Assembly (NCBI GenBank): GCA_037447655.1
Contig: JBBHKE010000467.1
Coordinates: forward strand, 1-64,000
Reading direction: 5' to 3'
Length of the DNA stretch: 64,000 nucleotides
DNA from: Zygnema cylindricum
Taxonomy: Eukaryota; Streptophyta; Zygnematophyceae; Zygnematales; Zygnemataceae
Position numbers and translations under genes: made by a program. Positions 1-64,000 of the stretch are shown here, piece by piece. Within the stretch, counting starts at the first letter, position 1. Each line of letters starts with the position of its first letter. The notes under the pieces are model-generated. The model was not told the DNA's origin. It made no database searches and was given only the letters and a program-made list of their open reading frames with translations.

Positions 1-195
1 GAATGGGGAAACATAAAACACAGAAAAAAAGAAAAAAAAAAACTACAACACAGGTAATAAATGAACATACAGCTTAAATTAAACTAAAATATCAACAACA
101 CCAAAAATTGTCCAGTCACAAACAATTATACATATCTTTCACAAGTACAGTGACTGGATTCACAAAAAAAAAAAATGTGCATATTTTTCACTTAC

Positions 196-713
196 ATGAA
201 CATCAAAGAAGGAAGATTTTGAAACATTTCCTCTGTTACTTCTCCAGACAGAAAATTCTTGGATAGATTCAATGACTTTAGGGATGTCAATTTACCAAAA
301 GATTGAGGGAGAACTCCTACAAGCTTATTGTCTGACAAATTTATGGATTCCAGTTTTTCAAAATCGCCTATGGCTTCAGAAAGACCACCTTCCAAAAAAA
401 TGGATGTAAAACTTATTTTTCTAACGTATTCATCACTACAATTTATGTAAAATTCTCCGTTTTTGTTTTTCCAGCAACAAGCAAAATTCATATTAGCTTT
501 CCAGTCATCCTCTATATTTTTAAACAAACTAAAAACAACTTTAGTTAAAGACGAGACTTCGTCAGATTTCAGCTCCTGCTCACAAAATGAAGGAGGACCA
601 GAAATAGTGTAGGCTTGCAATGGTTTTGTACAAGTTATAAAACTTAAAAGAAAAAGGATTTTGAAAATTGCCATGCCTCCTCCACTTCCAGGAGCCATGG
701 AATCACGAACCAC
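196..713 (-). CDS. LRR protein, first coding exon (gene continues beyond window)
   Basis: The exon encodes the N-terminus of an extracellular leucine-rich-repeat protein. Three start codons are in frame (713, 698, 674). The third places a hydrophobic signal peptide (MAIFKILFLLSFITC) at the very N-terminus and is a reasonable alternative. An N-terminal cap follows: a Trp, the pair CC-W near residue 80 and a later C before the first strand. Then come about two plant-type repeats (LESINLSDNKLVGVLPQSFG, then LTSLKSLNLSKNFLSGEV). Reading stops just past ATG-TTC-AT, where the minus strand reads GTAAGT. A splice donor at 195 is therefore more likely than a true stop, and the rest of the gene lies left of the window. 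The family includes receptor-like proteins and receptor kinases in plants. No kinase or membrane segment is in view, so the type cannot be decided. Confidence 0.7.
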
Positions 714-3200
714 TGTATCCGTACAGCTTGTACGATTACTTTAGAAAGAAGGAAAAAGATGAATTTGAATAAAATATGATCTTCTTTGTTAATAATGTTT
801 TTTTTTTGCTCCAGTTAGGGTTAGAGCGAGCAAGCAAGTAAAGAATTAGAATTAGGGTTACAAATTAGGGTTATGGTTGACAGAGAAAGAGGTACAAAAA
901 AGGTCAGAAAACAATAAGTTTCTTGCCGTTGTTCATGGAATCCGTGGTACGAACGAACGGGTACTAAATCGTACGGCCAAAGACAATACGTCCTGTATTT
1001 CTGTTTTCTGCGAGATTCGGCAACTTCATGGTTTTGGGACAGTCGAAAAGTACAAGAGAACAATAATGCTAGGAGTCAATTTGTGCGAAGATTTCATGCG
1101 ACCGCACGAAATAAGCCGCGTGAGTTTGAAATTGCGGCAACGGTATGCTGACGTACACTCTTGTATCGCTGTTAGTTAATGTTTTTTGCCATTTTTTACC
1201 GTGCATATCTGTCAAACGTATTAATCGGCGGTTGAGATTGAAAGTTAGGATTCTCACATTCAGATTGGCGGTCTCCGATTGGACATGCGTGCATGGAGAA
1301 AATATATATTTTCAGTGGCGAAAAAACAGCTGTCGAACAGCGATACGCGGTGTACTGTACTTTCATGCGAGGCTCGTACGAAATTAGCACCGCTAGAAAA
1401 AAGTCCAAATGCTGACCGACTGCGGGGTTTCTGCCTGCTATACTGAAATCCCTTTCCGAATCTTTAGCAGATTCGGAAAAAGTTGACTTCTGTGACTGGC
1501 AACCTGACAAATATTTAGTAGAGGGATCAGAGTGTCCAATGGGTATAAGATGCAGAACGGACAAAAGAATTAACCGATGACTGGTACGATTTGACACGAT
1601 TTGACAGACAGAAGGCGACAAGCTCTGCAGGGTTTGACGCCATCTAGATTCAAGATTTACGCATGTTTGACTAATTGTCCCCCAGAGGAACTTCAATAAT
1701 AAGGCCCAATCAGGTAAAAGTTCCGAGTAATAGCAAAAGTCGTTTTTTTTCGCGACCACACCGAGTCTAGGTCCATGGGAAGATGCGCTTTCTATGTTTA
1801 AACCAATTAAAAATAGGCACGTGGTAAATTCTGACAATATTAAAGTAAAACAAGGGAAACAAAATATTTGAAATTTTATAATTTACTGCCCGTCTCAAAA
1901 TGTTTTTAAAATCACAGGGTGACCGTCCATGCATGTACACGATGGTGTAAAATCGTCATCGCAACTATCTTAGGGTGACTCTCCATGAAAATTTTGCAGT
2001 AGACGTTTTCAGTAATGTAACCAAGTAAAGCGCGCAGCACCAAGTCTCTACATTATTTTCACACGTGGCAGGCGCCGAATAGAACTCTCAATCGCCGCGC
2101 AACAGATTCTGTCGTCCGGAGTATCGAGAATCTCCGTACATTGAATTATTGAACTTCAACCGAGAAGACTTTACCGTACACTAGTCCTTTTCAAAAAGAT
2201 TCTGACGTCGACGCTGAGGACGGCGGCCATCCTGCTGCGACAGGTGGTACTTAGACACGTGGCGAAATCTCGATTTCCAATTTTCCGTTGTCAAACTGAT
2301 TACTGTAGTTTTCAATTTGCAGTTGACAAGCCGAAAAAAAATGAAGAGCACTTCGCAGATACTGGTATTTAGTAACTTTCGTATATATATAGTATTAATT
2401 CGTACAGCAGGTTTCCTGTTTTGTCACGTACTCTTTGCCACGTCAGCTTCAAATGGTCTCATGCTGTCACGGTTTTTTTTTCCCATGGAGACCCATTCTG
2501 ACTTCATCCATGCGTGTTTTCGCGGCATTGCTGTAGTTTTGCCACGTCATCACAGTGGAACCACCGTTCAGCCGTTAGTTCATTGACTCTCCGCTACAGT
2601 AAAGTACAGTCCGTACATCCTACAGTACTTAAATGTACTTTTTGAAAAATTATGGCGAGGCTTCCTTCGTCTCTTGCTGAATGTGAGCGCGCGCGCACAG
2701 AATCTCATGTCTAGAGACTAGAGGATCTAAGATACATATGTACGACTAGATGACGCTTGGGAGTGTACGGACACTCCGTAATAGATTATGGATACGGATG
2801 TGTAGGATATTCGTCATGCAAATTGGTAGACGCTGATTCGTCGAATAAATTCCCTCGAAATAACTGCAAAGGAAAACATGGACGTTCGTAAAGTTTTCAG
2901 CTGGGGTTTTGGCGTTTTGCTCAACCTCTTTAATCCCTCTAAACTTTCTGAATCTGTACGTCGTTTAAAACATGCGTATATATGAAAGCGTGGGTATCAT
3001 ATGCAGCATTGAGCACTCTATTTACAAACAACGGTTTCGGATCTTACGGTATATTTTGTCTCTTCCGATCGACACCATAGATCAAAAGTTCCGCAATTTC
3101 ACCGCACGAAAGGTACAGTATTTTGCAAAGTGTGAAGGTCACGGCGCATTTCGCCTGGTGTAGGAAACCTGCACCACCTGCACCACACGGGCGAGAAAAC
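714..3200. other. No gene seen; AT-rich, GTAC-rich non-coding DNA
   Basis: Short overlapping open frames on both strands show no recognisable domain and are probably chance. The part next to 713 should hold the promoter of the LRR gene, but I see no convincing core motif. A perfect 11-bp hairpin lies at 1453-1479. The tetranucleotide GTAC is frequent here, as in much of the non-coding part of the window. Confidence 0.5.
1453..1479. repeat. Perfect hairpin, 11-bp arms
   Basis: The arms TTTCCGAATCT and AGATTCGGAAA are exact reverse complements around a 5-nt loop (TTAGC). No gene end is recognisable beside it, so a role is unknown. Confidence 0.6.
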
Positions 3201-3403
3201 TACACCGCGAATCGTTATTAGCGTTGAGAAATTATTAGTGTAAAGAAAAAATTAAAGTCATTCATTCTAATTTAGTGCCAGGAGACGTGGCAGATTATGA
3301 TCCACGTCCTTAAATAGTGTAGTTTATTCTATTTAAGGTATTAATGTCAAAATTTAGGGGTGCCGATATAGAGTTCATAACGCTAATAACGATTCGCGGT
3401 GTA
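3201..3403. mobile_element. MITE copy 1 (TA-flanked terminal inverted repeats)
   Basis: A 203-bp non-coding element. The left end starts TACACCGCGAATCGTTATTA and the right end is its exact reverse complement over 25 bases, the first and last two bases being TA. This is the layout of a non-autonomous Tc1/mariner-like or Stowaway-like element with a TA target duplication. Other copies in the window are at 3574-4240 and 59460-60003, with single ends at 4865 and 58144. Confidence 0.8.
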
Positions 3404-3442
3404 ACGAACCTTAGGGTGCAAACTAACGAACCTTAGGGTGCG
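3404..3442. repeat. Short tandem duplication next to MITE copy 1
   Basis: The phrase TAACGAACCTTAGGGTGC occurs at 3402 and again at 3424, the first copy overlapping the MITE's right TA. It may be a footprint of insertion or repair. Confidence 0.5.
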
Positions 3443-3573
3443 TCTCTGTGTGACAACTTAAGGGTTTTTAACTTTTTTCTGTTGCTTTCCTGTAAAACTT
3501 GGAGCCGTACCGCTTAAGTTTCAACCGTACAAAAAAAAGTACATTTTGCGTCATCATCGAATTTAAGATGTAC

Positions 3574-4240
3574 TACACCGCGAATCGTAATTAGAGTAAT
3601 GAAAAAATTAGAGTAAAAAAACCAGAAAAAACAATTAGAGTAATGAACTCTAATTTATATGATAGAACTTTTTCACAGTCGAAGTTTACTCTAATTTATT
3701 TAAGTACTCTATATTGGGCTATGTCGGCAATAAATATCCACGCTGAAATTATAAACACTAAATTACGTGGGCGTACAGAATCTGTCAGTCCGTATAGTTT
3801 TGACGTCATTATGACGCTAGTATTATTTGTCGCTCCGTATAGTTTTGACGTCATTATGACGATAGTATTATTTGTCGCGCTGAATGTCAGTTAATGTTCA
3901 CACTGACGACGATGCTATCGACGGACGAGAGTTATGCGAAAGGCTTTTTTTCGATGTGATTGATTTTTCGTCTAGTCCGATTTCACGTGCGAGCACGATT
4001 GTATTAAATCATTATTTGTACTTTTTTACTTAAAAAGGTACAGTTTTGCACGGTCGAACGTCGTCCGTACTCCACACTATTTAAAACGAACCTATATTAC
4101 AATTATGTTACGCTAAATTAACTTACCTAAATTAGAATAATGAAAAAATTAGAATCATTTACTCTATTTTTGATGTCATAGAGTCAAAATTTCGAGCGAC
4201 CAAATTAGAGTAATTTACTCTAATTACGATTCGCGGTGTA
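3574..4240. mobile_element. MITE copy 2 (667 bp)
   Basis: The ends are TACACCGCGAATCGTAATTA... and its reverse complement, continuing inward as matched GAGTAA. The two ends match each other better than they match copy 1, where the same place reads GTTATTAGCG. The interior is AT-rich, repeats the terminal motif ATTAGAGTAA several times, and holds a 45-bp tandem duplication at 3789-3878. No transposase is present. Confidence 0.75.
3789..3878. repeat. 45-bp tandem duplication inside MITE copy 2
   Basis: Two copies start with TCCGTATAGTTTTGACGTCA at 3789 and 3834. They differ at one or two positions, so the duplication is fairly recent. Confidence 0.8.
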
Positions 4241-5437
4241 CATGTTGTCGTCTTGTGTTCTTCGACCCACGGCCACGCCAAAAACGTCATCTTCAAACTT
4301 TTCTATAAAATATAGGGCCAATGTGTTTTAAAACGAAGTGTTTTTCATAAACAAATAGGAACACGTATTCGCACGTGAAATTTCAAACGAATTCAAGCGA
4401 CGGCGAAAGGTACACTATTCGCTATGTTTTGTCCGTTTGCGTCCATCAAAGTACACAATTTGTTGTGTTTTGTCGCGTTTCGTTTGGTACGGACTTTTCC
4501 ATTACAGGGTTTGAAAACTCCGATGCCATTTGACGAAATCATGAGAAATCTCGGAGGGCGCCCCAGCAAGTCGCACACGCCGCCTCTCTCACGCAGCCTC
4601 GCATGCTCGCGACATTCAAGGCAGTTTTTTACAATTTGGTGCGTCATCACAGATTGTACACTGTCGACAGCCGTCACGGGCATTGACGACGTATACAATC
4701 GTCACGCCCTTTAGTGACAACTTCGTTTGATACACATAGGGACACCCGAAATCCGGGTCCGCCGAATCTGCGCTAAAAACAAAAAAACTCTAAGTTTGAA
4801 GTACATAGAGACACACCCTTACCTGTAGCGGCGTCTCTTCTTTCGCACGAAAGGTACAGTACAGTACACCGCCAATCGCTATTAGCGTAGTGTACGCTAA
4901 TTCAGTCCCGCTTTTTGTTTATTATTCTCCATTAGCGTAGCTTATTCTATTTTTTTCTGTACGCCATTTAGGGTTTGCAAGTACCGTACAAAACGAAAGT
5001 ACGTTTTCGTTTAAATTGTGTCTTGTACGGTCAATGTCATACCGTACAAAATTGTACCTTTTTAAGTGAAAAAGTATAATTAATGAGTTTTAGTAACCGC
5101 GGACGCATGAGAATATGCGCTCTAAAAAAGGGATGAAATCGGGTTGTCAAATATCACGTTCGCACATATTCATCCAACAACCACGGTTCGACTGTGTGAA
5201 CGTACGATTTGTGTACGATTTGTCATATTTTGTAAAAAATACCTATATTAGTGTAAGCATGTTTGCGACCGACATTTATTTTTTTCAAAGAACCCAAATT
5301 AGCATTATTGAACAATTATGTCGAGCGTGCCTATTTTGAAAAAGTACGCTGCTGGTACGGACTAATTTGGATGAGGTGACGTCATTTCGTCAAGTGGATT
5401 GTGTGACCACACGTCACGACATCAAGAATGTCGAATA
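4241..5437. other. No gene seen; fragments of DNA-type repeats
   Basis: A single MITE-like left end (TACACCGCCAATCGCTATTA) lies at 4865-4895 with no partner found. The stretch 4725-4785 is similar, in inverted orientation, to 49770-49818. The open frames at 4393-4714 overlap on both strands and show no domain. Confidence 0.5.
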
Positions 5438-6162
5438 GGAGCTACGGACGACAGCGCCGTCAGTTTGGTCAGTTTGGTGAGGGACGCGAAATCGTGTCCA
5501 TCACATGATATTTATTTTGGACGGTCCAGATTCGTTTGACGGAATTCGTAAGACGTGTAAATATTTAACAATGTTTTGTCCTGTGTATTAATTATTAGTG
5601 TAGATCTTAGGTACACTCACATTAATAGAGGTAGTTGATTGATTACGTACGGCTGGTATGCCTCCGTACAGTTAGTAGTAAGTTGTAGTGTATATTTGTA
5701 GGACTTAGTCATTTCTAGACTTAGGAACTTTTTGGACAGAAACTGTTTCTGTTCCTTTTTGGGAATTTCATCTGAGAATTGCTCTCAATTTTATTGGCAG
5801 AATTATCTCGAATTTTGCATGTGTGTTCCTCCTTGTGTGGGCAATATTGTGGCAAATTTGCAGACCGATTGTATGTCTGATTTGCTTGGGGATTCATTGT
5901 GAAGTTGGTCAGATTTATCAAAGTTCTGGCAGGCTGGCAGGCTGTTTTTCTGCAACTTTGACTGAGTGTTGTGATTATTCGGTTTGGTATTATTATATAA
6001 TATTTGGTGGGAATACTGAGTGGACTAGGAACTATCTGGTTGAGTAGTTTCAGCTTGGTTTGGTTATTCTATAGAATTCTGAGTGGAACCAAAAGAGGTT
6101 GTTTTGGGGAAGTCTGTGGTGCTTCCGAGGGTACATTCATGGCTGAAAATGGCTATGAACAA
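5438..6162 (+). mobile_element. LTR of copia family B (partial or solo LTR)
   Basis: It aligns closely with 39147-39858, from GGAGCTACGGAC to CTATGAACAACA, which is the LTR plus the first gag codons of the family B element there. In that element a primer-binding-like site follows. Here unrelated sequence (CTCGACTCGGAGAA) follows, and then the family A element begins at 6179. No TG start or target duplication is recognisable, so the left end may be truncated. Confidence 0.65.
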
Positions 6163-6178
6163 CACTCGACTCGGAGAA

Positions 6179-7210
6179 TATAACTATGAGACCTCCATAG
6201 GTCCTCAAAGTAGGCAGCTTACACGAAGCCTCTACGATAATCCTGACCCCTTTGTATTTCTGCAAGTACAATTGCCACCTTGACAGACAAAAGCTTCGAC
6301 ACCTTCACCCCTGTGTAGGCAAGACTCTCCTGAGTATATAGCAAAAAATATCTCTGAATTTTCTCCCGTGAGCAGTAAGTTAGGAAGGGTCAAAGTTGAC
6401 ATTTTGTAAAGATGCTCTCTGGGAGAGAGGGTCCAATCTATCAAATTTTTCTAAGTCTTATCTCTCTCCAAAACTCTATCTACTGAAGTACGGCACCAAT
6501 CATAATACTGTATCGTACATAGAGGTACAGGTGCCGGTGTACTATTGTACGACCATTGTACGACATGGCGAACAAGTTGACACATGTCACTTTTGGATTC
6601 GTTTATATAATCCTCGGAGATGCCGTAATCCAATGTGATTGTGCCATGTGGCAATTGATGTGACGTCGACCGCAAACCGCTGAAAACCTATTTCGCGATC
6701 TTGACATTTTTCGTGGCTGTCCGATTAAGCCGGATTACAATCGTGGCCGTCATAAATACTTGCGCAATATTTGTTTTGTCTTCAAAACAAGATGTGCGGT
6801 ATCCGTTTTGGATGTTACGTACGCCGTACATTACAAATTGTATCTATGTCTCAATATCCCGTTAAATGAAATAGCCTGCGTGTTAACATTTAAATAACTA
6901 CAAAACGTTATATCCTCTAAATTGATCTTAGACTAATTCGCTAAGGTAACCGGCTACCGGCTAACCTGACGGACGACAGGTACCACGTTCAAATCCTGGG
7001 TCCGTGAAGATCTATTTTGGTAAAATCTACCAACCTAATGTCTGTCCCCGTCGGGATAGCATAGGCGGCCATGGCTCTATCTCCCTTTCCAACTTGTAGT
7101 GACTGCGATAGTGTGGGAGCTGGAGAGAGCAGTTAGAGACAGACCGCCTCTGCTTCTTTTCTGCATTTTACAAAACTTAGAAAATACTCAAATAGCCTTA
7201 AATTTCTACA
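6179..7210 (-). repeat. 3' LTR of the family A element
   Basis: On the minus strand it begins TGTAGAAATT at 7210, directly after a purine run (AAATAAATGGAG) that is the probable polypurine tract. It ends near 6179, where the usual final CA is mutated. It aligns along its length with 16081-17095. It contains the structured tRNA-like element at 6967-7007. Confidence 0.8.
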
Positions 7211-7461
7211 CTCCATTTATTTTCTAGTCACTCTTTATTTTAATACCACACTTCTCTCGGCAGAAAATAGTTTAGGAGAAGGCACAGGTTTGGTCATCTT
7301 TCTGCTACCATTTCACTATCTGGTTTATACTCCAAACTTATTATCTTGTTTTCTACTTTCTCCCTAACAAAGCTAAGTCTAATGTCCATGTGTTTGGCTT
7401 TAAAGTGATGTTTACAATTGGCAGAAATGGCAATGGCAGCCTGATTATCACAAAACACTTT
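7211..7461 (-). pseudogene. End of copia RNase H and polypurine tract
   Basis: The stretch aligns with the intact-frame counterpart at 19535-19700, which encodes the C-terminal RNase H segment. Here the frame is interrupted. The polypurine tract abuts 7211. Confidence 0.55.
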
Positions 7462-8692
7462 TTAGACACCACTTTTAAGATCACCAAGCTCACCAAGCAA
7501 AGACTTGACCCACATTAATTCTTTAACACCAGAGCAAGAAGCCATGTACTCAGCCTCCATGGTGGACTGAGCAATGACCTTTTGTTGCTTGCTGCTCCAA
7601 CAGCAAGCCCCATCACCCACATACAATACATATCTAGATGTGCATCTCCTCATAGGAGCATTCCAATAGCTGACATCACTCCAAGTGGTGATGTTAGTAT
7701 TGTTCCCACCCAAATGCAACCATAAATCCCTAGTCCCTTTGAGATATCTAAGAACTCACTTAGTTTCTTGACAATCTTTTTTAGTGGGAGCATTCAGACT
7801 CCTACTTAGTACTCCTACAGCTGCGGCTATGTCCAGATGGGTATAATTCATGAAATATATTAGGCTGCCCACTACTTGTCTATAAGGGATGGTCTGCATA
7901 AATCTTTTCTCTTCTAGGCCTACCGCATCATCTAAGATTATAACTCCCTCTTCCACACTCCCCTCACTTCCTTTCTTTAATTGTATAGGAGTGGTACAAC
8001 TATTACCTTGTCTATTTGGAATTTTTCTAACATGTTTCCAATGGCCTCCTTTTGAGTTAATCTTATTATCTTTCTATCTCTATCTCTCTCTACCTGAATT
8101 TCCAAAATATACCTAGCTTCTCCGATATCCTTAATCTCAAATCTTCCTTTTAGATCATTTTTCAACTAATTTATTTTATCCATAGATTTACTTAAAACAA
8201 GCAAATCATCAACATAAATTGGAATAAAAATAATTATTTCCTCATCGTCAAAGAAATAAAATGAGTGATCTGAGCTGATTCAAATATATCCCAAACCTGT
8301 AAGAAACTCATCGAGCTTCCTGTTCCATTGCCGGGCGCCTGTTTCAGCCCATACAAAGATTTGATCAATCGACATACCTTGCTTTCCTCCCCTTGCTCCA
8401 CAAATCCTTCGGGCTGTTGCATAAAAATTTCCTCTTCCAACTCTCCATGTAGGAAGGCCGTCTTGATATCCATCTGTTGCACTTCTATATCTTCTGCTAC
8501 CGCCATACTGAGAAGTATCCGAACCGAAGGAAACCTGGCGACCGGAGAAAAAGTCTCCTCGTAGTCGATTCCGTTTTTCTGGGTAAATCCCTTCGCCACT
8601 AACCGAGCCTTGTAGCGCTCGATGGTGTTATCTGGGTTGAGTTTTGGCTTAAATACCCACTTACACCTAATTGGTTTCCTGTCGAAGGACAA
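7462..8692 (-). pseudogene. copia reverse transcriptase and RNase H remnant
   Basis: Reading on the minus strand from 8692, the RT fingers region is recognisable (RYKARLVAKGFTQKNGIDYE, then MDIKTAFLHGELEEEIFM and SLYGLKQAP). The catalytic YVDD block (IYVDDLLVLS) can be read near 8190-8222 but lies between stops. The thumb/connection (TIPYRQVVGSLIYFMNYTH) and RNase H (TTWSDVSYWN...STMEAEYMASCS) follow at 7462-7956. The copia type is shown by these motifs and by RT lying downstream of IN. Several stops and frameshifts separate the segments, so no active enzyme is encoded. Confidence 0.85.
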
Positions 8693-8932
8693 TCAACCAA
8701 TTCCTATGTATCGGCCGCCGTAATTGAGGCCATCTCCTCATTAATGGTTGTCTTCCACCGGTTTCTCTCAGGACAAGTCATCACCTCATTATAAGTTTGA
8801 GGTTCATCGGTGTGAGATAGTTTGGTTACCTTATTGTTAACTTGCATTTCTTGCTGTCTTTTGGTGCTTCTTCTTCCTCCCTCAAACTCGGTTGCCGGAA
8901 TAGATGGCTCTGTTGGATTCTTCCAAAACAGT
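8693..8932 (-). pseudogene. IN-RT linker of the copia element
   Basis: It corresponds to 28986-29063 and to 24382-24550 in the better preserved copies. Only scattered frame remains. Confidence 0.5.
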
Positions 8933-10030
8933 TTATGCTTTTGCCATATCCCTTGATTCCTGGTCGATTTCGACCACGTATTCCGCTTCGGTTGGAGTTA
9001 ATACTAAGGGTTTCACATTTGGGTCCTTCTTGATCTGATCCTTACCTGAAAGATCATCATCTTCTTGAAATCGTGGATAGTTAAGAAGCTCAAAGTCATC
9101 AGGATTTTCTGACTCAAATCTGATTCTGACTGTCTTTGTATGCTTAAAGGGATCTACAGATTTTCTTTCATCCATAACCACTAGATGTTTCACTAGGATA
9201 ATATCCTCTCTTTTTAGATCATAGACTCTATATCCTTTTACATCTTCATCATCTCCTAATAGATATCCTTGTTTTCCTTTTGGGTCTAACTTGTAGTTTG
9301 ACCGATCTGTATCTAAACTGAACACTTGACTACCGAAAACCTTTAAGCGTGAAACATCTCGTTTTCGGCCTGTCCATCTCTCATAGGGTGTTTGGCCTTT
9401 TACAGCTGAAGTAAGAACTCTATTCTTGAGATAATTTGCACAGTTCATTGCTTCGGCCCAAAACTTCTTTGCTATCTTCTTATCTGACAGCATACTTCTA
9501 GCACTATCACTCAGTGTTCTATTTAATCTTTCAGCTACACCATTCTACTCAGGATTTTCAGGAATTGCTTTTTGGTGTTGCACTCCATCTTCTCACACAA
9601 AATTTTCAAACTGGTTAGAGGTATACTCTCCACCATTGTCACTCTTTACTCTCTTGATTGAGTTTTCATGGAGTTTTTCACTCCATGCTTTATATTGTTT
9701 AAAACTCTCTTGAGCCTCAGACTTATTTTTCAAAAAATACACCCTGGAATATCGAGACCAATCATTGGTGATAGACATCATAAATCTCTTCCACCCGGGT
9801 GATGGCACTCTGGCCGGCCCCCAAATATCTGTGTGTACTAAATCTAGAATCTTTTCTCCCTTAAAAGTGGCAGTTTTTGGGAAGGGTAACCTGTGTGTTT
9901 TACCTTGAGCACATCCACTACAATCACTTAGATTCTCACTTTCACCGAACTGAATCCCTTCCACTACTCCCATCTTTTTCATCTCTCTTAACTTATCTAG
10001 ATTCACATGCCTAAGCCTCTTATGCCACAA
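8933..10030 (-). pseudogene. copia integrase remnant
   Basis: The minus frame from 10030 starts with the gag-pre-integrase HHCC zinc-binding region (MWHKRLRHVNLDKL ... CSGCAQGK). The core follows with the first two catalytic Asp (LVHTDIWGP and VKSDNGGEYTS). A stop falls where the third block (ENPEQNGVAERLNRTL in the copy at 23.7 kb) should be, and the sequence there is degraded. The frame resumes at 9493-8933 with ARSMLSDKKIAKKFWAEAMN and the C-terminal region. The enzyme would join cDNA to chromosomal DNA; this copy cannot. Confidence 0.85.
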
Positions 10031-10083
10031 TATTATAACATGAACACCAATATATTAAAGTTTCTTCTTTTCATTGCTTAAAA

Positions 10084-11012
10084 TCAGCCTAAACATCCTT
10101 TGGCTACCTTTTCAACAATAAAATAAACTTCCTCCTCAAAACAAGCAGTAAAGACTCTATTCCTAGTGTAAGTCTCAAAACTCCTATCATCTAATACAGA
10201 CGTAGCGATGAGGATTTTGTTCAGCCCCGGAATAAACAATACATCGGAGAATGTAACTATGGATGTCTTTCCTTCTAATAACACTTTTAGATCTACCGAT
10301 CCTACAAGAGTAATAGTGACTATCCTCCCATCTCGTACTCTATCTCTACGGTGGGAATCTTTCTTATCTTAGTGAATAGGTGTTTATCTTTACACATAAG
10401 CATGGATGCACCTAAATCTACAATCCTGCTTACTTCACCTTTTAATCCACTAAAAGCACATTTCTGCTTTCGTGGAATTTCGACCTCGTTTTTCGTTTCC
10501 AACTCCTCATCCAATAGGAGTTCATCGTCCTCGTCCTCAGATTCCGCCTCATGTACCTGTGTCATAAGGGCCTTTTTCTTTCCTCTCGGGGGTCCACCGG
10601 TCTGCCCCTCCTTTAACCAAAGCTCGGTTAACTTAGTGCACTCAGCCATATAGTGCCTTGGTTTCTTACAAAAATGGCACAAACCCGTGGTAGTCCTTGG
10701 TCCTAACTCATCGATTTGATTTTTCTGCCCCTCCCCTAGATAATTTCCGACCTTTTTCCTGGAATCATTGTTCCTCTAATCAATCCCAACTGCCAAGGCT
10801 TGCCCACTCTTACCTCCCGTTCGGATCTCAATCGTATTCTCCGAACGAGAATCATCCCTACCACTGAATTCCAAATCCACCTTGAGTCCGCCAAGTCCTG
10901 CACACTGTTGACTATGTTCTCAAACTCATCTAGTAACTTCATCAGTAAACAGTTAACCTTTTCCTTTTTACTAAATGCTTTTCCAGCACTCTCTAGTTCT
11001 ATGAAAAGTGTA
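10084..11012 (-). pseudogene. copia gag C-terminus and protease remnant
   Basis: On the minus strand: the capsid end (LLMKLLDEFENIVNSVQDL), a zinc knuckle (CHFCKKPRHYMAEC, CX2CX4HX4C), an acidic linker (SEDEDDELLLDEELE), and the protease site, where the usual DSGAS reads DLGAS, a change expected to inactivate it. Frameshifts occur near 10740 and 10290. The gag frame breaks off at 11012 at the inserted gag-only element and resumes at 15543. Confidence 0.85.
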
Positions 11013-11017
11013 CCAAG
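11013..11017. repeat. Target duplication CCAAG, left
   Basis: The 5 bases CCAAG precede the 5' LTR at 11018 and recur right after the 3' LTR at 15538-15542. This is the expected 5-bp duplication of an LTR element. Confidence 0.9.
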
Positions 11018-12325
11018 TGTTGATATTTGAGTATTTTCTAGGTCTTTATTTAGGATAGGAAAAGAGCAGAGGCAGTCTGCCTCTGACTCCCTTCTCTAAG
11101 CCCCCACACTTGTTGTAGTCACTGAAGGCTGGAGAGGGAGCTAGAGCCATGGCTACCTAAGCTCTCTAGAGAAGACATGGGGAAAAGTGGGTAGACTTAC
11201 CAAATGGAACTTGACGGACCCAGGAATTGATCCTAGAACTTGCCGTCGTCAAGCACCCGTAGCTGTTAGCCTTATCTATTTAGTCTAGGACTAGTGCTAT
11301 GATATATAGGGTTTGATAGGTATTTAAATAGTTGCATGTAGGGTTTTTCATTTAACTAGATTACACTATATAGGACATAGAAACAATTGTATTTTTAGTA
11401 CTGGACGAAACAAATAGTACGGACATTTGTTTCGACGGTCCGTATTAAATGACGATATAAATCGGACGGCCATGGTTAGCGTCGATTTCGCGGAAAGGAT
11501 AATTTGGCGGTTTGCCGACGTCACCACTCCAAATGACACGTGGTGACATCATACGGGTTGCCGAATCTCCGGAACGGAACACAACAATTATGGATGTGGC
11601 AAATGTCACATTATGGCAATATCGTACAATGTCTTTACAGAAAGTACTCCGACACCTGTACTTTCTTGTATGGTACCGTTTTCTTAACGTTGCATGACAT
11701 GGCGCCATATGGAGAGATAAGATTTGGAGGCAAGAATTCCGGAGGTTATAAGAGCGAATCCGAATAAGACATGTGTTGACATTTTAGCCATGTCGTACGA
11801 TGACCGTACAAAAGGTACACCGGCACCTGTACCTTTATATACTATATAGTAATGTGATTGGTTCCTACCGCAGTACTAGAGGGTTTAGAGAGGGGTTTAG
11901 GGCTTCGAATATTTCGGGTAGGTAGCCACCTCTCTCTTAGAGAGCATGTGTATAAAAGGCAAACTTTGGCAAGCCATAACAATTAATTTACTTGGCCATT
12001 TTTAGTGATTCTTTTTCCTACGCACTCAGGGGAGTCCAAGCTTTACAGGGATGTAGTCAGTCAAAGTTTTGGCCTTCGTGGGTGGCTGCATTTCTAAGGG
12101 AAAGTCAAAGTGGGTGAATGTATCCAGATCACATATTCTAATTTTGCATTCTGTGGTGGAACTGAGCACACAGAAAGTCTCGCTTCATAAGGGTGAAGCT
12201 TTAATGGGGTTATTATTGTTAAGGGGTCAATCATTTGGGTTTATATAAACTTGGAGTCTACACTATCTAGATTAGCTTCTTTTGATCTACGAATTTTGTG
12301 TGGCAATGGAGCCCATAGAATTTTA
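11018..12325 (+). repeat. 5' LTR of the gag-only element
   Basis: It starts TGTTGATATTTGAG and ends TTTTA (CA mutated to TA). It is nearly the same as 14252-15537 apart from scattered substitutions and one deletion near 14880 in the 3' copy. The structured tRNA-like element is at 11212-11252. It shares the motif TTTTCTAGGTCT near its start with family A LTRs. Confidence 0.9.
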
Positions 12326-12340
12326 GGTTATGGGCCCACC
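12326..12340 (+). promoter_or_regulatory. Primer-binding site, complementary to initiator tRNA-Met anticodon arm
   Basis: GGTTATGGGCCCACC directly follows the LTR. It is the reverse complement of GGTGGGCCCATAACC, the anticodon stem-loop of plant initiator tRNA-Met. This matches the half-tRNA priming known for Drosophila copia, not the usual 3'-end priming. An in-frame TAG lies just upstream (12323-12325), so the ATG inside this site (12330) is the first possible gag start. Confidence 0.8.
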
Positions 12341-13523
12341 ATCTAGGGTGCCTATGTTTGATGGAAAAAACTTCACTTATTTGTAGTTCACGATGGAGGG
12401 ATTGCTTTTCGAGAAGCACTTATGGGGAATTGTTTCGGGACAAGTGAGGTGTCCGCCACCGTGCTTTGGTGGAGCTCACTATAGAGAATCATCTAGGGCT
12501 GCCCAAAAAACCAACCGGAGTTCAGATGCAACGGAAGGTGAAGGGAAAATCAATATTGTGGAAGGGAAAATCAATATTGTGGAAGGGGAAATAGAGGGGA
12601 AAGATAAAGGGACACCTATAGTGAGGGGAGCTAGGCTCTCAGCTATGGTACCACTTGTAGGGATTAAAACTGAAGAAAATGACAGAAAAATATAGGAATA
12701 CAAAAACACTATAGCAAAGCATCTTATACTTAAAAACCTGTCTAAGTCCATAGCTATCACTCTTATAAACTTAAAGAAGTCTTCACAGATATTGGAAGCA
12801 CTAATTCAGATTTATAAGAGTGAGACTATACAAGGGCAGCAGTTAGTAAAACAAAAAATAGAGGCCTATGTTTATAAAGGCGGTAGCATGATAGAGTTTT
12901 GCAATGATATTGCTCCGTCATATGTTGAGCTTGCTAGTGCGGGATATGTAGAATTTGAGGAGAGAAAGATTAATACACTAATCATGAAACTCCCAGATGA
13001 GTACGAAAACATCATTTACCGTATGCAGGGAATGGATGGCTCCTTGTGGACTTCGAGCATTACCATTGGGATAATACTTTTGAGGGAAAGGACTTTGGAG
13101 CTTCGTTGGGGAAGTGACAGGGTGACTGCATTTACAGCTGGTGGTGACAGGCGGAAGCGTGATGTGAGGAATGGCGGTGACGAGCGGAAGCGTGATGAGA
13201 GGAAGAAAGATAAAGGTAAACCTTATCGCAACTTTGGTGGAAAGAGAGGGAGAGGAAAAGAAAGGGGAGCTTTGAAAAATGGGGTTTGCTTCGCTAGTAG
13301 GAAACTGTGTCACTATATGGAGGAGTGTCCTTGTTTGGAAGAACTTAGAAGTTGGTATATGAATGAGGAGGAAGAAGGGGAAGAGGAGAAAGAGGATGAA
13401 GAAATTTTGGAGCTTCTTCACATCGGTAGAATGGAGAAGAGAGACAAAAACACGGAAATTCCACGAAAGCAACAGTGTATTTTTTGGAGGTATAAGGGAA
13501 GTAAACAGAAAGGAGGTACTTGA
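12330..13523 (+). pseudogene. gag of the gag-only element (interrupted)
   Basis: From the ATG inside the primer-binding site the frame reads MGPPSRVPMFDGKNFTYL and stops at TAG, where family A has Trp (FIYW). It resumes with MEGLLFEKHLWGIVSGQV, homologous to family A gag (ALCEKRFWGIVSGQL). A second part from 12792 carries the capsid region (EALIQIYKSETIQGQQLVKQ ... IMKLPDEYENIIYRMQ), a basic stretch rich in RKRD/KKDKGK, and a zinc knuckle that has lost its first Cys pair spacing (CFASRKLCHYMEEC). An acidic run (EEEEGEEEKEDEE) ends it. No protease follows. Confidence 0.8.
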
Positions 13524-13717
13524 GGGAGTTAAAAATAATGAGAATAATTTTATTGATATGTTGGAAACAGGAAACTGGTCGGATAGGGAGACTTCAACGG
13601 ATTCTGAGGAAAGGGGAGAAGTAAAACTAGAGGGGGCTTTAAAGGATAGGGGAGAAGAGAAATATTTAATGAAAGGTTTAGGGGAGGAGAAATTTTTATT
13701 GGGAATTAACTCACAAA

Positions 13718-14233
13718 ATGATAGTGGAAAGAATTCCATGGAAGAGTGAGGAAATTTCAGCAAATGGGGTGAGTATCATGGACAAAAATATGAGTACGGA
13801 AGATGTAGGTTTTATGAGGAACTTAGTGGGGATTCTTGATTTAATGATAAGTTTGGGGGGTAATGGCTTTGACATCACCAATAAGAGTGATGCCATTTAT
13901 GAAGTTGTGCCTCTAAAAGGGATAACATCAGGGTGTGTGTTACAGAATGGAGATGGGGCTGGCTGGTTGAATTGCAAAAGGGAAATCGGTTTTTGTGTGG
14001 ATGGAAAAGAGGTGAGGTGGATAATATCTTTGCTCGGATTTATGAAAAGTGGGATGCTAAATAAAACGTATGATCAACTAGATGGAATGTTTACTTCAGC
14101 TCATTTAATGGACCTTACTAAATATGATGGTGTTGTCTTAAAGTTTTATGAAAGGAAAAGGAAAAAGGAAGATGAAAAGGAAAAAGGGAATGGAATATTT
14201 GTTTATTTGCTTGTAAGAAGTAAAGGGAAATAG
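13718..14233 (+). CDS. Unrecognised ORF in place of pol
   Basis: A 171-codon open frame between gag and the 3' LTR, where pol lies in autonomous copia elements. It shows no integrase, RT or protease motif. It is mildly hydrophobic in the middle (VGILDLMISLGG) and ends in a Lys/Glu-rich tail (ERKRKKEDEKEKGNG). A neighbouring frame at 13363-13749 is also charged. It may be a pol-derived remnant beyond recognition or a captured sequence. A second gag-only element at 39-41 kb also ends in a charged ORF. Confidence 0.45.
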   Translation: MIVERIPWKSEEISANGVSIMDKNMSTEDVGFMRNLVGILDLMISLGGNGFDITNKSDAIYEVVPLKGITSGCVLQNGDGAGWLNCKREIGFCVDGKEVRWIISLLGFMKSGMLNKTYDQLDGMFTSAHLMDLTKYDGVVLKFYERKRKKEDEKEKGNGIFVYLLVRSKGK

Positions 14234-14251
14234 ACTGGAAAATAAGGGGAG

Positions 14252-15537
14252 TCTTGATATTTGAGTATTTTCTAGGTCTTTGTTTAGGATAGGAAAAGAG
14301 TAGAGGCAGTCTGCCTCTGACTCCCTTCTCTAAGCCCCCACACTTGTTGTAGTCACTAAAGGCTGGAGAGGGAGCTAGAGCCATGGCTACCTAAGCTCTC
14401 TAGAGAAGACAGGGGGAAAAGTGGGTAGACTTACCAAATGGAACTTGACGGACCCAGGAATTGATCATAGAACTTGCCGTCGTCAAACACCCGTAGCCGT
14501 TAGCCTTATCCATTTAGTCTAGGACTAGTGCTATGATATATAGGGCTTGATAGGTATTTAAATAGTTGCATGTAGGGTTTTTCATTTAACTAGATTACGC
14601 TATATAGGACATAGAAACAATTGTATTTTTAGTACCGGACGAAACAAATAGTACGGACATTTGTTTCGACGATCCGTTTTAAATGACGATATAAATTGGA
14701 CGGCCATGGTTAGCGTCAATTTCGCGGAAAGGATAATTTGGCGGTTTGCGGACGTCACCACTCCAGATGACACGTGGTGACATCATACGGGTTGCGGAAT
14801 CTCCGAAACGGAACACAACAAATCCGGATGTGACAAATATCACATTATGGCAATATCGTACAATGTTTGTACAGAAAGTACTATGGTACCGTTTTCCTGA
14901 CGTGATATGACATGGCGCCACGTGGAGAGATAAGATTTGGAGGCACGAAGTCCGGAGATTATAAGACCAAATCCGGATAAGACATGTGTTGACATTTTAG
15001 CCATGTCGTACGATGGACGTACAAAAGGTACACAGACACCTGTACCTTTATGTACTATATAGTAATGTGATTGGTCCCTACCTCAGTACTAGAGGGTTTA
15101 GAGAGGGGTTTAGGAATTCGAATATTTCGGGTAGGTAGCCACCTCTCTCCCAGAGAGCATATGTATAAAAGGCAAACTTTGGCGAGCCATAACAATTAAT
15201 TTACTTGGCCATTTTCAATGATTCTTTTTGCTGCGCACTCACGGGAGTCCAAGCTACACACGAGTGTAGTTGGTCAAAGTTTTGGACTTCGCGGGTGGGT
15301 GCATTTCTAAGGGAAAGTCAAAGTGGGTGAATGTATCCAAATCACATATTTTAACTTTGCATTCTGTGATGGAACTGAGCACACAGAAAGTCGCGCTTCA
15401 CGAGGTGAAGCTTTAATGGGGTTCTGATTGTCAATGGGTCAATCATTTGGGTTTATATAAACTTGGAGTCGGCACTATCTAGATTAGCTTCTTTTGATCT
15501 GCGAATTTTGTGTGGAAATAGAGCCCATAGAATTTCA
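14252..15537 (+). repeat. 3' LTR of the gag-only element
   Basis: It starts TCTTGATATTTGAG (TG mutated) after a purine run (GGAAAATAAGGGGAG), the probable polypurine tract, and ends in CA at 15537 followed by CCAAG. It is a near copy of 11018-12325. Confidence 0.9.
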
Positions 15538-15542
15538 CCAAG
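15538..15542. repeat. Target duplication CCAAG, right
   Basis: It matches 11013-11017. Removing the insertion rejoins the host gag sequence as found in the copy at 22230-22290. Confidence 0.9.
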
Positions 15543-16065
15543 CTTATTGCAAAAATCCAACATCTTCCCCCCTTTGTATACATACTCCTTAATTTTTTGA
15601 TCAACCAATTGTTGTTGCTGAATTGTACCACTTCGGTGCATCTCTATAAGAGCCACCCAAAGATCGGATGCCCTCTCTACCTGTAAATGAGAACACGCAA
15701 GCCCTTGAGTAAGATGGCGGAGGATGAATTGCTTTGCCGCCATATTGTTGAAGTCCCAGATATCAGTATCATTCTCCTCGTTCCTCGGAATAGGTGACAT
15801 GAATGCCGAACTAGTCGTTATTGGTGTGATCGTCTCCTTATTTTTTCCTTTGTCCACCACCTCCTCTTCCTTTGTCTCCTCCATTGAAGATGGATTTGCA
15901 TCTCTCGTGAATCTGCTTCCTCTAAACCCTAGAGGGATCCCAAGACTTGATGGACGCCTCACCCATCCACTCAGTATTCCCCAAAACCGTTTCTCACATA
16001 GAGCTCTTGTCATCATATTTTCCCAGTATATGAAGCCACCTCCATCGAAGATGGGCACCTTAGAG
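15543..16065 (-). pseudogene. copia gag N-terminal half (family A)
   Basis: The minus frame reads PIFDGGGFIYWENMMTRALC, then KRFWGILSGWV, a charged linker, and the capsid (NNMAAKQFILRHLTQGLACS ... GTIQQQQLVDQKIKEYVYKG). It runs open to the nested insertion at 15542 and continues at 11012. It is one of the better preserved gag halves. Confidence 0.85.
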
Positions 16066-16080
16066 GGTGGGCCTATAACT
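16066..16080 (-). promoter_or_regulatory. Primer-binding site (half-tRNA-Met type), family A
   Basis: The minus strand reads AGTTATAGGCCCACC directly after the 5' LTR. It is one base off the complement of the initiator tRNA-Met anticodon arm; the ATG is changed to ATA. Confidence 0.75.
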
Positions 16081-17095
16081 TGGAACTCTGAGACCTCTGT
16101 AGGTCCTCATAGTAGGCAGCTCACATGAAGACTCTAGGATAATCCTGACCACTTTGTGTTTCAGCAAGTATAACTGCTACCTTGAAACACAAAATATCTA
16201 ACCACCTTCACCTATGTGTAGGCAAGATTCCTTTGAGCCTATAGCAAAAAAAATATATGAATTTGCTTTCCTGAGCAGTAAGTTATGAAGGGTCAAAGTT
16301 GATCTTTCGTATAGAAGCTCTCTGGGAGAGAGGGTCCAAACTATCAAATTTTTCTAAGTCCTATCTCTCTCTTAAACTCTATCTACTGAAGAACTGCACC
16401 AATCATAATAGTGTATCGTACATAAAGGTACAAATGCCGGTGTACTTTTTGTACGGCCATTGTACGACATGACTAACAAGTCGACACATGTCACTTTTGG
16501 ATTTGTTTTTGTAATCCCGGGAGATGCCGTAATCCAATGTGATTGTGCCACGTGGAAATTGATATGAGGTTAACCGAAAACTGTCGAAAACCTATTCTGC
16601 AATCTCGACATGCTTCGTGGCCGCCCGATTAAGCTGGATTACAATCGTGGCTTTCATAATTACTTGCGCAATATTTGTTTCGTCTTCGAAACAAGATGTG
16701 CGTTATCTGTTTTGGATGTTCAATATGACGTACATTACAAATTGTATTTATGTCTAAATATCCTGTTAAATGAAATAGCCTACGTGTTAACATTTAAATA
16801 GCTACCAAACCTTATGTACTCTAACCTTGATCTTAGACTAATTAGGTAACGTAACCAGCTACCGGCTAACCTGACGGACGACAAATACCAGGTTCAAATC
16901 CTGGGTCCATCAAGATCTATTTGGTAAAATCTACCAAGCTAGTGTATGTCCCCGTTGGGAAAGCATAGGCGACCATGGCTCTATCTCCCTTTCCAATTTT
17001 TAGTGACAGTGACAAGTGTGGGAGTTGGAGAGAGGAGTTAGAGACAGACTGCCTGCGCTTATTTTCTGCATTTTACAAAACCTAGAAAATACTAA
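16081..17095 (-). repeat. 5' LTR of the family A element
   Basis: It aligns with 6179-7210. The inner end is CA (plus strand TG at 16081). The outer end near 17095 lacks the last bases of the usual CTTAAATTTCTACA, so it is slightly truncated. The structured element at 16872-16912 has a perfect T-arm and B-box-like GGTTCAAATCC. Confidence 0.75.
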
Positions 17096-17860
17096 AATTT
17101 TTGTTCTGAGACAAGTGCTGGTACTGAAGATGAAGAAGATGCAGCAGTAGTCATCGTAGAACAAATCAAGAGAGGAAGCTTCCACAAATACCGATGGCTG
17201 AACAGAAACTTTGACAGACTATAACTTTCAGAAAAATGCTCCAAACTTCCTGAAAATTTGCCACATTGTAGACGACATATAAAGAAAAACACACACAAAA
17301 TTTCAATCAATTCCGCTCAGAAATCTGTGAGATATGTAGAAATGAAATTACATAAAACTGAGTGTACAGTTTTTATATCATTTGTTCCTAAAAATCAAAT
17401 TCACTAAGTCCTACTTTTATACACCGAAACTACACTAAGCTGTACGGAGGCATTCCAGCCGTACATCTAACATTCTATCACAAATATTTACACCGAAGTT
17501 CAGACAACGTAAAGTGATAATGATCTAGTCACGCCTCGTCACTATTTGTTGGCGGCGGCTGTCAGCGGTCCGATTAGAGGATTTGGCACCGTAGAATTGA
17601 CTTCACGAAGTCCAGTGGTCCTGCCGAATTTCCGTACGTCCACGGAGGACATACTCACGCATTCTCCCAAGTGACGACACGTGTCCCAAGTGTGAATGAA
17701 CCGTGAACTCCCAACTTCACTGTCACACTAATTTCGGTAAGTACTGAACCGAACTCAACCAAAAAATAGCTTGAGTCCCGAACAGCTCTCTCTCACAGCT
17801 GAGGCATAAAGAGGACTAAATATTTCTAAAAAACAACAAAAATAACCTTAATTTCTACAA
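17096..17860 (-). mobile_element. 5' LTR and gag start of copia B' element (fragment)
   Basis: The minus strand starts TGTAGAAATTAAGG at 17860, like other copia LTRs here. Near 17475 it contains a stretch resembling the family B LTR (GTACGGCTGGAATGCCTCCG). At 17140 it reaches a gag-like start (MTTAASSSSSVPALVSEQKF), which is cut by the family A element. The rest of this element is not seen on the left side. Confidence 0.55.
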
Positions 17861-18448
17861 GGAAGCCAGAGTCGCTTCCGCTGGTTCCTCCTCTTGTTCC
17901 TCCGTTTCGGTTTCTCACCGCGGTATGTTCCTCAATTTGAAGGAAACATGCTTGTAGGTAGCTTGGGCCCGCTGCAACGCGTTCTTCCGGTCCAGTTTGA
18001 GTGCTCGCACCTCGGGCGTGACTTCAACCCGTGAGATGATATCATGGAGGCAGACATCCTAAAGGTGATATTTTTGAAGCAACCCGGAGACGTCAACCCG
18101 GTATAGGTAGTGGTCTTAGACCACCTCCACAAACGGCAAGACACGAGGGTTCAGCTTGACATAACCCTTTTGATTGTTCCCCAAGTCCTTTGTACACATA
18201 AAATAACAAGCGAGAGACAAGGTACGCCGGCAGGAATGTTTAGTGGTTCCACGGGTTTCCCCGTATGCCAGTGTGATGGCCACTCTACAGGGATCCAGTA
18301 GAACAGTTTGGCAAAGTTAAAGGTGAGGTCGTGGTTTTGGGAGTCTATGGGTAGAAGAAATAGATAGTCGGGAATATCTTTTTCCCTTTCACTCTCTTCC
18401 TCCCTTTCCCCTTCTTCTCGTCGGAGGACAAATACGTCATCCTCGCTA
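17861..18448 (-). pseudogene. Unrecognised broken ORF, downstream half
   Basis: Minus frames here read YPSEDDVFVLRREEGEREEE, then PDYLFLLPIDSQNHDLTFNF and FYWIPVEWPSHWHTGKPVEP, and after a frameshift near 18190 continue with NNQKGYVKLNPRVLPFVEVV, stop, DHYLYRVDVSGLLQKYHL, stop, and RVEVTPEVRALKLDRKNALQ. The even, protein-like composition over about 190 codons suggests a once real gene or transposon protein. I do not recognise the family. Its upstream half lies at 32824-33216, beyond the 14.4 kb insertion. Confidence 0.55.
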
Positions 18449-18453
18449 GGATA
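18449..18453. repeat. Target duplication GGATA, left
   Basis: GGATA precedes the LTR at 18454 and recurs at 32819-32823 after the last LTR. Confidence 0.85.
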
Positions 18454-19521
18454 TAAAACTCTAAGACCTCCATAAGTCCTCATAGTGGACAGTTTCTAAG
18501 AAGCCTCTACGATAACCCTGACCCCTTTGTGTTTCAGCAAGAACAACTGCCACCCTGGCAGAAAAAAACTCTGATCAAATTCACCCTTGTGAAGGTAAGA
18601 CTCCCCTGAGTCAATAGCAAAAAGAATCTCTTAATTTGCTCCCCTGAGCAGTAAGTTATGGAGGGTCAAAGTTGACCTTTTGTATAGAAACTTTCTGGGA
18701 GAGAGGGTCCTATCTCCTAATTTTTCTAAGTCTTATCTCTCTCACAGACTCTATCTACTGATGTACGGAGCCAATCAGATTACACTTCCGTACACAAAAG
18801 TACAGCTGCCGGTGTACTTTCTGTAGGAACATTGTACAACATGGCCTAAATGTCGACACGTGGTATATCCAGATTCGCTCTCTTAATCCTCGAAGATGCC
18901 GCGATCCAATGTCATTCCGTTACGTGTCATCCGATGTGGAGATGACCAAAAACCGCCGAAATCCACTTTCGCGATCTCGGCGTTTCATTCCGACCGTCCG
19001 ATTAAATTCACATTTAATCGTAGCCGTAATAAATACATGCGCGGTATTCGTTTCGCTAAATAAATAAATGCGCGATATTCATTTTTTATCCGTACCGTAA
19101 TCCGTACTTTTACATTACTGGATCTGTGTCTCCCGTAAAACTGTTTCAGTTAAATAAACTATCCTACGTATTAATGTTTAATTTATTATCAAACCCTACA
19201 TTACGTAACACTATGTCTAGACTTAACAAATAAAGCTACTGGCTACCGGCTGCTTAACGTCTAGTAGGTTCCATGATCAAATCCTGGAGGTATCACATAT
19301 ACTTTTAGTAAATAAACCCCTAATTATAAATAAACTAATATATATATCCCGTAAACCTCTGGATAGCCTAGGTAGCCATGGCTCTAGCTTCCTCTCCAAT
19401 TTCTCAATGACTGCGACAAGTTTGAGTGTTGGAGAGAGAAGTTAGAGGTAGACTACCTCGGCTTCTTTCAATATTTCTATTCAGACCTAGAAATTACTTT
19501 AAAAGACCATTAATTTCTACA
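18454..19521 (-). repeat. LTR 1 of the composite array
   Basis: The inner boundary is CATTAATTTCTACA at 19521, followed by the polypurine tract (minus AGAAAATAAAGGGAG). The outer boundary is set by GGATA. It holds a CCAAT motif near 18770 and a CACGTGG G-box near 18858, both kept in the other minus LTRs. Confidence 0.9.
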
Positions 19522-20690
19522 CTCCCTTTATTTTCTAGTCAATCTTTAATTTTAGACCACACGTCTCCCTGCAGAAAATTAGCTTAGGGGAAGGCACAGG
19601 TTTGGTCATCATATCTGCTACCATCTCACTATCTGGTCGGTACTCTAAACTGATTATTTTGTTTTCTACTTTCTCTCTAACAAAGCTGAGTCTAATGTCC
19701 ATGTGTTTGGCTTTAAAATGATGTTTAGGATTGGCAGAAATAGCGATTGCTGCCTGATTATCACAAAATATTTTCTGCACACCACTCTTAAGGTGACCAA
19801 GCTCACCAAGCAAAGTCTTGACCCACATCAATTATTTTACAGCAGAGCAAGAGGCCATATACTCAGCCTCCATGGTGGACTGAGCAATAACTTTTTGTTG
19901 TTTGCTACTCCAACAGCAAGCCCCATCACCCACATATAATACATATCCAGAAGTGCATCTCCTCATCGGAGCATCACCATAACTGGCATCACTCCAAGTA
20001 GTGATGTCAGTATTCTCCCCACCCAAATGCAACCATAGATCCATAGCTCCTATCAAAGACCTAAAGACTCTTTTAGCTGCCTCCCAATCCCTGTTAGTGG
20101 GAGCATTTAGACTTCTACTCAGCACTCCTACAGCTGCAGCTAAATCCGGCCGGGTACAATTCATAAAATAGATTAGACTTCCCACTACTTGCTTGTAAGG
20201 AATAGTCTGCATGAACTTCTGTTCTTCAGGAAATAATTCCTCGTCTAAGACTCTGACTCCTTCCTCACTCCCCTCACTTCCCTTCTTCAACTCTATTGGA
20301 GTTGTAAAACTTTTAGCTTTATCCATCTGAAATTTTTCAAGCATGTTCCCTATTGCTCCCTTTTGAGTCAATCGTTTAATCTTTCTTTTTCGGTCTCTTT
20401 CTACTTGAATTCCCAAAATATATTTTGCTTCCCCCATATCCTTCATTTCAAATCTACCCTTAATATTGTTTTTCAGTTTATTGATTTTTCCATTGATTTA
20501 CTTAAAACAAGCAAATCATCAATATAAATTGCAATAAATATAAAACCTTCCTCATCTTCGAAAACATAGATTGAGTGATCTCAGCTGATCCGGATATATC
20601 CCAGATCGGTAAGAAACTCATCAAGCTTGTTATTCAACTGTCGAGGCGCCTGTTTCAAACCATAAAGAGATTTAATCGGCTGGCATACCT
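19522..20690 (-). pseudogene. copia RT C-terminus and RNase H
   Basis: Two open stretches: 19832-20446 (MGEAKYILGIQVERDRKRKI ... TIPYKQVVGSLIYFMNCTRP ... GAMDLWLHLGGENTDITTWS ... STMEAEYMASC) and 19535-19831 (VKTLLGELGHLKSGVQKIFC DNQAAIAISAN, HFKAKHMDIRLSFVREKVEN), separated by a single stop. The second includes the DNQAA block of copia RNase H. Upstream, SLYGLKQAP is readable at about 20640. The RT fingers are missing because the inverted fragment starts at 20691. Confidence 0.85.
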
Positions 20691-21714
20691 TGTAGAAATT
20701 AATGGTCCATTTAAAGTGTTTTCTAGGTCTAAATAGAAATATAGAAAGAAGCCGAGGCAGTCTACCTCTAACTTCTCTCTCCAACTCTCAAACTTGTCGC
20801 AGTCACTGAGAAATTGGAGAGGGAGCTAGAGCCATGGCTACCTAGGCTATCCAGAGGTTTACGGGAAATAAATATTAGTTAGGGGTTTATTTACTAAAAG
20901 GTATGTGCCGGCCACAGGATTTGATCCTGGTACCTACCGGCCGGCAGACAGCTGATAGTCGGTAGCCTTAGCCGTTAAGTCTAAAACTAGTGTTACGTAC
21001 TATATGGTTTGATAATTAATTAAACATTATTAGGTAGGATAATTCATTTAACTGTAACTATTTACGGGATACATAGATCCAGTAATGTAAAAGTACGGAT
21101 TACGGTAAGGATAAGAAACCAATACCGCGCATTTATTTATTACGGCTACGATTTAATGTGAATTTAATTGGACGGCCAGAATTAACGCCGAGATCGCGGA
21201 AGAGGATTTCGGCGGTTTTTGGTCATTGCCACATCTGATGACACATGGCGGAATGACATTGGATTGCGGCATCTCCAGGGATTAAGGGAGCGAATCCGGA
21301 TATACCACGTGTCGACATTTAGGCCATGTTCTACAATGTTCGTACAGAAAGTACACCGGCAGCTGTACATTTGTGTACGGAAGTGTAATCTGATTCGCTC
21401 CGTACATCAATAGATAGAGTATGTGAGAGGGATAAGACTTAGAAAAATTAGTAGATAGGACCCTCTCTCCCAGAAAGCTTCTGTACAAAAGGTCAACTTT
21501 GACCCTCCATAACTTACTGCTCAGGGGAGCAAATTCAGAGATTCTTTTTGCTATCGACTGAGGTGAGTCTTGCCTTTACAGGGGTGAAGTTGGTCAGAGT
21601 TATTTTCTGCCAGGGAGGCATGTGTTTTTGCTGAAACACAAAGGGGTCAAGGTTATCTTAGAGGCATCTTGGAAGCTGTCCACTCTGAGGACTTATGGAG
21701 GTCTTAGAGTTTCA
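20691..21714 (+). repeat. LTR 4, plus orientation
   Basis: It runs from TGTAGAAATT to GAGTTTCA. It belongs to the same family as LTRs 1-3 but is more diverged in the middle. It carries the best-paired version of the structured element (20906-20946). It is joined on the left directly to minus-strand RT sequence with no partner LTR on the right. Confidence 0.85.
20906..20946 (+). ncRNA. Structured tRNA-minihelix-like element in the LTR
   Basis: TGCCGGCC pairs perfectly with GGCCGGCA, enclosing a hairpin CAGGA-TTTGA-TCCTG and an 8-nt linker. Equivalent elements lie at 6967-7007, 11212-11252, 14452-14492 and 16872-16912. Outer stem bases differ but pairing is largely kept. On the complementary strand the hairpin looks like a tRNA T-arm with a B-box-like GGATCAAATCC. 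Whether it acts as RNA is inference. Confidence 0.55.
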
Positions 21715-21729
21715 AGTTATGGGCCCACC
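21715..21729 (+). promoter_or_regulatory. Primer-binding site (half-tRNA-Met type)
   Basis: AGTTATGGGCCCACC follows the LTR end CA and is complementary to the initiator tRNA-Met anticodon arm. It contains an ATG at 21719 in frame with gag. Confidence 0.8.
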
Positions 21730-22326
21730 CTCTACGGTACCAATATTTAATGAAACTGGCTTCATATACTGGGAAAGTATGATGATAGGAGCTCTATGCG
21801 AAAAAAGGTTTTGGGGGATAGTAAGTGGACCGTTGGGGCGTCCATCAAGTCTTGGAATTCCTCACGGGTTTGGAGGAAGCAGATTCACCGAAAAGAGGAT
21901 CCAACTTCAACGGAGGAAACAAAAGAAGGAGAGGTGGTGGACAAAGGAAAGGAGAAGGATGCGACCACACCAATAGTAACTGGTTCGGCATTCATGTCAC
22001 CTATTCCGAGGAACGAGGAGAATGATACTGAAACCTAGGACTTCAATAATATGGTGGCAAAGCACTTCATCCTACGCCACCTCACTCAAGGACTTGCATG
22101 TCCTCATTTGTAGGTAGAAAGGGCATCCGATCTTTGGATGGCTCTCATAGAGATGTACCGAAGTGGTACGATTCAGCAACAACAGTTGGTTGATCAGAAA
22201 GTTAAGGAGTATATATACAAAGGGGGGAAGATGTTGGATTTTTGCAATGAGCTTGCTACACTCTTCATGGAGCTAGAGAGTGCGGGAAAAGATTTTAGTG
22301 AAAAGGAATAGGTTTACTGTTTACTG
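21719..22326 (+). pseudogene. copia gag N-terminal half
   Basis: In frame with the ATG in the primer-binding site it reads MGPPSTVPIFNETGFIYWES, followed by KRFWGIVSGPLGRPSS and a charged linker, then capsid sequence to 22310. A TAG replaces Trp near 22036, another stop lies near 22109, and a third at 22308 precedes the long open frame that starts at 22327. Confidence 0.8.
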
Positions 22327-24381
22327 ATGAAGTTATCTGATGAGTTCGAGAACATAGTCAACCGTGTGCAAGACTTGCCGGACTCAAGGTGGATATGGAA
22401 CTCAGTGGTAGGGATGATTCCCGTTCGGGAGAAAAGGATTAAGATCGAAAGGGGAGGAAAGAGTGGCCAAGCCTTGGCAACTGCGACCGATTGGAGGAAC
22501 AAGGATTCCCGGAAACCGGTCGGAAACGATGGGAGGAGGGAGCAGAAAAATCAGACCGACGAGTTCGGAACAAGGGCTCCCAAAGGTTTATGTCATATTT
22601 GTAAGAAACTTGGGCACTATATGGCAGAGTGCACTAAGCTAACCGAGCTCCGGTTAAAAGAGGGGCAGACCGGTGGGACCTCGAGAGGAAAGAAAAAGGC
22701 CCTTGTGACACACGTACATGAGGCGGAATCCGAGAACAAGGACGATGAGCTCCTTTTAGATGAGGAGTTGGAGGCGAAAAACGAGGTCCAAATTCCACGA
22801 AGGCAGAAATGTGCTTACAGTGGATCGAAAGGTGAAGCAGGCTGGATTGTAGATTCAGGTGCCTCCATGCACATGTGTAAGGATAGGCACCTGTTCCCTA
22901 AGATAAGAAATATTCCAACCGTAGAGATAGAGTACGGGGATGGAAGCATAGTCACCACTACTCTTGTAGGATCGGTAGATTTGAAAGTGTTATTAGAAGG
23001 AAAGACATCAATAGTAACATTCTCTGATGTTTTGTTTATTCCGGAGCTGAAAAAAAACCTCATCTCTACATCCGTATTAGATGATAAGGGTTTTTTTACT
23101 AGCACTAGAGAAGGAGTCTTTACTGCTAGTTTTGAGGAGGATGTCTATTTCATTGCTGAGAAAGGTAGCCATGGGATGTTTAGGCTGATTTTAAGTAATG
23201 AAACGAAGAAACTTTATTATGCTGGTGTTCATGATATTATGATGTGGCATAAGAGGCTTGGGCATGTGAATCTAGATAAGTTAAGAGAGATGAAAAAGAT
23301 GGGAGTGGTGGAAGGGATTCAGTTCAGTGAGAGTGATAATATAAGTGATTGTAGTGGATGTGCTCAAGGTAAAGCACACAGATTACCCTTTCCTAAAACA
23401 GCCACCTATAAGGGAGAAAAAATTCTAGATCTAGTACACACAGATATTTGGGGACCGGCTAAAGTGCCCTCACCGGGGGGGAAGAGATTTATGATGACTA
23501 TAACTGATGATTGGTCTCGGTATTCCCGAGTGTATTTTTTGAAAAACAAGTCAGAAGCTCAGAATTGTTTTAGACAATATAAAGCATGGAGCGAAAAACT
23601 CCATGAAACTCCAATCAAGAGAATAAGGAGTGACAATGGTGGAGAGTATACTTCTAACCAGTTTGAGGATTTTCTGAGGGAAGATGGGGTCCAACACCAA
23701 AAGACAGTTCCAGAAAACCCGGAACAGAATGGGGTAGCTGAAAGGTTAAATAGAACACTAAGTGATAGTGCTAGAAGTATGTTGTCAGATAAGAAGATAG
23801 GAAAAAGGTTTTGGGCAGAAGCAATGAACTGTGCTAATTACCTCAAAAATAGAGTTCTTACTTCAGCTATAAAAGATCAAACACCTTATGAGAGATGGAC
23901 AGGCCGGAAACCAGACATATCTCACTTAAAGGTTTTCGGCAGTCAAGTATTCAGTCTAGATACAGATCGGTCTAATTGGAAGCTAGATCCTAAAGGAAAA
24001 CCGGGATACTTATTAGGATATGATGAGGATGTTAAAGGATATAGAGTTTATGATCTAAAAAGGGAAGATATAATCTTAGTAAAGCATCTAGTAGTTATGG
24101 ATGAAGGAAAGTCTGTGGATCCCTTCAAATATACAAAGTCAGTAAAAATCAGATTTGAGTCAGAAAATTCCGATGACTTTGAGCTTCCTAACTATCCAAG
24201 TTTTAGAGAAGATGACATTCTTGCAGATACAAATCAGACCGAAAAGGACTCGGCTGTGGAAACTCCAGTGACAACTCTACCCGAAGCGGAAGACGTGGTG
24301 GAAATTGATTCGGAATCAAGGGATAGGGGAGAAGCCGAGTTTGTTCGAAAGAATCCACGAAAACCATCTATTCCGGTCTGA
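22327..24381 (+). CDS. copia Gag-PR-IN polyprotein, longest intact frame
   Basis: 684 open codons, the best preserved pol segment in the window. In order: capsid end (MKLSDEFENIVNRVQDLP), zinc knuckle near residue 97 (CHICKKLGHYMAEC), acidic linker, aspartic protease (WIVDSGASMHMC, near 180), gag-pre-integrase HHCC (MWHKRLGHVNLDKL ... CSGCAQGKAHRLPF, near 310-355), and integrase core with Asp, Asp, Glu in LVHTDIWGP, RSDNGGEYTS and PEQNGVAERLNRTL. The integrase C-terminal region continues to 24381. The true start is upstream at 21719, behind stops. RT follows after the stop but is cut at 24670. Protease and integrase active-site residues all look intact. Confidence 0.9.
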   Translation: MKLSDEFENIVNRVQDLPDSRWIWNSVVGMIPVREKRIKIERGGKSGQALATATDWRNKDSRKPVGNDGRREQKNQTDEFGTRAPKGLCHICKKLGHYMAECTKLTELRLKEGQTGGTSRGKKKALVTHVHEAESENKDDELLLDEELEAKNEVQIPRRQKCAYSGSKGEAGWIVDSGASMHMCKDRHLFPKIRNIPTVEIEYGDGSIVTTTLVGSVDLKVLLEGKTSIVTFSDVLFIPELKKNLISTSVLDDKGFFTSTREGVFTASFEEDVYFIAEKGSHGMFRLILSNETKKLYYAGVHDIMMWHKRLGHVNLDKLREMKKMGVVEGIQFSESDNISDCSGCAQGKAHRLPFPKTATYKGEKILDLVHTDIWGPAKVPSPGGKRFMMTITDDWSRYSRVYFLKNKSEAQNCFRQYKAWSEKLHETPIKRIRSDNGGEYTSNQFEDFLREDGVQHQKTVPENPEQNGVAERLNRTLSDSARSMLSDKKIGKRFWAEAMNCANYLKNRVLTSAIKDQTPYERWTGRKPDISHLKVFGSQVFSLDTDRSNWKLDPKGKPGYLLGYDEDVKGYRVYDLKREDIILVKHLVVMDEGKSVDPFKYTKSVKIRFESENSDDFELPNYPSFREDDILADTNQTEKDSAVETPVTTLPEAEDVVEIDSESRDRGEAEFVRKNPRKPSIPV

Positions 24382-24670
24382 GATTTTGAGGGGGGAAGGA
24401 GAAGTAACAAAAGACTCCAAGAAAAACAGGTTAATAACAAGGTAACAAAACTATCTCATCAAGATGAAACTCAGACTTTAGGAGAGGCAATGACTTGTCC
24501 AGAAAAAAACCGGTGGAAGACAGCCATCAATGAGGAGATGGCCTCAATTATGGCAGCCGATACTTGGGAGCTGGTGGATTGTCCACCTAACCGAAAACCA
24601 ATTGGTTGTTAGTGGGTTTTCAAATTAAAACTGAACCTAGATAACACAATCGAGCGCTACAAGGCCAGAT
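24382..24670 (+). pseudogene. Start of copia RT, truncated
   Basis: After a TGA at 24379 the frame reads NRWKTAINEEMASIMAADTW ELVDCPPNRKPIGC, stop, WVFKLKLNLDNTIERYKAR, and breaks off at a T-run where minus-strand integrase sequence begins. Palm and YVDD are absent from this fragment. Confidence 0.8.
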
Positions 24671-26357
24671 TTTTTTTCCCTTATAGGTGGCTCTTTTAGG
24701 AAAGGGTAATCTGTGTGCTTTACCTTGAGCACATCCACTACAATCAATTATATTATCACTCTCACTGAAGTGAATTCTTTCCACCACTCCCATCTTTTTC
24801 ATCACTCTTAACTTATCTAGATTTACATGCCGAAGCCTCTTATGCCACGTCATAATATCATGAACACCAGCATAATAAAGTTTTTTCGTTTCATTACTTA
24901 AAATCAGCCTAAACATCCCATGGATACCTTTCTCAACAGTGAAATAGACATCCTCCTCAAAACTAACAGTAAAGACTCCTTCTCTAGTGCTAGTAAATAA
25001 ACCCTCATCATCTAATACAGATGTAGAGATGAGGTTTTAGTTCAGCTCCGGAATAAACAATACATCATAGAATTCGATGTGTTTCCTTCTACTAACACTT
25101 TCAGATCTACCGATCCTACAAGAGTAGTGGTGACTATCCTCCTATCCCCGTAGTCTATCTTTACGGTGGGAATCTTTTTTATCTTAGTGAACTGGTGCCT
25201 ATGCTTACATATGTGCATGGAGGCACCTGAATCTATAATCCAACCTGCTTCACCTTTCAATCCACGGTAAGCACATTTCTGCCTTCGTGGAATTTCGACC
25301 TCGTTTTTCGCCTCCAACTCCTCATCCAAAAGGAGCTCATCAACCTCGTCCTAGAATTTCGTCTAATGTACCTGTGTCACAAGGGCCTTTTTCTTTTCTC
25401 TCGGGGTACCACCGGTCTGCCCCTCCTTTAACCGAAGCTCGGTAAGCTTAGTGCACTTTGCCATATAGTGCCTCGGTTTCTTGCAAAAATGACATAAACC
25501 TTTGGGAGCCCTTGGCCCGAACTCGTCGGCCTGATTTTTTTGCTCCCTTCCCCCATAATTTCCGACCGGTTTCCGCGAATCCTTGTTCCTCCAATCGGTC
25601 GAAGTTGCTTAAGCTTGGCCACTCTTTCCTCCCCTTAGGATCTTAATCGTATTCTCCCGAACGAGAATCATCCCTACCACTGAGTTCCTTATCCACCTTG
25701 AGTTCGGCAAGTCCTGCACACGGTTGACTATGTTTTCGAACTCATCGGGTAACTTCATCAACAAACTGTTTACCTATTCTTTTTCACTAAAATCTTTTCC
25801 CACACTTTTTAGCTCCATGAAGAGTGTAGCAAGCTTATTGCAAAAATCCAACATCTTCCCCCTTTTGTATACATACTCCTTAACTTTCTGATCAGCCAAT
25901 TGTTGTTGCTGAATTGTACCACTTCGGTACATCTCTATGAGAGCCATCCACAGATCGGATGCCCCTTTTTACGTGCAAATGAGGACATGCAAGTCCTTGA
26001 GTAAGATGGCGTAGGATGAAGTGCTTTGTCGCCATATTGTTGAAATCCTAAGTTTGAGTATCATTCTCCTCGTTCCTCGGAATAGGTGACATGATTGGTG
26101 AACCTGTTGTTATTGGTGTGGTTGTCTCCTTCTCCGCTCCTTTATCCACCACCCCTCCTTCCTTTGTCTCCTCCGTTGAAGATGGACCTTTTTTCTTTGT
26201 GAATCTGCTTTTTTCAAACGATGGAGGAATTCCAAGACTTCATGGACGCCCCAATTGTCCACTCAATATCCCCCAAAACCTTTTTTCGCATAGAGCTCCC
26301 ATCATCATACTTTCCCAATATATAAAGCCAATTCCACTAAAGATTGGTACCCTAGAG
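24671..26357 (-). pseudogene. copia gag-PR-IN start, minus strand, decayed
   Basis: On the minus strand: gag N-terminus (26357-25800), the knuckle region near 25490, protease (WIIDSGASMHICKHRH near 25240), and gag-pre-integrase (MTWHKRLRHVNLDKLRVMKK ... CSGCAQGKAHRLPF near 24850-24725). Many stops. It stops at the integrase core, where the inverted fragment joins. Confidence 0.8.
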
Positions 26358-26372
26358 GGTGGGCCCATAACT
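26358..26372 (-). promoter_or_regulatory. Primer-binding site (half-tRNA-Met type)
   Basis: The minus strand reads AGTTATGGGCCCACC directly after LTR 2, identical to 21715-21729. Confidence 0.8.
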
Positions 26373-27409
26373 TGAAACTCTGAGACCTTCATAAGTCCTC
26401 AGAGTGGACAGCTTCTAAGAAGCCTCTAAGATAACCCTGACCCCTTTGTGTTTCAGCAAGAACAACTGCCACCCTGGCAGAGAAAAACCCTGACCAACTT
26501 CACGCGTGTTAAGGCAAGACACCCTTGAGTCGATAGCAAAAAGAATCTCTGAATTTGCTCCCTTGAGCAGTAAGTTATAGATGGTCAAAGTTGACCTTTT
26601 GTACACAAGCTTTCTAGGAGAGAGGGTCATTTCTCCTAATTTTTCTAAGTCCTATCTCTCTCACAGACTGTATCTACTGATGTACGGAGCCAATCAGATT
26701 ACACTTCCGTACACAAAAGTAGAGCTGCTGGTGTACTTTCTGTACGAACATTGTACAACATGGCCTAAATGTCGACACGTGGTATATCCGGATTCACTCC
26801 CTTAATCCTCGGAGATGCTGCGATCCAATGTCATTCCGCCACGTGTCATCCGATGTGGCGATGACCAAAAACAGCCGAAATCCTCTTCCGCGATCTCGGC
26901 GTTTAATTCCGACCGTCTGATTAAATTCACATTTAATCGTAGCCGTAATAAATAAATGCGCGGTATTCATTTTTTATCCATACTGTAATCCGTACTTTTA
27001 CATTACTGGATCTATGTCTCCCGTAAAACCGTTTCAGTTAAATGAACTATCCTACGTATTAATGTTTAATTTATTATCAAACCCTACATTACGTAACACT
27101 ATGTCTAGACTTAACAAATAAAGCTACTGGCTACCAGCTGCTTAACGTCTAGTAGGTTCCATGATCAAATCCTGGAGGTATCACATATACTTTTAGTAAA
27201 TAAACCCCTAATTATAAATAAACTAATATTTATATCCCGTAAACCTCTGGATAGCCTAGGTAGCCATGGCTCTAGCTTCCTCTCCAATTTCTCAATGACT
27301 GCGACAAGTTTGAGAGTTGGAGAGAGAAGTTAGAGGTAGACTGCCTCGGCTTCTTTCTATATTTCTATTCAGACCTAGAAATTACTTTAAAAGACCATTA
27401 ATTTCTACA
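26373..27409 (-). repeat. LTR 2 of the composite array (shared)
   Basis: It runs from TG at 26373 to the outer CTACA at 27409. It serves as 5' LTR of the left internal region and 3' LTR of the right one. It is very similar to LTR 1 and LTR 3. Confidence 0.9.
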
Positions 27410-28985
27410 CTCCCTTTATTTTCTAGTCAATCTTTAATTTTAGACCACATGTCTCCCTGCAGAAAATTAGCTTAGGGGAAAGCACAGGTTTGGTCATCAT
27501 ATCTGCTACCATCTCACTATCTGGTCAGTACTCTAAACTAATTATTTTGTTTTCTACTTTCTCTCTAACAAAGCTGAGTCTAATGTCCATGTGTTTGGCT
27601 TTAAAATGATTTTTAGGATTGGCAGAAATAGCGATTGCTGCCTGATTATCACAAAATATTTTCTGCACACCACTCTTAAGGTGTCCAAGCTCACCAAGCA
27701 AAGACTTGACCTACATCAATTCTTTTACAGCAGAGCAAGAGGCCATATACTCAGCCTCCATGGTGGACTGAGCAATAACTTTTTGTTGTTTGCTACTCCA
27801 ACAGCAAGCCCCATCACCCACATATAATTCATATCCAGAAGTGCATATCCTCATCGGAGCATCACCATAACTGGCATCACTCCAAGTAGTGATCTCAATA
27901 TTCTCCCCACCCAAATGCAACCATAGATCCATAGTTCCTATCAAATACCTAAGGACTCTTTTAGCTGCCTACCAATCCCTCTTAGTGGGAGCATTTAGAC
28001 TTCTACTCAACACTCCTACCGCTGCAGCTAAATCCGGCCGGATACAATTCATAAAATAGATTAGACTTCCCACTACTTGCCTGTAAGGAATAGTCTGCAT
28101 GAATTTCTGTTCTTCAGGAGATAATTCCTCGTCTAAGACTATGACTCCTTCTTCCTCACTCCCCTCACTTCCCTTCTTCAACTCCATTGGAGTTGTACAA
28201 CTATTAGCTTTATCCATCTGAAATTTTTCAAGCATGTTCCCTATTGCTCCATTTTTAGTCAATCTTATAATCTTTCTTTTTCGGTCTCTTTCTACTTGAA
28301 TTCCCAAAATATATTTTGCTTCCCCCATATCCTTCATTTCAATTATCCCCTTAAGATTGGTTTTCAGTTTATTAATTTTTTCCATTGATTTACTTAAAAC
28401 AAGCAAATCATCAACATAAATTGCAATAAATATAAAACTTTCCTCATCTTCGAAAACATAGATTGAGTGATCTGAGCTGATCCGGATATATCCCAGACCG
28501 GTAAGAAACTCATCAAGCTTCTTATTCCACTGTCGAGGCGCATGTTTCAAACCATAAAGAGATTTAATCGGTCGACATACCTTACTCTCCTCTCCTTCCT
28601 CCACAAACCCTTCGGGTTGTCGCATGAAGATCTCCTCTTCCAATTATCCATGCAAAAAGGATGTCTTGATGTCCATCTGGTGCACTTCCATGTCTTCCGC
28701 TGCTGCCAGACTGAGAAGTATGCGGACGGAGGGAAATCTGACGATCGGGGCAAAGGTTTCCTCGTAGTCAATTCCCTCCTTTTGTATAAATCCCTTTGCC
28801 ACTAATCTGGCCTTGTAGCGCTCGATTGTGTTATCTAGGTTCAGTTTTAATTTGAAAACCCACTTACAACCGATTGGTTTTCGGTTAGGTGGACAATCCA
28901 CTAGCTCCGAAGTATTGGCTGCCATAATTGAGGCCATCTCCTCATTGATGGCTGTCTTCCACCGGTTTCTTTCTGGCCAAGTCAT
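27410..28985 (-). pseudogene. copia RT and RNase H (right copy)
   Basis: Long open stretches: 28644-28985 (RYKARLVAKGFIQKEGIDYE, MDIKTSFLHG), 27969-28643 (EEEIFMRQPEGFVEEGEESK, the catalytic IYVDDLLVLSKSM, GEAKYILGIQVERDRKRKI) and 27711-27944 (RNase H: TTWSDASYGDAPM, STMEAEYMASC). Single stops near 28644 and 27945 interrupt an otherwise complete RT. RNase H motifs continue below 27711. Confidence 0.9.
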
Positions 28986-30651
28986 CGCCTCTCGATAAGT
29001 TTGAGGTTCATCTTGATGAGATAGTTTAGTTACCTTGTTATTAACCTGTTTTTCTTGCAGTCTTTAGCTACTTCTCCTCCCTCCCTCAAAATCTGAGGCC
29101 AGAATAGATGGTTTTCGTGGATTCTTTCGAACAAACTCGGCTTCTCCCCTATCCCTTGATTCCGAATCAATTTCCACCACGTCTTCCGCTTCGGGTAGAG
29201 TTGTCACTGGAGTTTCCACAGCCGAGTCCTTTTCGGTCTGATTTGTACCTGCAAGAATGTCATCTTCTCTAAAACCTGGATAGTTAGGAAGCTCAAAGTC
29301 ATCGGAATTTTCTGACTCAAATCTGATTTTTATTGACTTTGTATATTTGAACGGATCCACAGACTTTCCTTCATCCATAACTACTAGATGCTTTACTAAG
29401 ATTTTATCTTCCCTTTTTAGATCATAAACTCTATATCCTTTAACATCCTCATCTTATCCTAATAAGTATCCCAGTTTTCCTTTAGGATCTAGCTTCCAAT
29501 TAGACCGATCTTTATCTAGACTGAACACTTGACTACCGAAAACCTTTAAGTGAGATATGTCTGGTTTCCGGCCTGTCCATCTCTCATAAGGTGTTTGATC
29601 TCTAATAGCTGAAGTAAGAACTCTATTCTTGAGGTAATTGGCACAGTTCATTGCTTCTGCCCAAAACCTTTTCCCTATCTTTTTATCTGACAACATACTT
29701 CTAGCACTATCACTTAGTGTTCTATTTAACCTTTCAGCTACCCTATTCTGTTCCGGGTTTTCTGGAACTGTCTTTTGGTGTTGGACCCTATCTTCTCTCA
29801 GAAAATCCTGAAACTGGTTAAAAGTATACTCTCCACCATTGTCACTCCTTATTCTCTTGATTGGAGTTTCATGTAGTTTTTCGCTCCATGCTTTATATTG
29901 TGTAAAACAATCCTGAGCTTTTGATTTGTTTTTTAAAAAAAATACACTTGAGAATCTTGAGACCAATCATCAGTGATAGTTATCATAAATCTCTTCCCTC
30001 CCGGTGAGGGCACTTTAGCCGGTCCCCAAATATATGTGTGTACTAGATCTAGAATTTTTTCTCACTTATACGTGGTTGTTTTAGGAAAGGGTAATCTGTC
30101 TGCTTTACGTTGAGCACATCCACTACAATCACTTATATTATCACTCTCACTGAACTTAATCCCTTCCACCACTCCCATCTTTTCATCTCTCTTAACTTAT
30201 CTAGATTTACATGCCCAAGCCTCTTATGCCACATCATAATATCATGAACACCAGCATAATAAAGTTTTTTCGTTTCATTACTTAAAATCAGCCTAAACAT
30301 ACCATGGCTACCTTTCTCAGCAATGAAATAGACATCCTCCTCAAAACTAGCAGTAAAGACTCCTTCTCTAGTGCTAGTAAAAAAACCCTTATCATCTAAT
30401 ACAGATGTAGAGATGAGATTTTTGTTCAGCTCAGGAATAAACAATACATTGGAGAATGTTACTATCGATGTCTTTCTTTCTACTAACACTTTCAGATCTA
30501 CCGATCCTACAAGAGTAGTGGTGACTATCCTCCCATCCTCGTAGTCTATCTTTACGGTGGGAATCTTTCTTATCTTAGTGAACAGGTGCCTATCCTTACA
30601 CATGTGCATGGAGGCACCTGAATCTATAATCCAGCCTGCTTCACCTTTCAA
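28986..30651 (-). pseudogene. copia protease and integrase (right copy)
   Basis: 30133-30651 holds the protease (WIIDSGASMHMC) and gag-pre-integrase up to a frameshift in REMK. The first integrase Asp region lies near 30030. 29454-29966 has the second Asp and Glu (RSDNGGEYTF, PEQNRVAERLNRTL) and stops at YLLG. 29064-29378 is the C-terminal linker. The order matches the plus-strand polyprotein at 22327-24381. Confidence 0.88.
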
Positions 30652-30669
30652 TCCACGGTAAGCACATTT

Positions 30670-31782
30670 CTACCTTCGTGAAATTTCGACCTCGTTTTTC
30701 GCCTCCAACTCCTTATTCAAATGAAGCTCATCGTCCTCGTTCTCGGATTCTGCCTTATGTACCTGTGTCACAAGGGCTTTTTTCTTTCCTCTCGGGGTAC
30801 CACCGGTCTGCCCCTCCTTTAACCGAAGCTCGGTTAGCTTAGTGCACTCTGCCATATAGTGCCCCGGTTTCTTGCAAAAATGACATAAACCTTTGGGAGC
30901 CCTTGGCCCAAACTCGTCGGCCTGATTTTTCGGCTCCCTTCCCCCATAGTTTCCGACTGGTTTCCGTGAATCCTTGTTCCTCCAATCGGTCGAAGTTGCC
31001 AAGGCTTGGCCACTCTTTCCTCCCATTCGGATCTCAATCGTATTCTCCCTAACGAGAATCATCCCTACCACTGAGTTCCTTATCCACCTTGAGTTCGGCA
31101 AGTCCTGCACACGGTTGACTATGTTCTCGAACTCATCGGGTAACTTCATCAATAAACAGTTAACCTGTTTTTTTTCACTAAAATCATTTCCCGCACTCTC
31201 TAGCTCCATGAAGAGTGTAGTAAGCTCATTGCAAAAATCCAACATTTTCTCCCATTTGTATACATATTTCTTAACTTTCTGATCAGCCAACTGTTGTAGC
31301 TGAATCATACCATTTCGGTACATCTCTATGAGAGCCATCGACAGGTCGGATGCCCTTTCTACCTGCAAATGAGGACATGCAAATCCTTGAGTAAGATGGC
31401 GTAGGATGAAGTGCTTTGCCTCCATATTGTTGAAGTCCCAGGTTTGAGTATCATTCTCCTCGTTCCTCGAAATAGGTGACATGAATGGTGAACCAGTTGC
31501 TATTGGTGTGGTCGTCTCCTTCTCAGCCCCTTTGTCCACCACCTCTCTTTCCTTTGTCTCCTCCGTTGAAGATGGACCTGCTTTCTTTGTGAATCTGCTT
31601 CGTTCAAACCATGGAGGAATTCCATCACTTGATGGACGCCCCAATTGTCCACTCACTATCCCCCAAAATCTTTTTTCGCATAGAGCTCCCATCATCATAC
31701 TTTCCGAATATATGAAGCCAGTTCCATTAAAGATTGGTACCCTAGAGGGTGGGCCCATAACCTGAAACTCTGAGACCTCCAT
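30670..31782 (-). CDS. copia Gag, complete-looking frame starting inside the LTR
   Basis: 370 codons without a stop. The first ATG (31782) lies inside the LTR and reads MEVSEFQ before passing through the primer-binding site as VMGPPS. A second ATG is the one inside the primer-binding site. Then come PIFNGTGFIYSESMMMGALC, KRFWGIVSGQL, a charged linker, the capsid region (KHFILRHLTQGFACPHLQVE ... LLMKLPDEFENIVNRVQDLP) and a CX2CX4HX4C knuckle (CHFCKKPGHYMAEC). It ends at a stop just before the protease, where a Gln codon seems mutated. Confidence 0.88.
   Translation of the reverse strand: MEVSEFQVMGPPSRVPIFNGTGFIYSESMMMGALCEKRFWGIVSGQLGRPSSDGIPPWFERSRFTKKAGPSSTEETKEREVVDKGAEKETTTPIATGSPFMSPISRNEENDTQTWDFNNMEAKHFILRHLTQGFACPHLQVERASDLSMALIEMYRNGMIQLQQLADQKVKKYVYKWEKMLDFCNELTTLFMELESAGNDFSEKKQVNCLLMKLPDEFENIVNRVQDLPNSRWIRNSVVGMILVRENTIEIRMGGKSGQALATSTDWRNKDSRKPVGNYGGREPKNQADEFGPRAPKGLCHFCKKPGHYMAECTKLTELRLKEGQTGGTPRGKKKALVTQVHKAESENEDDELHLNKELEAKNEVEISRR
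31748..31762 (-). promoter_or_regulatory. Primer-binding site (half-tRNA-Met type)
   Basis: The minus strand reads GGTTATGGGCCCACC after LTR 3, fully complementary to the initiator tRNA-Met anticodon stem-loop. Confidence 0.8.
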
Positions 31783-32818
31783 AAGTCCTCAGAGTGGACA
31801 GCTTCTAAGAAGCCTCTAGGATAACCCTGACCCCTTTCTGTTTCAACAAGAACAACTGTCACCTTGGCAGACAAAAACTCTGACCAACTTCACCCCTATG
31901 AAGGGAAGACTCCCCTGAGTCGATAGCAAAAAGAATCTCTGATTTTGCTCCTCTGAGCAGTAAGTTATAGAGGGTCAAAGTTGACCTTTTGTACACAAGC
32001 TTTTTGGGAGAGAGGGTCCTATCTCCTAATTTTTCTAAGTCCTATCTCTCTCACAGACTCTATCTACTGATGTACGGAGCCAATCAGATTACACTTCCGT
32101 ACACAAAAGTACAGCTGCTAGTGTACTTTATGTACGAACATTGTACGACATGGCCTAAATATCGACACGTGGTATATCCAGATTCGCTCCGTTAATCCTC
32201 GGAGATGCCGCGATCCAATGTCATTCCGCCACGTGTCATCCGATGTGGCGATGACCAAAAACCGCCGAAATCCTCTTCCGCGATCTTGGCGTTTAATTCC
32301 GACCGTCCGATTAAATTCACATTTAATCGTAGCCGTAATAAATACATGCGCGGTATTCGTTTCGCTAAATAAATAAATGCGCGGTATTCGTTTTTTATCC
32401 GTACGTTTACATTACTGGATATATGTCTCCCGTAAAACTGTTTCAGTTAAATGAACTATCCTACGTATTAATGTTTAATTTATTATCAAACCCTACATTA
32501 CGTAACACTATGTCTAGACTCAACGGTTAAATTTACCAGCTACCGGCTGCTTAACGTCCGACAGGTTCCAGGATCAAATCGTGGAGGTATCATATATACT
32601 TTTAGTAAATAAACCCCTAATTATAAATAAAATAATATTTATATCCCGTAAATATCTAGATAGCCTAAGTAGCCATGGCTCTAGCTTCCTCTCCAATTTC
32701 TCAGTGACTGCGACAAGATTGAGAGTTCGAGAGAGAAGTTAGAGGTAGACTGCCTCGGCTTCTTTCTATATTTATATTCAGACCTAGAAAATACTTTAAA
32801 AGACCATTAATTTTTTCA
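31763..32818 (-). repeat. LTR 3 of the composite array (5' LTR)
   Basis: It ends TTTTTTCA at 32818 and is followed by the GGATA target duplication. It retains a CCAAT motif near 32080 and a CACGTGG G-box near 32166. Confidence 0.9.
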
Positions 32819-32823
32819 GGATA
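32819..32823. repeat. Target duplication GGATA, right
   Basis: It matches 18449-18453. Confidence 0.85.
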
Positions 32824-33216
32824 ATGCTCCTCCGTTTTTTTTTCAAACCTCTCCGAAGAATGCTCATCGGCGGTTGTTCCTTATTAGGGTCTCACATCAC
32901 CTCTTGATCAGAGACACGTTTTTCTTCTAGTGGGGGTGTCGGTTCTCGCTCTAGTTCTTCAGCACGTGAAAGCTCATGATCCTCTTCATCTTCGCGGTCA
33001 CCCTCTCGGAGTGGGTAATACTCCAGGTTTTGCAAAATTTTTTGATCCTTCCCCTCTAGTGCTTCCACCTATGTCTTCCTTGCTAACAGCCGCTTCTACC
33101 TCTTCCTCTTCATTCGTTACTGCTGTACTCCGTTGTGCCTCTACAATGGCCTTGGCTGCGGCCAAAAGCTTCTCCCGATAGGGTATATCTTCATTTGCCT
33201 TCCGCATTAGTCTCAA
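32824..33216 (-). pseudogene. Unrecognised broken ORF, upstream half
   Basis: Minus frames read RLMRKANEDIPYREKLLAAA, AIVEAQRSTAVTNEEEEVEA and, after a frameshift, EYYPLREGDREDEEDHELSR and REPTPPLEEKRVSDQEVM. An A9 run near 32840 shifts the frame into the half at 17861-18448 once the insertion is ignored. It is strongly acidic and Glu-rich. It lies just downstream of the gypsy chromodomain ORF on the same strand, so it could be an extra ORF of that element or a separate gene. Confidence 0.5.
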
Positions 33217-33349
33217 TCTTTTTGGTGGTGCAGAGGATGATGACGATATGGACGCTATTGTGGTTGAGAGTTCTAGTTAATTGATAAGTGCAGGTAGGTT
33301 GGTGGTATGAAGCAAGAGGTTCTAAAGCCTGTTGATACTAGGTTTGTCA
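33217..33349. other. Gap between gypsy pol and the broken ORF
   Basis: No domain. No copy of the gypsy LTR is seen here, so the 3' LTR of that element is missing or displaced. Confidence 0.4.
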
Positions 33350-34312
33350 CTAGGGTTGATAGCAACTTTGGTTGGAAGGGGTTGTAGGTCTCATCATCGA
33401 AACCTTCCTTGCGTTGCAGTGTACGAGGGTATCGCAACGTTTGAAACTTCGCCGATTGCGATACTGCGGCGATATCACGGGTTCGACATCGCCAACGTTG
33501 CGATTCACAATTTCGCCATTGCGATCCTCTGTCACCGCAGTCGCGATGTTGCGATTCTCTGACAACGTAGCTGCTATTCTGCGATCCCATGGCTGGGCAG
33601 CGATAGCTCTGCGTTCTTTCGTCATCACTGTTGCGTTCCGTTGCTCAGCCCCCAAGATGACTGCGACGGTTGCGACATTGCGATTGGATTTTCGTAGGCG
33701 TCCGTTGTGTCTAACGCTCCGGGTAGGCTGGGTGTCCAGACTCTCCTTGAATCGGCGCAGTAATTCCGCGACATAAAGATCTTTTTCATCGACCCAAGAA
33801 TCTTCTTCCGCATTGTAACCTTTCCACCGAATCAGGTACTCGGTAGTATGGGACAGCCCGCGTCGTAATTGGCGGGACTGCAGAATCGCTTCCACCTCAT
33901 ATTTATCCATGGGATTTTGAACCGGGGGAAGAGGTGTATGGCAAAGCCGATTCGGGAACATTAAATCAGGGTTGCGCAATGGCTTGAGGAGGGACACATG
34001 AAAGACATCGTGTGTTTTTGAGGCCGAAAGAATGTCAAGGTTGTAAGCAGCCTCGTTTACTTTGGGGAGCATAGTAAATGGCTGTGTAAATCTCTGTGCC
34101 AATTTCATAGAAAAGGCATGTGAGAGGGATAGGTTTGCCATATTCAGCCTAATGTTATCCCCAACACGAAAGTCAATGTGCTTTTGATGAGTGTCGGTTT
34201 GTGATTTTTGACGACTCTTCGCCTGTTGGAGGACTGCCGCCAAATTTCTCCAAATTGACACGCAACATTTCGGCAAAGTCCACTGCGACACGCGTGCTAC
34301 AGTCATTTCCAA
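33350..34312 (-). CDS. gypsy integrase C-terminus and chromodomain, with repeat-derived tail
   Basis: A 320-codon open frame. It contains the GPY/F-type region (FRVGDNIRLNMANLSLSHAF ... LPKVNEAAYNLDIL, KTHDVFHVSLLKPL), then a chromodomain (EYLIRWKGYNAEEDSWVDEK DLYVAELLRRF, residues about 160-195) that would bind modified histone tails and direct integration. About 100 residues follow, encoded by low-complexity DNA with repeated GCGAT/CGCAAC motifs (NRNVATVAV, ENRNIATAV, NRNVGDVE); this tail is probably not part of the ancestral protein. Confidence 0.85.
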   Translation of the reverse strand: MEMTVARVSQWTLPKCCVSIWRNLAAVLQQAKSRQKSQTDTHQKHIDFRVGDNIRLNMANLSLSHAFSMKLAQRFTQPFTMLPKVNEAAYNLDILSASKTHDVFHVSLLKPLRNPDLMFPNRLCHTPLPPVQNPMDKYEVEAILQSRQLRRGLSHTTEYLIRWKGYNAEEDSWVDEKDLYVAELLRRFKESLDTQPTRSVRHNGRLRKSNRNVATVAVILGAEQRNATVMTKERRAIAAQPWDRRIAATLSENRNIATAVTEDRNGEIVNRNVGDVEPVISPQYRNRRSFKRCDTLVHCNARKVSMMRPTTPSNQSCYQP

Positions 34313-35397
34313 TCAGATTTTGGGGAAGGGTTGACTGTCGTTCGATGACGGAGAACGGCGTTGCATTAGTGGAAGAATGGATTGCACTGTTGTATGCAAC
34401 TTCAATCGTCGTCAGTTGTTTTGCCATATCTGTATGGTGTACCAACACGTAAGCGCATAGGGCTTTCTCCAATGTCTGGTTCACTCTCTCTGTTTGTCCA
34501 TCCGTCTGAGGGTGATAAGCGGTGGACATAGCCAAATGTGTTCCGCAAATAGCAAACAGATTCCTCCTGAAGTGACTAACAAATTTTTGGTTGCGGTCAT
34601 TGACAATCTTCTTAGGATGTCCATAGTGGCAGAAGATCACACGGAAGAAGAGATCCGCGACATCTCGAGCAGTAGCCGTGGTTTTTGTGGGGAGGAAATG
34701 GGCGATCTTAGTAAGATAGTCGACGAGAACAAGAATGGAGTCATAGCCATCCGGCGTTAATGGTGGAGCGACGATAAAGTCCATCGAGATCGCTTCCCTA
34801 GGGGCGAATGGCGTTGGAAGGGGCTGCAAGAGTTTTTGACGACCAGGATCGGTTTTATTCCTTTTGCAAGAGTCACGCGTTTCGACATACTTCGCAATAT
34901 CTTTGTCATATTTGGCCAATAGTACGCTTCGGCAACTTGTGTAGTACGTTTGTCTCGCTTGAAGTGTCCGTTGAATGGATCGTCATGGCTTAAATGCAAG
35001 ATAGTATGCCGTAACTCTTGATTTGTTGGAATATACAATCGGGTTGTCTGACTCGTTTTGTATCGCCACATGCCGTTGGCAGTTTGAACCAATATTTTTC
35101 TTTTGACGAGTTCCGCGATTTTGTCGTCGCCTAAGTATACCGCGTTAATTTTGTCCAACCACTTTTCGTCCATTGCAGCGTACTCGTGACAGTGTTGATT
35201 TTTTGGTCGTTAAGTTTGTCAGCTGCGATAGTATCCGCTTCCAAAGTTTCGTCCTTGCGTTTCTCCAATAGCTGTGATATATCTGCCGCGGTCAGCGCAA
35301 CAACGCCTGGTCTTCTTGACAAAGCATGAGCAAGATTTATCTTACCTTGCTTGTATTCGATAGTTAACACCAGTCCGAAATTTTGTAGGAATGTCAT
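34173..35397 (-). pseudogene. gypsy integrase zinc-binding and core domains
   Basis: The HHCC region (RHTILHLSHDDPFNGHFKRD ... AEAYYWPNMTK) lies in 34757-35173. After a frameshift the core reads MDFIVAPP, HPKKIVNDRNQKF and HPQTDGQTERVNQTLEKAL, keeping Asp, Asp, Glu. 35131-35397 holds the RNase H end and linker (EYKQGKINLAHALSRRPG). Confidence 0.88.
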
Positions 35398-36751
35398 CCA
35401 CCTATCTTATTTCTTGGATAACTTCGGTTGTGTTTGCAAATACTGTAACGCATGGTGGTCCTTAATACAGTGATCCGCTTCCCTTGAACGTAACACTTCC
35501 AAACTTCCAACGCATTAGTGATGGCTATTGTTTCTTTCTCTCGAGTGGCCCAATTAAGTTTTGTCGCGTTGTAGGCCTCTTCCGAAATCCTGCATAAGAA
35601 TGGCTCCAATAGCCGTATCACTCGCGTTAGTGATTATTGTCCAAGGTAACTCTGGACTGGGAACCGCTAACACAAAGGCGCTAACCAACTGTTCCTTTAG
35701 CGTGTTAAAGGCTGCCTTCTGCACTGTCTCCCACTCATAAGGATCGTCATTTTTGAGCAAATTAGTGAGTGGTGCGGCAATTTTTGCAAATCCCTCCACG
35801 AACCGTCGATAATAAGAGCATAGCCCAAGGAAGCTCCTCAACTCCTTGATATTTTTTGGTTGAGGCCACTCCTTGATTGCCTTAGTTTTTTTGGGGTCCA
35901 CTGCGATTCCATCTTGACTGACCACGTGACCCGAAAACTCAATTTTGTCTTTTAAAAAGTCGCATTTGCTCATCTTCGCGTACAACTTGTTCTCCCTTAA
36001 AACCTGTAAGACAATCCTTGGGTGCTGGATATGGTCTTTTAACGTCTCACTATACACCAAAATGTCATCTAAAAAGATGATTATAAACGCGGCCAAATAT
36101 TGCCAGAAGATCGTGTTCATCAAATGCATAAACCTAGCCGGGGCATAGGTCAATCCAAACGGCATGACCAAAAATTGGAAATGACCGTACCGCGTTCAGA
36201 GTGGAATCTTTTCCACATCTTCCTCTGCAATTCTAATTTGATGATAGCCAGTTCGTAAGTCTATCTTAGAGAAATACTTGGCACCTCTAAGTCGGTCCAA
36301 GAACTCGTCTATACTGGGAAGGGGGTATGTGTCTTGACCGTTAACTTATTTAGAGCGCAGTTGTCCAGACATATACGTAGACCTTCATCTTTCTTGGTCA
36401 CGAAGAGGACAGGGGCTCCGTATGGCGACTTGCTCGGCTTAATCCCTCCAGCCTCTACTTACTCTGAAAGTTGTCTTTTGAGTTGGTCCAACTCGGTGTT
36501 ACCATTTTATACGACCTGTTGGGCGAGGGAACTGCTCCCGGAAAAATCTCGATCTTGTGGTCAACGTCACGTTTTGGAGGTAAACCTTTTGGGAGTTTTG
36601 GGGGAAAACCATCAGCATACTCTTCGATAAGCTTTGTCACGACTTCCGGGGCCTCAACGGAAGCCTTTCCTGCGGTGTTCCCTTCTATGGAGCCAAATTC
36701 GGGATCCTTTTTTTCCCACTTCTCCGGAATCCCGTCTTTGACTTTCTCCAC
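35394..36751 (-). pseudogene. gypsy reverse transcriptase and RNase H
   Basis: 36455-36751 carries the RT N-terminus (FPPKLPKGLPPKRDVDHKIE). 35554-36171 has [16 protein letters not shown], the catalytic FLDD ([12 protein letters not shown]), [20 protein letters not shown] and the start of RNase H ([15 protein letters not shown]). Stops and frameshifts around 36180-36480 and 35600 break the frame. Confidence 0.88.
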
Positions 36752-36754
36752 AAA

Positions 36755-37345
36755 TTATACAACCACGATTCTAATTGTTTCTCCTTTCTTGAGGGCCCTC
36801 TTAAGCTGTAAAACCGAAAGCAGGCGTCCCTCTTTTGGGTCTTTACCAGCCACTCCCACCTTTACCTCGAACTCTCTTTCACCTTTACCCATTTTCATGC
36901 TATTACTCCTCCAATCAATCTTCGGATTCCACTTTTGGAGCCATGGCTTCCCTAAGATTACCTCATAATCTTCGCGGGGTAAGACGTGAAGAGTGTCATA
37001 CCAATGAAAATTCCCCATACTAACTCGTAACCAAGGTGTGCGATGGGTAATCACAATCGAACTACCATCGGCTAATTAAACTGATTGATGGTTTGGAACA
37101 ATGATAAGAGGGAGTTTCAACTTCTTCACCGTCTTCTCGTTGATAAAGTTCCCGACGCGCCCGAATCCACTATGAAACTGGTTGCGCTGCCCCCCGATTT
37201 TACCCGAAAAAACCAAGGGATCTCCACCTTCTCCAGCGAGTCTCATGGCATTAAGCTTGCCCCTCCTAAGGCTTTTCTTTTTGGGACATTCTCTAGCCAT
37301 ATGGTCTGGGGAACGGCACTAGAAGCATAGTCCATTGAACCTCCT
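36755..37345 (-). pseudogene. gypsy protease and zinc knuckle
   Basis: The knuckle ends in DHMARECPKKK near 37295. The protease site VDSGASGNFIN is present near 37165, but a one-base shift splits it between frames. The C-terminal part reads YEVILGKPWLQKWNPKIDW (36755-37054), typical of gypsy proteases. Confidence 0.8.
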
Positions 37346-38198
37346 GCGTTGGAGCTCCACGGGGAAGTGATCGTCGGTTTTGTTTTTGGCGGTACTCTTC
37401 TTCTTCTTGAGTGCGTTAACCGCGTCTGCCTCCTCCTTGATGGCTCATAACTCCATAGGGGTTGGTCCGTCGTCCCTTGGACCTCCTCCGTTGCTACTTG
37501 ATCCAAAGTGATAGGATCTACGGAGAGTGAAGTCTACGGATTCGGTACGTTCTGCGAACTGAACAATTGCCGAGAGACTAGCAGTTGTTGTTTTTTGTGT
37601 GAGCCACTGTTCCACATCCCTCCGAATAGACGCCTTGAGTCCCTTAACATATCGATGAACCGCTTCATCCTCCGTCATCGTTGGGATTTGAACCTTGCAT
37701 TCCAAGAATCGTTGCGTGTATTCCAAAACAGAAGTGCTTTGTTTCAACACCGAAATCCTATCCTAACCGAAATTCATGTCTTAACTATGTTCACATGTTG
37801 CCAGGAGGCACAAAAAGAATTGACGAACATGGTCCAAACAGTGGGTACCTTGTCGCTTTCCACCATTGCTCTCCACCATGTCCTTGCGGCTCCTTTAAAT
37901 AGCCCTCCCGCGTAATAAACCTTTTCACGCTCAGACAGGCCGAGGAAGTTCTCCAGATAATTTGCTACTGAAGACAACCACCCGTCAAGATTCTTATGCT
38001 TGGCAGGGTCAAATTATCGTGAAGTCTTAACTTAGGCCTCCGCAAATCTCTCTCGGCGCCTCCATGTGTCCGATCACAAAGACGAGATTCTAAAGTTGCG
38101 ACGGTGTCGCTCAGGTGAGCGTTTTGCAATCTGACATTCTCCAATTCTCGAAGTACTCGCTGTAACATATCAGCTGTGAAAACGGCATGACCTTCCAT
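37346..38198 (-). pseudogene. gypsy Gag
   Basis: The start at 38198 gives a coiled-coil-like N-terminus (MLQRVLRELENVRLQNAHLS, DTVATLESRL). After frameshifts: FLGLSEREKVYYAGGLFKGA ARTWWRAM (37774-37977) and SVLEYTQRFLECKVQIPTM, RYVKGLKASIRRDVEQWL (37445-37750), the Retrotrans_gag core. Confidence 0.85.
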
Positions 38199-38218
38199 GC
38201 TGCCGAGTCACGAGGATC

Positions 38219-38230
38219 GCTCCGATACCA
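38219..38230 (-). promoter_or_regulatory. gypsy primer-binding site, tRNA-Met 3' end
   Basis: The minus strand reads TGGTATCGGAGC, one base off the complement of the initiator tRNA-Met 3' end (TGGTATCAGAGC), one base after the LTR end. It contrasts with the internal site used by the copia family here. Confidence 0.8.
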
Positions 38231-38231
38231 A

Positions 38232-38960
38232 TGTAAAAGGGGTGGGACTAGTCCACACACATCGGTAGTGCACAGCAGAAAATAACCAGGAGTTCACTCG
38301 TAGCAACATCAACAGCCAACAGCGTACACAACATACACAATGAAGGGCTTAAGAGTTTATATTTCTCCGAGAAACGGATTACAAAATTGGAGTTCACTCG
38401 TAGCAACATCAACAGCCAACAGCGTACACAACATACACAATGAAGGGCTTGAGAGTTTTTATTTCTCTGAGAAACGGATTACAAAATTGATTGCTTGTTG
38501 GAAGATGTCTACTCGCAAAAGAGTGTCTCTTCACTATGTCTACCCACTATTTAAACTAGTTATTTGCTAGTCAATCCGGTTCTACAGCTGGCTAACTATG
38601 TACACGTGGACATTCTTCACTAACTACACCCTATCCACACTAAGTTCTATAACTATACAGTTCAATCTACATTTTGCTATGTTGCTATGCTGTTAAGTTG
38701 CATTGTTTTGCTGCTCTACTACATTGCTATGCTGCGCTAGTCTGACATCGCAGCTACAACTGCTTCTCAACTTGTTGAAATTAGTAGTTTTATTTGTTGG
38801 ATTTTGGAAACCTTAAGTCCTCTCTATATCACATTACTATGCTGCCATGCTGCGCTGGTCACACCGTAGTCATAGCAGCGTGTGTGATAAAGATATTGCG
38901 CTGCCATGCTGCGCTGGTCACATCGCAGTCATAGCAGCTTGCGTACTTGGTACTAAGTTT
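38232..38960 (-). repeat. gypsy 5' LTR (outer boundary uncertain)
   Basis: The inner end is TTTTACA on the minus strand. It holds a 100-bp tandem duplication (38289-38488) and, further out, degenerate GCTATGCTGC repeats. AATAAA on the minus strand near 38460 could be the poly(A) signal. Confidence 0.55.
38289..38488. repeat. 100-bp tandem duplication in the gypsy LTR
   Basis: Two copies start GGAGTTCACTCGTAGCAACA at 38289 and 38389. They differ at about three positions. Confidence 0.9.
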
Positions 38961-39831
38961 ATTGGAACGTACAGAATTGGACTTCAAGTGACGCGAAGAA
39001 ACATAGACGAAAGTGCGGAATGTGTTGGAGAAATGGACGGCGGATCGCGAAGTGATCCGGTGATTAATATTCGAAATGATTTAAATTGTACGTGGGTCGT
39101 ACGAAACATAATGCGACGGTCAAACATGTGATGAATTGGACGCCACCGGAGCTACGGACGGCGGCGCCGTCAGTTTGGTGAGGGACGCGAAATCGCGTCC
39201 ATCACATGATATTTATTTTGGACGGTCCTGATTCGTTTGACGGAATTCGTACGACGTGTAAATATTTAACAATGTTTTGTCCTGTGTATTTAATTATTAG
39301 TGTAGATCTTAGGTACACTCACATTAATAGAGGTAGTTGATTGATTACGTACGGCTGGTATGCCTCCGTACAGTTAGTAGTAAGCTGTAGTGTATATTTG
39401 TAGGACTTAGTCATTTCTAGACTTAGGAACTTTTTGGACAGAAATTGTTTCTGTTCCTTTTTGGGAATTTCATCTAAGAATTGCTCTCAGTTTTATTCGC
39501 AGAATAATCTGGAATTTTGCATGTGTGTTCCTCCTTATGTGGGCAATATTGTGGCAAATTTGCAAACCTATTGTGTGTCTGATTTGCTTGGGGCGTCATT
39601 GTGAAGTTGGTCAGATTTATCAAAGTTTTGGCAGGCTGTTTTTCTGCAACTTTGACTGAGTGTTGTGATTATTCGGTTTGGTATTATTATATGAAATTTG
39701 GTGGGAATACTGAGTGGACTAGGAAATATCTGGCTGAGTAGTTTCATCTTGGGTTGGTTATTCTGTAGAATTCTGAGTGGAACCAAAGGAGGCTGTTTTG
39801 GGGTAGTCTGTGGTGCTTCCGAGGGTACATT

Positions 39832-40579
39832 CATGGCTGAAAAGGGCTATGAACAACAGGTTTTGGGCCCACGCCCATGGCTACCCATTTTGGATCAATC
39901 AACCCTGCCCATATTTGATGGTTCTAAATATTAGTATTGGAGGAGTATGATGGAGAGCTACTTCAAGTCGAGGAAGCTAATGGATGTGGTGGACGGGACA
40001 TGTGTTGAATCATCGGTTGGATGGGAGGAGAAGAACGATGAGTGTATGCTGATTATCAAGCTATCTTTTAATGAGGAATTTGTATTGACTTACCTTGGTC
40101 TGGAAAGTGCAGCTGAGTTATGGAAGTGCTTAGAATGTGGATATCAAAAGACTTCCGTGTATCACTGGATGAGTAGTGTCACAAAAATAGTTGAGTATAA
40201 GTATGATGGAGGTAGTATGATGAATTACTGTATTCGGTTACAAATATTGTTTGTAGAAAATGAGAGTGCAGGTGGAAACTTTACAAATGCTCAAAAGGCT
40301 TTTCTGTTAATGAAAGGATTACCTAAGGAATATAGGTGTGCTTTAGATAGATTAAAACAGGTTGATAAAAATGATTGGAACTTACAATTAGCAATCAGGT
40401 GTGTTTTAGAAGAAGAGGCCAATAATGGGGCTCTAAAGATTAGGGGGATTTTTCAAGGTGTCAGATCACAATTTCAAAGAAATAAGAAAAGTTGTAAGGT
40501 AGAAAACTGTTTTTATTGTAATGATGTAGGACATACTTTCAGGGTATGTCCTCTATATAAAAGTGCATGTCTCACATGA
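39832..40579 (+). pseudogene. copia family B gag
   Basis: The frame starts MAEKGYEQQVLGPRPWLPIL inside the LTR end and runs through the primer-binding-like site, as in family A. TAG interrupts FDGSKY-stop-YW at 39932. From 39947 it is open for 210 codons: MMESYFKSRKLMDVVDGTCV, capsid (LESAAELWKCLECGYQKTSV ... AFLLMKGLPKEYRCALDRLK) and a classical knuckle CFYCNDVGHTFRVC. It ends shortly after the knuckle. Confidence 0.8.
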
Positions 40580-40708
40580 AATTTCAGAGAAGGGTGGGAC
40601 AACAACCGAGTTCAGCCCCCTATACAAAGGCAACAGAATGCATTTACTAATCCGAGGAAATATTGTGAAGATAAAAGGGTTACACCTTCTTTCGAGAAAT
40701 TTGTTTAT

Positions 40709-41158
40709 TTGCCGACCGTCAATTTTGGAAATATGGAGAACGAGGACAGAGGGGGAAAAATAATTGTCACCGAAGATGGTGTGGAGGAAAAGAAGACAGA
40801 AAAGGACGCGGTTTTTGAAACTTTTTCTGGTGACAGATTGGTGAGTGATGAAAATGTGCAAGAGGAAGAGGTTGTTGAAGTAAGAATACTAGGAGGAAGT
40901 GAAAGGGATTTGGAAATTGAAACTGAAAATAATTTGCAGGAGGAGATTAATTCATCTAAAGAAGGAGAGAGGAAAAGTGTTCAGAAAACTGGAGTACGTG
41001 AAGAAGTTCATAATACGGAAGAAGAAAATAAAATTGTGAAAATGGGAAAAACATCAAAATTCGGTAAGAAAATGAGGAAAGGAAGTAGAATTCAAAGGAT
41101 GAATCGTAGAAGAAAACGTAGTCCTAAAGTGGTCAAAAAAAGACGGCGTGAAAAATAA
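40709..41158 (+). CDS. Charged ORF downstream of gag, acidic then basic
   Basis: 149 codons, first Glu/Asp-rich (EDGVEEKKTEKDAVFETF, EEEVVEVRILGGSERDLEIE), ending in a strongly basic tail (RIQRMNRRRKRSPKVVKKRR) that looks like a nuclear or nucleolar localisation or nucleic-acid-binding signal. No known domain. It is in the position of pol. Confidence 0.5.
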   Translation: MPTVNFGNMENEDRGGKIIVTEDGVEEKKTEKDAVFETFSGDRLVSDENVQEEEVVEVRILGGSERDLEIETENNLQEEINSSKEGERKSVQKTGVREEVHNTEEENKIVKMGKTSKFGKKMRKGSRIQRMNRRRKRSPKVVKKRRREK

Positions 41159-41361
41159 ATTTACGGAAGTGACTATCATTAACAATCGGTAATATTCGTG
41201 GAATTTTAATTTTTGGATTTTGATTGGTATAAAATTGATTGAAAAGTAGAGTTTTATTTTGAGAACCTAAAAGAGGTAGCGGAAGCGGTGGCGTGTCTAT
41301 GATGGACAAATTTTGGAAGAGATGGCGGTAGGGAGCTGGAGCAATAGAGACGTTGGACACA

Positions 41362-41430
41362 TGCTGCTATGCTGCTGTGCAGCTATGCTGCTATGCTGTT
41401 ATGCTGCTATGTTGCTATGTCGAGCCCATG
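41362..41430. repeat. Degenerate GCTATGCTGCTATGC repeat
   Basis: Short tandem units of CTGCTATG. Similar units occur at 38690-38940, at the outer part of the gypsy LTR. Confidence 0.7.
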
Positions 41431-41628
41431 GCTGTGATGCTTCATGCAAGAAGAATAATATATAAATTTGGCGACAAATAACACTCCATGTGTAGAATTC
41501 CTTACGTCGGAATACAATGATCATCCTGACAACATTAGTGTGGACATATAAATGATAAAAACAATGACAAGACATAAAAGTTACCCACCCCGTCCCAATG
41601 TTGGGACCGTCGGGTTCACTCCTGAATC

Positions 41629-41645
41629 ATTCCCCCCCCTTCTTA
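41629..41645 (-). promoter_or_regulatory. Polypurine tract and probable 3' LTR start
   Basis: The minus strand reads AAGGGGGGGGA then ATGATTCAGG. A G-rich run just before TG is the normal junction of internal region and 3' LTR in retroelements. No second LTR copy was found to confirm it. Confidence 0.5.
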
Positions 41646-41679
41646 GGTCCTTGTCCTAAGAAGCCATTAAGACCGAAGC

Positions 41680-43189
41680 TCAAACCCCCATTTCACACTC
41701 CCCACAAAACCAAGGTCGGCCAAGTTGGTCCCGACCTGCCCAATCTGTAGGCAAGCAAGAAGAATGCCAAGCTCGATTGCATGCCTCACATAATAAAATG
41801 TCTGTAGTTTCGTAACCAGGGGCACAAAAGGGAGAATTAGAACAAATGGGAGGAGAGGGGAAATAAGTGAAATGTAATGTTGGCTCGTCCTCGAGCCCTC
41901 GAAGGTGGCAAGGAGCCACATTAATTTGATTATCTTTAACTCTCTTGCCGTCAGCCCCTTCCAAAGTTAGCACTCCTTTAGGGGAAACCTTAACCACCTT
42001 CAAAATAATCCGGCCTGCAGAAATATCCAAAATATCATTTTTCTGTCGCATCTGATAAACAAAATCTCCGGGCTGAAAACGTCGTTGTCGAGGAACATAA
42101 GAGCCACTCCTACGGTGGGAATACCAAAGCTGATCTCTGTGTTGGGCCGCTTGCAAATTGCCCATGGCTCGTTCTCGTTCATTGATGTTAGGCACATCCC
42201 ATTTCTGTGTATTCGTGTCAAAAATCATGCCAGGGGAACCTAAGCGGTATGCATGGCTCCGGGGAAAAGAAACAAGAGTGGGGAGTGCGCCTCTCGGCTG
42301 ACTCGATTTGTTGCAGTCATAAAATGGTTGTCGAGGTGTAGACGTGACAGGAGTAGCTGTACGGCCTTTGTCCAAAATCTGATCGACGGTGAGGTTTGGA
42401 GGACGCTTTTGTAATCCCACGGCTGCCTTCAACAGTGAAAGAGGAGCAAGATTGGTCCAATACGAGCGAAGACGATAAGCACGAGACCCCATCTGAGCTG
42501 CATCAAACACCAAAGGCTCCCCTAAATAGTGAATTGTCTCTTGCCAAGCAGTAACTACCTTACTAGGTTGATCTGCACCAGGAAAGACATTCTCCAACAA
42601 ATATCCCAACGATTTGTGCTGATGTAGTTGCAAAATATTGAGAATAAAAACCATTTGATAGAATAAATGACTCCGACTGTCACAATTTCCCCTTCCCTTC
42701 CCTGCCTGAGAATACCCCTGACAAGGCCAGGCGGCTATCACTAAATCTACCCACCCCAAATCTCGGATGTGTTGCGAGGTAATCAAGTCAACATTTTGTG
42801 GGAGTCGATGATGAGATTGTGAAATAGCAGAAACAGGTAATTGGAGAGGGTACAATCGGTGAAGCTCTAATAGTCGAAATTCGCTTGCTGCCCGAGCTGA
42901 ACATGAAATTTCCACGGCCCAATAACTTCTAATCTGGTGGCCGTTCATCAATAAAGCTTCTAAATCCGTACTGATGCCAGAAAAATAAGGAGACCATTGT
43001 TAACCCTGGCGGCTCCGGTGTCAAATCAACCACTTTCCGAGGAAGTGGCTTCAAAATTTGGCCCTGAATAAAATGTTGAAATTCGGTCCCTCTTTTACAT
43101 TCTTTTTTCGTAGAAGGCAATGTCTTCTCATCTATCAAAACCTTGAACACTTTTTCGTGACTTCGTCTCAAAGAAGCCGCTACCTCCAA
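41680..43189 (-). pseudogene. Cytosine-5 DNA methyltransferase with C-terminal PHD finger (one frameshift)
   Basis: Two minus frames: 43189-42929 and 42951-41680. C5-methyltransferase motifs in order: motif I (VSLF/SGIST, split by one extra T near 42993), motif IV with the catalytic Cys (IAAWPCQGYSQAGKGR), motif VI (YLLENVFPG), motif VIII (MGSRAYRLRSYWTNL), and a C-terminal block (NINERERAMG). The order and spacing resemble the DNMT3/DRM side of the family. Next comes RRFQPGDFVYQMRQKNDIL ... GVLTLEGADGKRVK, similar to the integrase C-terminal region of gypsy elements, and last a PHD-like finger (CSNSPFC, CEAC, WHSSC, CGEC). Apart from the one-base shift the reading is clean, so it may be recently active or mis-sequenced. 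Confidence 0.8.
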
Positions 43190-43300
43190 TCTCCGTTTGT
43201 GGGATTCCTCCCACTCAGCGGAGATCGGGAATTGCTATACAAGCGGTGCAATGTCGGTGGATTCATCCTCCGATTAAACGGAAAATTTAGAAGAATGAAT

Positions 43301-44155
43301 TTAGGACACATTGCTAGTGTAAACGGGGTAGCAGCCTGCTGCTGCCTCTTGGGAATGGTGACGTCCCCACAAGGTGAGAGGGACAAAAACTCGGCGAGCC
43401 GGTGAAGTTGGCAAATCCCGAATGCAGATTTGCTCGCTCCAAAAATCTACCATGGCTCCCAATCGGGTCCAAGTGTGTGTTCCCAATAAAATTTCAAACT
43501 GGTTGCCCTCGACCACGAGGAAAGGAAGGCGAATAGAAATCTTCTGACCTGCATCATCCCCAAATTCGATGTCCATGCCCTTCACCATACCAAAAAATGG
43601 TTGATTACCACTACTAACTGTACTTAGGCACACCTTGCTTGGGAATACTTTCGGCCTGCAATTGGGTGGTAACTTCTCCAAAGCACTAGTATATATAAGG
43701 TTAGGAAGGGCACTAGTATCAACCACTGTCTGGAGAAAACCACCAAAAATATTGATCTTAAAGTGTCCAGTAGAATTTCCAATATATGCAACGGCTAAAG
43801 AGGAGTAATCCCTATCGGCGATTGGCACCTTTGCCGAGCTACCGAAACTGGAATCGGAAGATGAAATGGGTGCTCCAAAGGCATCTGTGGATGTCACCCT
43901 GCCGGTGATCTTAGATCCTAATGCCGAAATGAGTTCCTCATCCGAAATTTGGTGGGAGTTAGCCAAAGTGCGAACTAACTCTATAGAGTGAGATGAGAAG
44001 ATCCACCAACATGGCGGAGGGCCGAGAAGGTGGGACAGAAGGATTCGATACCGAAGTAGGATGAGATTCCACCTTAATGGTGAGAGGAGAAGTAGAGGAT
44101 TTGTCCGATTTGACTTTTGTTGTGTCTGGTGGGACTGGATCAGAGGTTGGATCAA
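43301..44155 (-). CDS. Retroviral-type aspartic protease
   Basis: The open minus frame has a pepsin-like retroviral protease: GHFKINIFGGFLQTVVDTSA (active Asp in VDTSA), a flap region, and FLVVEGNQFEILLGTHTWTR LGAMVDFWSEQICI, which matches the ILLG-W block of gypsy proteases. The VDTSA motif replaces the usual DTGA or DSGA, a conservative change. It overlaps the end of gag in another frame (43959-44155), so expression would need a frameshift or a mutation has intervened. It ends at a stop 110 bases before the methyltransferase region. Confidence 0.75.
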   Translation of the reverse strand: MIQPLIQSHQTQQKSNRTNPLLLLSPLRWNLILLRYRILLSHLLGPPPCWWIFSSHSIELVRTLANSHQISDEELISALGSKITGRVTSTDAFGAPISSSDSSFGSSAKVPIADRDYSSLAVAYIGNSTGHFKINIFGGFLQTVVDTSALPNLIYTSALEKLPPNCRPKVFPSKVCLSTVSSGNQPFFGMVKGMDIEFGDDAGQKISIRLPFLVVEGNQFEILLGTHTWTRLGAMVDFWSEQICIRDLPTSPARRVFVPLTLWGRHHSQEAAAGCYPVYTSNVS

Positions 44156-45180
44156 CAGAATTGGTCATCTTTTGTGGAGGTGGCGGGGGAGAATCGGCCT
44201 TAACCCCCAAACCGACTTTCGTCTTCAAAAAGACTTGCCGAGGGGTAAAAGAAAGAATGTCAGATTGCCCCTTCCTCTCATGATCAATGGGTTTCGCTGG
44301 TAACTTGTCTTTCCTTTGATCCTCAGTGGTTTTTCTTAATTGTCTCTTACTCTCTCCAATGCCAACATTAAACAAAATCGGATCACCTGCAAACAATCCA
44401 CTCATCCGAGAGTGGTCTGAACTCTCCCATCCTTCCGGATCCTCCTCTAAATCTGAATCTTCTGTCTGTAAAGCTGCCATTTGCTGAGTTAGGTAAGCCA
44501 ACCGTGCCTCTTTCTCTAATTTCTTGGTCGACTTTGAAGAAGAAGCACCTTTGCTTGCGTTCTCTCTCATCAATAAATCAAGTTTGAGTTTAACTTCCGA
44601 CAACTCTTTCTGTAATTTTGTTTCAAAAGCTGTTGGTTTTCCGAATTGTGCCCCCCAAACCGGATCGGGTTCATTCCTCTCCCCCTCGGGTTGAAATGTC
44701 CCACGAGGAAGATAAATTTGACAAAATGTCGGAATACTCATAAATGCCTTCCCGGTAGCAGGATTAGTTTTCACATATTTAAGCAATTCTTTCGGAATCC
44801 CGTGTTTCTGAAAACATTGAGCCGCCGTATGGCTCTGATATCCACACGCCTCGCATGTCGTGTTGGGAGTAGAGAACTTTGCCCGCAAATCATCAGGAAT
44901 GTTCCGATGGTCCAACTGAGGAAGCTTAATTCGACGAATTCTCTGAAATTCCACTTGCTGTGCATCTGATGTGTCACCTCCTTTCTCGTGATCTCGACCT
45001 CCACCATCCTTTCCGTTTTTCTGATCACCAATTCCACGTGCCACATTCTGAGCATCTCGTTCGTCGTCAATCTTTGCCCTCTTTGCTGCTAACTCAACTG
45101 ATAAAGGTCTCGGACATTTTTGCCACCCATATCCAACTTGTCCACAATTGTTGCATGAGAATAAGATTTGTCAATCCGCT
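43959..45180 (-). CDS. Gag C-terminal part with two zinc knuckles
   Basis: 361 codons are open from 45044, and the same frame can be followed to about 45180. The first knuckle reads CNNCGQVGYGWQKC, with Tyr in place of His. The second, CEACGYQSHTAAQC, is complete. A proline-, lysine- and acid-rich spacer follows, with a helical stretch (LQKELSEVKLKLDLLMREN) that may form a coiled coil. Such double knuckles bind the RNA genome. Confidence 0.75.
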
Positions 45181-45313
45181 CCGTGAGCTTGCGGATTCGG
45201 TTCAGCCACTCCTTTCCCCTTTATTGCTCGAGATACGGCGGCATTTAATTCAGCAATGGTGACAAAAGGAGTGTTGGATCCAGCAAATGCTTCCTCTTTT
45301 CGAACTTTTCTTG

Positions 45314-46825
45314 TCATGGTCCTCTCTTGAGCTTCTCGATCTGCAAAATGATCATGGTATTTTTGAGCAACGGTGTAGCCAGATCAAAAGCAGTGATAGA
45401 CTGACCATCAAGAACTTTTTGAGCGTTCCAATTCTCTAAATTTTGGGTCGTTTTCGGGTCAAGGGATTTTGACAACGTGTGTTCAAACTTAGCAATTATC
45501 AACGAATTCTTAATATCTTGCTGAGTTCGTACACAAAGATTGGCAAGACGGTTGTACATGGTGAGAGTAGTTTCATCAGGCTTCAATTTAAATTCATGGA
45601 ACTCTTGCATAAAAGCCTCATTTCGCTCTATATATTGAGTCTCCCATATGCCCGGTAATGTGGTAAAAGGTTAGGAATTTGCCTCCATCCTCGTAGCAGA
45701 ACGAGCGACATACTCTGATCTATTCATCTTAGAGTAAGCTAATGTCTCATCACGTAACTTGTCTCAAACGTGTACATGGCTGAGATTGGGTGACGGATGG
45801 TTGCTTCTAAATCAGCCCCGCAGTAACATGGGTCTGGTTTAAGGTCGGATCTGAAATTTTGATGGTTGGAGAAGTTAAACTAATCTTCCTCTCCATGTAA
45901 TTTGACAAAGCCTCTCTTGCCAATCGATCAACCATCATGAGAAATAACATCTGCTCTAAGTCTATCAGAATATCACCACCTCGATATTTGTTGACTTTCG
46001 CCACATAAAAAATTCTTCCACTGGAGTTTAAAAGGGGAAAAAAAATGCACGATGCATCCCTTGTAAATAACCTCGAGTTATCCCTCATTCAAAAACCGTC
46101 CTCAAACGGCAATCAAAACCCCTTGGCTTCACTGGTATTAATATCAATGATAGGGGAAAGAGGGTTTCCTAAAGACGACACACTCCCCCTTGGTGAAAGA
46201 GGATCGGGTGGCCTTGAAAGGCTACAAAAATCAAAAACAATTGACGAGGATTTTGAAGAGGAAAGGGAAAAATGGGTGGATAGTGAAGGAAGAGTGGAAT
46301 GAGATGAAATTGATTTATCTATGATTTTATCTCCATCACCCCGCGGCTGCACATGGCCCTCTTCATGAATAGGTGGAGGATGGGAATGAGCTGACCTAAA
46401 GGTGGGATTGGGGTCTAAGTTTCCAGTAGAAGGAATAGGGGAAATGGGTGAAGACGGTATAGAAAACGAGGCGGAGGAGCTAGAGGGAGAAGGAGGAGAA
46501 TGAGAAGGGTTTTTCTTGTATGAGGAATGATAAAGGGTATAGCTAAAGGTGTGGGTGAGATTTGTCGCAACCTAATTTCCAAATTTTCTTGTAATTTTTG
46601 GAAAATCTCTTTGAAAATCACCTTTCGATCCACTCGAAGTCTAACTCTCCAATTGTCTGTTCCATTTGGTGATGAAATATGTGTTGTTTCCGTCCCCTTC
46701 CTTTCTTGTACCAATGCATTAGATCTCAAGAGAGTATCATCAATCCCTCGAACCTCTTGTGGTCTTTTCCTAGAAAATCGCCCAACCCCCAATGGTTTAG
46801 TTGTTGCCTTGGACGATTCCCCCAC
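45314..46825 (-). pseudogene. Gag N-terminal and capsid parts (interrupted)
   Basis: The minus frames 46415-46825 (RKVIFKEIFQKLQENLEIRL), 45807-46088 (DILIDLEQMLFLMMVDRLAR EALSNYMERKI) and 45314-45610 (MQEFHEFKLKPDETTLTMYN RLANLCV, then IIAKFEHTLSKSLDPKTTQN) line up as one Gag. The last is the Retrotrans_gag capsid signature. Stops and frameshifts separate them. Confidence 0.7.
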
Positions 46826-46950
46826 TTGCCTTGTAATTTTGTGACCCCTCGAATCCCAATATGTCTCTTTCCACTCTTCCCTAACCCCTTGGAAACATCA
46901 CTCTCTCTACCCCAACGTTTAATTCTGCTTGAATGGTTGACATCAACCTA

Positions 46951-47053
46951 GTTAGGTCAAATCGTTGGTGTCCAATCGAATGCATAATGGGAGGAAAAAT
47001 AAGTTATGTCAAATTGTTGGTGTCCAATAGAACGCATAATGGGAGGAAAAATA
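46951..47053. repeat. Tandem repeat of about 55 bp
   Basis: TTGGTGTCCAATCGAATGCA at 46963 recurs as TTGGTGTCCAATAGAACGCA at 47018, each followed by TAATGGGAGGAAAAATA. Confidence 0.75.
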
Positions 47054-47216
47054 GGATCGAATTTCGACATTTCATTCAAGGCCAGATTTTGACGCCACTT
47101 CTTCGGGAGGTGGTTGATTTGACACTGGAGTCGGCATGGTTAACTGTGGTCTCATTTTCTTCTTGCGTCATTGGGGATTGGCGTCATTGGGGATTTGTGC
47201 AGGCACTGATGTAGTT
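47054..47216 (+). pseudogene. Fragment of a second methyltransferase, opposite strand
   Basis: The plus frame reads FRHFIQGQILTPLLREVVDL TLESAWLTVVSF, clearly homologous to FQHFIQGQILKPLPRKVVDL TPEPPGLTMVSLF at 43090-42990. It breaks in motif I, where GCGTCATTGGGGATT is duplicated. The rest of the enzyme is missing. Confidence 0.7.
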
Positions 47217-50200
47217 AACACTCAACACTAGTCACGATGTAATGTAGTTTAAGAGTTTTGACCCACAGATTCGCCTAGTGGGAGGCATGTCTTAAAGGCA
47301 CACGTGTATTGAATCATAAGGAACCGTATCAAGGTATGGTCTTGTATGGTGTACCTCACAAGGTAGTATAATCTTCCATCCGCTCAGTTTTAGGCGCATT
47401 TTGCGAACTGACGTAGCAAAATGAGCCGTTGGACTATCACATTCTCAACACTGTACAATACCGACCGTATCGGTACATTCGCTCCCCTCGCAATGTCCAG
47501 AACGGTGAGGCTTTTGTCAAGCCAAAAATCTAAACAGACCGGTGAGGACTTTTCCTTTAAAAAAAAAATCTGGTCAATAATATTTCGCTATTCATTAGCG
47601 GTATTAATTACCTCATCATTACTTTCAATTAGCAAACGGAGAGAGAGAAAGTAAACTATATTGCAAAAATTGTAGCGGAAAATACCCTAAGGGTAAAAAA
47701 GGGGTAAAACATGGGTAAAAAAAAAATACTTCCTGACCATGTTAGCCACATGGTCCTGTCACAAAAGTCAAAACAGGTCAAAACAAGTCATTTTACAGCA
47801 TAACGATAATCACGACGGATTGAGTAACCGATTTTACTATGATTCAGGCTTAGGTTGTTTTCCCATGTAATCGATACTTTGAAGAATTATTTTGGACTCT
47901 TGTGAAGATTCTCCGTACTACTTTGAAGAGCGTCACAATGTGCGAAAATGAAATCGGAACTTTGACATGTGATGGTTGTAGACGTAGGTACAACTTTGTG
48001 ACGGTTGAAGACGACTACGAAACTTCCGACAATTGGTGACGCCAACAAAAATAGCAATAGTTGTAGACGTCTACATTTTTATAATTTTGTGACATTTTAG
48101 ATGTTTAGGGTTTTGTGACATTGTGACGTCATGCTCACTTGAGATAACGTGGACGTCACAAATTTAAGAACTTTCCGCCATGGCTATCCGATTTTGTTTT
48201 TCGACTTTTCTCAATCGGATTGCTTTAAAAATATAATGTAATCAAAAGAATTATTTTTCAAATATATTTCATTTCGTGCCACTACTCTCGTGCCTCTTTC
48301 TAGAAAGTGTGATATAGAAGCGATAATATGAAAGGGAGAAGGGAGAGGCGACGATGGCGCAAACCTTTTGCAAAAGACTCATGAATGACGGGCAGGGAGA
48401 AAAATAGTTTGTACTCTCCCTCATCCTAAAATTTTCCCACTCGTGTGGCACGTACGTGAGTCGTTTTTCATTTGTGTTTGGGGGTACATTTGTTGAAATC
48501 CTCTGAGCTATTTTGATGAAGTTTTGATCGGCTGATTCTCTTGCCGGTCGAAAGAGGAAACCCAAAATCGTTCACATGAAGACAAACATGAGTACACCAA
48601 AGTGTCGAATCGGCGTCATTGTCGGTGGTAATTTGTTTTTCATCGGTAAAGTTAATACGTTGCCGAATTTTGTGGAAAGCGGAGAAAAGTCATACTTTAA
48701 TACATGGGGATACACCCTTAGGGGTGTGCCCATGTCCAAACTTTGGAATGCTACTTTGGATTTTAGAGTCGATTTTCACGGGTACTTTTCAAAGTGTTCC
48801 TATGTCAATCGTTACTTGCCTTCATTACTTCAAATATGCGCTTGTGAGACCTCTACAAAAGTAATGGTAGTCTGAAACGAATGTAGGCGACTATGACGTT
48901 CCTCAATTGGTGATATCTCAAAACAACGATGGTTGTAGGCGCGCGGTTTGTAACGTTGTAGATGTTTAGAGTTTTGTGACACAGCGAAGTCATGATACCA
49001 TGTGACGTCATCAGTATATAGATTTTCCTCCATAGCTTCCCTATTTCGTTTTCTTATCTTTTATCATTCGAAATGACATCAATCTCAGACAAAAAAAATC
49101 ATTAAAAAGAAAAAAATATCTTTCATTTGATACTACTATTACTACATCTCTTGTAATTAAGAGAGAAAGAGGAGCGGTCGTTTGTGAAAGAAGGGGAGAG
49201 ACGAAGACGACGTAAACTTTTGCGAAGGACACATGAATGAAAGTGGAGGTCCGAGACCCCAACGAATTTTTTTACGTACATGCTTCGTCATTTTCGTACG
49301 AACATGCGCGTGACGACCAAGGAAAAAAATTAGAGTGTACTCCCCGTCGTTCAAATTTTTTCGAAGACGTTTCACGCGTGCAATACCCTTTTTTCTATTC
49401 GTAAAATGGGTACCATTTTAATAAAAACATGGTTGCGATTTGATTCTAGTGCAAATGTGAAGATGAGTTGGCGTGACGTTGAAGTGGGTCGCGATGATAA
49501 TAACGCCAAATTGACGTACTATCCAAGTTCCAAGATGACGCAAAATGTACTTTGGTACTTGCCCATTTTTCGTACGGCGTAAGATTTTCTCGTTGCAAGT
49601 CCCATTTTCTGTGAAAACGATGGAAAAAAACCCTTGAACACATGGAATGATGATGGATATTTTTTCACTTTTCCACGAGACACGATGCTATTCGTTCAGG
49701 GACTAAGAATTGACCTACTCCGGCTCAGGCTGCGGCCCCATGTAGTTGTAACTAACGTACTTACTTTGGATTTTAGCGCGGATCCGGCGGACCCGGATTT
49801 CAAGTGTCTATATGTATTCTCTCAAGATTGTTACTTAAGCTTGTGACGACTGTATATGTCAACAATACCCGTGACGGCTGTCACTGTATACAATTTGTCT
49901 TTGCCGGACCATATTTTTTCGAAACTTTTTGAAGCGTCGCAACACATCGTCATTTTTGAAACGGTTTGGCATGTGGCGTGTCATTGCGTGACATCGTAGA
50001 CGTAGAGCCTTGCAGCCGTAGCTGTACGACATGCCTTTGCGTAAACCTTGCATGTCCAGCCGCCATGACTTCGAAGATTTTTCACCTTCGCAGATTTTCC
50101 AACTTTGCGTGAAATGACACTGCAGCATCGAGACCCCTGGAAAAAAAAACCGTACAAGGTACGACCGGACAAAACCCAACAACCCTGTACTTTTTTTGTC

Positions 50201-51540
50201 GTCAAAAAATTTTGAAAAAATTTCACACGTGAAAATTTGTTTTCCTATTGGTGTAAACGGATTTTACTTAGCTTAAAACACATTGCCGATGTGTTTTATG
50301 ATAAGTTTGACGATGACGTGACAGTGGGTCGAAAAAACGCAAGACGACAAATTTCGTACACTCTAAGTTAGAGAATGACGCAAATTGTACTATAAAAATT
50401 TGCGATTTCTTCGTACGGTCGCAGCTTAGGCAGTACGGCGCTAAGTTTGAAAGGAAAACGACAGAAAAAAACCCGAACTTAGCCACATGGGGCCACAGCC
50501 TCACTTGTTGTGAACTGAAAGTGTCAGAAGATGGCGTATCCGATTATGCATCCGACGGTCCACGTTACGCCCATAAACGTGGAGAATCAAATCGCTCATT
50601 CAGTAGGCTTGTTTTTCTGACATTTTTTTTTTTTTGGTACGGCACTGTATGAAACAGTACGGCTTTCAGTAATCAACGACATTTTTCCCCTAATGGAACC
50701 TTACCCTTACTTAACACATGGGCACGCACCCTAAAATCTTTACTTATTTTTTGATATCCAACGTGGACCAATCGAACCGACTACTTGGCGGCAAATCTTC
50801 ATCCTGATTGGAGAGAATATCTTTCCTGTACGGTTTTCCGTACCACAAAATCTGTCCGTACCACCCAATCCAGGGTCATTGAGGACCATAGATGTCCCGT
50901 GCGCATATTACCCACGGTATAAACTAACGAATACTACGTAAGGTACGCATCAAACGATGATGAAAAGGTAAATAAAATGCGTACCTTACTTTATACCCGT
51001 ACAATATATTACACTTACGTACAGTGTCCGTCTTTGTTCGTACATTTTAGGGCTATTTTAGGGGATTTTTAAGGGTATCCAAGGTACATTGCCGTACGTT
51101 ATTTTATATTTCAGTAAAAGTTGTCGTAGATATTCCGTACTATATGGTTTTTTAGGGTGCACTTTCATACGATTCGTACATTTCTGTTAAATTTCCGTAC
51201 TTTTTATGATTTTGATTTTTGAAGGATTCTCTAAGATTACGCTTTTCGTACGTTTTTGTACATGGCCGTACAGCGAAGTTTACACGAATTTTACGAAACG
51301 TATGAAAAAGTCGAATACTACGTAGTTTTCGTAAAAAGTTGAAATCCGTACGAATTGGACATCAACGTTGACGACAGCAGGCAGAAAAATAAACTCTCGA
51401 ACTCTCGAAACTTCTGTGTAACCAATAAAAGTTATTGCATTTTTCGTACACCTCGCCGTACCGTACAACTGTACGAAAGCGTCTTACGAAATTTTTAATT
51501 TTTAATTTTCTTTCAACCCGACTCGTCTGCGCTCTCTTTT
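47217..51540. other. No gene recognised; diverged repeats
   Basis: Two stretches, about 48085-48430 and 48950-49350, look like old copies of one another: GATGTTTAGGGTTTTGTGAC against GATGTTTAGAGTTTTGTGAC, and further matches down to a shared CATGAATGA. The segment 49770-49818 is the inverse of 4725-4785. An imperfect hairpin lies at 48703-48737 (ACATGGG ... CCCATGT). GTAC and CGTAC are very frequent from 49.2 to 51.5 kb. Open frames are short and lack domains. Confidence 0.5.
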
Positions 51541-51544
51541 GTCT

Positions 51545-51790
51545 CCGTTTTTGGGATTTTTGAAGGGGTTTTAAAGGGTTTTCCAAGGATTTGTTAAGGT
51601 TTTTCTTAGGGTTTTTTCAAGGGTTTTTAAGGTTTTTTTTTAGGGTTTTCCAAAGCATTTCGAGGGTTTTTGAGGGTCCTGAACGGTACCAGGCCTCTTT
51701 TAGGATTATTCTAGGGTTTTTTAGGGTTTTCGCAGGGTTTTTAGGTTTAAAGGGTTTTTCCTTAGGTTTTGTACGGATTTTTTAGGGTTA
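51545..51790 (+). repeat. Degenerate telomere-like (TTTAGGG-like) stretch
   Basis: Many variants of AGGGTTTT, TTTAGGGTTTT and AAGGGTTTT at irregular spacing. The plant-type telomere repeat is TTTAGGG, but no exact tandem run is present, so this is a degenerate interstitial version or simple-sequence drift. Confidence 0.5.
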
Positions 51791-51854
51791 GTGTTTTTTT
51801 TAATGGCTACGATGACGTGTGCGTCTACCTCCATCACGGGAGCTTCTCAGTGGA

Positions 51855-53590
51855 GGTGAGGGGGGGGGGGGGGGGGGAGGGAAGGGGTGAGGGTGAGGAG
51901 AGGGGGGAGGGATGAGGGGAGGGGTGGAGGCAAAGGGGTGAGGGGGAGGGGGGGAGGGAAGGGGTGAGGGGGGGGAGGGAAGGGGTGAGGGGGGGAGGAA
52001 AGGGGTCAGGGGGGGAGGAAAGGGGTCAGGGGGGGAGGGAAGGGGTGAGGGGGGGGAGGGAAGGGGTGAGGGGGGGGGGAGTGAAGGGAGGGGCGAGGGA
52101 AGGGGGAAGGGGAGGGGGGGAGGGGAGGGGGGGGGAGGGGAGGGGTGGAGAGAAGGGGTGACGGGAAGGGGAGAGGGAAGGGGTGAGGGGAGGGGGGAGG
52201 GGAGGGGTGAGGGGAGGGGGGGAGGGGAGGGGTGAGGGGAAGGGGAGAGGGAAGGGGTGAGGGGAGGGGAGGGGGGAGGGGGGAGGGGAGGGGTGAGGGG
52301 AGGGGGGAGGGGAGGGGTGAGGGGGGGGGAGGGGCAGGGGGAGGGCAGGGGGAGGGGGTGTGAGGGGATATGGGGTAAGAGGAGGGGTAAGGGGAACAGG
52401 GAAAGGGGTAAGGGGACTTGGGAGCTTCTCAATGGAGGGAGAGGGAGGGGAGAGGTGAAGGGAGGGGAAGGGAAGGGCAGCAGCGAGGGGAGAGGGGAAG
52501 TGGGGTGGGGAGACGGGAGAGGGAGGGGGGAGCAGAGGGAGGGAGAGTTGAGGGGAAGAGGGGACTAGGGAGGGATACGGGGAGTGGGGAGAGATGAGGA
52601 GAGTGGGGAAGGGTGAGAGGATAAGAGAATCGTCTGTATCTCTAGTTTGTTTGATCCCCTTTTCTTTTTTTTTTTTTTTTTTTTTGAGTTCAGCTGCCGG
52701 CCGTCAAGTTTTAGCCGGCCGTCAGATTCCGGCCGGCGGCAGATTCTGGTGGCGCAGATGGCGGCAGAGAAGAGCAGCTCTGCAGGTGGGGAGGAGGGAG
52801 AGGTGGGGAGGAGGGAGAGGAGGGGAGGAGGGAGAGGTGGGGAGGAGGGAGAGGTGGGGAGGAGGGAGAGGAGGGGAGGAGGGAGAGGTGGGGAGGAGGG
52901 AGAGGTGGGGAGGAGGGAGAGGTGGGGAGGAGGGAGAGGAGGGGAGGAGGGAGAGGTGGGGAGGAGGGAGAGGTGGGGAGGAGGGAGAGGTGGGGAGGAG
53001 GGAGAGGGAGAGGGGGAGGGAGGGAGAGGGAGGGAGAGGGAGGGAGGGGAGGGAGGGGAGGGAGGGAGAGGGAGGGAGAGGGAGGGAGAGGGAGGGAGAG
53101 GGAGGGAGAGGGAGGGAGAGGGAGGGAGAGGGAGGGAGAGGTGGGGAGAGGGGGAGGGAGAGGGAGGGAGGGGAGGGAGGGAGGGGGAGGAGAGGGGAGG
53201 GGGAGGGAGGGGGAGGGGGAGGGGGAGGGGGAGGGAGGGGGAGGGGGAGGGGGAGGGAGGGGGAGGGAGGGGAAGGGGGAGGGGGAGGGAGGGCGAGGGG
53301 GAGGGGGAGGGAGGGCGAGGGGGAGAAAGAGGGAGGGAGAGGGGGAGAAAGAGGGAGGGAGAGGGGGAGAAAGAGGGAGGGAGAGGGGGAGAAAGAGGGA
53401 GGGAGAGGGGGTGAAAGAGGGAGGGAGAGGGGGTGAAAGAGAGGGAGAGGGGGAGATAGAGGGAGGGAGAGGGGGACAAAGAGGGAGGGAGAGGGGGAGA
53501 GAGGGAGGGGGATAGAGATGGAGAGAGAGAGGGGGGAGGGGGGAAAGAGGGTGATGGAGGAGGATGGGGGGAGAGAGGGGAAGGGAGATG
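51855..53590 (+). repeat. Long purine tract, G/A on the plus strand
   Basis: About 1.7 kb in which the plus strand is almost only G and A, broken by a mixed segment at 52640-52790. Sub-units include GGGGAGGGGTGA, GGAGAGGTGGGGAGGAG and GGGAGGGAGA. It starts with a run of about 19 G. Open frames on both strands are repeat products (Gly/Arg/Glu-rich or Pro/Ser/Leu-rich) and are not called as genes. Confidence 0.95.
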
Positions 53591-53759
53591 GGTATCATTT
53601 TTTAAGGTCCACAGCTGACTCCATGTATCATGTGGGGAGGGGGCGGGCAGAGAGATGGAGGAAGAGGGGGAGAGGGAGGAAGAGGGAGGGTATTCTTGTG
53701 GCTGACTCCATCTGTCATGTGGTGGGGGGAGATACGGAGGGAGAACAGAAAAGATAGAA

Positions 53760-55339
53760 TGGAAGGTGAAGAGGGCGACGCTTTTGAAAAATGGGGTATG
53801 TAAAAATAAAATAAATAAAAATGTTTTTATGTTACCATTAAAAAGAAATGTTAGTATTTTTAATTTGTTGATTTTTTCATTTTTGAAACTGGAGAAAAAA
53901 ATAAAAAACACAAAACTTAGTAATTGTTAGTGGTTATTTTTTTTAATTTCATGGAAATGGGACAGCAGTAGTTTCTTGTATCGCGGAGGTTTTTCCTATA
54001 ATCGATATCTATTTTTTCGGGTCGATACTCGATATATTGTATCTTCGATAATCGCGATATGGTATATATTGTATCTCCTCTATCGTGAATATTTCATCCC
54101 CGATAATCGAGATATATCGTATCTCCGATAATCGCAATCTATCGATATTGATACCGATGTATCGATACCGATATCACGATGTCGTCGATAACCGTACAAT
54201 AATTATATTCTTACTTTTGGAACGTCTTTTCGAGACTACCGTAGAGGTGAAAAATGTTTCTCGAAGAGTTACGCTACATTTCCTATCGTTATTGACGTTA
54301 AGGATTAATAAGTGTTAGTTCAAACCTAGAATATATATAAGGCCAATTTAGTGCAAGGACTCTTGGCAGCTTGCAGTTTAAATAGTGTTGTTAACATTAT
54401 TGTATGATTTTCGGCCAAAAAAACGCATGATAAATTGGTGTTATGAACTTTAATAACAATGGAGCGTAGTACTAGATGTCTAACTTTTGGGTGACGCTGA
54501 TTTATAAGATCCAGTTTCCTGAAATTTGTTGCAAAAATGCAACTCCATAGGTGTCATTAAAAGGAAGAGACGTGTTCCAATGAGATAATGAAAATCTAAT
54601 TGAACCTTTGCGTTTCTGTAAGTGCTCAGATTTCTGTACATTTTTTTTTTGAGGGAAGTATCTAGAAAGGGATTGGTCATGACAAAAGTGAGAGGACGTA
54701 CAAATTCCGTACTTTAAATATCTGGAGAAACTGACAAAAAAAGCAAATGAATATTTTTTCCTTGTTCCAGGCAGTGGGAGGTAACTTGTCTTTTGTCATT
54801 CGTAGGAACCCTGCCGTAGATTTTGTCGAGACATTGGACTTCAAGAAAGTATCTGACTCTTGTCAAAAGAATTTTAGTGAATTTAAAATTATGGGCAATC
54901 AACTGTTCGGTGAAGGTTTGGCGAGATATGTTTTCTGTCTCGTAAAGGTTTACTTAAGGATTATGCACTATGGTCGATTCTTGGAAGTTATCGAATTAAC
55001 AACATTTATCAGCAAACTCGATAAATATTGGATTTTTAAAGTCGCGGTACTGGTAAATACTCATATCGCGATATATCGTCCCTGAATTTGTTCGACAAAC
55101 AACACTAGACAGCAGTATATTTTCAGAAACCCTAATATTTGCACTTTTTTGGAACGATGTTTTCAATAAAGTTTGGTTCATTCTTATTTAATCATCATTG
55201 GTTTATGGTCCCGTTTTGAGTGGGGGCCAAGATACTGATTTTTTGTATTATATTTTTTTTACTAGGTTTTTTAGGGGAGGAGAGAGCGAGAGAGACATTC
55301 AATTTTTTGTGTACTCTGATGCTTTTTAAACTCTGACAG
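53760..55339. other. No clear gene; CGATA-rich palindromic repeats; possible upstream part of the STR14-like gene
   Basis: At 53998-54195 the motifs CGATAATCG, ATATCG and TATCGATA recur, and ATCGCGATATATCG is found again at 55066. The frame at 54747-55085 has an acceptor-like CTTGTTCCAG at 54761-54770 and a donor-like GTAAAG near 54942, but its translation does not resemble the N-terminus of the rhodanese family. The true 5' exons of the next gene are not identified. Confidence 0.4.
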
Positions 55340-55432
55340 GTAAAGTCATTTACCGCCAAAGAGGCTCTCTCTCTCTCTCAAGAGAAGGGCTTTACTCTCG
55401 TCGACGTCCGGCCCCAGTATGAGTTTGAGGAG
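55340..55432 (+). CDS. STR14-like: STR14-like plastid rhodanese protein, exon a
   Basis: 31 codons between CTGACAG and GTAGGA: VKSFTAKEALSLSQEKGF and TLVDVRPQYEFEE. The DVRP motif opens the rhodanese fold. It aligns without gaps with plant STR14-type proteins and joins in phase 0 to the exon at 60687, giving continuous family sequence across the splice. The transit peptide and first residues must lie upstream; I could not place them. Related plant proteins are chloroplast-located; the exact reaction of this subgroup is not settled. Confidence 0.85.
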
Positions 55433-55440
55433 GTAGGAGG

Positions 55441-55600
55441 CCTATTCATTTTTCTCTCTCTCCCCCTCTCCCTCTTGCTCTACCTCTCTCTCTCTCTTCC
55501 CCTCCTCCCTCTCTCTCTTCCTCTCCTCCCTCTCCCCCTCTCCCCCACTTCCCCCTCTCCCTATCCTCTCCCTCTCCCTCTCCCTCTCCCACTCCTTCCT
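55441..55600. repeat. CT-rich microsatellite in intron 1
   Basis: Runs of CTCTCT and CCCTCTCC on the plus strand directly after the exon donor. Similar pyrimidine-rich stretches occur at 57345-57412, and a purine-rich (GAGAGG)n at 60408-60446. Confidence 0.9.
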
Positions 55601-55897
55601 GTTTGAGTTTGAGGTAGTAAGGGACCTATTCAAAGACATAAAAACAATGGTTTTTGCCAAACCCAGATTTTGAACAACTACAAGCATAACTATGACTAAG
55701 GGTGAGATTCCATTAGCAAAAAAATGGGGTTGTTTACGGGACGCCGTACGTTTTCGTACATATTCCTACCATTTTTTTTTTTTGTCAGACGAAACATGTT
55801 TACCGGATAGCTATCCTGATGCTCCAATAAATAGGTGTAAGTCTTGACCGTTGGATGTTTCACTTTTTCAGATCCGCGAAGCAATCGCGCAAATCAT

Positions 55898-55943
55898 CCA
55901 GTGTGAAGAAACTCTCCTCGCGAGGAGAGTTGCTTCACACTGG
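55898..55943. repeat. Near-perfect 46-bp palindrome without a loop
   Basis: 23-base arms meet at CTCCTCG|CGAGGAG, with one mismatch near the middle of each arm (AAACT/AGTTG). It lies in intron 1 of the STR14-like gene. Confidence 0.9.
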
Positions 55944-56174
55944 TCGTGTACCATTGGTACACGTGAAAAGGAAATAAAATATCCACGACTAATACGCGAT
56001 CACAGGTGTACACGTCGCACACGTTGTACACGTCGTATACACCATGTGCCTCCTGCCACGCTGGATGCCACGCTGGATGCAGGTCCACCGAAAGTATTTT
56101 CGCATGCTCCTTCTAACATCCACCGACCTTCAAAGTTTACCGCGCCATTTTGCCGTTCCGTTTCAAAATTTTGA

Positions 56175-57413
56175 TTTTGATTTTGGTCGCTAACTTTTCG
56201 TACGAATCATTAATTACCTTCGCTGGTACAGATATTACGTTCAGATTTTTCTTTTAAAGATTTTTTGAAGATTTTTTAAATCTGAACTCTAACTTACGTG
56301 GCATCAATCATAATTGCGAAAGGTTGTTTCCTGGCCCGTCAAAATGGAACGCTCTGCCAATAAACCCTGCAAATAGACGTGTCTGTACGTTTACTGGGAC
56401 CACCTAATGGAATCGAGGCCTAAAAAATAATTCGAATGAAAAAAATACGATTTCAAGAATTTTAGTCTGCCTTGACATTATGGTCTATATTCTATCTTTT
56501 AGGAGTATATTTTTAACGCTAAAAACGTTAGCCGGTGTTATAAAGTAGGCAATGTTCTTGCCACCATTTATGGGACAATGAGATCCCACCATTTTTTTTG
56601 GTGTTGCTCAACAATATTCTTGTTTTTGTTAATCTCAAATATTGCCTCACTCATCTATCGGTTGAAACCATAGATTTAGTTTGCGAAACATTTGGAAACA
56701 CTATATATTATTATCAGGTACGGTACGCGTACTATATGGTGTACAAGGTAACAATATACAGTGTTTCTGTATAGTAGGCGTACTATACGGGGAACCGTAC
56801 ATAGTGTTTCTGTGTAGTACGTGTACTTTACTGGGTAACAATACATAGTGTTTCCAGTTGTTCTCGCACATTAAACCTATAGATGTAACTCTAAGCAAAC
56901 GGTTGGTACAAGACAATATATAATTGCTCTCGTACACTAAACCTATAGCTGAAACCCTAAGCAGATGTTGGGTACAATACAATATATAGTGTTTCCAATT
57001 GTCCTTGGACAGTAAACCTACAGTTGAAACCCTCAGAAACCCTAGAAAGTCAAACGTTTGGTACAAGTTCTTTATGGTACAGTACAGTGTAGCGTAGCAT
57101 AGTGTAGGGTGTTGTACCGATAACTTTACTTTTCAAGTCTTGACGGTTATAGAAAAAAGAAACGTTTGAAGAGTACAAAAGTAATGGTACGGATATTGAT
57201 GATATCATGAGATCGATATCGATATTGATATATTGCGTTAGTCAGGGATACGATATATCGGTTATCGAACCCTCATAAAGGTTATTGGCAAAACCTGCGC
57301 GATATACAAGACTACCATTATTACAACACTATAGTTATTAGTTCCCCCCTCTCTCCCTCTCCCCTCTGTTTCTGCCTATTTCCCCCCCTCCCCTCTCCCT
57401 CTCCCTCTCCCTC
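56175..57413. other. Intron 1 sequence without recognised genes
   Basis: Contains internally repeated phrases (ACAATACATAGTGTTTCC, ACAATATATAGTGTTTCC, AAACCTATAGCTGAAACCCT) at 56750-57050 and another CGATAT-rich patch at 57195-57270, like that at 54.0 kb. Nothing coding is seen. Confidence 0.5.
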
Positions 57414-57663
57414 TCACGTCACGTCATGTCACAACATGTTTGGTTTTCAAGGAAGCTAGAGGTAATGCCAAAGGTGACGTGGAAAACGTTTTCCTGGTTC
57501 TCTAGTGCACTTTGAAATGCCTAATGAGAGGACCAACGAGAGGTGTGCAGCTCCTCTACTTCATGGGAAGGAATCTCGTTTGAGGTAATTGTGGCTAAAG
57601 AAGAGAAGGAGATGGGACCTTTTTTCTGACAGAACTTCACTTTCATTGGTTGAGGTTAAATTT
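57414..57663. repeat. 250-bp direct repeat, copy 1
   Basis: From TGTCACAACATGTTTGG through ATGGGACCTTTTTTCTGAC to GGTTGAGGTTAAATTTCTT. It is about 97% the same as 59082-59333 by eye. Confidence 0.9.
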
Positions 57664-58115
57664 CTTGCTAAAATCCATGTTTTTTTGACAAAATTCCTAG
57701 TCTTCATTTGATCACCCAAACTTCTGGGCATAAATAATACTCGGAGAAAATAGGGTTTAGTGTCCAGGACTCCAATTCTTACAGCATTATAAGTCTTAAT
57801 GGGAGGTGGGCATATGCGAAGTTCATGACTCAGTTACGATTTGTAAGGTTTTAAAGGAACAGTCAGTAGTCCAGTCTCAACTCAGTTAAGGGTGATTAGG
57901 GTTTTAACGGAACCAACGGAGTCCAGACTCAGTTAAGAGTTTCTTTGGGTTTCAATTTATTCTACACCATGTACGGCTATTTTTGTTCATCAACATTTCT
58001 ATGTGTACGTATGTCCCCCTTTCACTTGGAGGCCACCAGTCGAAATAAGATGTCTTGTCTTTCCATCATAATCATCTGATTTCACGGAGAAAAATGATTT
58101 GAAGGGCGGAAAAAA

Positions 58116-58144
58116 CGTTAATGCTAATAGCGATACCTGGTGTA
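58116..58144. repeat. Single MITE-like end
   Basis: GTTAATGCTAATAGCGATAC followed by CTGGTGTA resembles the right end of the MITEs (AGCGATTCGCGGTGTA type) but has no partner nearby. Confidence 0.45.
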
Positions 58145-58494
58145 GTATGACTTTCATCGATCAATATGGTTACCGTGACTTGTTTCAACACTTCACGATT
58201 TTGATGTTGACTCTCATAAACTCTGCGATGTCGTAAACCATTCATCTAAGATGCCTCGCCTTTGTTACTCATGCGGCGACTTTTTTTTTCTAGATTTTGC
58301 ACGACTCCGACGACTTACTTTTTGCGATCTCTTCAGTTGACTGCAAAAAAAAATCGTAGTTTCATATTACCAGTTAATTGTCCTTTTTTGTACCAAAGCA
58401 TTTAGTAAAATCGTGTTTTTGTCCATTGGTTTGGAGCCACCATGGCTGGGGCACCTCTGCCAACCAGCTCATGCTTCAATGGAACATCATTTCC

Positions 58495-58880
58495 GTTTAC
58501 TCGGCCGTTTTATTTTCTGTTTAGTGGACCGATTTAGTTTCCATTTAGTGGACCGTTTTAGTTTCCGATTAGTGGACCATTTTAGTTTCCGTTTAGTGGG
58601 CCGTTAGTTTCCGTTAAGTGGACCGTTTCCGTTTATTGGACTGTTTTACTTTTTATTCAGAGGACTGTTTTAGTTTCTGTTTAGTGGACTGTTTCAGTTT
58701 CCTTTTGGTGAACCGTTTTCGTTTCTGTTTAATGGACCACTTTAATTTCGGTTTAGTGGACTGTTTTAGTTTCCTTTTAATGGATCCTGTTAGTTTTTCG
58801 TTTACTGGACGGTTTTAGTTTCTATTTAGTGGACCATATTATTGTCTGTTTATTGGACAGTTTCTGTTTCTGTTTAGTTT
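58495..58880. repeat. Minisatellite, unit of about 23 bp
   Basis: Imperfect tandem units of TTTCCGTTTAGTGGACCGTT followed by TTAG. The open frames through it translate to repetitive F/S/L/V/D peptides and are not genes. Confidence 0.9.
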
Positions 58881-59081
58881 CTATTTTCTCCACCTTTTCG
58901 CAAAAGTCCCACTCAAGGAGCAGGAGCTCGTGGGCCAATCATATTGAGGCAGGGAGGAGTGCCGGATTACTCAGTCCCATCCTTTCCCGTGTGTCTTTGT
59001 GCGCTCTTGTGCTCACTCCCAAGTCATCCAGTGGTGGATTAATGTGCACTCAGCCAATTTCACGGCGAGAACGCGAACACC

Positions 59082-59333
59082 GTCACGTCAAGTCATGTCA
59101 CAACATGTTTGGTTTTCAAGGAATCTAGAGGTAATGCCAATGGTGACGTGGAAAACGTTTTCCTTGGTTCTCTAGTGCACTTTGAAATGCCTAATGAGAG
59201 GACCAATGAGAGGTGTGCAGCTCCTCTACTTCATGGGAAGGAATCTAGTTTGAGGTAATTGTGGCTAAAGAAGAGAAAGAGATGGGACCTTTTTTCTGAC
59301 AGAACTTCACTTTCATTGGTTGAGGTTAAATTT
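59082..59333. repeat. 250-bp direct repeat, copy 2
   Basis: Matches 57414-57663. The 1.4 kb between the two copies includes the minisatellite at 58.5 kb. Confidence 0.9.
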
Positions 59334-59459
59334 CTTATACGAGGGAGTGGGGAGTTGAGCATGGGAACTTTACTCTGCCCGTCCCTTTTAATGTTTGTTA
59401 ATTACACTAATTCAGTTGCAAACTTTTTTTCAGTCGAAAAATCAGAGTATTTATAACAC

Positions 59460-60003
59460 TACACCGCGAATCGTTATTAGTGTCAAAGTTTAAATAGTGT
59501 TTAAAAAAATTTACCGTAATTGATGCTAATTAAGAATTTGATTTAAAAAAAAAAAAAAGTGTATTCTAATTTCGGCGTTTATGCTAATTTGGGAACAGCA
59601 AAAATGGAATATTCTTCGTACGATTATGTACATTAATATAGGTATCCGTACAAAATATTAGAAATCGTACGCCGTCGCGAATTTAAAATATCCGTACATG
59701 CTGTACTAATTTACGTGTCAGACTAATCCTGTTTTTTTTAGCGCACGTTCCTATGCGTGCGCGTCTGATTTAACTCATTTTTTGTAAATTTTCACTTGAA
59801 ATGGCACAGTTATGTACGGTCTGACATCGACCGTACACCACACTATTTATATTTTATTGTACTTTCAGGCTTTACTTTATTTTGTACGGTACCTTAATTA
59901 ACGTCAAGGAAAAATTAAATTCATGTATCCTATTTGAGGAAAAAAATCAAAATTTTACAAACCCAAATTAGTGACTTTGACACTAATAACGATTCACGGT
60001 GTA
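59460..60003. mobile_element. MITE copy 3 (544 bp)
   Basis: The ends are TACACCGCGAATCGTTATTA (then GTGTCAAAGT) and its reverse complement with one mismatch, bounded by TA. The inner part of the inverted repeat (GTGTCAAAGT) is private to this copy. It sits in intron 1 of the STR14-like gene and has no coding capacity. Confidence 0.8.
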
Positions 60004-60686
60004 GTTGTGGGAGGAGATTACAATCTGCCATGTCACGTCACGCTACACCAACTTAGTATTGTTGTTACTAATTTCGCGGTAATAGTAAAAAATCTTGCAC
60101 AGCAATAGTGGTGGGGAGTGTACCTTCCAAAGATGGTCGAACCGGCGCGCAAGCGTCAAAGATCCGATCCGACTGATCCTGCGCCCTCGCCTATCATCAG
60201 CGTTGATTTGCCGGCACTCTGCCCTCTCACCACCAAAATTCGGATCCTGATAGGAAGTCGATAATTATGTAAAGAAGATGCTGATCGAACTTATAATGGT
60301 TGTTTTATAATTAATTGAATAAATTGCAATTGTAATTAGGTTTTAATAATGTATTTTTTGCCGTTGTTTTTACTATCGGTACATTTACTTTCTAATTATG
60401 CAGGTGTGAGAGGGAGAGGGAGAGGGAGAGGGAGAGGGAGAGAGAGACCATCTTGACATTTTCTCACCTTTTTTCTGCTTACACTTTGTCCTTTTTTTAT
60501 CCACAAAAGCTGGGCAATTCATGAGAATTTTACAGGAGATTTGTGGGAATCTATGGGAGACTTTCTGGGAATTTGTGGAGAGATATGGAAATTTATGGGG
60601 ACTTATTCAAATTTTTGTGGGGATTCAAATAAGTACATATAAATACATATAAGTTAGATATAAATACATATAAATTGATGTTACAG

Positions 60687-60825
60687 ATTCACCCGGCCGG
60701 GGCAGTAAATGCCGAAGTTTACCGACTTATAAAAGAGTGGACAGCTTGGGATATTTTAAGGAGGGCTGGATTTGCCTTTTTTGGGGTTTTTAACGGAACG
60801 GAGGAAAATCCGGAGTTTCTTTCAG
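60687..60825 (+). CDS. STR14-like: STR14-like plastid rhodanese protein, exon b
   Basis: Between TTACAG and GTCCTT: IHPAGAVNAEVYRLIKEW, TAWDILRRAGFAFFGVFNGT, EENPEFLS plus one base (phase 1). The EWTAWD...RRxGFAFFG...GTEENPEF signature is highly diagnostic of the STR14 group of plastid rhodanese-like proteins. The exon follows a 5254-base intron. Confidence 0.92.
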
Positions 60826-61155
60826 GTCCTTCCTTCATCACCCTCCCCTCCCTCCCTCCTCTTCTCACATGTTTTTCTTTGTTGTTCTTTTTTGCCTGAA
60901 CCCATACAGTACGCGCCGTTATAATTTATCATATAATTTTTTATGTAATTATCATGTAATTTTTTGTGTAATTTTTCACATAATTTTCCAAATAATTTTT
61001 CGTATAGTTTTTCATTTAAACTTTCAAGGAGTTGTTGAACAAATGTAACAACATATTTTGAAGTTCGGGAAATTACTAGGAGTCAGTATATTACTAAGTG
61101 ATAGAAACGAGGACACTTATTTTTTTTTCGTGCGTGATTGCGATCAAAGATGTGA

Positions 61156-61430
61156 TTCACTCTCTGGCTCGATAATACACTGTCAATCGCTATTAATGTT
61201 AAACATGTCAAATTGCCTGAAAAATGTTTGCGAGAACAATCTTTATATTGCTAATCACTGTTAATGTGTTTTTAACTGCCTGAAAGCTGTTCAAAAATGA
61301 GAACAATCTCTATACTGCCCCGTTGCTATTAGTGTTGAACGTTTTTGACTGCTAGGAAACTGTTAATTAACGAGAACAAACTCTACACTGTCCATTGCCT
61401 TTAATGGTAAACATGTTTCTTTTCGGGCCG
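61156..61430. repeat. Degenerate tandem repeat, unit of about 70 bp
   Basis: Four diverged units, each with a TACACTG/TATACTG start, a TTGCTATTAATGTT-like middle, AACTGCCTGAAA and GAGAACAATCTC. The first phrase is loosely similar to the MITE end. It lies in intron 2. Confidence 0.6.
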
Positions 61431-61653
61431 TTGAAGTACTTTTTCTCACTACACACTTTTCCGAAATCTATTGAAATGTAAGCCTGTTACCTTCTGATGG
61501 GTTGCCTCGGGAATGTAATTCAATCGTTGAGCATGAAAAGTTTAACACCTATAGGTGGCCAAAGAATGTTTAACATCCACTAGCGATGAGCAGTCTACCG
61601 TTGTAAACATAACGCCTAATTGACACATTTTTGAGGATTCTGTGTGAATGCAG

Positions 61654-61759
61654 TTATTGAATCTGCGGGTTTAAAGAAAGATTCAAATATTATTACAGCA
61701 TGTGGTTATGGCGGTACATTGAAGCCCACGCAAAATTTTACCGAAGGAAAAGAGTCGAG
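61654..61759 (+). CDS. STR14-like: STR14-like plastid rhodanese protein, exon c
   Basis: Between AATGCAG and GTAAGG: the split codon gives V, then IESAGLKKDSNIITACGYGG TLKPTQNFTEGKESR. ACGYGG is the active-site Cys loop of the rhodanese fold. The exon ends in phase 2 inside Ser-Arg, as expected before the following conserved LIAAYLL-type helix. That final exon was not found before the satellite at 62.2 kb and should lie beyond the window. Confidence 0.92.
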
Positions 61760-62189
61760 GTAAGGAAGAGCTCTGCTTTTCCTGAATCTAGTCTTTGTTA
61801 AATTCCATCAGCTTCCTGAACTTGTTACTAAGATGGCAGTTATCTTTTCTTCTCAAGAATTTTGCTGGTTTTTCTCAACTGTTTTTCAAGATCTTTTGTG
61901 TGTTTGAGCTGACAAAGGGTCGACTGTGTTCAGGAAACAATTTGCATTAGCTTTTTAAATAACTGAACGGCGTTTTGTAAACAGTTTTTGGAGCAAAGTT
62001 TTTAAGAGGCTCATCCAGGTCCATTAATTTTAGTGTACAGAAATAATTCTTAAAGAAATTGTACAAATTATTTTGCCATGAAAATCTTTCTAGAGGCTTG
62101 CTTATTGTGTGGGGATGCACAAAGCATGTATAAGCACTTTTAAAACCCTAAAAAACTATAAAAACTCTAAAAATGTGTGAAAACATGTG

Positions 62190-64000
62190 TGCATTACCCG
62201 ACTGAGTTACTCAACTAATTTAGTTGACTGAATTACATCATTAGACTGAATTACTTCACTCTATTATGTGACTGAATTTCTCGATTGCATTGCTCCACTT
62301 TTACTCGACCAAATTACTTTACTGATTTACTTAACTGAGTTACTCAACTGCACATTATTCAACTGCATTACTGGATTTAATCACATGACTTCCACTGAAT
62401 TATGTGACAGAATCACTCGACTGAATTACTTGACTGCGTTAACAGACTAAATGACATTACTAGACTGAATCTCTGGACTAAATTACTGTATTGAATCATT
62501 AAACTGAAATTTCTTGACTGTTATTAGACTGAATTACATTTAAGACTGAATTGCTTGACTGAATTAATTTACTGAATTACTCAAACTGATTTACTCCACT
62601 GCATTACTCGAAGGAATTACTTAACTGCATTTTTACTCGATTCAATTGCATTACTAGATTAAGTTATTCAACGGAATTACTCGACTGCTTTACTCAACTA
62701 ACCTGTTTGACTGAATTACTGCACTTCATAATTGAACTGAATTTCTCGACTGCATTACATTACTAGACTGAATTACTCGACTGAGCTACTTTAGTCCATT
62801 ATTCGACTGATTTACTGACTGAATTTCTTGCATGAATTACTTGACTGAATTTCTTGACTGATTTACTCAACTGCATTACTTTATTTTACTGAATTACCAA
62901 CCGATTTACTCGACTGAGTACTCGACTGCGTTACTCGATGACTGCATTATGCGACTGAATTACTCGACTGAATTACATCATTAGCTGCAATTACTCAACT
63001 GCATCACTTGAGTGAATCTCTCAACTGCATTATTCGACTAAATTACATCACTGGACTGAATTGCTTTACTGAATGACTTCACTGAAGTATCCGAAGGAAT
63101 TACGCAACTGCATTTCTCGACTCAATTACATTAACTGGACTTAATTACTTTACGGATTTACTCGACTGATTTACTCCACCTTGACTGCAGTACTCGACTC
63201 AATTATAAAGACTGAATTGCTTGTCCGATTTACTCAATTGAGTCACTTGACTGCAATATTAGACTGAATTATTTTACTCTGATTTACTTAATTGCGTCAC
63301 TTGACTGCTTTACTCGACTGCATTACTCGACTCAATTACTCAACTGTATTTATCGACTGAATTACTCCACTGCTTTACTCAACTGCGTTATTTGATTGAA
63401 TTACTCGACTTTGTTACATAACCAGACTGAATCACTGGACTGGATTATTCTACTGAATAACCTGATTGATTTACTCGACTGCATCACTTGACTGCATTAT
63501 TCGACTGAATTACTGGAATTAATTACATTACTAGACGGAATTGCTCTTCTATTACTCTACTAAACTACTGGACTGAATTACTCGACTGAAATACACACCT
63601 GATTTACTCGACTGCATTACTCAACCTAATTACATTACCAAACCTAATTGCTCCTCTGAATTACTTTACTGGATTATGCTACTGAATTGCTTGACTTTTT
63701 TGTATTGAATTACTCGACTCAATTACTCCACTGAATTACAATGACTGCATTACGCAACTGAATTGCTTGACCAACTTACTCAACTGCATTACGGAACTGT
63801 ATCACTCGATTGGATTACTCAACTGCATTAATTGACTGCATTTCTCGACTGAATTGCTTGACTGAATTGCACAACTTTATTTACTTCGTTATTCGATTGA
63901 ATTATTTCACCGAATTACTCGACTGAATTAGTCACTGAATCACATTACTACTCAGTTTCTTGACTGACTGCATTAGTTGGCTGCGAAATTAAACGCATCC
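62190..64000. repeat. Degenerate 13-bp satellite to window end
   Basis: About 1.8 kb of imperfect units of ATTACTCGACTGA (variants GCATTACTCGACT, ATTACTTGACTGA). By position this lies in intron 3 of the STR14-like gene. Open frames here are repeat products. Confidence 0.92.

What the first reader, a model, noticed from the sequence alone, without database searches (positions are those of the whole stretch)
41430..46930. Retroelement carrying a DNA methyltransferase-PHD gene with no reverse transcriptase
Gag with knuckles, a retroviral protease, then a cytosine-5 methyltransferase (PCQ, ENV and R-x-R motifs) ending in a PHD finger are collinear on one strand and followed by a polypurine-tract-like run. 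Established: cytosine methyltransferases captured by LTR retrotransposons were reported by de Mendoza and colleagues (Nature Communications 2018) in a charophyte and in dinoflagellates. What stands out here is that protease and methyltransferase are only about 110 bases apart, so RT and integrase core are absent. It may be a trans-mobilised parasite that brings its own methylation writer plus a histone reader, a combination like the ADD-methyltransferase pairing of DNMT3. Function (self-methylation to calm host damage, or marking of insertion sites) is inference.
Basis: partly seen in the sequence, partly recalled or inferred. Interest (0 to 1): 0.92.

Follow-up and report, generated by a model that had tools for sequence, protein, structure and literature searches.

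The report
Deleted methyltransferase-carrying algal jumping gene
This is a broken copy of a copy-and-paste mobile element whose fuller relatives in the same genome encode a DNA-methyltransferase-like enzyme and a predicted chromatin-reading finger in one polyprotein; this copy lost its copying genes by deletion, and two sister sites that share another such deletion were likely spread by helper copies.

Summary
In detail: on the minus strand, 41.4-47.0 kb, lie gag with knuckles, a protease, a Dnmt3-like methyltransferase (MTase) and a PHD finger, without RT or integrase core. The reading changes. In 8 of 11 other copies mapped, the order is gag-PR-MTase-RT-RNaseH-integrase-PHD: MTase beside PR is normal, the PHD is the integrase tail, and the MTase-PHD "gene" is made by a 3.0-kb deletion at a 9-base shared word. 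But RT-less copies recur: 4 of 15 subfamily-I places, and one deletion (C398, C1326) sits at two different sites, one with a 4-bp target-site duplication, which suggests mobilisation in trans. The family is KnitGypsy-Dnmt3-like (de Mendoza 2018): same domain order, DIRS-like repeats. Added here: a PHD integrase tail, a conserved UAG between PR and MTase, integrase-type ends, and an integrase tree placing chlorophyte and streptophyte relatives in one clade in which the MTase changed place within pol. Host probably Zygnema cf. cylindricum (unverified).

The parts
41419..47001 (-). Remnant of a Gypsy-type, MTase-carrying retrotransposon (5' part and RT-RNaseH-integrase core missing)
   Evidence: Collinear with C895 47596-52437 (93.8%, 4848 bp) and 55437-56188 (97.9%, 752 bp)
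45314..45670 (-). Gag fragment (open frame of 118 aa; capsid-like by position only)
   Evidence: inside the stretch collinear with C895; no Pfam gag match
43992..45227 (-). Gag C-terminal part with knuckles (C895 gag-PR residues 1-412)
   Evidence: tblastn 94.9% identity; knuckle motifs translation
43238..43990 (-). Gag tail and aspartic protease (C895 gag-PR residues 414-664); frame change at its upstream edge and an in-frame stop near 43300
   Evidence: tblastn 95.6%; open frame 43301-44164
43235..43237 (-). TAG stop codon between PR and MTase in context TAG-CAA-TTC-CC, conserved in relatives
   Evidence: TAG in 14 of the 15 copies where the site was found, this one included (1 TAA; site not found in 4 of 19 looked at)
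42983..43234 (-). MTase N-terminal segment up to motif I (own frame)
   Evidence: tblastn residues 1-84, 95.2%
42160..42984 (-). MTase catalytic segment (PCQ, ENV, RxR, ERERAMG); motif X deleted
   Evidence: tblastn residues 84-358, 96.7%; Pfam PF00145; motifs
42161..42169 (-). Deletion junction at a 9-base shared word AGCCATGGG; 3.0 kb (RT-RNaseH-integrase core) missing
   Evidence: one place in the assembly
41836..42105 (-). Integrase C-terminal domain
   Evidence: tblastn 95.6% to C895 integrase tail
41686..41850 (-). PHD finger (tail of integrase in fuller copies)
   Evidence: Pfam PF00628 1.5e-5; tblastn 98.2%; profile against PDB PHDs 8.3e-20
41632..41645 (-). Polypurine-tract-like run directly before repeat A
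   Evidence: sequence; same position in C895, C1100, C1374
41419..41632 (-). Terminal repeat A (214 bp) ending GCTCGACA; repeat B not found in the window
   Evidence: 96.7% to C895 repeat A; end
46950..47053 (.). 52-bp tandem duplication at the truncated 5' end
   Evidence: D3, 92%
47054..47179 (+). Inverted fragment of the PR/MTase boundary region (C895 51510-51635)
   Evidence: 83.3% over 126 bp

Best explanation
This stretch is a decayed, internally deleted copy of a Gypsy-type retrotransposon whose fuller relatives in the same genome are ordered gag, protease, TAG stop, Dnmt3-like methyltransferase, reverse transcriptase, RNase H, integrase and a PHD finger, and it likely lost RT-to-integrase by a template switch at a 9-base shared word. 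How the parent family likely works: gag-PR is made first; occasional read-through of the conserved UAG (predicted) gives a Pol chain that begins with the MTase and ends with the PHD-tailed integrase. RT copies the RNA. The MTase is predicted to methylate the new copy or its surroundings, and the PHD to hold the integrase on histone H3 tails. The integrase inserts a DNA with ends TGTC...GACA and a 4-bp target-site duplication (seen exactly in 2 of 6 copies). The window copy itself is inactive by its sequence: no RT, no integrase core, no MTase motif X, broken frames, no 5' end. Some sister copies without RT-IN were probably supplied with these enzymes in trans.
For: Collinearity with C895 except for one 3.0-kb gap at a shared word AGCCATGGG. 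Domain maps of 11 other copies: 8 hold every domain, C398 lacks RT-IN, C412 and C182 are incomplete in the DNA held. Pfam on open frames: C1374 and C895 give MTase, RVT_1, RNase H, H2C2, rve and PHD in that order, C1920 likewise over two frames, C1100 as far as RNase H; in C1374 one open frame of 1520 codons spans MTase to PHD. Junction found once. MTase is Dnmt3-class: profile best against DNMT3A 1.6e-17; HaeIII 2.5e-9; a chain named only 'DNA methyltransferase' (4onj) 1e-6; DRM2 1.4e-5. dN/dS on MTase among copies without stops: median 0.14 (10 pairs, subfamily I) and 0.24 (9 pairs, II). UAG conserved; C895 and C398 have no Met between it and motif I. Exact 4-bp duplications AAGT (C895) and CACC (C398); C1100 3 of 4 bases. 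Shared deletion C398/C1326 at sites with different surroundings.
Against: 4 of 6 copies with both ends read show no exact target-site duplication. With copies bearing stops included, dN/dS in subfamily I rises to a median of 0.37 (44 pairs, 0.08-1.32); in II it stays 0.23 (14 pairs). The C1374 MTase frame has a Met between the UAG and motif I, so read-through is not the only way to start there. The microhomology fits repair of a genomic break as well as an RT template switch. No expression, methylation or histone-binding data. The 11 copies mapped were picked from the best matches, not at random. The assembly seems to hold uncollapsed haplotype pairs (equal scores; L016 and L017 identical), so copy counts are inflated.
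Confidence: 0.9

Rival explanations
1. A trans-mobilised non-autonomous lineage: RT-less derivatives that keep MTase and PHD sequence spread using enzymes of complete copies, and the window copy is a decayed member or a parallel case.
For: Of 15 subfamily-I MTase places, four lack RT-IN: window, C398, C1326 and C1598. C398 and C1326 share one junction to the base; the genome search finds it at 3 places on 2 contigs. C398 has canonical ends with TSD CACC and lies in another repeat whose 39 other scored copies include none on C1326 and none above 89% identity, so the two are unlikely to be alleles.
Against: The window's own junction is found once, so it is no member of that lineage. C1326's MTase frame is broken and C398's has changes at conserved positions, so what spread need not be a working enzyme. 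Of the other 11 subfamily-I places 5 hold RT-IN, 2 hold at least part of RT, 4 are undetermined.
Confidence: 0.5
2. A genuine MTase-PHD gene (writer plus histone reader) that works as one protein, as in DNMT3 with its ADD domain.
For: In this copy both are in one open frame of 439 codons.
Against: The frame starts at motif I, motif X is missing, the part between is integrase C-terminal domain, the junction is found once, and in fuller copies about 1000 residues with RT-IN lie between.
Confidence: 0.03
3. Host Dnmt3 gene into which retroelement pieces have inserted.
For: Dnmt3-class sequence.
Against: Tens of copies at fixed spacing inside elements: 28 of 75 MTase places have the element's terminal joint within 12 kb downstream on the same strand, 20 of them at 4.40-4.65 kb.
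Confidence: 0.01

Closest known systems
KnitGypsy-Dnmt3 of Klebsormidium nitens (de Mendoza et al. 2018, PMC5890265)
   Same: Gypsy-type Pol with an intronless Dnmt3-class MTase; order PR-MTase-RT-RNaseH-IN in the K. nitens protein KFL_009030040 (P0003); repeats arranged as in DIRS (legend of Fig. 4c), as in C895 and C1100; low Ka/Ks; integrases in one clade.
   Different: Different host. Here a UAG separates PR and MTase, while P0003 as annotated reads through. The window copy lacks RT-IN. The paper's main text has no occurrence of PHD (figures not seen), although K. nitens integrase proteins KFL_015960010 and KFL_005000010 carry one. P0003 is partial and shows none.
Metagenomic elements with MTase between RNase H and integrase, or directly before integrase (P0004, P0009, P0011, P0012, P0118, P0130, P0132)
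   Same: Same MTase family, same integrase clade, PHD at the integrase end.
   Different: MTase sits before the integrase; P0004, P0009 and P0011 have ECQ instead of PCQ. Hosts unnamed.
Ginger1-9_HM (PMC2836005)
   Same: Gypsy-integrase-like enzyme with a PHD near its C-terminus.
   Different: A DNA transposon, with Ulp1 protease, no RT, no MTase.
SymbioDIRS-Dnmt3 / SymbioLINE-Dnmt (PMC5890265)
   Same: Retrotransposon-borne cytosine MTase.
   Different: DIRS with tyrosine recombinase, or LINE; dinoflagellate.
DNMT3A/B
   Same: Closest solved MTase relatives.
   Different: PCN rather than PCQ (alignment); ADD beside the MTase (recalled), no Pol.

Membership tests
KnitGypsy-Dnmt3-like Gypsy elements | Gypsy-order Pol (RT-RH-IN) with rve integrase | tested here: met
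   Met by the family; not met by the window copy, which lost these by deletion
KnitGypsy-Dnmt3-like Gypsy elements | Dnmt3-class MTase inside Pol with conserved catalytic residues | tested here: met
   for copies such as C895, C1920, C1374; the window copy lacks motif X and has a frame change at motif I
KnitGypsy-Dnmt3-like Gypsy elements | Repeat arrangement as in DIRS (split direct repeats) | tested here: met
   C895 and C1100: B-coding-A-B-A; A|B joint 442 places at <=1 mismatch, reversed-pattern control 0. C398, C1920, C544 are B-coding-A. Window: one A left
KnitGypsy-Dnmt3-like Gypsy elements | Purifying selection on MTase | tested here: met
   medians 0.14 and 0.24 among stop-free copies; 0.37 and 0.23 with all copies taken
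KnitGypsy-Dnmt3-like Gypsy elements | De novo methylation activity | not testable with these tools
   needs expression and bisulfite data
DIRS/PAT order | Tyrosine recombinase instead of DDE integrase; no target-site duplication (second point recalled) | tested here: not met
   rve integrase with D, D, E present; 4-bp duplications at C895 and C398
DNMT3 with ADD | Histone reader directly beside MTase in one enzyme | tested here: not met
   RT-RH-IN lies between them in 8 of 11 other copies mapped
Non-autonomous, trans-mobilised derivative | Same deletion at several sites with own target-site duplications | tested here: inconclusive
   Window junction: 1 place. C398/C1326 junction: 3 places on 2 contigs; duplication read at C398 only

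The most novel reading that the evidence does not exclude
One old clade of green-lineage Gypsy elements (chlorophyte and streptophyte) carries a DNA-methylation writer and a histone reader in a single Pol chain from one capture; the MTase first sat before the integrase and was later moved behind the protease, where a UAG read-through controls its dose. RT-less derivatives that keep MTase and PHD are spread by complete copies, so a parasite of the parasite disseminates an epigenetic enzyme.
Probability: 0.35. Interest if true: 0.82.

Novelty: new variant of a known kind. Interest (0 to 1): 0.55.

Why it matters
The window copy alone is an ordinary deletion remnant. Its family matters in four ways. 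(1) It questions whether the Dnmt3 capture was confined to the K. nitens lineage: the integrase clade holds K. nitens, liverwort, Closterium and Haematococcus rows and this genome; among named records the MTase itself was seen in K. nitens P0003 and Haematococcus P0021 only. (2) A conserved UAG before the MTase makes a dosage mechanism for an element-borne epigenetic enzyme directly testable. (3) It shows DIRS-like repeats together with DDE-integrase ends and target-site duplications, a replication mode that I cannot explain from the papers seen. (4) If the host is Zygnema cf. cylindricum SAG 698-1a, the at least 9-fold larger PHD family reported for that strain (PMC9915684) may be largely integrase tails.

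Tried and rejected
Rejected: RT and IN between PR and MTase (not seen in the copies mapped). Rejected: MTase-PHD as a family trait. Rejected: window copy as one of a set with the same junction. Thought unlikely: C398 and C1326 as two alleles of one site (with the limits stated).

Led nowhere: Rfam on the window (0 matches at gathering score); rbcL in the assembly (none), so the host could not be named; a protein search with a subfamily-II MTase frame gave 5 hits, one already known. Literature: eight searches listed no paper whose title or shown abstract start reports an MTase-bearing Gypsy with a PHD integrase; this is an open-access library, and few of the listed papers were opened. Genome-wide counts of the UAG site and of PHD, and an Hsp70 search, were asked for and never answered. 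A second integrase-tail/A unit in C1374 and C1233, and a doubled junction in C1326, remain unexplained.

Weak points: target-site duplications were read by eye from 6 copies, and the 4-bp register was settled after seeing C895 and C398. Hand counts: stop-free rows (38 of 96); PF00628 (77 of the 120 listed of 284); the 15 subfamily-I places. In one search, 129 integrase stretches were thinned to 112 rows at 88% identity, 30 rows carry no layout label, P0062 and P0064 sit in the 'wrong' part, the layout label needs 4 changes, and most rows labelled RNaseH-IN start at RT, so whether an MTase lies upstream is unknown. One search's dN/dS used unoriented loci and was discarded. In one search six integrase-half rows were dropped (90 of 96 used) and only the 100 listed joints of 442 were used. 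One search read three proteins (P0001, P0006, P0007) with alignment gaps in them; positions there are alignment columns.
Full report
WHAT IS THERE. The window is G000:C359:1-64000 of a 352.8-Mb eukaryotic assembly in 2689 contigs. On the minus strand, 47001 down to 41419, lie a gag fragment, gag with two knuckles, an aspartic protease, an MTase, an integrase C-terminal domain and a PHD finger, then a purine run and a 214-bp repeat, A. The MTase and PHD calls pass Pfam's cut-offs (36.3 against 22 bits; 25.3 against 24). Protease is the weakest call (sub-threshold in the relative C895).

THE FAMILY. The MTase query gives 96 scored places from 3073 first-look candidates: a close group, subfamily I (about 75-97% identity), and a larger one, subfamily II (52-59%). 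By hand count 38 of the 96 rows have no stop in the matched part. Pairs with equal scores (C895/C1515, C1100/C2362, C1920/C1974) and an identical pair L016/L017 suggest uncollapsed haplotypes, so counts are inflated. I fetched 20 kb around ten well-matching copies and 17 kb around an eleventh. Domain mapping: C895, C1100, C1735, C2462, C1233, C1374, C1920 and C544 hold gag and/or PR, MTase, RT, RNase H, integrase core, integrase C-terminal domain and PHD in this order, some of them interrupted; C398 lacks RT-RNaseH-integrase core; C412 and C182 are incomplete in the DNA held. Pfam on open frames agrees. RT has YIDD; the integrase has its D, D, E (SLDLLGP, VLTD, QADGLAER in C895, C1920, C544).

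THE DELETION. C895 47596-52437 matches window 47001-42161 and 55437-56188 matches 42169-41418. The two ends overlap by nine bases, AGCCATGGG, present on both sides in C895. The junction 26-mer with up to three mismatches occurs at one place in the assembly, the window. The copy also has frame changes in gag-PR and at MTase motif I, a stop in PR, and a truncated 5' end with a 52-bp duplication and an inverted 126-bp fragment of its own PR/MTase region. By its sequence it is dead.

OTHER RT-LESS COPIES. C398 loses C895 53027-55518. Distances from MTase to the terminal A|B joint flagged two more: of 75 MTase places on contigs C1-C2051, 28 have an exact listed joint within 12 kb downstream on the same strand; 20 lie at 4.40-4.65 kb, 6 at 8.6-11.2 kb, and C1598 and C1326 at 1.09 and 1.85 kb. 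Their DNA shows that C1326 has the same breakpoints as C398 and that C1598 has others (C895 52265/55750). The C398/C1326 junction is identical letter for letter; the genome holds it at three places, C398 once and C1326 twice, 1.44 kb apart. C398 and C1326 are 96.7% alike over 1.9 kb. C398 lies in another repeat; that flank has 39 other scored relatives (40 of 538 candidates scored, itself included), none on C1326, the best at 89%, whereas an allele should match far better. C398 is bounded by canonical ends and CACC on both sides. So one RT-less derivative has probably been inserted at two sites; without RT and integrase core of its own that needs helpers. Duplication of genomic DNA is the remaining alternative. 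Against a strong reading: C398's MTase frame is open but altered at conserved positions (R to H and W to S around motif VIII, AMD for AMG), and C1326's is broken. Of the 15 subfamily-I places, 4 lack RT-IN, 5 hold it, 2 hold at least part of RT and 4 are undetermined.

ENDS. C895 reads B(1.25 kb)-coding-A(0.21 kb)-B-A, and so does C1100; C398, C1920 and C544 read B-coding-A. B starts TGTC, A ends GACA, the inner joint is GACA-GC-TGTC. Allowing one mismatch this joint (17 bases) is found 442 times, its reversed control never. Target-site duplications: AAGT/AAGT at C895, CACC/CACC at C398, TCTT/TCTC at C1100, none at C1920, C544 and C1374. The purine tract stands directly before the first A. De Mendoza et al. 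report DIRS-like repeats for KnitGypsy-Dnmt3. Here the ends look integrase-made. My inference: a circular cDNA is opened at one A|B joint; untested.

STOP CODON. Between PR and MTase stands TAG-CAA-TTC-CC in 14 of the 15 copies where the site was found (window included; one TAA; 4 of 19 copies not found by the pattern), in both subfamilies. In C895 the PR and MTase frames are in phase across it. C895 and C398 have no methionine between it and motif I; C1374 has one. The context resembles the tobamovirus read-through signal UAG-CAA-UUA (recalled, no call). I infer programmed read-through, so that MTase would be the first domain of each Pol chain. K. nitens P0003 and metagenomic P0002 as annotated lack this stop.

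MTASE AND PHD. Motifs I, IV (PCQ), VI (ENV), VIII, IX and X are present in C895, C1920 and C1374. The profile's best solved relatives are DNMT3A/B (1.6e-17), then HaeIII, HhaI, 4onj and DRM2 (2.5e-9 to 1.4e-5). dN/dS among stop-free copies is 0.08-0.61 (median 0.14, 10 pairs) and 0.11-0.30 (median 0.24, 9 pairs); with copies bearing stops the medians are 0.37 (44 pairs) and 0.23 (14 pairs). The PHD profile matches KMT2D, CHD4, KDM5A/B, PHF21A, UHRF1 and others (best 8.3e-20); several of these bind unmodified H3 tails (recalled), hence a prediction, not a result.

WIDER CLADE. Protein searches gave 26, 5 and 284 hits (of the last, 120 were listed and held). An MTase profile finds the domain in 25 of the 150 proteins held. 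Two layouts exist: MTase before RT or right after PR (P0001-P0003, P0006, P0007, this genome) and MTase before integrase (P0004, P0009, P0011, P0012, P0118 and others). In an 18-row integrase tree the MTase carriers form one clade, 100/99; in the 17-row MTase tree one branch, 99/97, parts this genome and the first layout from the second layout plus P0017 and P0021. In a 112-row integrase tree the clade (105 rows) has 100/97; rows with MTase before integrase lie at its base, and most rows with RNase H joined to integrase, this genome and K. nitens among them, fall in a derived group of 76 rows, 98/93; P0062 and P0064 are exceptions and 30 rows are unlabelled. For most rows of the derived group the record starts at RT, so an MTase upstream can be neither shown nor excluded. 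Named rows: K. nitens, Calypogeia fissa, Riccia sorocarpa, Closterium, Haematococcus lacustris. Of 120 listed, 77 carry PF00628 (hand count); the Closterium rows and the one Riccia row do not. The simplest reading is one capture, then one move of the MTase; horizontal transfer and parallel capture of close MTases are not excluded. This would widen the de Mendoza conclusion of an acquisition in the K. nitens lineage.

HOST. No plastid rbcL to name it. Size, Copia-rich context and the reported PHD excess fit Zygnema cf. cylindricum SAG 698-1a (359.8 Mb, 3587 scaffolds, 29.8% Copia, PHD at least 9-fold larger; PMC9915684, passages only). Unverified.

PAPERS. PMC5890265: abstract, opening part, section 9 and passages, figures not seen. 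PMC9915684, PMC2836005, PMC2774666, PMC12477816, PMC6338049: passages. All others: listings only.

VERDICT. The finding as titled is a deletion artefact of a known kind of element; the family behind it is a richer variant of that kind, and RT-less derivatives recur often enough to deserve the flank test above.

Noticed in passing
window 6177-33000: Nest of related Ty1/Copia-like repeats in both orientations (naming from frames, no Pfam run); parts recur near several MTase elements (C895, C1100, C1233, C2462, C412, C544).
   Followed up: partly
window 32818-38240: Another Gypsy-type element (RT/RNase H similarity 31-35%); the C398 MTase element lies in a relative of it, its two flanks matching window 32818-35174 and 35375-38240.
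   Followed up: partly
window 39935-41158: Copia-type gag (Retrotran_gag_2, 2.9e-12) on the plus strand followed by a second open frame, next to the 3' end of the MTase element.
   Followed up: no
window 51800-53500: G-rich low-complexity block (GC 0.62, GC skew 0.85 at 52-54 kb) inside a 40% GC window.
   Followed up: no
window 55337-60896: Exons that look like a plastid rhodanese-like protein (recalled similarity, no family search run), suggesting a photosynthetic host gene.
   Followed up: no
C1374 31305-35679, C1233 19166-25117, C1326 258047-259514: Second copies of the integrase-tail/A region downstream of the first (C1374, C1233) and a doubled deletion junction (C1326); in C1233 a Copia-like piece lies between. 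Unexplained.
   Followed up: partly
P0004, P0009, P0011, P0021, P0028, P0143: Retroelement MTases with ECQ in place of PCQ at the catalytic motif, P0021 being annotated in Haematococcus lacustris.
   Followed up: partly
G000 contig pairs C895/C1515, C1100/C2362, C1920/C1974, C2179/C2675, C839/C2519: Equal or near-equal match scores suggest uncollapsed haplotypes in the assembly.
   Followed up: no
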